In this document: positions 1-39,276 of the stretch, one piece after another | Numbering within the stretch: position 1 is the stretch's first letter | How the letters are laid out: each line of letters starts with the position of its first letter | Origin: Dechloromonas sp. | GTDB taxonomy: Bacteria; Pseudomonadota; Gammaproteobacteria; Burkholderiales; Rhodocyclaceae | Length of the DNA stretch: 39,276 bases | Reading direction: 5' to 3' | NCBI GenBank assembly: GCA_016791065.1 | Contig: JAEUOD010000191.1 | Location: forward strand, 1-39,276 | Translations under genes and position numbers: made by a program | The notes under the pieces: generated by a model | The model's database searches: none | What the model saw: the letters and a program-made list of their open reading frames with translations, nothing else | What the model was told of the DNA's origin: nothing

Positions 1-1205
1 ATGTCGTCGTCGACGACGATGATGGTCTTGGTGTACATGAACTGGCGCAGGAAGGACCAGATGCCGAACATGATCCGCTTGGCGTGGCCGGGATACTGCT
101 TCTTGATGCTGACGATGGCCATCCGGTACGAGCAGCCTTCGGGCGGCAGGTAGAAATCGACGATCTCCGGATACTGCTTCTGGAGCAACGGCACGAAGAC
201 CTCGTTAAGCGCGACGCCGAGCACGGCCGGCTCGTCGGGCGGCTTGCCGGTGTAGGTGCTGTGGTAGATCGGGTTCTTGCGCATGGTGATGCGCTCGATC
301 GTGAATACCGGGAATTCGGCCTGCTCGTTGTAGTAGCCGGTGTGGTCGCCATACGGCCCTTCCAAGGCCATTTCACCGGGGTGGATGACACCTTCCAGTA
401 CGATTTCGGCCGAGGCCGGCACTTGCAGCGACGAGCCAAGGCACTGTGTCAGTTCGGTCTTGCCGCCGCGCAGGAGGCCGGCGAACTGGTATTCGGACAG
501 GCTGTCCGGCACCGGGGTCACGGCACCGAGGATGGTTGCCGGGTCGCAACCGAGCACGACGGCAACCGGGAAAGGCTGGCCTGGATTGGCCAGCTGGTGG
601 TCGCGGAAATCGAGCGCGCCGCCGCGATGGGCCAACCAGCGCATGATGACCTTGTTCGGTCCGAGCACCTGCTGGCGGTAGATGCCGAGATTCTGCCGGT
701 TCTTGTGCGGTCCGCGCGTCACCACCAGGCCCCAGGTGATCAGGGGCGCAATGTCGCCCGGCCAGCAGTGCTGGATCGGCAAGCGCGACAGCTCGACATC
801 CTGGCCTTCCCAGACGACCTCTTGGCATGGTGCATTCGATACTTTCTTGGGCGCCATGTTGAGCACTTGCTTGAGGATGGGCAGCTTGTCCCAGGCATCC
901 TTGAGCCCCTTGGGCGGCTCGGGCTCCTTGAGATAGGCGAGCAGCTTGCCGACTTCGCGCAGCGCCTGCACCGATTCCTCGCCCATACCCAGCGCCACCC
1001 GCTTGGGCGTTCCGAAGAGATTGGCGAGCACGGGAATCGTATGTCCCTTCGGCTTCTCGAAGAGGATGGCCGGCCCGCCGGCACGCAGCACGCGGTCGCA
1101 GATCTCAGTCATTTCGAGACGCGTGTCGACCTCAAGGCCGATACGCTTCAGTTCGCCGGTTTTCTCAAGTTGCGACATGAAGTCGCGCAGATCGTGATAT
1201 TTCAT
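1..1205 (-). CDS. ubiD: UbiD, 3-octaprenyl-4-hydroxybenzoate carboxy-lyase (3' end beyond window)
   Basis: Prenylated-FMN-dependent decarboxylase that removes the carboxyl group of 3-polyprenyl-4-hydroxybenzoate in ubiquinone synthesis. The visible 401 residues begin [10 protein letters not shown] and follow E. coli UbiD (about 497 aa) almost continuously from memory: [60 protein letters not shown] and LPPEGCSYR are all present. The last 90 or so residues lie off the left edge. The ATG overlaps the stop codon of the preceding cytochrome gene (ATGA), so translation is probably coupled. It is the last visible gene of a minus-strand run that starts with ubiA. The family call is very secure; only the C-terminus is unseen. 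Confidence 0.96.
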
Positions 1206-1849
1206 CGAATTCGATAACTCTGGTGACAGTTGGCGCAGCTACCGGTCAGCATCGGCAGCATGGCAATGGCGGTTTCGCGGTCGCCGGTCCGCGCTACCGT
1301 GGCGAAATCGCTGGCCGCCCGGTAACCCTCCAAGGCCATGCGACGCATGGCTTCCGGCATGTATTGCTCGGGCCGCGCCGGCTTCGGCAGCTTCTGGTGA
1401 GCCCCCCAGACCGGCACGCCCATTCGATCAAGGGCTATCTCGCCAGCCTCCTCGACCTTGCCGGCGACCAGCCGTTTCATCACTTCATCAAGGGCGACGG
1501 TCAGCTCACGCATTTCCGCACGCACCGCCACGCGGGCCTGCCATGGCATGGGAACCAGCTCCCGTTCATCCTTGCCGATTACGGCCGCCACGCCAACCAC
1601 GGCTACCGGATTTTGTTCTGATTTGGGCGCCGGCTTCCCCCCTGCCGCCAGCACTGGCTTGGCAGCGACAGCCTTGCCTTGCTTCCCCCAGGATGGCGAT
1701 GCCGGTTTCACGGCAATGGCCCGACCCGGCTTGGCCTTGGCTGCAGGCGCCGGCCTAGCTACCGGCGTTCCTTCAACCGCGCTTGCCTGCACCCCGCCGA
1801 GCAGGCAAGGAGACAGGCAAAGCAGGACAAAGAGCAGCGAACGTCTCAC
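1202..1849 (-). CDS. Exported cytochrome c'-like protein with Ala/Pro/Lys-rich linker
   Basis: A 215-residue exported haem protein. Residues 1-23 form a signal peptide ([19 protein letters not shown]). A low-complexity segment rich in Ala, Pro and Lys follows to about residue 85, then a helical domain ends in a single haem-binding CANCH motif ten residues from the C-terminus. A C-terminal CxxCH after a four-helix-type domain is the hallmark of the cytochrome c' class. The start is GTG at 1849; no in-frame alternative would keep the signal peptide, and no strong ribosome binding site is seen. The gene at 1956-2378 is a paralogue sharing the pattern 'AGKV.EAG...', 'MP.AM...' and 'A.LP.LT..C..CH..YR.R'. 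The stop overlaps the ubiD start by 4 nt. A role as electron carrier or gas-ligand binder is inference. Confidence 0.8.
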
Positions 1850-1955
1850 AAGGATCGCACGGAAATGAAAAATCCCCCGACGATGCCGAGCGCCGCGCGC
1901 ATCGGCTCACCGGACCACGCCGGGTCCGACATGCAGTCGTACCGGCCGCGATGTT

Positions 1956-2378
1956 TCATCTTGTCCGGTAGGCAGCGTGACAGCCAACGCAAGCGCTGGT
2001 CAGATTCGGCAGCAGCGCCATCGCCTTGTCACGATCACCGCTGGCGGCCACCCGGGCAAATTCACTGACGGCCTTGTGGCCATCCATGCCGATACCGTGC
2101 ATCGCCGGTGGCATGTGCGGTCCCGGGCGTGCATCCACCGGTTTGGCACGATGCCGTCCCATCGACGCGACGCCCAGCGAGGACTCGGCCAGCACACCGG
2201 CTTCCTTGACCTTGCCGGCCGCCATCAGGCCGAGGATTTCGTTGAGCTGGATGAGATTGTCGAGCATTTCCTCACGCAGTGATTCCTGGGCGGCCGGCGG
2301 CAAAGTCGCCAGTTGGCGGGTATCTTCGGCCAGCACATTGCCCGCCAGCAACATCCCGATCAAGATCAGGCGTTTCAT
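1956..2378 (-). CDS. Exported cytochrome c'-like protein (shorter paralogue)
   Basis: A 140-residue protein with an 18-residue signal peptide ([17 protein letters not shown]), a helical domain and a C-terminal CVGCH haem motif, the usual size for a cytochrome c'. It closely resembles the next gene downstream (1202-1849) over the haem-bearing half but lacks its Ala/Pro/Lys linker, so the pair probably arose by tandem duplication. Its ATG overlaps the ubiA stop (ATGA). The two cytochrome genes are separated by about 106 nt in which I see no gene. Family assignment is good; the physiological partner is unknown. Being inside a ubiquinone operon suggests, but does not prove, a respiratory or redox-protective role. 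Confidence 0.82.
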
Positions 2379-3265
2379 CCAAAGCTCCTTCCGGAAACCA
2401 GAAAATCCAGCGCAATGCCGAGGAAAATCACCAGACCGGCATAATTGTTATGCAGAAAGGCCTTGAAGCAGGGCATGCGCTCACGGCCGCGAATCCAGAA
2501 GTAGTGCTGCACGAAGATCGCCGCCGCCGCGACCAGGCCGGCATCATAAATCCAGCCAAGGCGCAGCCCGAAACCAAGCCAGGCGAGAATGCCCAGGGTG
2601 ACGGCATAGCAGGCCATCACCGCCGCCACATCGAAGCGCCCGAAAGTAATCGCCGAAGTCTTGATGCCGATCTTCAGATCGTCATCGCGGTCCACCATGG
2701 CGTATTCCGTATCGTAGGCCACTGCCCAGAAAACATTTGCGAGCAACAGCCACCAGGCTTCGGCCGGCACCTCGCCAAGATGGGCGGCATAGCCCATCGG
2801 GATGCCAAAGCCGAAGGCAATGCCGAGATACGCCTGGGGAATCGCCAGGAAACGTTTGGTGAAAGGATAGCTCGCGGCCAGGAAGAGCGCCGGCACCGAC
2901 ATCCAGATCACCAGCGGCTTGCCGAGCGCCAGCACGAGCGCAAAGGACACCAGCGCAAGGCTGGCGAACAGCCACAGCGCCTCCTTCGTGCTCACCCTGC
3001 CGGCTGTCAGCGGTCGCTCTTTCGTGCGTTCCACATGTTTGTCGAAATCACGGTCGGCATAGTCGTTGATGACGCAGCCGGCCGAACGCATCAGCACAGT
3101 ACCGAGTACGAAAACCCAGAGCACCATCCAGTCCGGATGTCCATCGGCCGACAACCAGAGCGCCCAGAGCGTCGGCCAGAGCAGGAGCAGGATGCCGATC
3201 GGCTTGTCGAGCCGCATCAGCTTTTCGTAGAGGTCGAGTTTTTCCTTGAGAGCGGGCCAGTTCAT
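2375..3265 (-). CDS. ubiA: UbiA, 4-hydroxybenzoate polyprenyltransferase
   Basis: Integral membrane prenyltransferase that attaches the polyprenyl tail to 4-hydroxybenzoate, the first committed membrane step of ubiquinone synthesis. It is 296 aa with about eight hydrophobic segments. Both Asp-rich prenyl-diphosphate/Mg2+ motifs are visible: NDYADRDFD at about residue 67 and [13 protein letters not shown] at about residue 184, plus the [10 protein letters not shown] segment typical of UbiA. It is the first gene of the minus-strand run ubiA - cytochrome - cytochrome - ubiD, which brings two enzymes of the same pathway together. The promoter presumably lies in the 121 nt that separate it from the divergent gene at 3387. 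Confidence 0.95.
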
Positions 3266-3386
3266 GGTGGCGCGATTTTACCCCGGCAGGCGAAAAACAC
3301 TCTTTACGCTTTGTTACGTTCTGTCGGTCGCCCAAACACCACTAAACTGCGTTACTCGGTACACCTGCAACACGAAAGATCGCCTC

Positions 3387-3863
3387 ATGAACCGCTATAT
3401 TTTTACCGCTCTGCTGGCCATTGCTGCCCTCATCCCTCAGGCTCACGCCTCGAGCTTTTCGATCAACGTCGGCCAACCCGGCTTTTACGGCCGCATCGAC
3501 ATTGGGGGCTTCCCACCCCCACCCTTGCTTTATCCGCAGCCGATCATGATCCAGCATGGACCACCCGGACTGGCGCCTTACTATCTGCGCGTCCCACCGG
3601 GGCACGCCAAGCATTGGCACAAGCATTGCCACAGCTACCGCGCCTGCGGCCGGCCGGTCTATTTCGTCCGTGACGACTGGTATGTGAACGATTACGCGCC
3701 GCGTTACCGCGAACGCCACCACGACCACTATTACCGGGATGATCGCCGCTACGACGACCGACGCCACTATCGTCATGACTACAGGGGCGACGACCGCCAT
3801 TACCGGGGTGATGATCGCGGCCATGGGCGAGGCCATGGTCATGGACGTGGCCGCGACGACTGA
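3387..3863 (+). CDS. Exported His/Arg/Asp-rich hypothetical protein
   Basis: A 158-residue protein with a clear signal peptide (MNRYIFTALLAIAALIPQAHA). A Pro-rich region (PPPPLLYP) follows, then a His cluster (GHAKHWHKHCHSYRACG), and the C-terminal 50 residues are almost entirely His, Arg, Asp, Tyr and Gly, with repeats of RYDDRRHYR and GDDRHYRGDDRGHGRG type. The start at 3387 is chosen because it opens the signal peptide; upstream in-frame codons run into the ubiA promoter region. I do not recognise the family. The composition would suit metal or polyanion binding in the periplasm, but this is inference. It ends 10 nt before the convergent stop at 3874. Confidence 0.75.
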   Translation: MNRYIFTALLAIAALIPQAHASSFSINVGQPGFYGRIDIGGFPPPPLLYPQPIMIQHGPPGLAPYYLRVPPGHAKHWHKHCHSYRACGRPVYFVRDDWYVNDYAPRYRERHHDHYYRDDRRYDDRRHYRHDYRGDDRHYRGDDRGHGRGHGHGRGRDD

Positions 3864-3873
3864 TCAGCTCGAT

Positions 3874-5757
3874 CTACTTTTCCACACCGCGCAAGGCCAG
3901 AACCGTCTCCTGAAGTCTGCTCGGCAGCGCCTCGGTCGCTGCCAACGGAACGCCGACCCGCAAGGAAACGCGCGAGAACATGCCTCGCCGGAAGGGCTTT
4001 TTCATCGCCGCACCCTCGATGCGCGAAAAATAGCTGCCCCAGAGTCCGGAAAGCGCCATTGGCACGACTGGCACGGGATTGGCGGCGAGAATGCGACTGA
4101 TGCCTGGACGGAAGGGCTGCAGTTCGCCATCGTGCGTAATCCCGCCCTCCGGGAAAAGCCCGACCAGCTCGCCTGCGCTCAGTGCAGCCGAAACCTCGGC
4201 GAATGCCTTTTCCATCATTTCGGGATCCTCCTTGGCCGAGGCAATGGGAATCGCACCGCAGTGGCGGAAGATGAAACTGAGTACGGGAATCCGGAAAATC
4301 CGGTGGTCCATAACGAAGCGAACCGGCCGCGGCGAGGCGCCCATGATGATCACCGCATCGGCAAAGCTGACATGGTTGGCGACGATGAGCGCGGCGCCCT
4401 CCTCGGGGATGTGATCAATGCCCTCGCTGCGCAGCCGATAGGCCGCCTTGACCATGAGCCAGGCCATGAAACGCAACAGGAATTCCGGCACCAGGGTGTA
4501 GATGTAGATGGCGACCAGCGCATTGGCCAGCGCCGCGACGCCGAACAAGGCGGGGATGGAAAGGCCGCCGCTGCCGAGCAGCGCAGCCGCGCCAAGTGCC
4601 CCGACGACCATGAACAGTGCATTGACGATATTGTTGGCAGCGATGATCCGTGCACGGTGCTCGGCAGAGCTGCGAATCTGGACCAGCGCGTAGAGCGGCA
4701 CGATGAAAAACCCGCCGAAGACGCCAAGCATCAACAGATCGAAGATCACCCGCCAGGCCCAGGGATGAGCCAGCAGGGCAGCCAACTCCAGGGGCGTCCC
4801 GCCGCCGCTGGCGGCAGGAGAGGCGAAGGCCAGGTCAAGACCGAACAGCGTCAGGCCGATCGAGCCGAATGGCACCAGGCCGATTTCCACGCGTTTGCCG
4901 GACATCCTTTCACAGAGCAGCGATCCGATCCCGATACCGACCGAAAAGATGGCCAGCAATAAAGTGACCGCCGACTCGGCGCCCCCCAGCACATCCTTGG
5001 CGTAGGCCGGGAACTGGGCGAGAAAGAGGGCACCGTACAGCCAGAACCAGGAAATACCCAGGATCGAGAGGAATACCGTCCGGTTCTTGCGCGCAAAGCT
5101 GATATTGCGCCAGGTCTCGCTCAAGGGATTGAGGTTGATCCGCAAACCGGGGTCCGGCGCCGGAGCCGCCGGAATGCCCCGGCTGGCGATGTAGCCGGCG
5201 ATGGCGACCAGCAGGCCGCCCAATGCGACCCAGGTCGGCGCATCGGCCGCGCCGGCAAGCAGCCCACCGGTAATCGTGCCCAACAGGATGGCGATGAAGG
5301 TCCCGGCCTCGACCAGGGCATTGCCGCCGACCAGTTCCCCCTCGGCCAGGTGCTGAGGCAGGATCGCGTACTTCACTGGCCCGAAAAGCGTCGAATGCAA
5401 GCCGAACAGGAAAAGGGCGAAAAGCAGGATGGCGAGGCTGTGCTGTTGAAAGCCGAGTGCGGCGATCAACATGATGCCGATTTCCAGGACCTTGACCAGC
5501 CGGGCCAGTTTTGCCTTGTCGTACTTGTCGGCCAACTGGCCTGCCGTGGCTGAGAAAAGAAAGAATGGCAGGATAAAAATGCCGGCCGCGAGATTGGCCA
5601 GCAGGCCTGGCGCCAAAGTTGTCCAGCTTGCCGCGTGAAAAGTCAGCAGAACGACCAGGGCATTCTTGAACAGGTTGTCGTTGAACGCCCCGAGAAACTG
5701 AGTGCCGAAAAAGGGTGCGAAACGGCGCTCGCGCAATAGTTGAAACTGGCCGCTCAT
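3874..5757 (-). CDS. LplT-like MFS transporter fused to PlsC-type acyltransferase
   Basis: A 627-residue two-domain membrane protein. Residues 1 to about 400 are an MFS transporter beginning RRFAPFFGTQFLGAFNDNLFKNAL, the signature start of the lysophospholipid transporter LplT family. Residues about 430-627 are a 1-acylglycerol-3-phosphate-type acyltransferase with the catalytic NHVSFAD (HX4D) motif and the FPEGGIT substrate-binding motif. In E. coli the comparable partners are the separate LplT and the Aas acyltransferase. Here the flippase carries its own acyltransferase, and an Aas homologue lies at the head of the same strand run. The inferred role is import of lysophospholipid across the inner membrane and its re-acylation. 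The ATG overlaps the previous stop by 4 nt. Confidence 0.88.
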   Translation of the reverse strand: MSGQFQLLRERRFAPFFGTQFLGAFNDNLFKNALVVLLTFHAASWTTLAPGLLANLAAGIFILPFFLFSATAGQLADKYDKAKLARLVKVLEIGIMLIAALGFQQHSLAILLFALFLFGLHSTLFGPVKYAILPQHLAEGELVGGNALVEAGTFIAILLGTITGGLLAGAADAPTWVALGGLLVAIAGYIASRGIPAAPAPDPGLRINLNPLSETWRNISFARKNRTVFLSILGISWFWLYGALFLAQFPAYAKDVLGGAESAVTLLLAIFSVGIGIGSLLCERMSGKRVEIGLVPFGSIGLTLFGLDLAFASPAASGGGTPLELAALLAHPWAWRVIFDLLMLGVFGGFFIVPLYALVQIRSSAEHRARIIAANNIVNALFMVVGALGAAALLGSGGLSIPALFGVAALANALVAIYIYTLVPEFLLRFMAWLMVKAAYRLRSEGIDHIPEEGAALIVANHVSFADAVIIMGASPRPVRFVMDHRIFRIPVLSFIFRHCGAIPIASAKEDPEMMEKAFAEVSAALSAGELVGLFPEGGITHDGELQPFRPGISRILAANPVPVVPMALSGLWGSYFSRIEGAAMKKPFRRGMFSRVSLRVGVPLAATEALPSRLQETVLALRGVEK

Positions 5758-7397
5758 GCCATTTCCCCCAACAGCGAGGCGCGGCGACGCCGCCGGATGT
5801 GCAGACCTCCCAAGCCCAGGAAGGCGAAGAAGCCGCTATAACCTGCCAGTGCGTAGCTGGAAGGCAGCATTTCCTCAGCGGGCGAGCCCTTGTCCTTCAG
5901 TTCTGCCGGGAAAGGACGTGGATCGTTCGGGACGATTTTCCACTGCGCGCGGTCGGCTGGCGTTCTCGCCATGAATTCGTCGAGCGAGGCGACCGGTGCC
6001 TGCCCCATCGCTCGTGACGAGGGGAACTGCGGAATCCGCACGAAGACGAGGGCCTCGAGGTCTTCCGCCATCATCTTCTCGTAGGCCGAGGCATTGGCCG
6101 GATTGGCGATGATGCGCTGGAGAATGTCCTCCCCCGCCGCAGTGAAGGCGACAAACGGATACAGGTTGGTCTTTTCGGCCGACAAATAGTCATATGCCTT
6201 GCGCCCCTTGTCCAGGCTGCGCTCCTTGATCGCCATGTAGGGCAATGCGGCAGCCGCCTTCAGGAGACCGGCCGAACCTTGCTCCGGAATCTGCCAGCCC
6301 AGCGAACGCAGGGTTTCCAGATTGATGCCGGCACAGTTTGCAGTCGCATGGTTGTAGGTGAAATCATGACGATAGAAGTGATTGAACACCCGGCTGATCG
6401 CTTCCTGGTAAAGACCGGGTACGCGACCATCCTTGAAAACCGCGACCAGCATGTAGCTCGGGCGATACCAGGACTGGCCGCTGTTCAGGTCGGTCTGGTA
6501 GGCATCCATCGGCAAGGTGGCGGCGACAATGCCTTTCTCGCTGACGGAGTCCAGGTTGTAGAAATTGTTGACCAGCCACTGATCCCACTCCCCATGCTCG
6601 CCGAATCGGCCGGTGGCGACAGCGAAGTGGCCGCCATGCGCTTCGTCGTCATCGCCTTGCGCTCCGTTCAGAACAAAGGCCATTACCGGCTTGCCAGCCA
6701 GATCCGCCGCCTTGCCCGATCGGCTCCACAAGGTGCGACTGGCCAGCGGCAAACTGGCAGCACCGCCATCGGCCCTGACCAGGCTTTCCAGCGTTTCATC
6801 GGACTGCAAGGGAGCGGACAGCAACTGCGCCCCCAGGGCGAAATCCTCGGGCCACAGGGTCCGCGCCGTAAAATGCCCCTTTTCCAGAGAGCCCCGCGCC
6901 TTAATCGAGCGCCCAGCAAAATATTTCAGGCTGTCGGCGTTGTAATACGAAAGATTGCTGTCGATCTTCTCGACCAGACGTAGCGGCTGCGACTCCCCCT
7001 TGCCCGAATCCAGGCGATCACCGCTTTCAGCCAGGATGCCCCGCGCCACCTGCGGCGACCCGAGCCAAAGCAGTGCCGGACGCTCGCCGTTCGGCTGCCC
7101 CCGCCGGGTACCCGCCCAGCGGCGCACATCCTCCTGAACCCGGAGCCCGGCTTCGAATCCCGCCGCCTGCCCGGTCGGCACGGCAATCTGATCGCCCTCG
7201 AAATACCACAAGGCCTGCCTGGGCGTCGGGCAGTCGACACAGTCGCTCCCTTTGGCCAAACGGAAATCGGCCGCTCCATACAAGCCCAGCGGGGAATTAT
7301 TGCCCAGCGCATCGCTCACCAACGACGCCGAAAAGGCCGGCAGGCTGAAACACAGACCGGCGGCAACAACCCCGGACGCCAAAGCACGAAGCTTCAT
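5754..7397 (-). CDS. Exported protein with permuted papain-like His...Cys order and C-terminal membrane anchor
   Basis: A 547-residue protein starting at 7397, where AGGAG lies about 10 nt upstream and a signal peptide begins (MKLRALASGVVAAGLCFSLPAFSA). The central region has GGHFAVATGRFGEHGEWDQW followed about 100 residues later by NHATANCAGINLETLRSLGW. A conserved-looking His before a Cys is the reversed order seen in circularly permuted NlpC/P60-type and DUF4105-like proteins, so a cysteine hydrolase or acyltransferase activity is possible. The C-terminus has one hydrophobic stretch (about residues 515-535) followed by RRRRR, which looks like a membrane anchor or sorting tail. A Cys pair (CVDC) occurs near residue 52. 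I do not recognise a named family with confidence. It is coupled to the transporter-acyltransferase gene by an ATGA overlap. Confidence 0.7.
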   Translation of the reverse strand: MKLRALASGVVAAGLCFSLPAFSASLVSDALGNNSPLGLYGAADFRLAKGSDCVDCPTPRQALWYFEGDQIAVPTGQAAGFEAGLRVQEDVRRWAGTRRGQPNGERPALLWLGSPQVARGILAESGDRLDSGKGESQPLRLVEKIDSNLSYYNADSLKYFAGRSIKARGSLEKGHFTARTLWPEDFALGAQLLSAPLQSDETLESLVRADGGAASLPLASRTLWSRSGKAADLAGKPVMAFVLNGAQGDDDEAHGGHFAVATGRFGEHGEWDQWLVNNFYNLDSVSEKGIVAATLPMDAYQTDLNSGQSWYRPSYMLVAVFKDGRVPGLYQEAISRVFNHFYRHDFTYNHATANCAGINLETLRSLGWQIPEQGSAGLLKAAAALPYMAIKERSLDKGRKAYDYLSAEKTNLYPFVAFTAAGEDILQRIIANPANASAYEKMMAEDLEALVFVRIPQFPSSRAMGQAPVASLDEFMARTPADRAQWKIVPNDPRPFPAELKDKGSPAEEMLPSSYALAGYSGFFAFLGLGGLHIRRRRRASLLGEMA

Positions 7398-7518
7398 TTC
7401 ACTAGTTCTCCTGGAACGAATCATTTGATTTTGATATCTACAGCAACCATCGACGATGCCATAGGCATCAAACAACTAGGATCCCGGGCACGCCGTTCGG
7501 TAGTCAAGGCGCGTCGAC

Positions 7519-8763
7519 TCATGCCCGATTACCGGCAAAAGCGCGGCGCGTCTGGAACACCACCGGGGAAAATGAATGGCCCTGCCAAGTCAGCAAACGC
7601 TTGAGGGCGAAATCGAAGAAAAGAGGATTGTGCTGGCGTATCGCATCCAGATCGGCGACTGCCCCGGCCGGCAGCAAGTCCGCCTTGACCAGCGCCCGCA
7701 ACGAAGTCAGCGGCAGGATGCCGGGCAAGGGATAGTCCGAACCGTGCAGCAGTCGCTCGTGCAAGTCCTCGCGCTCAAGCAGCGTGCGGATCAGTGCCGG
7801 CTTGCGGTTGCGCTGGGTGATCGCCGAAATGTCGCCGTAGAGGCGCTCCTTGCCACGCGCTTCACCGAACAAGCGAAGAAAGAGTTCGAAACTGCTACGC
7901 TGCGGGCCGTTGGCCCCCTTGTCGAGATCGATGTCCTCGCCCAGCGAAGCGCAGTGTGCGACGACAACCTTCACCCCGGCATCGAGCGCCCGGCGCAGGC
8001 GTAGCGGGTTGCCGAAAGCCTGCGTATCGCTGCCCTTGACCGCCTTTTCTTCGCCGCAATGGACGATCAACGGCGTGCCGCTTTCCGCCAGGACGCGGTA
8101 GAAGGCGTCGCACTGCGCCGATGCCGGATCCATGCCCATTGCCGCCGGCAGCCATTTGACGGCGCGCGCGCCGCCGGCAATCGCCCCCCGGAGGTCGTCG
8201 GCCGCACCGGCTCGGTAAGGATGGATCGAAGCGACCCACTCGAAGCGCTCGGGAAAATCGTGTGCCAGCTTGGCCGCCCAGGCATTCGGAACATGGAAGG
8301 CGGTGTGCTCGGCATGCGCCTTGCCGGCCTGGTCGTGAAAGGACTCGAAGGCGAAGAGCATGACCTTGAAGCCAGCCGGCATCGCCTCGCACAGGTTGAG
8401 CAGGCGCGCCACGTAGGCCGCATCGACCTTGCCCGGTGCATCATGGGCGCAGCCGGCGTTCATGTAGAAGAGACGCTGGGCGTAGTGCAACGGATGCAAC
8501 ATCGAGGACAACTGCGGCCCGACGACGATACCGCTGCCACCATCGCCCAGTCCGGCAACGTGCACATGGCAGTCCCAGAGCTGGGCGGGGTCGATCCCCT
8601 CCCAGACCTTGCCGAGCCATGGGCTGTCGATCAGGCTGGCGGGAATCGCCACCCGGCAAGCATTAACCACGGCCGGTTTGGCCAGGCTCCAGCCCGCTGC
8701 GGAGCAGGCCCCCAAACCGAGGGCGGCGCCCAGAAAGCGGCGACGGGCAATGGACGGGGCCAT
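7519..8763 (-). CDS. Tat-exported amidohydrolase-2 type TIM-barrel hydrolase
   Basis: A 414-residue protein with a twin-arginine signal peptide (RRRFLGAALGLGACSAAG), so it is probably folded with metal and exported to the periplasm. Metal-hydrolase motifs occur in the expected order: DCHVH near residue 64, AVKWLP near 198, IVHCGEE near 234, VVAHCAS near 269 and LLHGSDYPLPG near 342. These match the amidohydrolase-related (TIM-barrel) family that includes decarboxylases and lactonases. The substrate cannot be read from the sequence. Its start overlaps the stop of the aas-like gene by one base (TGATG), so it is translated from the same message; 121 nt separate it from the next gene. Confidence 0.83.
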   Translation of the reverse strand: MAPSIARRRFLGAALGLGACSAAGWSLAKPAVVNACRVAIPASLIDSPWLGKVWEGIDPAQLWDCHVHVAGLGDGGSGIVVGPQLSSMLHPLHYAQRLFYMNAGCAHDAPGKVDAAYVARLLNLCEAMPAGFKVMLFAFESFHDQAGKAHAEHTAFHVPNAWAAKLAHDFPERFEWVASIHPYRAGAADDLRGAIAGGARAVKWLPAAMGMDPASAQCDAFYRVLAESGTPLIVHCGEEKAVKGSDTQAFGNPLRLRRALDAGVKVVVAHCASLGEDIDLDKGANGPQRSSFELFLRLFGEARGKERLYGDISAITQRNRKPALIRTLLEREDLHERLLHGSDYPLPGILPLTSLRALVKADLLPAGAVADLDAIRQHNPLFFDFALKRLLTWQGHSFSPVVFQTRRAFAGNRA

Positions 8764-10907
8764 CAGGCAACCATCTCGGCCAGGCGCTTCAGCGTCACGT
8801 AATCGATCTTCCCCGTACCCAGCAGCGGTAGCGCCTCGACCTTCTGAATCTTGCGCGGCACGGCCAGTTCCGGCATGCCGAGTTCGCGCGCCTTGGCGGC
8901 GAGCAGGTCGCGCGACAGGCTACCGTCCGTGGTGAAGAGAACCAGCGCCTCGCCCTTGCTCGCATCCGGCTGGCTCGACGCAGCATGCGCCAGGGCAGGC
9001 GATGTTGCGGTAGCCAGCTTTTCGACGACCTCCAGGCTGACCATTTCGCCGGCAATCTTGGCGAAGCGCTTGACCCGGCCAACGATCTTCACGAAGCCCT
9101 CGTCGTCGAACTCGACGACATCACCCGTCTCATACCAGCCATCGCCGACATCAGAGACCGGCGGCTGCAACACGCCCGGCTGCTCGGCCTTGAGGTAGCC
9201 AGCCATGACGTTGGGGCCGCGGACGTGCAGGATGCCGCCGTTATCGATGCCGGGCACTGGTACCAGCTTGTGCTCGAGGCCGGGCAACAGGTTGCCGACG
9301 GTGCCTGTACGGTAGGCCATCGGCGTATTGACGGCGAGCACCGGCGCCGTTTCGGTTGCGCCGTAGCCTTCGAAAATGCGGATGCCGAATTTCTCGAACC
9401 ATTGGGTGCGCACCCCCTCCGACAATTTCTCGGCACCGGCCACGACGTAGCGCAGGCGGTAGAAGTCGTAGGGATGGGCGAACTTGGCGTAGTTACCGAG
9501 GAAGGTCGAGGTCCCGAAGAGCACCGTGCAGGAGCGGTCGTAAGCCAGCTCCGGGATGATCCGGTAGTGCAGCGGCGAAGGATAGAGGAAGAGGCTGGCG
9601 CCGGTCAGCACCGGCAGCAGCGCGCCGGCGGTCAGGCCGAAGGAATGGAAGATGGGCAGCGCGTTGAGTACCTTGTCGTCGACCGAGAAGTCGATCACGG
9701 CGCGGATCTGCGCGATGTTGGCGAGGATGGCGCGATGCGGCAACACGACCCCCTTCGGTTTGCCTTCGGAGCCCGAGGTGAAGAGCACGACGGCAGCCTC
9801 TTCCGGCGAAGCGTGCAGCTCGAAGCCGCGCGGGAAATGAATGGCCCTGAGGATCAGCCAGAGCTTGTCGCCAAGGCCGATCTTCTCGCGCACATCTTCG
9901 AGATAGACGATCTGCACGCCCTGCAGGCCGGCCAGCTTGTCGGTGAGCTTGGCCTGTTCGACGAAGGCGCGCGAGGTGACGATGAGCTTCACCTCGGCAG
10001 CGGTGCAGGCCGACTGCATGGCATCGACACCGGCCGTGTAGTTGAGCATGGCCGGCACCCGGCGGCGGGCGGTCAGGCCGAAGATCAGGCCCAGCGTCGG
10101 CACCAAGTTGGGCAGCAGCATGCCGACCTTCTCACCAGGCCGGGTCAGGCGCTCGATCTGGCGGCCGAGGATCAGCGCCATCTTGAGAAGGTCGTTGTAG
10201 GAGTACTCGATCTGCTTGACGTCTTCGAGCAGGCGACGGCCCTTGCCGAAGATGTCGGCTGCGTCGCACAGCGCGGTATAGAGCGTCTGCTGCGGGCGCG
10301 AGGCGAAGATCATTTCCTGCATCAGCCGGCGCATCGCCTCGCCCGACTTGCGGCGGCGCAGCTTGGCGGTCGGTGCCTCGGGCATCGGGAAATGGCGTTC
10401 GCTGAGCACCGTCAGGCGAATTTTCGGAAACAGCTCCTTGGGATACTTGCCGGAGAGGCGCGAGAAATAACTGCGCGATGCACCGTCGAGGCGCACCGGA
10501 ACCACCGTCGCGCCGATCTTGGCGGCGACGAAGGCCGGGCCGTCATAGACCTTCATCAGCGAACCGGTCAGCGTGATTCGCCCTTCCGGGAAAATGACCA
10601 CGGGGCGGCCGGATTCGATCAGGCGGATGACCTTTTTCATCGCCATCGGACTGGTCGGATCGACCGCCAGGTAATCGACCATCGAGAGCAGGATGCGGAA
10701 CCAGAAATTGTTGGCGATACCGGTATGGACGACGAAGACCGGGTCGATCGGCAGGAAGAGCCCGATCAGCAGGCCATCGAGGAATGACTCGTGGTTGGCG
10801 ACGACGAGCAGGCGCTGGTGATCGAAACGGGTGCGATTGAGCTGGACTTCGAGACGAAAGAACAGCCGGGCCAGGCCGCGCAGCAGCGGCCGCAGGAGTG
10901 TGCGCAT
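8763..10907 (-). CDS. aas: Aas-like bifunctional acyltransferase / acyl-ACP synthetase
   Basis: A 714-residue two-domain protein, matching E. coli Aas (719 aa). Residues 1 to about 190 are a PlsC-type acyltransferase with NHESFLD (His39, Asp44) and FPEGRIT. Residues about 215-714 are an AMP-forming acyl-activating domain with LFTSGSEGKPKG near residue 376, FEGYGATETAPV, YETGDVVEFDDEGF and a C-terminal LLGTGKIDY. Aas re-acylates 2-acyl-glycerophosphoethanolamine at the inner membrane using fatty acid, ATP and ACP. The ATG at 10907 is chosen because the acyltransferase domain starts there and the upstream in-frame extension is the antisense of arsR. One-base overlaps join it to arsR upstream and the hydrolase downstream. 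Confidence 0.92.
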   Translation of the reverse strand: MRTLLRPLLRGLARLFFRLEVQLNRTRFDHQRLLVVANHESFLDGLLIGLFLPIDPVFVVHTGIANNFWFRILLSMVDYLAVDPTSPMAMKKVIRLIESGRPVVIFPEGRITLTGSLMKVYDGPAFVAAKIGATVVPVRLDGASRSYFSRLSGKYPKELFPKIRLTVLSERHFPMPEAPTAKLRRRKSGEAMRRLMQEMIFASRPQQTLYTALCDAADIFGKGRRLLEDVKQIEYSYNDLLKMALILGRQIERLTRPGEKVGMLLPNLVPTLGLIFGLTARRRVPAMLNYTAGVDAMQSACTAAEVKLIVTSRAFVEQAKLTDKLAGLQGVQIVYLEDVREKIGLGDKLWLILRAIHFPRGFELHASPEEAAVVLFTSGSEGKPKGVVLPHRAILANIAQIRAVIDFSVDDKVLNALPIFHSFGLTAGALLPVLTGASLFLYPSPLHYRIIPELAYDRSCTVLFGTSTFLGNYAKFAHPYDFYRLRYVVAGAEKLSEGVRTQWFEKFGIRIFEGYGATETAPVLAVNTPMAYRTGTVGNLLPGLEHKLVPVPGIDNGGILHVRGPNVMAGYLKAEQPGVLQPPVSDVGDGWYETGDVVEFDDEGFVKIVGRVKRFAKIAGEMVSLEVVEKLATATSPALAHAASSQPDASKGEALVLFTTDGSLSRDLLAAKARELGMPELAVPRKIQKVEALPLLGTGKIDYVTLKRLAEMVA

Positions 10908-11173
10908 CAGGTGTTTTCCTTGAGATAGTCGAGTACGTTGTTCAATGTCGCTTCGAGGGGGCCACGGTCGATCCAGAACCAGACCTCCTTGCCAACCTTC
11001 TCGGAGGCCAGCACGCCCGATTCGTGGAGCACCTTCAGGTGATGCGAAACGGTGGAGCGAGCCAGCGTCGATACCTCGGCAATCTGCCCGACGTTCAGGC
11101 GTTCGCCCGGCTCGAACAGCAGCAGGATGCGTTGCCGATGCTCGTCGCCGAGGGCTACGAAGATGCGGGACAT
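10907..11173 (-). CDS. ArsR-family winged-helix transcriptional regulator
   Basis: A small winged-helix repressor, 88 aa from the ATG at 11173 or 103 aa from the ATG at 11218. I prefer 11173: it has a GGAGGG ribosome binding site directly upstream, begins MSRIFVALGDEHRQRI as is usual for the family, and leaves room for the promoter and operator, which would otherwise overlap the start codon. The recognition-helix segment is LARSTVSHHLKVLHESGVL. The ELCVCDL metal site of classic ArsR/SmtB sensors is absent and there are no cysteines, so the signal is probably not a thiophilic metal. It heads the lipid-remodelling gene run and is divergent from cti. Confidence 0.88.
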   Translation of the reverse strand: MSRIFVALGDEHRQRILLLFEPGERLNVGQIAEVSTLARSTVSHHLKVLHESGVLASEKVGKEVWFWIDRGPLEATLNNVLDYLKENT

Positions 11174-11215
11174 ATCCCTCCACTCGGGAGGGATGGCACG
11201 GGAGTAATCATTCAA

Positions 11216-11255
11216 CATGTCGATAAGATTAGTTATATCGACATGACTTCGTCAA
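11216..11255 (-). promoter_or_regulatory. arsR-operon promoter overlapped by a perfect inverted repeat (candidate ArsR operator)
   Basis: CATGTCGATA at 11216-11225 is repeated exactly as its reverse complement TATCGACATG at 11236-11245, with a 10-nt spacer. On the minus strand a sigma-70-like promoter fits around it: -35 TTGACG (11255-11250), 18-nt spacer, -10 TAATCT (11231-11226). One arm lies inside the spacer and the other just after the -10 box, the expected geometry for autorepression by an ArsR protein. The site may also influence cti, whose start lies 190 nt to the right. Confidence 0.68.
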
Positions 11256-11437
11256 GTATTTTTTTTGACGCAGTTTTTCCGGAACAAGCCGATTGCTCCG
11301 CTAGGCTCACCTGGATTGAAAATTATCTAGCAACAAGGTAGCCGCCGGAAATTTCATGCGCCTGATCGTGTACATTCAGGTCACGAGGGGCGCAACAGCC
11401 CGGGCGCCCGACCCAATCCCGCTATCCGAGCACAACC

Positions 11438-13774
11438 ATGCGCCTTCTCCCCCCCATCCTCCTCGCCCTGCTCGCCGGTTGCGCCACCGTGCTCACCACC
11501 CTGCAACTCGACGAGCGCTTCGGCTCGGCCGATCCCGGTCGCTTCGACCGCCCGCCTGCGGCCAGCGCCGCCGCGCCGGATTACTGGAAGGAGGTCCGGC
11601 CGGTGCTCGACCAGCGCTGCGTCTCCTGCCACGCCTGTTACGACGCCCCCTGCCAGCTCAACCTCACGAGCTATGCCGGCCTGATCCGCGGCGCCAACCC
11701 CAAGCAGGTATATGCCACCCGCCTGACCGCCGAAGCACCGACCCGGCTCGGTTTCGATGCCCTGAGCGCCCGCGAATGGCGAGCCCGCGATTTTTTCCCC
11801 GTGCTCAACGAACGCGCCCAGACGCCGGAGGCCAACCGTACCGGCGTCATGTTCCAGATGCTCGCCCTCAAGCGTGGCCAGCCCGGCCCAAGCAGCGGTC
11901 CCTTGCTCGACAAGGATCTCGATTTCTCGCTCGACCGCGCGCAGACCTGTCCGCAAGCCGAGAGCATGGCACACTACGCCCGCCAGCATCCGGGCCGGGG
12001 CATGCCGTTCGGGCTGCCGGCAGTCAGTGCCAGCGAACACGAAACGCTCGCCAACTGGCTGACGGCCGGCGCCCCCTATACGCCGCCGCCACCGCCCGCA
12101 TCGGCCGTTACGGCCCAGATCGCCGATTGGGAAGCCTTCCTCAATGCCCCGGACAGGCGCAGCCAACTGGTCGCACGCTATATCTACGAGCACTGGTTCG
12201 TCGGTCAGTTCCACTTCCCCGAACAGCCGGCGCTCAATTTCGACCTGGTGCGCAGCCGCACGCCGCCCGGCCAGCCGATCGAGGTGATTGCCACCCGCCA
12301 CCCCTACGGCGATCCCGGCCCGGGCCCCATCCATTACCGCCTGCGTCCGCTGGAAGCGACGCCGGTCGCCAAGACTTTCATGCCGATCGAACTCAGTCCG
12401 GGCCGCCTCACCCGATTGCGCGGCTGGTTTGCTGGTGACCCGGTGGCGGAACTGCCCGGCTACGACCTGGCCACTACTGCCAACCCCTTCGTCACCTTCA
12501 AGGCTCTGCCGGTCGATGCGCGCTACCGTTTCATGCTCGACGAAGCCCTATTCACCATGGCCGGTTTCATGAAGGGACCGGTCTGCCGGGGACAGGTCGC
12601 GCTGAACGTGATCAACGACCATTTCTGGATCGTCTTCCAGGCACCGGGCGAACGCGCCAGCCAGCAAACCGCCCGCCTCATCGAGGCCGGCGCACCGAAC
12701 CTGGCCCTGCCCAACGAACACGAAAGCGCTGGCGGCATGCTGGCCTGGCGCAGTTACGCCGAAAAGGAAAAAGCCTATCTCGCCACCAAGCACGAGACCT
12801 TCAAACGTCTTGGCGATGCCGGCTACCGGCCCACCGTCGCCGGTCTATGGGATGGTGACGGACACAACCCGAATGCGGCCCTCACCATATTCCGCCACTT
12901 CGACAGTGCCTCGATCATGCGCGGCCTGGTCGGCGAGCGGCCGCAAACCGCCCTGCTGCTAAGCTACCCGCTGCTCGAACGCATGCATTACCTGCTGGTT
13001 GCCGGCTTCGACGTGTACGGCAACGTCGGGCACCAGCTGGCGACCCGTCTCTACATGGATTTCCTGCGCATGGAGGGCGAACTCAATTTCCTCGCCCTGC
13101 TCCCTGCCGGGCACCGGCAGAAGGCGCTCGACCACTGGTATCGCGGACGCAGCGCGGAGCAGGACGAACATCTCGCCAAGGTTTCGGCCTATTTCCCCGT
13201 TGCCTCGGGCGAAAAATACCGGACGAACGATCCGTTGGGCGAACTCTATGCAAAGGTCGCAACGCGCGTCGCCAAGGTCCGCGAGAAATCGCTCGACTGG
13301 CGCGACAGCGGCCTCAGTGCCAGCGAACTGGAGCAAATGCGCCGCCTGTCACGGATTCGGGGAACGGCCGTTTCGCACCTGCCGGAAATGAGCCTGCTCG
13401 TACTGCAAGCCCCGGGCGCCATGCCGCGTCTCGTGACGCTGATCGCCAACAGTGCCCATAGCAACGTGGCGCAACTGTTCCAGGAAGAAAAGCGCCGACT
13501 GCCCGACGAGGACACCCTGCTCGCGGTCAACGGCATCGCTGGCGCCTACCCGAACGCCATTTATGCCGTCACTGCTGAAACCCTCCCCGCTTTCGTCACG
13601 GCGGTCAGCCGCCTTGCCGGACCGGATGACCTGATTGCGCTCAACGAACGTTTCGCCGTGCGGCGAACCGATCCGCGCTTCTGGCCGACCAGCGATGCCA
13701 TCCATGCCGCCTGGCGGGCCATGGATCCAAGCCAGGCGGCCGTGCTCGACTACAGCCGGCTCGATCATCGCTAG
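11438..13774 (+). CDS. cti: Cti, periplasmic fatty acid cis/trans isomerase (haem c)
   Basis: Converts cis-unsaturated phospholipid acyl chains to trans in place, a rapid membrane-rigidifying response to solvents, heat and similar stress. The protein is 778 aa. The N-terminus is an export signal with a lipobox-like LLAGC at residues 11-15. A single haem c motif, CVSCH, occupies residues 61-65, as in Pseudomonas Cti. Segments such as YWKEVRPVLDQRC and the central NVINDHFWIVFQAPGE fit the family, whose usual length is about 760-780 aa. It diverges from the arsR-aas-lplT run across a 264-nt intergenic region, placing two membrane-lipid functions side by side. It is followed by a weak hairpin and the haem-sensor kinase. 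Confidence 0.92.
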   Translation: MRLLPPILLALLAGCATVLTTLQLDERFGSADPGRFDRPPAASAAAPDYWKEVRPVLDQRCVSCHACYDAPCQLNLTSYAGLIRGANPKQVYATRLTAEAPTRLGFDALSAREWRARDFFPVLNERAQTPEANRTGVMFQMLALKRGQPGPSSGPLLDKDLDFSLDRAQTCPQAESMAHYARQHPGRGMPFGLPAVSASEHETLANWLTAGAPYTPPPPPASAVTAQIADWEAFLNAPDRRSQLVARYIYEHWFVGQFHFPEQPALNFDLVRSRTPPGQPIEVIATRHPYGDPGPGPIHYRLRPLEATPVAKTFMPIELSPGRLTRLRGWFAGDPVAELPGYDLATTANPFVTFKALPVDARYRFMLDEALFTMAGFMKGPVCRGQVALNVINDHFWIVFQAPGERASQQTARLIEAGAPNLALPNEHESAGGMLAWRSYAEKEKAYLATKHETFKRLGDAGYRPTVAGLWDGDGHNPNAALTIFRHFDSASIMRGLVGERPQTALLLSYPLLERMHYLLVAGFDVYGNVGHQLATRLYMDFLRMEGELNFLALLPAGHRQKALDHWYRGRSAEQDEHLAKVSAYFPVASGEKYRTNDPLGELYAKVATRVAKVREKSLDWRDSGLSASELEQMRRLSRIRGTAVSHLPEMSLLVLQAPGAMPRLVTLIANSAHSNVAQLFQEEKRRLPDEDTLLAVNGIAGAYPNAIYAVTAETLPAFVTAVSRLAGPDDLIALNERFAVRRTDPRFWPTSDAIHAAWRAMDPSQAAVLDYSRLDHR

Positions 13775-13818
13775 TCGAATGACATGCCCGACCGGCTGTA
13801 ACTTTGTTACACTGGACT

Positions 13819-13852
13819 AACGGCCTCCCACGCCTCTGCGTAGGCCGTTTTA
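13819..13852 (+). terminator. Hairpin with short T-tract after cti
   Basis: AACGGCCT (13819-13826) pairs with AGGCCGTT (13842-13849) over a 15-nt loop, followed by a short T/A stretch. It lies between cti and the kinase gene. The T-tract is weak, so it could be a leaky terminator or only a processing hairpin. Confidence 0.5.
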
Positions 13853-13914
13853 ATCCAGACATCCACCATGCGTCCTAACCTGTCAGCTGTCCTGATCTTG
13901 CCGGAAGCAAGCGC

Positions 13915-15996
13915 ATGAAGCTGCGCCTCAAGGTCTGGCTCGTCCTCGGCCTCGTCCTGCTCGTCGTCCTCACGCTCGACATGGCGATTTCCTGGCATCG
14001 CATCCAGAGCGAGCACCGTCAGGAGCAGGAATTCGACATCCAGGCCATCCGCGCCCTGCTCATGGCGACGCGGCGCGTCTATCACCAGCAGTTCATCGCC
14101 AGCGAACTGCCGGTCAATGAAAAGACCATCGGCTTCCTGCCGGCGCACGCCATGTCGCGCATTTCGCAGGATTACGCCAACTGGACGGATAACGGCTACC
14201 GCTTCAATAACGTCTCGGACCGGCCGCGCAATCCCGACAACCAGGCCGACCGCTTCGAATTGGCGGCCATGGAGTATTTCCGCGCCAACCCCAAGGTCGT
14301 CAACCGCATGGAGCCCATCCGCGACGACGAAGGCCGCCGCTGGTTCCACTTCACCGCACCGATCTGGATCGAACCCTACTGCCTGATGTGCCACGGCCGC
14401 GCCGAAGATGCGCCAGCCAGCATCCGCGAGCGCTATCCCGAGGCCTACGGTTACAAGCTCGGCGATCTGCGCGGCGTGATGAGCATCAAGCTGCCGCTCG
14501 AACGCTACGAAGCCGCCATGAGCAATCGCTGGCTGGGGCGCCTCTGGCGCAATCTCCAGACCTACCTGCTGATCTTCGTCGCGATCGGCCTGCTCATGGA
14601 CCGCCTGGTTTTACGGCGCGTCGAGCGACTGCGCGCGGGTGCGGCACGCCTGGCCCGGGGCGACAGCGAAGTACGCATCGCCGACCCGGGCCACGACGAA
14701 CTTTCCGCACTGACCCACACCTTCAACGACATGGCGGACAGTGTCATCGCCCGGGAAAAAGCCCTGGCCAGGCAGCGCGACTCGCTCGAACAGACCGTCG
14801 CCGATCGCACCGCTGCGCTTTCCCTGGCAAAGGATGCCGCCGAATCAGCCAACCATGCCAAGAGCCTCTTCCTGGCCAACATGAGCCACGAAATCCGCAC
14901 CCCGCTCAATGCCATCAGCGGCATGTCCGCCCTGATCCGGCGGGGCGGCCTGTCAACCGAGCAACGCGACCGGATGGACAAGCTCGATGCGGCGAGCCGC
15001 CATTTGCTCGACACCATCAATGCCGTACTCGATGTCTCGAAGATCGAGGCCGGCAAGTTCGCCCTTGAGGAAACCACACTGCGCATCGACGCGATCTTCG
15101 CCAACATTCGCTCCATGCTGCAGGAGCAGGCCAGCGCCAAGGGACTCGAATTCCGCATCGACTCCTTTGCGGCACCTGGCGCCCTGCTCGGTGACCCGAC
15201 CCGGCTGCAGCAGGCCCTGCTCAATTTCGCGAGCAACGCCGTGAAATTCACCGAACATGGGCACATCACCCTCACCGCCAGCCTGATCGAAGAAACGGCT
15301 GACGACGCGCTCATCCGCTTCGAAGTTAGCGACACTGGCATCGGTATCCCTGGTGAGGCACGGGAACGCCTGTTCGGCGCGTTCGAACAGGCCGACAAGT
15401 CCACTACCCGGCAATACGGTGGCACCGGACTCGGCCTTTTCATCGCCAAGACCATCGCCCAGGCGATGGGCGGTGAAATCGGCGTCGACTGCAACCAAGG
15501 CCAGGGCAGCACATTCTGGCTGACGGCGCGAATAAAGAAGGACCGCTCGACGCTAACCGGCCCGTCGAGCCTCCCCGGGAATGCCGAAGCCATGCTGCGC
15601 ACCGAACATGCCGGCAAACGCATCCTGCTCGTCGAAGACGAACCGGTGAACCGGGAGATCGCCCTCATGATGCTGCAGGAGGTCGATCTGGTCGTCGATA
15701 CCGCAGCCGACGGCATCCAGGCACTCGAACGGGCAGCACAACGGGACTACGACCTGATACTCATGGACATGCAGATGCCGCACATGGACGGCCTCGAAGC
15801 AACCCGCCGGATTCGCGGACTGCCTGGCCAGGCGGCGGTTCCGATCGTCGCCATTACCGCCAACGCCTTCGCCGAGGACAAGGCGCGCTGCTTCGCGGCC
15901 GGCATGAGCGACTTCATCTGCAAGCCGATCACCCCGGAAGGCTTGTATGAAGTCATTCTGAGCTGGCTTCAGCGTCCCCGGAACGAGGCAGGCTGA
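13915..15996 (+). CDS. Hybrid sensor histidine kinase with periplasmic haem-c-type (DUF3365-like) sensor domain
   Basis: A 693-residue membrane kinase. There is a transmembrane helix at about 6-26, a periplasmic domain to about 205 containing CLMCH at residues 156-160, and a second helix at about 214-232. A HAMP linker follows to about 283, then a short coiled coil and a HisKA box [14 protein letters not shown] with phospho-His near 325. An ATPase domain has [16 protein letters not shown] and GGTGLGLFI, and a C-terminal receiver carries acceptor Asp618 ([13 protein letters not shown]). The periplasmic domain with [17 protein letters not shown] resembles DUF3365/Tll0287-type c-haem sensor domains, so redox or gas sensing is likely. 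No DNA-binding partner is encoded nearby. It follows cti in the same direction, and its stop abuts the convergent stop at 15997 with no gap. Confidence 0.9.
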
Positions 15997-16869
15997 TCAG
16001 GTGGAATTTTGCCGCCGCGCCAGCGCCCGCCGCCAGAACACATAGGGCAGGATCGTCAAGGCGCTGATCACGAGATACGCCAATACCGTCGCGACAATGA
16101 CCGGCGACGCCCCGTTCAGCGCGACGACGAGCAAGGCGAGGCCGGGATTGCGTGCGGCACAGGCAATGGCGGTGGCGGTCCGGGTTGACGGCTCTGGACC
16201 ACCCAGCAGGTGGCCGCAGCACAGCGCCAACAGACTGGTCGCCACGATCGCCGCAGCGACATGCGGCCCGGCATCGACGACCGAACGCCAGGCGGTGAGC
16301 AGCGCGAGGAGCGTCATCATCAACAGGAGCACGCTGGCAAACGGAGCAAGCCGGGGCAACATCCATTGGCTCAGGCGCGGCGCCGTGCGGCGCAGTAATA
16401 TGCCGATCCCGAGCGGCAGGAGTTGGGCCATGAAAACCTGGCGGAACAGCTCGCGCGGATCGATCGCCGCCGTCCCGTCATAGAGCCGGTCCAGCGCCGC
16501 GATCCAGAACGGCATCGAGAGCACGGCGAGGATGGCCAGCGCGATCTGCAGCGAGGTCGCATAGGCCCGCCGGCCGCCGGCCTCGATGGCGCGGCGCAAC
16601 GCAACCGGCGCCCCGGGCGAGATCGACATCAGCACGATCCCGATCTCGACCGCGCGCGCCAGTTCGAGATTGCGCACCACGGCCAGGGCCAGCGCCGGCA
16701 CCGCTACCAGGACTGCGAACAAGCCCTTGAGCAGCATGCCGGCATTTGCCCGTATCCAGCGAAACTCACCCGGCTCGATGGCCATGCCGACATGGATCAT
16801 GATCGACCACAGCGTCAGGGCTGCACTGGCGGAAAACAACCACGCGGGAACGGGTCCGTCGATGGGCAC
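15997..16869 (-). CDS. BASS-family (bile acid:sodium symporter-like) transporter
   Basis: A 290-residue integral membrane protein with about nine or ten hydrophobic segments. Family features are the ISPGAPVA segment in the first half and ACAARNPGLALLVVALNG in the second, which match the crossover-helix regions of bile-acid:sodium-symporter/arsenite-permease-like transporters. It starts at GTG 16869, with GGAG 6-7 nt upstream. It lies 69 nt downstream of the tautomerase gene on the same strand and probably shares its message. The substrate is unknown; an organic anion is the family norm. Its stop abuts that of the convergent kinase. Confidence 0.78.
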   Translation of the reverse strand: MPIDGPVPAWLFSASAALTLWSIMIHVGMAIEPGEFRWIRANAGMLLKGLFAVLVAVPALALAVVRNLELARAVEIGIVLMSISPGAPVALRRAIEAGGRRAYATSLQIALAILAVLSMPFWIAALDRLYDGTAAIDPRELFRQVFMAQLLPLGIGILLRRTAPRLSQWMLPRLAPFASVLLLMMTLLALLTAWRSVVDAGPHVAAAIVATSLLALCCGHLLGGPEPSTRTATAIACAARNPGLALLVVALNGASPVIVATVLAYLVISALTILPYVFWRRALARRQNST

Positions 16870-16938
16870 AGGTACTCCGGGAAAGCCGAAACGGCGAAAT
16901 CCCAGTATAGCGAGAAGTGCCTTCCGGTATTGCGACGA

Positions 16939-17349
16939 TCAGCCTGTCATCGGCTGCAGGCTACGGGCGAGACGGCGTGCCGCCTGGGTCTGCCCGCCGT
17001 AACCCCAGTCGTCGGCCGCCACCTCGTGGATGACTATATAGCTGGCTTCGGGCACGACACCGAAGGTATCGCGCAGCAAGCGGTCGAGATCGGCGATGAA
17101 GGCTGCTTTCTCGGCAGTGGTGTTGGTGCCGGCCGTGATGAACAGGGTCGCATGCAGCGGCATGCCATGGGCGGCCGCCGGCTCGCCGGCAATGAACCAT
17201 TGAGCGGCCGGAATATCATCGACACGCACGGCTGTAACCTCGGCGCGCTTGCCCAGCATTTCGGCAATCAGCGTCGTGATGCTGCGCGCCAGGAAGGCAC
17301 GGGTTTCGGGCTCGACCGACTGGCCAATGGCAAGATTGAAGTAAGGCAT
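16939..17349 (-). CDS. Tautomerase-superfamily protein (4-oxalocrotonate tautomerase/MIF-like)
   Basis: A 136-residue cytoplasmic enzyme beginning Met-Pro (MPYFNLAIGQ), so Pro2 would be the catalytic N-terminal proline after Met removal. A second family feature is the GYGGQTQAARR tail. At about twice the size of 4-oxalocrotonate tautomerase, it fits a fused or trimeric MIF/CHMI-like subgroup. The start at 17349 is supported by AGGAG 7 nt upstream and by the need for Pro2. It follows a small ORF (27-nt gap), precedes the transporter and diverges from the LysR gene, the usual arrangement for a LysR-controlled target. The substrate is unknown. Confidence 0.82.
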   Translation of the reverse strand: MPYFNLAIGQSVEPETRAFLARSITTLIAEMLGKRAEVTAVRVDDIPAAQWFIAGEPAAAHGMPLHATLFITAGTNTTAEKAAFIADLDRLLRDTFGVVPEASYIVIHEVAADDWGYGGQTQAARRLARSLQPMTG

Positions 17350-17375
17350 GGGCTTCTCCTGAAAGACTGCAAGAC

Positions 17376-17549
17376 TTAATGGATGGCGGTACGCGTTGCA
17401 CTTGATGCAAAAACAAGGCGAAACAAGCGCAGAGGTGTGCGCCGCAGGGCGGAAATCAGCACCTCGAAGAAATCCGCTATCGCGGCGCGGCGCATGGCTG
17501 CCGCGCGGGAACGGTGGTACGCAAACACTTCCGGAACAAGCCTGGGCAT
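17376..17549 (-). CDS. Small basic hypothetical protein (57 aa)
   Basis: A 57-residue ORF starting MPRLVPEVFAYHRSRAAAMR, with a strong ribosome binding site (AGGAG about 6 nt before the ATG at 17549). It is basic and helical, with a central amphipathic stretch (IADFFEVLISALRR). No known domain is recognised. It lies immediately upstream of the tautomerase on the same strand and within the region divergent from lysR, so it is probably the first gene of the LysR-controlled message. Coding is supported by the ribosome binding site and tight spacing only. Confidence 0.55.
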   Translation of the reverse strand: MPRLVPEVFAYHRSRAAAMRRAAIADFFEVLISALRRTPLRLFRLVFASSATRTAIH

Positions 17550-17592
17550 CGTATTCTCCTGTCTGCTCGGCACGCCGGGTGGCATGCGATGG

Positions 17593-17610
17593 CTGCAGAT
17601 TAGTCTGCAG
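17593..17610. promoter_or_regulatory. Palindrome in the lysR/tautomerase divergent region (candidate LysR operator)
   Basis: CTGCAGA (17593-17599) and TCTGCAG (17604-17610) form a perfect 7-bp inverted repeat with a TTAG spacer, 41 nt before the lysR start and 43 nt upstream of the small divergent ORF. A dyad midway between divergent genes is where a LysR regulator normally binds. Confidence 0.5.
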
Positions 17611-17651
17611 CCCAATATTCGGAGACCAGCGCAACCGGAAAGGGCCTTTGC

Positions 17652-18617
17652 ATGAAACGCAAAACAGATGCGCATCACCATTTTCTCTCCGGCATGCCGG
17701 AAATCAGCCCGGGCGACCTTGCCATGCTGATCCGCGCCGCCGAACTCGGCAGCTTTTCCGCCGTGGCGCGCGAACGCGATCTGCCGACCTCGAATGTCTC
17801 GCGCGCCATCCAGCGCCTGGAGAAGGCCTGGAAAGTCAGCCTGCTGCGGCGCTCGACGCACGGCCTGAGCGTGACACCGGAAGGCGAACTGGCGATCGAA
17901 ATGGGGCGCCAGGGGCTGGCCGCGCTGGCCGAGATCGGCACCCAACTGGCCGCCCCGCGCCATGAAATCAGCGGCACGGTGCGCCTCGCGCTCAGTGCCG
18001 CCTATGCCGAAAGCCTCGTCGTGCCGGCCCTGCCCCGGCTGGCCGAACGCCACCCGGCGCTGCGCGTGGAACTGGTAACTGACGACCGGGTGGCCAACCT
18101 GCCGCTCGAAGGTGCCGACCTCGCACTGCGCATTGGCAACGTGCAGGACGAGGATCTGGTTGCCCGCCAGATCGGCTGGAACGGGCGCGGACTCTACTGC
18201 TCGCCCGCCTACGCCGCACGGCACGGCACCCCGCAAACGCCGGCCGAACTCGACCAGCACGACGTCATCGGGCACCAGTCGGCGCGCAATCTCAACCGCA
18301 TCCGCCTCGCCATCGACGGCCGAGTCGACGAACGCATCGTCAATGGTCGCTACAGCGCCAATACCACGGCGGTGATCGCGCAGATGGTGTTGCTCGGCCT
18401 GGGTATCGGCAACCTCAATCGCAGCCTGATCCAGGCAGCGCTACGCGAAGGCCGGCTGATCGAAGTGCTCGCCGACTGGCGCGACCCGACCGAGTACCCG
18501 GTCTATGTCCTGATGCTGCCCGACCGCCAGCGCCTGCCGCGCATCCAGGCGATGATCGCCTTTCTCGCGGAGATCATGGCCGACGCCTCGCTTCCGGTCG
18601 GCACCGCTAAGCGATGA
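17652..18617 (+). CDS. LysR-family transcriptional regulator
   Basis: A 321-residue regulator. The N-terminal winged helix spans about residues 20-80 (LAMLIRAAELGSFSAVARERDLPTSNVSRAIQRLEKAW), followed by a linker helix and a substrate-binding domain (SGTVRLALSAAYAE, LEGADLALRIGNVQDEDLVARQIG). Numerous LysR paralogues of the CrgA/DmlR type share this pattern. It diverges from the small ORF-tautomerase-transporter run, which it probably controls. The initiator may be ATG 17652 or an internal Met at 17694; the helix-turn-helix is intact either way. Its stop overlaps the convergent comB stop by 11 nt. Confidence 0.92.
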   Translation: MKRKTDAHHHFLSGMPEISPGDLAMLIRAAELGSFSAVARERDLPTSNVSRAIQRLEKAWKVSLLRRSTHGLSVTPEGELAIEMGRQGLAALAEIGTQLAAPRHEISGTVRLALSAAYAESLVVPALPRLAERHPALRVELVTDDRVANLPLEGADLALRIGNVQDEDLVARQIGWNGRGLYCSPAYAARHGTPQTPAELDQHDVIGHQSARNLNRIRLAIDGRVDERIVNGRYSANTTAVIAQMVLLGLGIGNLNRSLIQAALREGRLIEVLADWRDPTEYPVYVLMLPDRQRLPRIQAMIAFLAEIMADASLPVGTAKR

Positions 18618-19293
18618 CGAGGTGGTCGCCGTCGCGCCGGACCGGCATGGCGAAGTCGACGCGGTTGACCTGGGTAGAGAGATCAAGATCGGCGAGCGGC
18701 AGGTTGGGCCAGGTGCCGGCCAGGAAACGCCGACCGAAATCGGATTCGCGGACCCGCCGCACATAGGACTCGGGCGCGACATCCTCGCCGCGCAACAGGG
18801 CTTCGATGTAATCAGCACAGGCAATATCCTCGTCACCATCGCGATCGACCCATTCGCCGGTGATGACGAAGCAGACCCGACGCGCGCCCGAGGCGCGGAT
18901 CGCCGCCGCCGTCGCCCGGGCGCAAAGCAGGCTGGCGGCGTGCAGATGGCGGGCCTGGCGGAAGCGCTGCAGGCCGCGCACGCCGGCTGCCGTGCTCATC
19001 ACCACGTTCTTGCCGCTCAGGTCCGCCTGCAGCAGTTGCGACGGCGAATTGCCGAAATCGAAGCCCGACACCGGGTCGCCCCCGGCAATCGCACCGATCG
19101 ACACGGCATTCTCCAACTGCCCGAGCAGCCGCGTTGCCGCAGCGACGCCATCGACCGGATAAACGGCGCGCGCCCCGCGCGACAGCGCGATGGCCGCCGT
19201 CGTGAAGGACCGCAGGACGTCGATGACGACCACCGTGTCCTCGACGGCAGGCTGGTTTTGCAGGCGATTGAGGAAGATGCGCGAAAATTTCAT
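18607..19293 (-). CDS. comB: ComB-like 2-phosphosulfolactate phosphatase family protein
   Basis: A 228-residue protein of the ComB family, Mg2+-dependent phosphatases first known from coenzyme M synthesis. Visible family features are VVVIDVLRSFTTAAIALSRGA near the N-terminus, GGDPVSGFDFGNSPSQL at about 70-87, MSTAAGVRGLQRF at about 99-111 and CADYIEALL. Coenzyme M is not expected in this organism, so the actual substrate is uncertain; the gene may act in sulfonate metabolism or on an unrelated phosphoester. The start at 19293 opens at the conserved region, without an obvious ribosome binding site. It lies 22 nt after the flavin reductase gene on the same strand. Confidence 0.78.
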   Translation of the reverse strand: MKFSRIFLNRLQNQPAVEDTVVVIDVLRSFTTAAIALSRGARAVYPVDGVAAATRLLGQLENAVSIGAIAGGDPVSGFDFGNSPSQLLQADLSGKNVVMSTAAGVRGLQRFRQARHLHAASLLCARATAAAIRASGARRVCFVITGEWVDRDGDEDIACADYIEALLRGEDVAPESYVRRVRESDFGRRFLAGTWPNLPLADLDLSTQVNRVDFAMPVRRDGDHLVIA

Positions 19294-19315
19294 GACGAAG
19301 GGCCGCCGGGGAGAA

Positions 19316-19948
19316 TCACCCTGCCTTGGCGTCCTGCTCCCGCTGCCATTGGGCATAGCTGATCCGTGCGATGTCGAAGCGATCCGTCGTCCGGCAATAG
19401 ACCGAGGGCGAGCCGAGCCGTCCGATCGGCGCGAAACCCTCGATATGCAGGCGCGGCCCGAGCAGATGGTCGTCGATATGGAACATCACGACCTCGCCGA
19501 TGAACAGCGTATTGCCGCCCAGCGGTTCGGCGCTGTGCAAGCGGCATTCGAGGCTGACCTTGGCCTCGGCGATACGCGGCACCGAGACGCGCAGCGAAGG
19601 CGCCGGGTGCAGGCCAGCCGCCGTCAGTTCGCTCTCGCCCGGCGGGAAATCGGCGGCCGAGAGATTCATTGCATGGAACAGTTCCTCGGTCACCAGGTTG
19701 ACCACGAACTCACCACCGGCCTGGATGTTGCGGGCGGTGTCCTTGAGCCCGCCGCCCTCGTTGGCGCCGGCACTGAACACGATGTAGACCGGGTCGGAGC
19801 CAACCGCGTTGAAAAAGCTGAAGGGCGCAAGGTTCACCACGCCGGCCGGATTGCAACTGGTGATCCAGGCGATCGGCCGGGGAATGATCAGGTTGGTCAG
19901 CAGTTTGTAGTTGTCGGCTTTCGACTGCAGGGCGGGATCGATTTGCAT
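19316..19948 (-). CDS. Flavin reductase-like (FMN-binding) domain protein
   Basis: A 210-residue protein of the flavin-reductase-like family (DIM6/NTAB type). It has NLIIPRPIAWITSCNPAGVVNLAPFSFFNAVGSDP near the N-terminus, the typical FMN-binding strand and loop, then DTARNIQAGGEFVVNLVTEEL and SLECRLHSAEPLGG. Such proteins reduce flavin with NAD(P)H or bind FMN to supply partner oxygenases. The start at 19948 precedes the conserved domain, with a GAGAAAG ribosome binding site. The next gene, comB, is only 22 nt away. No partner monooxygenase is visible in the window. Confidence 0.85.
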   Translation of the reverse strand: MQIDPALQSKADNYKLLTNLIIPRPIAWITSCNPAGVVNLAPFSFFNAVGSDPVYIVFSAGANEGGGLKDTARNIQAGGEFVVNLVTEELFHAMNLSAADFPPGESELTAAGLHPAPSLRVSVPRIAEAKVSLECRLHSAEPLGGNTLFIGEVVMFHIDDHLLGPRLHIEGFAPIGRLGSPSVYCRTTDRFDIARISYAQWQREQDAKAG

Positions 19949-20093
19949 GGGGGCGGGCTTTCTCGGAGATCGGGTATAGCTAGGGATTATCCCAGTATCG
20001 TGCAACGGCAGCGAATGGGGCGAAGCGCCGACATATAATCGGCAGGCAGCCAAGGCGTGCAACATCCTAGAACAATATCCACGAGAGATAACC

Positions 20094-21245
20094 ATGTCAG
20101 AACACGCATCGCCAGGCCTGGTCCTGGTCGTTGACGACGATAGCCACGCCAGAATGCTGCACCGCGAAATCCTGGCCAAGAAATTCGATGTCGTTACCGC
20201 CTCCTCCGGCGAGGAGGCCCTCAGCCTGTTCGACAAGCTCTCTCCCGACCTTGTGCTCATGGATGCCAGCATGCCGGGCGTGAACGGCTACGAGGCCTGC
20301 GCGAGGATTCGCGAACGCTCGATGGTGCCGGTGATCTTCGTCACCGCCCACACCGACCTCGAAGAGCACATGAAGGCCTACGACTCGGGCGGGACGGGCC
20401 TGCTCACCAAACCGGCCAGCGCCGAAATCCTGATCCGCAAGGTATCGACCGCCATCGAGCGCTACCGGAGCGCGAGCCAAAACGAGCGGGAAAAGAACGA
20501 ATACCAGCGCATGGCGATGAACTTTCTCTCCAGCGCGGGCCAGAACGGCGTACTGATCAATTTCATGCGGACCAGCATTGCCTCCCCGACCTACGAACAC
20601 CTGGCCACCGCACTGCTCGAGGCAACGACGGCGTTGGGCATGGACTGCATCATCCGTATTTCGCACGACGAGGGCGTGGTGGTCAAAAGTGCGCACGGCG
20701 AGCCGAGCGCACTGGAAATATCGATCCTCGATCAGGTGGCCGACATGGGGCGCCTGTTTCAGTTCCGGAACCGGCTGGTAGTCAATTTCGACCGCGTCTC
20801 CGTCGTCGCCTCCAACGTGCCTGCGGACCAGGGTTCCGCCGAGGCCGGCGCCTTCCGCGACAACCTCGCCATCCTTGCCGAGGCAGCCCAGGCGCTCTCC
20901 GAAAACATCGACCTGCGGGTCACCGCCGCCAAACAGGCCGAGCAGATGCAAGTGGCGCTGATCGGCACGCAAACCGCGCTCGACGGCCTCAACGAGCACC
21001 AGCGCCTGATGTTCGCCGACATCCGCCTGCTGCTCCAGGACCTCGTCGATGGCGTCGAAAAATCCTACGCCTGGCTCAACACCAGCCAGGCCCAGGAAAC
21101 GACGATCAGCGGCCACATGCAGGCGGCCGTGGACAAGATTCTGCAACGCCTGATGGCCACCGACGAATTCGAAGCCCAATTCAGCAAGGTGCGCGACGCT
21201 TTGCGCGTCGGTTACGTCAGCGAGGATTCGGTGCAGTTGTTCTGA
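20094..21245 (+). CDS. Orphan response regulator with uncharacterised C-terminal domain
   Basis: A 383-residue protein. Residues 8-125 are a receiver domain with VVDDDSHAR, acceptor Asp57 (LVLMDASMPGVNG), FVTAHTD and the conserved Lys in LLTKPAS. Residues about 140-383 contain no DNA-binding, GGDEF, EAL or HD motif. The middle part (about 160-270) is possibly a GAF-like sensor fold, and the end is a long helical, probably coiled-coil segment. The odd SGGTGLL replaces the usual GADDYL. No cognate kinase is adjacent; the nearest is the hybrid kinase ending at 15996. It is divergent from the flavin reductase gene and precedes katG by 138 nt. A signalling role by protein contact is inferred. Confidence 0.82.
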   Translation: MSEHASPGLVLVVDDDSHARMLHREILAKKFDVVTASSGEEALSLFDKLSPDLVLMDASMPGVNGYEACARIRERSMVPVIFVTAHTDLEEHMKAYDSGGTGLLTKPASAEILIRKVSTAIERYRSASQNEREKNEYQRMAMNFLSSAGQNGVLINFMRTSIASPTYEHLATALLEATTALGMDCIIRISHDEGVVVKSAHGEPSALEISILDQVADMGRLFQFRNRLVVNFDRVSVVASNVPADQGSAEAGAFRDNLAILAEAAQALSENIDLRVTAAKQAEQMQVALIGTQTALDGLNEHQRLMFADIRLLLQDLVDGVEKSYAWLNTSQAQETTISGHMQAAVDKILQRLMATDEFEAQFSKVRDALRVGYVSEDSVQLF

Positions 21246-21295
21246 GCGCCCCGGGGGCTCATCTGCCAGTGATAGCCCACCTGCATCGCCACCAT

Positions 21296-23594
<2,299 letters not shown>

Positions 23595-23602
23595 AGTCGG
23601 CC

Positions 23603-23642
23603 GGGCATTCCGGAACAAGCAGCCATTTGCTCCGGAATGCCC
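23603..23642 (+). terminator. Perfect 12-bp hairpin just after katG
   Basis: GGGCATTCCGGA (23603-23614) pairs exactly with TCCGGAATGCCC (23631-23642) over a 16-nt loop, beginning 9 nt after the katG stop. It lacks a T-tract, so it may stabilise the 3' end or act with the second hairpin downstream. Confidence 0.5.
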
Positions 23643-23711
23643 TATTCATGGGCATCTCCACCTTTTCATAAACGATACTTATCCCCGAAAGCTGTGGATA
23701 AACCTGGGGAG

Positions 23712-23756
23712 ACCCGCTGGACACAAGCGCCAAACGCTTGAGCCAGCGGGTTTTTT
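23712..23756 (+). terminator. Rho-independent terminator downstream of katG
   Basis: An outer stem ACCCGCTGG (23712-23720) / CCAGCGGGT (23743-23751) and an inner stem CAAGCG (23724-23729) / CGCTTG (23735-23740) enclose a 5-nt loop and are followed by TTTTTT. This is a strong intrinsic terminator. The rest of 23595-24069 holds no gene, only this, the upstream hairpin and the glnK promoter elements. Confidence 0.85.
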
Positions 23757-23875
23757 GTTGCCCTGCACAAAGTTTGGGCATGCAGGCCGCCCGCGACGGG
23801 TGCTTCCATGCCGCCCAGCCTGAAATACGCCCTCAGCTTAGGCAATCCCTATTCAGGTGCATATGTATGACTTCA

Positions 23876-23892
23876 TGCATGGGCGAAGTGCA
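23876..23892 (+). promoter_or_regulatory. Candidate NtrC binding site upstream of glnK
   Basis: TGCA-N9-TGCA occurs at 23876-23892, with the length and half-site spacing of the NtrC consensus (TGCAC...GTGCA), about 50 nt upstream of the sigma-54-like element. Only the four-base cores match well, so this is a candidate. Confidence 0.5.
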
Positions 23893-23943
23893 TTCCGCTC
23901 GCCAGAAAGTTCCTAAGCCCTTGTTTTTTCGATACAGCACAGT

Positions 23944-23960
23944 GGGCACAGAACCTGCTT
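23944..23960 (+). promoter_or_regulatory. Sigma-54-type -24/-12 promoter for glnK-amtB
   Basis: GGGCACAGAACCTGCTT keeps the invariant GG (23945-23946) and GC (23957-23958) with the required 10-nt spacing, and GGGCAC is close to the -24 consensus TGGCAC. It lies about 110 nt before the glnK start. Nitrogen-limitation control of glnK-amtB by RpoN/NtrC is the usual arrangement. Confidence 0.65.
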
Positions 23961-24069
23961 TTCCCACAGAGAAACTTTTTTTCTTTGTGTTAAATGGGGG
24001 ATCTATGCCATACGACGTAGGGAGCAATGCTTGTCCAAATAGCCAGAAACGAGGCTGCGGGAGGTACTC

Positions 24070-24408
24070 ATGAAACTCATCACGGCAGTCATCAAGCCGT
24101 TCAAGCTCGATGACGTTCGCAATGCCCTTGCCCTGGTGGGCGTACAGGGTGTGACAGTCACCGAGGTCAAGGGCTTTGGGCGGCAAAAGGGGCATACCGA
24201 GCTTTATCGCGGCGCCGAATACGCGGTGGATTTCCTGCCCAAGGTGAAGCTTGAAATCGCGGTCAAGGCGGACTTGCTTGACCAGGCAGTCGCAGCCATC
24301 GAGAAATCGGCAATGACCGGAAAGATTGGCGACGGGAAGATATTCGTCTTCGACCTGGAGCAGACCATTCGCATCCGTACCGGTGAAACCGGTCAGGACG
24401 CCTTATAA
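24070..24408 (+). CDS. glnK: PII nitrogen regulatory protein (GlnK/GlnB)
   Basis: A trimeric signal protein that reads 2-oxoglutarate and ATP/ADP and is uridylylated under nitrogen limitation. At 112 aa it is the exact family length. The T-loop FGRQKGHTELYRGAEYAVDFLPK contains the modified Tyr51, and the C-terminal signature is TGKIGDGKIFVFDLEQTIRIRTGE. The start has a GGGAGG ribosome binding site. It is followed 10 nt later by amtB, whose channel PII proteins plug when ammonium is plentiful. This neighbour favours glnK over glnB, although the sequence alone does not separate them. The upstream sigma-54-like element fits. Confidence 0.94.
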   Translation: MKLITAVIKPFKLDDVRNALALVGVQGVTVTEVKGFGRQKGHTELYRGAEYAVDFLPKVKLEIAVKADLLDQAVAAIEKSAMTGKIGDGKIFVFDLEQTIRIRTGETGQDAL

Positions 24409-24418
24409 GGGGAATCTC

Positions 24419-25894
24419 ATGAAACGCTTGCTTTCGCTATTCGCTTTTCTTGCCCTGGTCGTCTGCGCCCAGCCCATATTCGCCGCTGACGAGGCGGCGC
24501 CCGCCGCCGCTCCGGTCGCCGCCCAGGTTCAGGCCGCAGCGGCTGCTGCTGCTCCGGCAGCCGCCCCCGAAACCGCACCGGCTCCGGTTCCCAACAAGGG
24601 CGATACCGCCTGGATGATCGTTGCGACCTTGCTGGTCGTGATGATGGCGGCTCCCGGCCTCGGCCTGTTCTACGGCGGCATGGTCCGCAGCAAGAACATG
24701 CTCTCGGTGCTCATGCAGACCCTGGTGATCTTCTGCCTGCTCGGGGTCTTGTGGGCGGTCTACGGGTATTCGCTGGCCTTCACCGAGGGCAATGCCTTCA
24801 TCGGCAGCCTCGACAAGCTGTTCCTGAAGGGGGTGACGCCAGACACGGTGGCCGCGACCTTCAGCAAGGGGGTGGTCATTCCCGAATACATCTACGTCGC
24901 CTTCCAGCTGACCTTCGCAGCCATTACCCCAGCCCTGATCATCGGCGGCTTCGCCGAGCGCGTGAAGTTCTCGGCGGTGCTGGCCTTCATGGTCCTCTGG
25001 TTTACCTTCTCTTACCTGCCGATCGCGCACATGGTCTGGTACTGGGCCGGTCCGGATGCCTACACCGACCAGGCGGCGGCCGATGCGGCAGCCGCCACGG
25101 CCGGCTTCCTCTTCCAGAAAGGCGCGCTCGACTTCGCCGGTGGCACGGTGGTGCATATCAACGCCGGCATCGCCGCGCTGGTCGGTGCCTTCATGGTTGG
25201 CAAACGCGTCGGCTACGGCCGCGAGGCCATGGCCCCGCACAGCCTGGTCATGACCATGGTCGGCGGTTCGCTGCTTTGGGTGGGCTGGTTCGGCTTCAAC
25301 GTCGGGTCCAACCTGGAGGCAACCAGTACTGCGGCGCTAGCGTTCATCAATACCCTGCTCGCCACCTGCGCCGCGACCGTGGCCTGGAGCCTGGTCGAAT
25401 CCCGTCTCAAAGGCAAGCCGTCGATGCTGGGTGCCGTGTCCGGCGCCATCGCCGGCCTGGTGGTGATCACCCCGGCCTGCGGTTTCGTCGGCCCGATGGG
25501 CAGCCTGATCATGGGTGCGCTCGCCGGCGCCCTGTGTTACTGGGGCGTCAATGGCCTGAAACGCATGCTCGGTGTCGATGACACGCTCGACGTCTTTGGC
25601 GTGCATTGCATCGGCGGCATGCTCGGCGCCGTGCTGACCGGCGTATTCGCCTCGCCGGCCCTGGGCGGCACCGGGGTCTATGACTATGTCGCCAACAAGG
25701 TCGGCGACTACGACATGACAGCCCAGGTGATCTCCCAACTGTGGGGTGTGGGGACGAGCGTCGTCTGGTCCGCCGTGGTTTCCATCGTCGCCTTCAAGCT
25801 GATCGATCTGACGATCGGCCTGCGCGTCAGCGAAGAGGAAGAGCGCGAAGGTCTCGACATCATCGCGCACGGCGAAAGCGCTTATCACCCGTAA
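24419..25894 (+). CDS. amtB: AmtB ammonium transporter
   Basis: Inner-membrane ammonium channel, 491 aa from the ATG at 24419, which opens a cleaved signal peptide (MKRLLSLFAFLALVVCAQPIFA). An Ala/Pro-rich periplasmic stretch follows to about residue 60, then eleven transmembrane segments. Key motifs are GLGLFYGGMVRSKN, the Asp of LDFAGGTVVHINAG, and the pore twin histidines in VVHIN and FGVHCIGG. The C-terminal cytoplasmic tail (LRVSEEEEREGLD) is the PII-interacting region. Members of this family also move methylammonium, relevant because the methylamine gene cluster lies about 1.3 kb away. It is co-transcribed with glnK and ends before a strong bidirectional terminator. Confidence 0.96.
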   Translation: MKRLLSLFAFLALVVCAQPIFAADEAAPAAAPVAAQVQAAAAAAAPAAAPETAPAPVPNKGDTAWMIVATLLVVMMAAPGLGLFYGGMVRSKNMLSVLMQTLVIFCLLGVLWAVYGYSLAFTEGNAFIGSLDKLFLKGVTPDTVAATFSKGVVIPEYIYVAFQLTFAAITPALIIGGFAERVKFSAVLAFMVLWFTFSYLPIAHMVWYWAGPDAYTDQAAADAAAATAGFLFQKGALDFAGGTVVHINAGIAALVGAFMVGKRVGYGREAMAPHSLVMTMVGGSLLWVGWFGFNVGSNLEATSTAALAFINTLLATCAATVAWSLVESRLKGKPSMLGAVSGAIAGLVVITPACGFVGPMGSLIMGALAGALCYWGVNGLKRMLGVDDTLDVFGVHCIGGMLGAVLTGVFASPALGGTGVYDYVANKVGDYDMTAQVISQLWGVGTSVVWSAVVSIVAFKLIDLTIGLRVSEEEEREGLDIIAHGESAYHP

Positions 25895-25908
25895 GCGTTG
25901 CGCCAAAT

Positions 25909-25940
25909 GAAAACGGGGGGCGCCATCTCCCCCCGTTTTC
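25909..25940. terminator. Bidirectional intrinsic terminator between amtB and the GNAT gene
   Basis: GAAAACGGGGGG (25909-25920) pairs exactly with CCCCCCGTTTTC (25929-25940) over an 8-nt loop. The A-run on one side and T-run on the other let it serve both convergent genes. Confidence 0.85.
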
Positions 25941-25956
25941 CATTTCAGTCATGCCC

Positions 25957-26412
25957 TCAGGCGAGCAACTTCTTCCAGGCGAACAGGCGGGTCGGCTGCC
26001 AGTCGAGATGTCGATAAAAATCGAGGGCCAGCATGTTGTCGGCGTCGGCAAGCAACTGCACACGGCCGGCACCCTGCGCCGCGCCCCATGCCTGCGCTTG
26101 CGCCAGCAGGGCCTTGCCCAAGCCCTGCCCGCGAAACACGGCGTCGATCACCATGTCCTCGATCCAGACGGAAGGCGCGCCGATCGCCGTCGAGATGACC
26201 AGTTGCGCGCTGACCATGCCGACCACTCCACGGGAGGGATGGCGGGCGACGAAGATCATGCCGCGCTCCGGATTGGCCAATAGCAGGGCCAGCCCGCGCC
26301 GCTGCGCCTCGGTGTCCGGCTTGAAATCCTGTTCGATCGAGAAAAGGACGGCAAGCAGCGCGATCAGCGCATCGATATCCGCCGTCGTTGCCGCTTCGAT
26401 TCGGATCGACAT
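25957..26412 (-). CDS. GNAT-family N-acetyltransferase
   Basis: A 151-residue acetyltransferase-fold protein. The acetyl-CoA binding loop is in VIDAVFRGQGLGKALLAQAQAW (R-G-x-G-L-G-K, about residues 93-105), and the C-terminal LDFYRHLDWQPTRLFAWKK is typical of the family. The substrate is unknown. Its ATG follows immediately after the stop of the XRE-cupin regulator gene (no gap), so the two form one message. Transcription runs away from the methylamine cluster. Confidence 0.87.
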   Translation of the reverse strand: MSIRIEAATTADIDALIALLAVLFSIEQDFKPDTEAQRRGLALLLANPERGMIFVARHPSRGVVGMVSAQLVISTAIGAPSVWIEDMVIDAVFRGQGLGKALLAQAQAWGAAQGAGRVQLLADADNMLALDFYRHLDWQPTRLFAWKKLLA

Positions 26413-27012
26413 CTAGCTCTCCGTCGCGTTCGGGTACATCAGCACGGTCAGGAAGCGGATCGGGCACTGGATCAATTTTTCCGGGCCATGCGGGATGTCA
26501 CCCTCGAAGGTCAGCGAATCGCCCGGCGACAGCACGTAGGTGTTCTGGCCGTGGCGGTACTCGATACAGCCTTCCAGCATGTAGATGAATTCGGTGCCCG
26601 GGTGCTCGAAGATAGGGAAGGTTTCGGATTCGTGATCGATGGTGATCAGGAAGGGTTCGAAAGTCTTCTTCGGCCCCTGGTCGTAGGCCAGCAGATGGTA
26701 GGTATGGCCGCGCTTGGTGCCGCGCCGGACCACTTCCATGCCTTCGTCCTTCTTGACCAGCTGGGCGCTGCCAGCACGCACGTCGTAGCTGCGGAACAGG
26801 GTCGCCAGCGAGACGCCGAGGGCATGCGAGAGGCGCGACAGGGTTTCCAGGCTGGTGGCCGTCTGCGCATTCTCGATCTTCGACAGCATGCCGCGACTGA
26901 TGCCGGCCAGGGTGGCGACATCGGCAATGGTCAGGCCGTGCTTCTGGCGAATGTCCCGGATCGTGTTGCCGAGATAGCGTTCGAGCCCGCCCGGGCTGCT
27001 GGTGTCTGTCAT
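26413..27012 (-). CDS. XRE-family regulator with C-terminal cupin domain
   Basis: A 199-residue one-component regulator. The helix-turn-helix spans about residues 15-75 (IRDIRQKHGLTIADVATLAGISRGMLSKIENAQTATSLETLSRLSHALG). A cupin sensor domain spans about 110-195 (EHPGTEFIYMLEGCIEYRHGQ, LSPGDSLTFEGDIPHGPEKL), which probably binds a small effector. The start at 27012 has AAAGGA upstream and excludes a non-conserved leader. It diverges from purU and the methylamine genes across 144 nt with two palindromes, so it probably controls them and itself. The effector could be methylamine, gamma-glutamylmethylamide or N-methylglutamate; this is inference. Confidence 0.9.
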   Translation of the reverse strand: MTDTSSPGGLERYLGNTIRDIRQKHGLTIADVATLAGISRGMLSKIENAQTATSLETLSRLSHALGVSLATLFRSYDVRAGSAQLVKKDEGMEVVRRGTKRGHTYHLLAYDQGPKKTFEPFLITIDHESETFPIFEHPGTEFIYMLEGCIEYRHGQNTYVLSPGDSLTFEGDIPHGPEKLIQCPIRFLTVLMYPNATES

Positions 27013-27092
27013 GGAGGAAATCCTTTGATAACAGGGGGTTCCCGGATTATCGCACACCCCAAAGTTTCACCGCATGAAAATAAGTTGACCGA

Positions 27093-27131
27093 CATGGTGT
27101 GATGATGCACCATGGGAACTATAGTTTCCAT
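27093..27131. promoter_or_regulatory. Two adjacent palindromes in the regulator/purU divergent region (candidate operators)
   Basis: The first is CATGGTG (27093-27099) / CACCATG (27108-27114) with an 8-nt spacer. The second, at 27112-27131, is a 20-bp palindrome with 18 of 20 positions symmetric, centred on CTATAG. They share bases 27112-27114. The second ends 25 nt before the purU ATG. They are the obvious candidate sites for the adjacent XRE-cupin protein. Confidence 0.6.
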
Positions 27132-27156
27132 GTATGAATCTTTTGGAGTACATTCA

Positions 27157-28017
27157 ATGTCGTCACCCCGTCGCTACACCCTGAAGCTTTCCTGCCCGGA
27201 TCGGGTTGGGATTGTCGCTACGGTCAGCAGTTTCGTCGCCGCCCACAACGGCTGGATCACCGAAGCCAATCACCACGCCGACGCCGGCGCCGGGCGTTTC
27301 TTCCTGCGCCAGGAATTGCTCGCCGATTCCCTGCCCTTCGATATCGATGAACTACGCCACCGCTTTGCGCCGATTGCCGAGGAGTTCGGCATGGAATGGA
27401 GCATTGCCGACAGCGCCCGCAAGAAGCGCGTCGTGATCATGGTCTCCAAGCAGGAACACTGCCTCTACGACCTACTGGCACGCTGGCAGTCCGGCGAGCT
27501 GAATATCGACATCCCCTGCGTCATCTCGAATCACGAGACTTTCCGTGGCCTGGTCGAATGGCACGGCATTCCCTTCCATTACGTGCCGGTCACGCCGGAA
27601 ACCAAGAGCGCGTCCTACGCCCGGGTGATGGAGCTCTTCGAGGCCGCCGAGGGCGACGTCATGGTGCTGGCCCGCTACATGCAGATCCTCTCGCCGCAGA
27701 TGTGCGAGAAGTACCCCGGCCAGATCATCAACATCCACCACAGCTTCCTGCCCAGCTTCGTCGGCGCCAAGCCCTATCACCAGGCCTTCGACCGGGGCGT
27801 CAAGCTGATCGGCGCGACCTGCCACTTCGTGACCTCGGAGCTGGACCAGGGGCCGATCATCGAGCAGGACGTCATCCGCATCGACCACTCCGACCAGCCG
27901 GAAGACCTCGTCCGCTACGGCAAGGACATCGAGAAGGCGGTGCTCGCCCGCGGCCTGCGCTTCCACCTCGAAGACCGCGTCATCACCCACGGCAACAAGA
28001 CCGTCGTTTTCCGTTAA
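27157..28017 (+). CDS. purU: PurU, formyltetrahydrofolate deformylase
   Basis: Hydrolyses 10-formyl-tetrahydrofolate to formate and tetrahydrofolate. The protein is 286 aa. An N-terminal ACT domain covers residues 1-85 (YTLKLSCPDRVGIVATVSSFVAAHNGWITEANHH). The formyltransferase fold follows (RVVIMVSKQEHCLYDLL, NIHHSFLPSFVGAKPYHQAF, GATCHFVTSELDQGPIIEQ), with the catalytic Asn, His and Asp in place. The start at 27157 is chosen because GGAG lies about 10 nt upstream and the ACT domain begins there. It leads the methylamine operon and is separated from mgdA by 11 nt, so C1 units released as methylene-tetrahydrofolate could leave as formate after FolD. Confidence 0.95.
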   Translation: MSSPRRYTLKLSCPDRVGIVATVSSFVAAHNGWITEANHHADAGAGRFFLRQELLADSLPFDIDELRHRFAPIAEEFGMEWSIADSARKKRVVIMVSKQEHCLYDLLARWQSGELNIDIPCVISNHETFRGLVEWHGIPFHYVPVTPETKSASYARVMELFEAAEGDVMVLARYMQILSPQMCEKYPGQIINIHHSFLPSFVGAKPYHQAFDRGVKLIGATCHFVTSELDQGPIIEQDVIRIDHSDQPEDLVRYGKDIEKAVLARGLRFHLEDRVITHGNKTVVFR

Positions 28018-28028
28018 GGAGTATCGCA

Positions 28029-29270
28029 ATGCCCTGGCGCCTTCTCCGCTTTGCCACCGCCAAGCAACATCCCGAGCCGCGGATGTTCACCGCGCATGCC
28101 GAACTGAAGAAATCCTACGATGTGGTAATCATCGGCGGCGGTGGCCACGGCCTGTCGGCGGCCTACTACCTGGGCCGCGACCACGGCATCACCAATGTCG
28201 CGGTGCTCGAAAAGGGCTACATCGGCGGCGGCAACACCGGCCGCAACACCACCATCATCCGCTCCAATTACCTGACCCCGGAAGGCGTCAAGTTCTACGA
28301 CGAATCGGTCCGCCTCTGGCAGGACCTCTCCACCGAGTTCGATCTCAACCTGTTCTACGCCAACCGCGGCCACTTCACGCTGGCGCATACCGATTCCGCG
28401 CTGCGCACGATGCGCTGGCGGGCCGAAGTGAACAAGCACTACGGCGTCGATTCCGAGGTCGTCGGCCCGGATTTCGTCAAACAGGCGGCGCCGATGATCG
28501 ACCTCTCCTGCGGCGGCCATGCGCCCATCCTCGGCGCGCTCTACCACGCCCCCGGCTCGGTCGCCCGCCACGATGCCGTGGCCTGGGGCTACGGCAAGGG
28601 CGCCGACCTGCGCGGTGCTGAAATCCACCAGCAGACCGAAGTCCTCGGCATCGTCGTCAAGGGCGGCAAGGTCTGCGGCGTGCAGACCTCGCGCGGCTTC
28701 ATCGAAACCAACAAGGTGCTGTGCGCCGTTGCCGGTTTCACGCCGCGCATCCTCGAGATGGTCGACATCAAGACGCCGCTCTACATCCACCCGCTGCAGG
28801 CCATGGTCAGCGAGCCGATCAAGCCCTGGCTCGATCCCATCCTGGTCTCCGGCAGCCTGCACATCTACATCAGCCAGTCGGCGCGCGGCGAGCTGGTCAT
28901 GGGCGCCTCGCTCGACCCGTACGAAGTGCAATCGACGCGCTCGACCCTCGACTTCGTCGAAGGCCTGTCGGCCCACATGCTCGACATGTTCCCCTTCCTC
29001 TCGCACGTCAAGGTGATGCGCCAGTGGGCCGGGATGGCCGACATGACGCCGGACTTCGCGCCGATCATGGGCAAGACGCCGGTTGAAGGCTTCTACCTCG
29101 ATGCCGGCTGGGGCACCTGGGGCTTCAAGGCCACCCCGGTCTGCGGCAAGACCATGGCCCACACAGTGGCCACCGATACCCCGCATCCGCTGATCCACGG
29201 CTTCTCCCTCGACCGCTTCCGCAACTACGCCCTGACCGGCGAAAAGGGCGCGGCGAGCGTGGGCCACTGA
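28029..29270 (+). CDS. mgdA: N-methylglutamate dehydrogenase subunit A (sarcosine oxidase beta-like)
   Basis: A 413-residue flavoprotein homologous to the beta subunit of heterotetrameric sarcosine oxidase. The FAD-binding dinucleotide fold is DVVIIGGGGHGLSAAYYLGRDHG at about 31-53, followed by GNTGRNTTIIRSNY. The His in SVARHDAVAWGYG (His181) aligns by motif with the His that carries covalent FMN in sarcosine oxidases. A C-terminal GFYLDAGWGTWGFKATPVCGK segment is also present. It is the catalytic subunit that oxidises an N-methyl group. The neighbouring gmaS and mgsABC argue for N-methylglutamate rather than sarcosine as substrate; sequence alone cannot prove this. The ribosome binding site is GGAG, 9 nt upstream. 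Confidence 0.85.
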   Translation: MPWRLLRFATAKQHPEPRMFTAHAELKKSYDVVIIGGGGHGLSAAYYLGRDHGITNVAVLEKGYIGGGNTGRNTTIIRSNYLTPEGVKFYDESVRLWQDLSTEFDLNLFYANRGHFTLAHTDSALRTMRWRAEVNKHYGVDSEVVGPDFVKQAAPMIDLSCGGHAPILGALYHAPGSVARHDAVAWGYGKGADLRGAEIHQQTEVLGIVVKGGKVCGVQTSRGFIETNKVLCAVAGFTPRILEMVDIKTPLYIHPLQAMVSEPIKPWLDPILVSGSLHIYISQSARGELVMGASLDPYEVQSTRSTLDFVEGLSAHMLDMFPFLSHVKVMRQWAGMADMTPDFAPIMGKTPVEGFYLDAGWGTWGFKATPVCGKTMAHTVATDTPHPLIHGFSLDRFRNYALTGEKGAASVGH

Positions 29271-29292
29271 GTCGTCCACCAGGAACAACGCC

Positions 29293-29550
29293 ATGAAAAT
29301 CATGACCTGCCCGATCAACGGCCCGCGCCCGGTTTCCGAATTCTTCTACTGGGGCGAGATGCGCCCGATGCCGGATCCCGACACCTGCAGCGACGACGCC
29401 TGGGCCGACTACGTCTTCAACCGCAACGGCGCGCCCGGCGTGAAGAAGGAGTGGTGGTGCCATACCGCCAGCAACACCTGGTTCGTCGCCGTACGCGACA
29501 CCGAAAAAGACCAGGTTTTACGTACCTACCTCTACGGAGAACAACCGTGA
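29293..29550 (+). CDS. mgdB: N-methylglutamate dehydrogenase subunit B (sarcosine oxidase delta-like)
   Basis: An 85-residue small subunit matching the delta subunit of heterotetrameric sarcosine oxidase (about 90-100 aa). It has CPINGPRPVSEFFYWGEM at the N-terminus and KKEWWCHTASNTWFVAVRDT near the C-terminus. In sarcosine oxidase this subunit holds a structural zinc through Cys and His residues. Here Cys6, Cys56 and His57 are visible, but the usual H-x2-G-C arrangement is replaced by WCHTASNTW, so the zinc site may differ or be absent. It lies 22 nt after mgdA and overlaps mgdC by one base (TGATG). Confidence 0.85.
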   Translation: MKIMTCPINGPRPVSEFFYWGEMRPMPDPDTCSDDAWADYVFNRNGAPGVKKEWWCHTASNTWFVAVRDTEKDQVLRTYLYGEQP

Positions 29551-32450
29551 TGCGACTGCCTCCGATTTCAGGCGAGTGGATCGACCGCGCCACGACCCTT
29601 TCCTTCAGCTTCGAAGGGAAAAGCTACGAGGGCCATGCCGGCGACTCGATCTCCAGCGCCCTGCTGGCCGCCGATGCCGGCATGCTCGGCCGCAGCTTCA
29701 AGTACCACCGGCCGCGTAGCGTGCTGTCGATGGCCAACCATGACGTCAACACCGTCTGCCAGTGGGGCGAGCGCCCGAACGTGCGGGCCGATGTCACCCC
29801 CCTGCAGGCCGGCATGGCGCTGACAGCGGTCAATACCTTCGGCGGCCTGGCGGCCGACAAGGCCCGTCATCTGGGCAAGTTCGCGCGCTTCATGCCGGTC
29901 GGCTTCTATTACAAGTCCTTCTACAGCAAGAAGCTGTTCCCGATGTGGGAGCGCATGTTCCGCACACTGACCGGGCTCGGCAAGGTCGATTTCGCGACAC
30001 CGCACCTGCGCACCGCCAAGCGCTACGACTTCTGCGACGTGCTGGTCATCGGCGCCGGCCCGTCCGGTCTTTCCGCCGCCCTGGCGGCGGCCGAACAGGG
30101 GGCCGAAGTCGTCATCGTCGACGAGAATGCACGCGCTGGCGGCAGTGCCGGCTACGCACTGGGTGCCGAGGCTGCCCGCGCCGCGCAGCATGCCGAACAA
30201 CTCGCGGCAGTCGAAGCCCACCCGGCAATCCGCCTGCTGACCGGCACCTACGCCGCCGGCTACTACACCGACCACTGGATTCCGCTGGTCGATGGCGATG
30301 TGCTGACCAAGATGCGGGCCAGGAGCGTCGTCGTCGCCAGCGGCGCCTACGAGCAGCCGGCGGTTTTCCACAACAACGACCTGCCCGGCGTGATGCTCGC
30401 CTCGGCGGCGCAGCGCCTGATCTATCGCTACGCCGTGCGGCCGATGCAAAAGGCAGTGGTGCTGGTCGCCAACCAGGACGGCTATCGTGCCGCCCTCGAT
30501 CTCGCCGCCCACGGCATCGAAGTGGTGGCGGTGGTCGACCTGCGCCCCGAACCTGCTGCCGGCGAGGCCGAACAGGCCGTCAAGGCCAAGGGCATTCGTG
30601 TCCTGACGGGTCACTGCATCGTCGAGGCCTTGCCTGGCTCGCACGGCCAGTCGGTGGCCGGCGCCGTCGTCGCCAAAACCCCGCAGCCGGGCGAGATGCC
30701 GGGCAGTGAGCGCGAAACCTTGGTCTGCGACGGCATCGTGATGAGCGTCGGCTGGGCGCCGGCGGCCAACCTGCTCTACCAGGCCGGCACCCGCATGCGC
30801 TACGAGAAAGCGCTCGAACAGTTCGTGCCCGACACGCTGCCGGCCGGCGTCTTCGCCTGCGGCCGGGTCAATGGCGTGCATACCCTGGCCAGCCGCCGGC
30901 TCGACGGCCAGCGCGCCGGCAGCGCCGCCGCAGCGAATGCCGGTTTCGGTGCCGCGCAAGCCATCGCTGTTCCGGCCGAAACGGAAAGCCCGAGCCATCC
31001 CTGGCCTATCGTCTCGCACCCCAAGGGCAAGAACTTCGTCGATTTCGACGAGGACCTGCAACTGCAGGATTTCCAGAACGCCGTGCAGGAAGGCTTCGAC
31101 AACATCGAACTGTTGAAGCGCTTCTCCACCGTCGGCATGGGGCCAAGCCAGGGCAAGCACTCGAACATGAACGCCCTGCGCATTCTCGCCCGTCTGGTCG
31201 GCAAGGAACCGCAGCAGGTCGGCACGACGACGGCGCGCCCCTTCTTCCATCCGGTGCCGATGGCGCTGCTCGGCGGCCGCGGCTTCAACCCGGAACGCCA
31301 GACGCCGCTGCAATCCCGCCACGATGCGCTGGGCGCGCAGTGGATGCCGGCCGGCGTCTGGCAGCGCCCGGAGTATTACCGGGTCGCCAACCAGGATCGC
31401 CTGAGCTGCATCCGCAGCGAAGTCACGGCCGTGCGCCAGGGGCTGGGCATCATCGATGTCGGCACGCTCGGCAAGCTCGAGGTGATCGGGCCGCAGGCCG
31501 CCGAATTCCTCGAGCGCGTCTATATCTCCAAGTATGCCGGCCTCAAGGTGGGCATGACGCGCTACGCCGTGATGTGCGACGAATCCGGTGTCGTCATCGA
31601 CGACGGCGTGGTCGCCCGGTTGGCCGAGGATCACTTCTACTTCACGACGACGACCTCGGGTGCCGCCACCATCTACCGCGAACTGTCGCGCCTCAACACC
31701 CTGTGGCAGCTCGACTGCGGCATCGTCAACCACACCGGTGCCTTCGCGGCGGTCAATCTGGCCGGTCCGAAATCGCGCGAGGTGCTCGGCAAGCTGACCA
31801 AGCTCGATCTGTCGTCCACCGCCTTCCCCTACCTGGCGCTGCGCGAGGGCACCGTCGCCGGCATTCCGGCCCGCCTGATGCGCGTCGGCTTCGTCGGCGA
31901 ATGGGGCTACGAAATTCACGTCCCGGCCAACCAGGGGGCTGCCCTCTGGGATGCCCTGATGGCCGCCGGGCAGCCAGCCGGTATTCGACCGTTCGGCGTC
32001 GAGGCACAGCGTCTGCTGCGCCTGGAAAAGGGCCACATCATCATCGGCCAGGACACCGATGGCCTGAGCAATCCCTACGACGTCGGCCTCGACTGGGCGA
32101 CCAAGATGGACAAGCCCTTCTTCGTCGGCAAGCGCAGCCTGCAGGTCATCGAACGCCAGCCACGCAAGCAGCAACTGGTCGGTTTCGTGCTCGGCGAGCG
32201 CTTTACCGGCCAGGCACCGCAGGAGTGCCACCTGGTCATCGAGAACGGCGAGATTGCCGGCCGCGTCACCAGCATCGCCTGGAGCCCGACCCTCGGCCGC
32301 CATATCGGCCTGGCCTTCGTCCGGCCCTCGCAGGCCGCGCCCGGCACGAGCATCGCCATCCGCCTGAGCGACGGCAGCACGGTGCAGGCCAGCGTCGCTC
32401 GCTTGCCCTTCTACGACCCCGACAACCTGAAGCAGAAGGAGGCAGCATGA
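29550..32450 (+). CDS. mgdC: N-methylglutamate dehydrogenase subunit C (sarcosine oxidase alpha-like)
   Basis: A 966-residue large subunit, the usual length of sarcosine oxidase alpha. An N-terminal ferredoxin-like domain without cluster cysteines covers about 1-100. A dinucleotide-binding domain starts near residue 162 (DVLVIGAGPSGLSAALAAAEQGAEVVIVDE), and a second nucleotide-binding region lies at about 300-480. A C-terminal glycine-cleavage-T-like folate-binding domain covers about 590-960 (WGYEIHVPANQG, GVEAQRLLRLEKGHIIIGQDTDG). The folate domain lets the methyl carbon be captured as 5,10-methylene-tetrahydrofolate. The start overlaps the mgdB stop by one base; a GTG directly before it is an alternative. 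Substrate assignment relies on the neighbouring genes. Confidence 0.88.
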   Translation: MRLPPISGEWIDRATTLSFSFEGKSYEGHAGDSISSALLAADAGMLGRSFKYHRPRSVLSMANHDVNTVCQWGERPNVRADVTPLQAGMALTAVNTFGGLAADKARHLGKFARFMPVGFYYKSFYSKKLFPMWERMFRTLTGLGKVDFATPHLRTAKRYDFCDVLVIGAGPSGLSAALAAAEQGAEVVIVDENARAGGSAGYALGAEAARAAQHAEQLAAVEAHPAIRLLTGTYAAGYYTDHWIPLVDGDVLTKMRARSVVVASGAYEQPAVFHNNDLPGVMLASAAQRLIYRYAVRPMQKAVVLVANQDGYRAALDLAAHGIEVVAVVDLRPEPAAGEAEQAVKAKGIRVLTGHCIVEALPGSHGQSVAGAVVAKTPQPGEMPGSERETLVCDGIVMSVGWAPAANLLYQAGTRMRYEKALEQFVPDTLPAGVFACGRVNGVHTLASRRLDGQRAGSAAAANAGFGAAQAIAVPAETESPSHPWPIVSHPKGKNFVDFDEDLQLQDFQNAVQEGFDNIELLKRFSTVGMGPSQGKHSNMNALRILARLVGKEPQQVGTTTARPFFHPVPMALLGGRGFNPERQTPLQSRHDALGAQWMPAGVWQRPEYYRVANQDRLSCIRSEVTAVRQGLGIIDVGTLGKLEVIGPQAAEFLERVYISKYAGLKVGMTRYAVMCDESGVVIDDGVVARLAEDHFYFTTTTSGAATIYRELSRLNTLWQLDCGIVNHTGAFAAVNLAGPKSREVLGKLTKLDLSSTAFPYLALREGTVAGIPARLMRVGFVGEWGYEIHVPANQGAALWDALMAAGQPAGIRPFGVEAQRLLRLEKGHIIIGQDTDGLSNPYDVGLDWATKMDKPFFVGKRSLQVIERQPRKQQLVGFVLGERFTGQAPQECHLVIENGEIAGRVTSIAWSPTLGRHIGLAFVRPSQAAPGTSIAIRLSDGSTVQASVARLPFYDPDNLKQKEAA

Positions 32451-33016
32451 ACGCCGTCACGTCCGCACGCCCGGTGAGCGATGTCGCCCACGCCACCTGT
32501 CTCGGCATTGCCGATCTCTCGGCGCGGGCTCGCGCCGGCGCCAAGGGGCCGGGGACGGCTGCCTGGCTGGCCGGACTCGGCCTGCCCCTGCCGGCCCGGC
32601 CGAACAGCTGGCTGGCGCTGCCCGAGGGCGGCCTGATCGCCCGCCTCGGCAATACCGAATACCTGATCGAGGGCAACGCCGCCCTGGTCGAGTCCGTCCT
32701 GCGGGCGCCACGTGCCGCCGGGGTCTATCCGGTGTTGCGGCAGGACGCCGCCTTCGCCCTCTGCGGCAGCCGGGTGAATGAGCTGCTGCTGCAGGTCTGC
32801 AATGTCGATTTCCGCTGCCTCGCGGCCGATCCGGCGCTCGTGCTGCTGACTTCGATGGCCGGGGTCGGCGTCACGGTCCTGCGCAGCGGCGACATCGCCA
32901 ACCCGGTCTTCCGGCTGTGGTGCGACGGCACCTACGGCCACTACCTCGCCACCACCTTGCTCGAGATCGCCGGCGAGTTGGGCGGCGGTGGCATCGCTCC
33001 GGATTTACTGCCTTGA
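32447..33016 (+). CDS. mgdD: N-methylglutamate dehydrogenase subunit D (sarcosine oxidase gamma-like)
   Basis: A 189-residue subunit matching sarcosine oxidase gamma, with a folate-binding-like fold similar to a shortened T-protein. Typical segments are CLGIADLSARARAGAKGPGTAAWLAGLGLPLP near residues 18-50 and RLGNTEYLIEG in the middle. It overlaps the mgdC stop by 4 nt (ATGA). It completes the four-subunit set in the order A-B-C-D and is followed 45 nt later by gmaS. Confidence 0.83.
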   Translation: MNAVTSARPVSDVAHATCLGIADLSARARAGAKGPGTAAWLAGLGLPLPARPNSWLALPEGGLIARLGNTEYLIEGNAALVESVLRAPRAAGVYPVLRQDAAFALCGSRVNELLLQVCNVDFRCLAADPALVLLTSMAGVGVTVLRSGDIANPVFRLWCDGTYGHYLATTLLEIAGELGGGGIAPDLLP

Positions 33017-33061
33017 AAACCCCCATCCACATCACTGCAAACGCCATTTTGGAGCGCCACC

Positions 33062-34390
33062 ATGACCCCCGCTGAAGCAAAAGCCTTTCTTGCGGACAAC
33101 AACGTCAAATACGTTCTTGCCCAGTTCGTCGACATCCACGGCACGGCCAAGGCCAAGTCGGTCCCGGCCGACCATTTCGAAGACATCATCACCAATGGCG
33201 CCGGCTTCGCCGGGTTCGCCATCTGGGGCATGGGCATCGAGCCGCACGGCCCGGACTACATGGCCGTTGGCGATCTCGACACGTTGTCGCTGGTACCCTG
33301 GCAGCCGGGTTACGCCCGCATCGTCTGCGACGGCCACGTCCATGGCGAACCGTGGTCGATCGACGCCCGCGTCGCCCTGAAGAAACAGCTCAAGCGCCTC
33401 GAAGCCAAGGGCCTGACCTTCTACACCGGTCTCGAACCCGAGTTCTCGCTGCTCAAGAAAGATGCCGAAGGCCAGATCAAGCCGTGCGACGACACCGACG
33501 CGCTGGCCAAGCCCTGCTATGACTACAAGGGGCTCTCGCGTTCCCGCCTCTTCCTCGAAAGGCTGACCGACAGCGTCAAGGCGGTCGGCATCGACGCCTA
33601 CCAGATCGACCACGAGGACGCCAACGGCCAGTTCGAGATCAACTACACCTTCGAGGACTGCCTCAGCTCCTGCGACCACTACATCTTCTTCAAGATGGCT
33701 GCCGCCGAGATCGCCAACGACCTCGGGCTGATCTGTTCCTTCATGCCCAAGCCTTTCGCCAGCCGCCCCGGCAACGGCATGCACATGCACATGTCGCTCG
33801 GTGACGGCAAGGCCAACCTGTTCCAGGACAAGAGCGACCCGCAGGGCATGAAGCTGTCGAAACTGGCCTACCAGTTCCTCGCCGGCGTCCTCAAGCATGC
33901 CCCGGCCCTGGCCGCGATCTGTGCGCCGACCGTCAATTCCTACAAGCGCCTCGTCGTCGGCCGCTCGCTGACCGGCGCCACCTGGGCCCCGGCCTACATC
34001 AGCTACGGCGACAACAACCGCTCGTCGATGGTGCGCATTCCCGGTGGCCGACTCGAACTGCGCCTACCGGACGGCGCCTGCAACCCCTACCTGGCCACCG
34101 CGGCCGTCATCGCGGCCGGCCTCGACGGCATCGAGAACGACCTCGACCCGGGCAAGCCGCACAACATGAATCTCTACGAACTGTCGCCGGCCCAGCTCAA
34201 GGCCGAAGGCATCGAGATCCTGCCGCAGAACCTGCACGAGGCGCTCACGGCGCTGGAAGCGGACAGCACGCTGTGCGCCGCGCTCGGCCCGGTGGCGGGC
34301 GAATTCCTCAAGTTGAAGCACATGGAATGGGTGGAATACATGCGCCATGTCTCCGACTGGGAAATCAAGAATTACCTGGAATTTTTCTGA
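33062..34390 (+). CDS. gmaS: Gamma-glutamylmethylamide synthetase (glutamine synthetase type III-like)
   Basis: ATP-dependent ligase of the glutamine synthetase superfamily, 442 aa. The N-terminal beta-Grasp domain ([19 protein letters not shown]) is followed by a catalytic domain with [48 protein letters not shown] and [18 protein letters not shown]. In methylamine users the enzyme joins methylamine to glutamate, giving gamma-glutamylmethylamide. Superfamily members of this GlnT/GMAS type are hard to tell apart by motif, so the substrate is inferred from its position between mgdABCD and mgsABC. It is preceded by GGAG and lies 53 nt before mgsA. Confidence 0.88.
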
Positions 34391-34443
34391 AATCCAAATC
34401 GCTGCCCTGCACACGGGGCTGACGTTAGCAACAGGAGAAAATC

Positions 34444-35352
34444 ATGTGTGGAATTGTTGGATTGCTGGTTAAGACCCCGGCCTTGCGCGAGCGGCTGGGC
34501 GAACTGATGGTGCCGATGCTGATCGGCATGACCGAACGCGGCCCGGATTCGGCCGGCCTCGCAGTCTTCACTGACCCACTGCCGGACAACGTGCGCAAGA
34601 TCAGCGTCTATTCCGGCCTGACCGAGGACGGCGCCGATTTCAACTGGCTGGGCCTGTCCCACGATCTCAAGTCGCACCTCGGCACGACCGTCGGTGTCGA
34701 GGCCAAGGGCAACCATGCCATCCTGACCACCAGCCTCGACCCCGAGGTCATCAAGCGCTGGATCAAGGAGCGCCACCCCAAGCTGCACCTGCTCTCGACC
34801 GGGCGCAGCATCGATCTCTACAAGGATATCGGCACGCCGGCCGAGGTCGCCGCCCGCTACAACTTCGCCAAGCTCAAGGGCAGCCACCTGGTCGGCCATA
34901 CGCGGATGGCCACCGAGTCTGCCGTGACCCCGGACCGCGCCCACCCCTTCACCGCCGGCCAGGATTTCTGCCTGGTCCATAACGGCTCGCTGTCCAACCC
35001 GAATGGCATCCGCCGCATGCTCGAGCCGCGCGGTATCAGCTTCGAGACCGACAACGACACCGAGGCCGCCTGCCGCTTCCTGGAGTGGCGCCTGCGCGAG
35101 GGCGACGACCTTGAAGTCGCGCTGCAGAAGGGCTTCGAGGAACTCGACGGTTTCTACACCTTCCTGATGGGCACGCCGGACAAGCTGGCGCTAATCCGCG
35201 ACCCCTTCGCCTGCAAGCCGGCGGTTGTTGCCGAAACCGCGGACTACGTGGCGATCGCCTCCGAGTTCCGTTCGCTGGCGCACCTGCCCGACATCAAGAA
35301 TGCCCACGTTTTCGAGCCTGCTCCCGAGGAGATGTACGTATGGAAAATCTGA
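34444..35352 (+). CDS. mgsA: N-methylglutamate synthase subunit A (class II glutamine amidotransferase domain)
   Basis: A 302-residue class II glutamine amidotransferase with the nucleophilic Cys2 of MCGIVGLL. GMTERGPDSAGLAVF, VGHTRMATESAVTPDRAHPF and VHNGSLSNPNG form the usual active-site surroundings. It corresponds to the amidotransferase part of glutamate synthase, here a separate gene. In the N-methylglutamate pathway it would release the methylamine moiety from gamma-glutamylmethylamide. The ribosome binding site is AGGAG. Its last 13 nt overlap the mgsB start in another frame. Confidence 0.88.
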   Translation: MCGIVGLLVKTPALRERLGELMVPMLIGMTERGPDSAGLAVFTDPLPDNVRKISVYSGLTEDGADFNWLGLSHDLKSHLGTTVGVEAKGNHAILTTSLDPEVIKRWIKERHPKLHLLSTGRSIDLYKDIGTPAEVAARYNFAKLKGSHLVGHTRMATESAVTPDRAHPFTAGQDFCLVHNGSLSNPNGIRRMLEPRGISFETDNDTEAACRFLEWRLREGDDLEVALQKGFEELDGFYTFLMGTPDKLALIRDPFACKPAVVAETADYVAIASEFRSLAHLPDIKNAHVFEPAPEEMYVWKI

Positions 35353-36029
35353 CTTTCGATCTGGCCCAGACCTCGCTACGCGAGCTCAACCAGTTCCTGC
35401 ACAACGACGCCAAGAAGGGCGAAGTCGATAAGGTGACGGTGCTCAACCCTGATGGCGCCCACAACATCGCCGTCGGCCTCGACTGCCCGGTCACGGTCGA
35501 AGTCCATGGCCATGCCGGCTACTACGCCGGCGGTATGAACAAGACCGCCCGCGTCGTCATCCACGGCAGCGCCGGCACCGGCGTCGGCGAGAACATGATG
35601 AGCGGCGTCGTCCACGTCAAAGGCTTCGCCTCGAACGGTGCCGGTGCCTCGGCCCACGGCGGCCTGCTCGTCATCGACGGCGACGCCGGCCTGCGCTGCG
35701 GCATTTCCCTCAAGGGCGGCGACATCGTCGTCGGCGGTTCGGTCGGCAGCTTCTCGGCCTTCATGGCCCAGGCCGGCCGCATGGTGATCTGCGGCGATGC
35801 CGGCGATGCGCTCGGCGATTCGCTCTACGAAGCGGTGCTTTACGTCCGCGGCAACATCAAGTCGATGGGGGCCGATACCCAGATCGAACCGATGAGCGAT
35901 GCCGATTACGCAGCCGTCGCCGACCTGCTCCGGCAGGCGGGGATCGAGCACAACCCCAAGGAGTTCAAGCGGGTGGCTTCCAAGCGGGAGCTGTACTACT
36001 GGAACGCCGATGCCAACCAAGAATACTGA
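35340..36029 (+). CDS. mgsB: N-methylglutamate synthase subunit B (GXGXG-repeat domain)
   Basis: A 229-residue protein corresponding to the C-terminal beta-helix domain of glutamate synthase large subunit. Repeats rich in Gly are visible: NKTARVVIHGSAGTGVGENMMSG, FASNGAGASAHGGLLVIDGDAGLRCG, DIVVGGSVGSFSAF and MVICGDAGDALGD. This domain is structural and helps form the interface between amidotransferase and synthase domains. It overlaps mgsA by 13 nt, with GGAG upstream, and is followed by mgsC 10 nt later. Confidence 0.87.
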   Translation: MENLTFDLAQTSLRELNQFLHNDAKKGEVDKVTVLNPDGAHNIAVGLDCPVTVEVHGHAGYYAGGMNKTARVVIHGSAGTGVGENMMSGVVHVKGFASNGAGASAHGGLLVIDGDAGLRCGISLKGGDIVVGGSVGSFSAFMAQAGRMVICGDAGDALGDSLYEAVLYVRGNIKSMGADTQIEPMSDADYAAVADLLRQAGIEHNPKEFKRVASKRELYYWNADANQEY

Positions 36030-36039
36030 GGAGTCCGTC

Positions 36040-37398
36040 ATGGAAGCCAAACCCATCAAGCACCTGTCCAAAGAAGAATCCGCCGGTTACGACCGCAAGA
36101 CCCTGGACTACATCCGCAATGCCGCCGCCCACGGCCTGTACGAAATCCGCGGCATGGGCGCCAAGCGCAAGCTGCCCAATTTCGACGACCTAGTCTTCCT
36201 CGGCGCCTCGCTGTCGCGCTACGCCCTCGAAGGTTATCGCGAAAAATGCAGCACCAAGACCATCCTCGGCACACGCTTCGCCAAGAAGCCGATCGAACTG
36301 GAAACGCCGATCACCATCGCCGGCATGAGCTTCGGGGCGCTATCCGCCAACGTCAAGGAAGCGCTTGGCCGCGCGGCCACCGAAGTCGGCACCTCTACCA
36401 CCACCGGCGACGGCGGCATGACGCCGGAAGAACGACTGTCATCGAAAACCCTGGTCTACCAATGCCTGCCCAGCCGTTACGGTTTCAATCCTGACGACGT
36501 TCGCCGTGCCGATGCCATCGAAGTGGTCATCGGTCAGGGCGCCAAGCCGGGCGGCGGCGGCATGCTGCTCGGCCAGAAGGTCTCGGCCCGTGTCGCCGGC
36601 ATGCGCACCTTGCCGGCCGGCGTCGACCAGCGTTCGGCCTGCCGTCACCCGGACTGGACCGGCCCGGACGACCTAGCGATCAAGATCCAGGAACTGCGCG
36701 AAATGACCGACTGGGAGAAGCCAATCTACGTCAAGGTCGGCGCCACCCGCACCTTCAATGACGTCAAGCTGGCCGTGCATGCTGGCGCCGACGTCATCGT
36801 GGTCGATGGCATGCAGGGCGGCACCGCCGCGACGCAGACCTGCTTCATCGAGCACATCGGCATCCCAACCCTGGCCGCGCTGCGCCAGGCGGTCGATGCC
36901 CTCGAAGACCTCGACATGAAGGGCAAGGTCCAGCTCATCATCTCGGGCGGCGTGCGCACCGGCCCGGACGTCGCCAAGGCGCTGGCCATGGGCGCCGATG
37001 CCGTGGCGATCGGCCAGGGCGTCATGATCGCCATGGGCTGCAACGGCGAAACCTACTGCCAGGGCGGCCAGCACCACTCGGCCATCGCCGACTACGCCGC
37101 ACTCGGCACGGCGCCGGGCTTCTGCCACCACTGCCACACCGGTAAGTGCCCGGTCGGCATCACGACGCAGGATGAGATTCTCGAGCAGCGCCTCGAGCCG
37201 ATGGTCGGCGCCAAGCATCTGAAGAACTACCTGAAGACGCTGAACATGGAGCTGACGACGATCGCCCGCGCCTGCGGCAAGCAGAACGTGCATCACCTTG
37301 AGCGCGAAGACCTCGTTGCCCTGACCGTCGAGGCCGCCGCGATGGCCCGCCTGCCCTTGGCCGGCACCTCCTGGGTGCCCGGTTTCTCCGGTTACTGA
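36040..37398 (+). CDS. mgsC: N-methylglutamate synthase subunit C (FMN/Fe-S glutamate synthase-like)
   Basis: A 452-residue protein equivalent to the central FMN-binding synthase domain of glutamate synthase. The (beta/alpha)8 barrel shows ETPITIAGMSFGALS, GTSTTTGDGGMTPEE, KPGGGGMLLG, HAGADVIVVDGMQGGTAAT and ISGGVRTGPDVAKALAMGADAVAIGQG. Cysteines 362, 365 and 370 (CHHCHTGKC) lie where glutamate synthase binds its [3Fe-4S] cluster, with C-x2-C-x4-C spacing. It would transfer the methylamine nitrogen to 2-oxoglutarate. The start at 36040 has GAGGAG 7 nt upstream. It is the last gene before a terminator; folD follows. Confidence 0.9.
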   Translation: MEAKPIKHLSKEESAGYDRKTLDYIRNAAAHGLYEIRGMGAKRKLPNFDDLVFLGASLSRYALEGYREKCSTKTILGTRFAKKPIELETPITIAGMSFGALSANVKEALGRAATEVGTSTTTGDGGMTPEERLSSKTLVYQCLPSRYGFNPDDVRRADAIEVVIGQGAKPGGGGMLLGQKVSARVAGMRTLPAGVDQRSACRHPDWTGPDDLAIKIQELREMTDWEKPIYVKVGATRTFNDVKLAVHAGADVIVVDGMQGGTAATQTCFIEHIGIPTLAALRQAVDALEDLDMKGKVQLIISGGVRTGPDVAKALAMGADAVAIGQGVMIAMGCNGETYCQGGQHHSAIADYAALGTAPGFCHHCHTGKCPVGITTQDEILEQRLEPMVGAKHLKNYLKTLNMELTTIARACGKQNVHHLEREDLVALTVEAAAMARLPLAGTSWVPGFSGY

Positions 37399-37420
37399 GC
37401 CCGCCATTTCACCCCTTGCC

Positions 37421-37450
37421 CGGGGCGTTTACGGACGCCCCGTTTTATTT
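37421..37450 (+). terminator. Intrinsic terminator between mgsC and folD
   Basis: CGGGGCGT (37421-37428) pairs with ACGCCCCG (37435-37442) over a 6-nt loop, followed by TTTTATTT. It ends the methylamine run only 12 nt before the folD ATG, so folD probably receives only readthrough or has its own promoter further up. Confidence 0.82.
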
Positions 37451-37461
37451 GCGGAGTATTC

Positions 37462-38376
37462 ATGGCAGCCCGAATCATTGATGGAAAGGCGCTTTCCCGG
37501 CGCTTGCGCGAGGAGTTTCGCGGACGCGTCGGCAAGTTGGCGACACAGGGCGTCGTGCCCGGCCTGGCGGTGATCCTGGTCGGCGACAATCCGGCGTCGC
37601 GGGTTTATGTCGGCAACAAGGTCAAGGCCTGTGCCGAATGCGGCGTCGCATCGTTTCACCACGCCCTCCCGGCCGAAGCCAGCGAGGCCGAGGTACTGGC
37701 CTGCATCGACCGGTTGAACGCCGACCCGGCGGTCAACGGCATCCTCGTGCAGTTGCCCTTGCCGCCGCATATCGATGTCCGCAAGGTGCTCGAAGCCATC
37801 GCCGTCGACAAGGATGTGGACGGCTTTCACCTCTACAACGTCGGCGGCCTGGTCGTCGGCAACACCATCTTCCCTCCGTGCACGCCGTACGGCGTACAAC
37901 TGCTGCTCGAAACCACCGGCACCGAGGTCGCCGGCAAGAACGTGGTGGTGGTCGGCGCCAGCAACATCGTCGGCAAGCCGATGGCCCTGATGCTGCTGCA
38001 GAAGGAAGCGACGGTGACGGTCTGCCACGCCAAAACCCGCGATCTCGCCCAGCACACCATCCTCGCTGACATCCTGATCGTCGCCGCCGGCAAGCCGGGG
38101 CTGATCGTGCCGCGGATGGTCAAGGAAGGCGCGATCGTCATCGACGTCGGCATCAACCGCCTGGCCGACGGCCGCATCGTCGGCGATGTCGATTTTGCCG
38201 GGGTAAAGGAAAAAGCCTCGTGGATCACGCCGGTCCCCGGCGGGGTCGGCCCGATGACCGTGACCATGCTGATCGAAAACACCCTGCGCTCGACCGAGCG
38301 CGCCCATCACTTGAGAAAAGACGATGACTACCAGGACTGTGAAGCGCCGGCCGTCAAGGCGCACGCGGACAACTGA
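37462..38376 (+). CDS. folD: FolD, methylene-tetrahydrofolate dehydrogenase/cyclohydrolase
   Basis: Bifunctional enzyme that oxidises 5,10-methylene-tetrahydrofolate with NADP+ and hydrolyses the methenyl form to 10-formyl-tetrahydrofolate. The 304-residue protein carries GDNPASRVYVGNKVKAC (catalytic Y-x3-K), NGILVQLPLPPHID, the Rossmann-type VVVGASNIVGKPMALML and the C-terminal GGVGPMTVTMLIENTL. Residues after about 285 form an unusual tail (HHLRKDDDYQDCEAP) that overlaps the FolB-like fragment in another frame. It completes the C1 route: MgdABCD delivers methylene-tetrahydrofolate, FolD gives formyl-tetrahydrofolate, and PurU gives formate. It is separated from mgsC by a terminator. Confidence 0.94.
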   Translation: MAARIIDGKALSRRLREEFRGRVGKLATQGVVPGLAVILVGDNPASRVYVGNKVKACAECGVASFHHALPAEASEAEVLACIDRLNADPAVNGILVQLPLPPHIDVRKVLEAIAVDKDVDGFHLYNVGGLVVGNTIFPPCTPYGVQLLLETTGTEVAGKNVVVVGASNIVGKPMALMLLQKEATVTVCHAKTRDLAQHTILADILIVAAGKPGLIVPRMVKEGAIVIDVGINRLADGRIVGDVDFAGVKEKASWITPVPGGVGPMTVTMLIENTLRSTERAHHLRKDDDYQDCEAPAVKAHADN

Positions 38377-38506
38377 ACCGCCGCGCCCAGCCCGGGACGA
38401 CGCCTTGCATCTTCGAATCGACGGCCTGGGCCTGCAAGCCTCGCTCGGGATTTATCCGCACGAACGCCGGCAACGGCAGGCCATCGTCGTCGATAACCCG
38501 CAGTGA
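38324..38506 (+). pseudogene. Truncated FolB-like (dihydroneopterin aldolase) fragment
   Basis: A 60-codon ORF whose residues 27-57 (DALHLRIDGLGLQASLGIYPHERRQRQAIVVD) resemble the first third of dihydroneopterin aldolase FolB, where a pattern like 'I..L.....G.Y..ER...Q.....D' is usual. A stop follows at once at 38504, and the expected remainder of about 85 residues is not seen in any forward frame. Its start overlaps the folD tail. The likely meaning is a folD-folB pair in which folB has lost its 3' part by deletion, though a short random match is possible. Confidence 0.45.
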
Positions 38507-38665
38507 CAAACGCTGCGAGTATGCCCATCACCTTGAGGAACAGGATTTACGTTTGCAGTGCATCCTGCTGCTGATTTAGTGGAATCGCGATGATCTATTG
38601 AGCGATTGCTTGAACCTATACGATGCCTAGAATGTCATCTGGAGAATTCCCCAGGGAGTTCAGTC

Positions 38666-38983
38666 ATGCAAGAGCGAGAGTTGTCCCCGGTCGTTTACCG
38701 CTACTTTTTCTTCGGCTGGCTGTTCCGCGACGCCGGCAAAGGCAGTCTATACGAGCGCCGAGCTGCGTGGCGACACAACCTGGTTCAAGCGCGCTGGCTG
38801 CCGACCTATCTGCGGCGCTGGCTGACGCTGAGCGCACTGTTCTTCTCGGGTGGCGTCGGTGCGGAAGCCATCGGCGGCGTCTGGTCGTGCGCCGCGTGCT
38901 TCGTTCTCTTTTCGTCAGCACTGCCTGTGGTATCGGTCATCATTGTCGCAATGCTCGGCTTCCGCTATTTGCCAAGCCCCTGA
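38666..38983 (+). CDS. Small membrane protein of unknown function
   Basis: A 105-residue protein starting at 38666, with GGGAG about 8 nt upstream. A basic, aromatic N-terminal part (YRYFFFGWLFRDAGKGSLYERRAAW) precedes two closely spaced hydrophobic segments at about 52-68 and 75-98. I do not recognise a family. The upstream 160 nt hold no other gene that I can see, and the gene ends about 150 nt before the rRNA terminator on the opposite strand. Confidence 0.68.
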   Translation: MQERELSPVVYRYFFFGWLFRDAGKGSLYERRAAWRHNLVQARWLPTYLRRWLTLSALFFSGGVGAEAIGGVWSCAACFVLFSSALPVVSVIIVAMLGFRYLPSP

Positions 38984-39136
38984 ACAGCAGTTCGGCCGGA
39001 ACTCAACGAGATGCTCTGTCTTTTTTAGACGAACCTGAGCGGTCGGATGGCATTTTTACTTCAGGCTTTCCGCAAATCGGCGCTAAATATCGCCTGCAGA
39101 TTCCGCAGGTTATTGCTTGGCAATAGGCTATGTAAA

Positions 39137-39172
39137 AGCAAAAAGCCCCCGTTAGCGTGTTGCTAACGGGGG
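39137..39172 (-). terminator. Terminator of the rRNA operon (minus strand)
   Basis: CCCCCGTTAGC and GCTAACGGGGG (plus coordinates 39146-39156 and 39162-39172) pair exactly over a 5-nt loop. On the minus strand the hairpin is followed by a T-rich tract (plus-strand A-run at 39137-39144). It lies 12 nt past the 5S 3' end. Confidence 0.85.
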
Positions 39173-39184
39173 TTTTGAATGGGT

Positions 39185-39276
39185 TGCCTGGCGGTGACCT
39201 ACTTTCGCGAGCGTATTGCTCACTATCATCGGCGCGTTTCTGTTTCACGGTCCTGTTCGGGAAGGGAAGGGGTGGG
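39185..39276 (-). rRNA. rrf: 5S ribosomal RNA, 3' part (5' end beyond window)
   Basis: Read on the minus strand, the segment contains CCCGAACAGGACCGTGAAAC, a CGCGCCGATGATAGTG core and the 3' end GAAAGTAGGTCACCGCCAGGC, all typical of bacterial 5S rRNA. About 92 nt are visible; the first 25 or so lie past the right edge. It is the promoter-distal end of an rRNA operon transcribed toward the window. Confidence 0.9.

Follow-up and report, generated by a model that had tools for sequence, protein, structure and literature searches.

The window analyzed here, the whole 39,276-nucleotide stretch of Dechloromonas sp. DNA, encodes purU, mgdABCD, gmaS, mgsABC, and folD on its forward strand (27157–38376), and we consider this run, with a probability of roughly 94%, to be a complete N-methylglutamate (NMG) pathway cluster with its own folate branch. 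It is a fresh example of an already well-known gene set for methylamine breakdown via glutamate. The gene set and the families of its products are read directly from the sequence, from which the reaction that each would catalyze in the host is deduced. PurU and the eight core genes are open frames, all on the forward strand and closely packed, the intergenic distances between purU and mgsC ranging from −13 to +53 bases. A preliminary description of this DNA had proposed a full NMG pathway cluster at 27157–37398 with purU at its head; this proposal was borne out by family models, the GmaS comparison, and a tree of MgdC. Its extent ended one gene early and missed folD (37462–38376), and a divergent XRE-cupin regulator gene, a GNAT gene, and glnK-amtB were omitted; some of the other loci have relatives of these genes next to their clusters. 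Of 80 related loci, many of them from related Pseudomonas, 23 have the eight genes in an uninterrupted row, and purU heads seven of those 23.

The contig was assigned to a bin (G000) that is 82% complete and apparently combines sequence from two or more organisms: the left end of the window, from ubiD to aas, has a collinear counterpart on C52, another contig of this bin (84, 78, and 80% identity). In that region, C52 is closer to genus members G443 and G431 (83–90%) than to the window. Two other contigs of the bin, C65 and C98, overlap with 93% identity over 1.4 kb. This GmaS type occurs in no other of the 76 genus genomes searched; the pathway itself is widespread in the environment, and the window adds one carrier to it. 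Given these observations, we lean toward the contig being misplaced, with the owner of the cluster differing from the organism represented by the rest of the bin. On the other hand, G443 and G431 are collinear with the left part of the window as well (77–85%), so the owner likely belongs to this genus or is near it, and a true duplication of the region within one genome could produce the same picture. Because the bin seems mixed, the host is not safely inferable, and because it is both mixed and 82% complete, absences from it carry little weight. The distribution (1 of 76 genomes), together with the cluster-type FolD and PurU, hints at a possible recent transfer into the genus, although the bin seems mixed and, in the available part of a study of methylotrophs, gmaS is described as mostly vertically inherited with some transfers (PMC5023228). 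Six of the seven same-genus katG loci that were fetched (L145–L149 and L155) match the window in katG alone, and the seventh (L154) also has the genus-type glnK-amtB and purU. An empty site was not found among these seven loci.

The gmaS gene (33062–34390, +) encodes a protein that scored 644 bits with TIGR03105 (cut-off 469.6). The nearest solved structure is 9qur, a glutamate-methylamine ligase (743 bits; 356 bits for 7cql). GmaS matches the Rhodovulum enzyme at ten published active-site positions. Asp183, Glu192, and Arg320 correspond to its catalytic residues Asp177, Glu186, and Arg312, and Trp308 and Ala50 to its Trp300 and Ala48, which stand in for the Glu-flap Glu and the ammonia-binding Asp of glutamine synthetase. 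The 9qur score and these ten positions place GmaS, as a prediction, with the gamma-glutamylmethylamide synthetases. Passage through GmaS may be optional, because GmaS is reported to be not essential for methylamine oxidation in Methyloversatilis universalis FAM5 (PMC3160333, in part) and NMG synthase may use methylamine directly according to the accessible text of a review (PMC8292978).

Downstream of gmaS, a split NMG synthase is encoded in three consecutive genes with glutamine amidotransferase, GXGXG, and FMN domains, all over the gathering thresholds. MgsA (34444–35352, +) is a class II glutamine amidotransferase-like subunit that starts with Met-Cys (PF13522 and PF13537), mgsB (35340–36029, +) encodes the GXGXG subunit (PF01493, 34.3 bits, cut-off 32.5), and mgsC (36040–37398, +) encodes the FMN/glutamate-synthase-type catalytic subunit (PF01645, 314.5 bits, cut-off 20.4). 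The nearest NCBIfam and solved-structure match of MgsB is formylmethanofuran dehydrogenase subunit C, at 55 bits versus a model cut-off of 131. An assignment of MgsC as GltB, one long polypeptide, was rejected, as MgsC has just 452 residues and scored 140.6 versus 1047 bits with NF008730.

The beta-delta-alpha-gamma subunit order and the domain make-up of mgdABCD are those of sarcosine oxidase, and sarcosine oxidases are the nearest solved structures of MgdC (451 bits) and MgdA (384 bits), which would fit a sarcosine/dimethylglycine catabolic operon encoding a heterotetrameric sarcosine oxidase, with the glutamate-synthase-like genes as unrelated neighbors. The structure matches say little, however, as they include no chain named NMG dehydrogenase. 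MgdA (28029–29270, +) is a SoxB-like FAD subunit (PF01266, 212 bits), MgdB (29293–29550, +) is SoxD-like (PF04267, 98.9 bits, cut-off 27), and MgdC (29550–32450, +; start read at 29550, with searches run on the sequence from 29553 on) is SoxA-like with a GcvT-type folate domain (PF01571, PF08669, and PF17806), yet all three fall below the curated cut-offs of the sarcosine oxidase models, with 474 versus 529 bits for soxB (TIGR01373), 62 versus 116.5 for soxD (TIGR01374), and 861 versus 1164 for soxA (TIGR01372). The fourth gene, mgdD (32447–33016, +), was named a divergent gamma subunit from its position and its similarity to the mgdD of relatives, being 24–62% identical at the protein level (tblastn) to the gene at the same place in other clusters; it is the sole gene of the cluster without a family match in Pfam or NCBIfam (E ≤ 0.001).

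In the tree, MgdC lies inside a clade of 46 rows with an SH-aLRT support of 100, and 43 of these rows come from gmaS- or mgs-bearing loci. A single group of MgdC and four rows of sarcosine-type or other non-mgs contexts was rejected (p-AU 0.000165), where three of the four rows have glyA or serine-dehydratase neighbors, one has neither, and biochemically proven sarcosine oxidases are absent from the tree. It should be noted that the AU groups were changed after inspection of the tree: five plasmid rows initially carried the label of a sarcosine or other context, and four were left after removal of L167, a row placed within the alphaproteobacterial mgs clade. The alphaproteobacterial and the beta-/gammaproteobacterial types of NMG dehydrogenase are split in the best tree, and a single clade was not rejected (p-AU 0.284). 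The preliminary description had named a grouping with sarcosine oxidases as an outcome that would count against it; for MgdC, both the tree and the AU test point the other way. With gmaS-mgsABC lying in the same run as mgd as well, the sarcosine operon is a highly improbable explanation, and on the MgdC tree and AU test mgdABCD is predicted to encode a four-subunit NMG dehydrogenase distinct from sarcosine oxidase.

Alternatively, the cluster could serve a different N-methylated amino acid, and methylamine could be incidental. In favor of this, an excerpted 2026 paper cites a report of a role for Mgd in homarine catabolism, and three plasmid relatives (MgdC 45, 43, and 49% identical) have other amino-acid or transport genes alongside and no gmaS or mgs in the fetched stretches. 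We regard this alternative as highly improbable, since gmaS and mgsABC share one run with mgd, which points to methylamine. In the NMG pathway, AmtB would admit ammonium or methylammonium, GmaS would join methylamine to glutamate using ATP, and MgsABC would transfer the methylamino group to form N-methylglutamate. MgdABCD is then expected to oxidize N-methylglutamate back to glutamate and to place the methyl carbon on tetrahydrofolate (THF) as methylene-THF, from which FolD would form 10-formyl-THF and PurU would release formate and THF. Most likely, the pathway mainly supplies nitrogen, and formate is a by-product that provides carbon and energy.

As the preliminary description had stated, the window shows no gene for a methylamine or methanol dehydrogenase. 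Elsewhere in the bin, there is a TTQ amine dehydrogenase that fits aromatic amine dehydrogenase better than methylamine dehydrogenase (305 versus 131 bits), and the mau candidates of the incomplete bin, proteins of contig C17, were rejected since they scored 174.8 (cut-off 454) and 168.6 (cut-off 196.9) with the methylamine dehydrogenase models. Two PQQ alcohol dehydrogenases of the bin are over the cut-off; the one compared with solved structures is of the ethanol-dehydrogenase type (855 bits) rather than XoxF (387 bits), and was discarded as a methanol dehydrogenase.

With no marker of the tetrahydromethanopterin route found, the carbon probably exits via FolD and PurU. PurU (27157–28017, +) is a 10-formyl-THF deformylase (TIGR00655, 372 bits, cut-off 286), and folD (37462–38376, +) encodes a cluster-type methylene-THF dehydrogenase/cyclohydrolase (NF010786, 433 bits, cut-off 421) that is 84% identical to its counterpart in the closest cluster and 55–61% identical to the full-length copies of the genus. 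A folate route for the carbon would be expected because neither Mch nor Fae was found: the search for Mch found none in 76 of 76 genus genomes, and Fae was not found in G000 or 24 other genus genomes, with G000 being incomplete and mixed in both searches. No formate dehydrogenase was over the cut-off in the bin (one general model; bin 82% complete and mixed). The best formate dehydrogenase match of the bin is a fragment at a contig edge, the translation of which reads as nitrate reductase. In print, according to the available part of PMC4543880, the carbon may leave either as methylene-THF or as free formaldehyde. The cluster provides a case where folate enzymes alone could oxidize the carbon, which bears on a question left open for FAM5, namely how methylene-THF gets oxidized. 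Between mgsC and folD lies a terminator-like hairpin (37421–37442, +) with a 9-pair stem followed by TTTTATTT (fold z −2.0); terminator-like sites in the whole region are at chance level (12 found, 11.7 expected).

Upstream of purU and divergent from it is a gene for an XRE-type HTH and cupin protein (26413–27057, −; PF01381 and PF07883 over gathering). A homologue is present in 67 of the 80 related loci; in 55 it is divergent and lies no more than 800 bases away. We infer that the protein is likely a regulator of the pathway. It is followed by a GNAT acetyltransferase gene (25957–26412, −; weak family matches below cut-offs), which recurs beside the regulator in seven of the 80 loci. Further upstream are glnK (24070–24408, +), encoding a P-II nitrogen regulator (NF007946, 180.4 bits, just below the cut-off of 181), and amtB (24419–25894, +; start chosen from the frame, with the search run from 24410 on), encoding an ammonium and possibly methylammonium transporter (TIGR00836, 429 bits, cut-off 343). 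Relatives of glnK occur in eight of the 80 loci and in L158, and the gene is probably linked to the cluster, outside the enzyme set; relatives of amtB occur in 33 of the 80. AmtB is 87% identical to the AmtB adjoining gmaS-mgs in L060 and 73% identical to its counterpart on C65, another contig of the bin.

A motif search of 59 regions with an XRE homologue of ≥40% identity that is divergent and ≤800 bases from the next cluster gene (52 without near-copies) gave an 18-bp near-palindrome, TGGGAACTATAGTTTCCA, as a candidate operator between the XRE-cupin gene and purU (27113–27130), and the palindrome recurs at this position in many related clusters. The motif scored 114.5, compared with 25.7–37.1 in ten shuffles under equal settings. 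When the matrix was trained solely on gammaproteobacterial loci, this site was the second-best of the window, and 19 of 300 column-permuted matrices ranked it equally well. The best-scoring site with the same matrix is a weak, AT-rich possible second operator upstream of glnK (23968–23985), a region that was in the top two for 55 of the 300 permuted matrices; both promoter sites were in the top two for two of them. Among 29 non-training loci, some of which are near-copies, the real matrix placed the site at rank 1 in 12 (matched by 2/300 permuted matrices) and in the top three in 19 (matched by 5/300), with the remaining ten outside the top three. Other signals were at or below expectation, with no sigma-70 promoter in 23500–39276 (2.5 expected in shuffles) and 68 Shine-Dalgarno matches versus 106 expected. 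A sigma-54 site at 23944 upstream of glnK was dropped as lacking evidence, since the consensus had 21 matches versus 20.6 expected.

Tentatively, and with doubt outweighing confidence, we suggest that beta- and gammaproteobacterial NMG operons, and here also glnK-amtB, may be controlled through an 18-bp palindrome (approximately GGGAA-N6-TTTCC) by a dedicated regulator, an XRE-cupin protein in contrast to the AraC-type TmaR found in marine alphaproteobacteria. Uptake, the release of nitrogen, and an exit of carbon to formate carried entirely by folate would then form one transferable unit. The regulator and the palindrome make a cheap, testable prediction.

The same eight genes are described for FAM5 (Latypova 2010, as cited in the accessible parts of PMC8292978 and PMC5023235). 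The review gives their order as mgdABCD-gmaS-mgsABC, as in the window (PMC8292978), whereas the locus tags in a table of PMC5023235 give gmas-mgsABC-mgdABCD; the latter source also reports that deletion of mgdD or mgsC abolished growth on methylamine. FAM5 is reported to require fae1, of the tetrahydromethanopterin route, for growth on methylamine, whereas Fae and Mch were not found here, and the window differs from FAM5 in having folD and purU flanking the cluster. Pseudomonas sp. C5pp, as excerpted from PMC8292978, has the same enzymes with purU, folD, and amt, arranged in two operons (gmas-mgsABC-amt and purU-folD-mgdABCD) 37.7 kb apart, and uses methylamine as a nitrogen source. In Paracoccus aminophilus JCM 7686, the mgd genes of plasmid pAMI6 precede folD, purU, and an XRE gene, and the available part of PMC4543880 proposes that folD-purU oxidize methylene-THF; its Mgd is of the alphaproteobacterial type, with an MgdC 34% identical to that of the window, and a GlxA-type regulator gene adjoins mgd. 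The closest cluster, L140 (C5:932500–952400 of genome G339, from another family of the same order), shares glnK-amtB, folD, mgs, gmaS, mgd, purU, XRE, and GNAT genes with the window, with 88% identity for GmaS, 76% for MgdC, and the FolD identity given above. In L140, glnK-amtB lies at the folD end, whereas in the window it lies at the regulator end, and the two AmtB proteins are just 64% identical.

Ten genes, purU, mgdA, mgdB, mgdC, mgdD, gmaS, mgsA, mgsB, mgsC and folD, follow one another in this order on the plus strand of contig C11 (27157-38376), with every frame open and small gaps or overlaps between genes. Together with their family matches, these open genes bear out the preliminary description of a complete N-methylglutamate (NMG) pathway cluster, which is real, complete and rightly named, and which is another example of an already known kind of cluster. 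The starts of mgdC (29550) and amtB (24419) were read from the sequence, and the searches began at 29553 and 24410. The contig, which is the window itself and one of 196 in the genome bin G000 (3.17 Mb, 81.8% complete, 1.6% contamination), ends in a 5S rRNA fragment (39186-39276, minus strand) and probably breaks inside an rRNA operon. Directly 3' of katG lies a long hairpin (23594-23660, fold z -3.35), likely a terminator.

At 644 bits, GmaS exceeds the cut-off of NCBIfam model TIGR03105, which bears the name type III glutamate-ammonia ligase. Against solved structures, it scores 743 bits with a glutamate-methylamine ligase (9qur), 356 bits with Rhodovulum GmaS (7cql), and at most 272 bits with chains named glutamine synthetase. 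The catalytic residues published for the Rhodovulum enzyme are Asp177, Glu186 and Arg312, with further residues in the pocket, and its Trp300 and Ala48 occupy sites without the Glu-flap Glu and the ammonia-binding Asp of glutamine synthetase (PMC7948447). Using a chain offset of 20 derived from the structure alignment, we found Lys32, Ala50, Tyr153, Gln181, Asp183, Glu185, Glu192, Asn194, Trp308 and Arg320 at ten published positions. The amidotransferase, GXGXG and glutamate-synthase domains reside on three separate proteins, MgsA, MgsB and MgsC; MgsB lies barely above its gathering threshold, and among solved structures it comes closest to formylmethanofuran dehydrogenase subunit C. For MgdD, the Pfam and NCBIfam models gave no family match, in line with the unusual divergence stated for this type of subunit (PMC5023235).

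MgdA, MgdB and MgdC are relatives of sarcosine oxidase subunits, yet score below the cut-offs of the curated sarcosine oxidase models. With one cysteine in residues 1-110, MgdC is unlikely to bind a 2Fe-2S cluster in its N-terminal part, even though it matches a 2Fe-2S domain model. The possibility that mgd encodes a sarcosine oxidase was addressed with a tree of 56 alpha subunits, comprising the window's MgdC, 36 loci hand-picked from the 51 carrying mgdA and mgdC among the best 80 of 592 scan loci, four genome stretches, and 15 plasmid loci hand-picked among 60 matches listed of 412 matching records. MgdC pairs with its counterpart in G339, a genome of another family in the same order (support 99), and then falls within a 46-row clade (support 100) made of 43 rows from gmaS or mgs loci and three from plasmids whose fetched stretch showed no mgs. 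Four rows lie outside this clade: three come from loci next to glyA or serine-dehydratase genes, and the fourth has neither as a neighbour. The grouping with sarcosine oxidases against which the preliminary description was to be checked did not appear for MgdC: a constraint joining it to these four rows was rejected (p-AU 0.000165), the comparison being with rows of sarcosine-type or other non-mgs context rather than with biochemically proven sarcosine oxidases. The constrained group at first held a fifth row, L167, which was removed once the tree was seen and had fallen among alphaproteobacterial mgs-linked rows. These alphaproteobacterial rows form a clade apart from the window's beta/gammaproteobacterial type in the best tree, and a single clade of the two was not rejected (p-AU 0.284). 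Three plasmid loci (L157, L162 and L170) carry mgdABCD relatives together with purU and, in two of them, folD; their neighbours are genes for an amino-acid lyase, for transport or for 4-methylaminobutanoate oxidase, and neither gmaS nor mgs was seen within the stretch fetched. The mgdABCD relatives there may act as demethylases on other N-methyl amino acids. Two cyanobacterial bins (L070 and L079) hold an NMG cluster of the window's clade (MgdC 62-63%), reflecting either wide transfer or misplaced contigs.

In the proposed chain, GmaS would capture methylamine, NMG synthase would then transfer it to N-methylglutamate, and NMG dehydrogenase would demethylate this product with THF as the acceptor, after which FolD and PurU may convert the folate-bound carbon to formate. 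This chain follows the scheme printed for Methyloversatilis universalis FAM5 (PMC5023235) and, for folD-purU, the route printed for Paracoccus aminophilus (PMC4543880). A fixed order of steps is disfavoured, because GmaS is reported as non-essential in FAM5 (PMC3160333) and free formaldehyde has also been considered as a product (PMC4543880). Growth of FAM5 on methylamine is reported to require the methanopterin enzyme Fae1, and how methylene-THF is oxidised there is called unknown in print. A carrier without methanopterin genes would have the folate route alone, which is not a new idea, since papers on SAR11 and Rhodobacteraceae already propose folate-borne oxidation.

The host reading in the preliminary description needs care. 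Towards its left end (ubiD and aas genes), the window is collinear with two genus members, G443 and G431, at 77-85%. A second collinear ubiD-aas version lies on contig C52 of the same bin (L187, 9931-13903; 84, 78 and 80% identity to window 1-4194) and shows 83-90% to G431 or G443 where aligned; moreover, contigs C65 and C98 overlap at 93% identity. Two or more organisms thus appear to be mixed in the bin, despite the stated 1.6% contamination, and the presence or absence of genes in it tells little about the cluster owner. Fae was not found in this mixed, 81.8% complete bin or in 24 other genus genomes, nor was Mch in any of 76 genus genomes, the mixed bin included. The mixed bin contains a RuBisCO large subunit and two PQQ alcohol dehydrogenases above the cut-off, of which the one compared is ethanol-type. 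Contig C17 (L047, 1020-4799) carries a TTQ amine dehydrogenase set of the aromatic-amine type, with heavy chain, MauD, light chain, a protein at the MauE place and two CxxCH-motif proteins (motifs by eye); the heavy chain is matched in 9 of the 25 genus genomes searched, G000 included.

The regulator is the sole part of the cluster that may go beyond what we found in print. The gene divergent from purU (26413-27057, minus strand) encodes an HTH-cupin protein of the XRE type, and a near-palindromic candidate operator, TGGGAACTATAGTTTCCA, lies between the two genes (27113-27130). When 52 non-redundant intergenic regions, including that of the window, were searched for a palindromic motif, the result was aGGGAAAtAAagTTtCCT, with a likelihood score of 217 versus 29-44 in 12 shuffles run with fewer starts; with 18 gammaproteobacterial regions only and equal settings, the score was 114.5 versus 25.7-37.1. 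Over the 39,276 bases, the gammaproteobacterial matrix ranks a site upstream of glnK first and the XRE-purU site second, a rank equalled for the latter by 19 of 300 permuted matrices; both the motif and intergenic DNA are AT-rich. Across 29 other loci, the XRE intergenic region held the best site in 12 and one of the top three in 19, values reached by 2 and 5 of 300 permuted matrices, respectively. The candidate site upstream of glnK is weak, because the motif is AT-rich and 55 of 300 permuted matrices place that region among the top two. XRE genes close to NMG clusters have already been drawn (PMC7574528), and no paper describing their binding site came up in a small literature search.

GmaS homologues (E <= 1e-60) occur in 59 of 399 genomes of the order, 49 of them at 60% identity or more (G000 included, one partial; counted from match rows), and in 3 of 76 genus genomes, namely G000 itself and two at 45%. 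Among the best 80 of 592 confirmed stretches in a genome-contig scan, many from related Pseudomonas and many cut by contig ends, so that counts are lower bounds, mgdA and mgdC occur in at least 51, mgsABC in at least 76 and both sets in at least 49. The unbroken mgdABCD-gmaS-mgsABC run is present in at least 23, with purU at its head in at least 7 and folD following in at least 2; an XRE-cupin gene is found in at least 67, divergent and near in at least 55.

The cluster FolD is 84% identical to that of the G339 cluster and 55-61% to full-length genus FolD; 72 of 76 genus genomes, G000 included, have a FolD match. PurU shows 81% to the G339 protein and about 70% to copies on C65, C98 and in two genus genomes. 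AmtB shows 87% to an AmtB adjoining gmaS-mgs in locus L060, 71-73% to three copies from the bin and the genus, and just 64% to that of G339. GlnK shows 79-81% to the bin and genus copies but at most 77% to GlnK proteins encoded next to other clusters, which speaks against its having moved together with the cluster. Judged by these identities, the folate pair appears to travel with the cluster, and glnK-amtB less clearly so. The G339 cluster, the closest among the loci found, holds the whole ensemble as in the window but with glnK-amtB on the opposite flank, and an Acinetobacter plasmid brings together, as in the window, a P-II gene, purU, folD, mgd genes, two amt genes, an XRE gene and glnT-glx genes.
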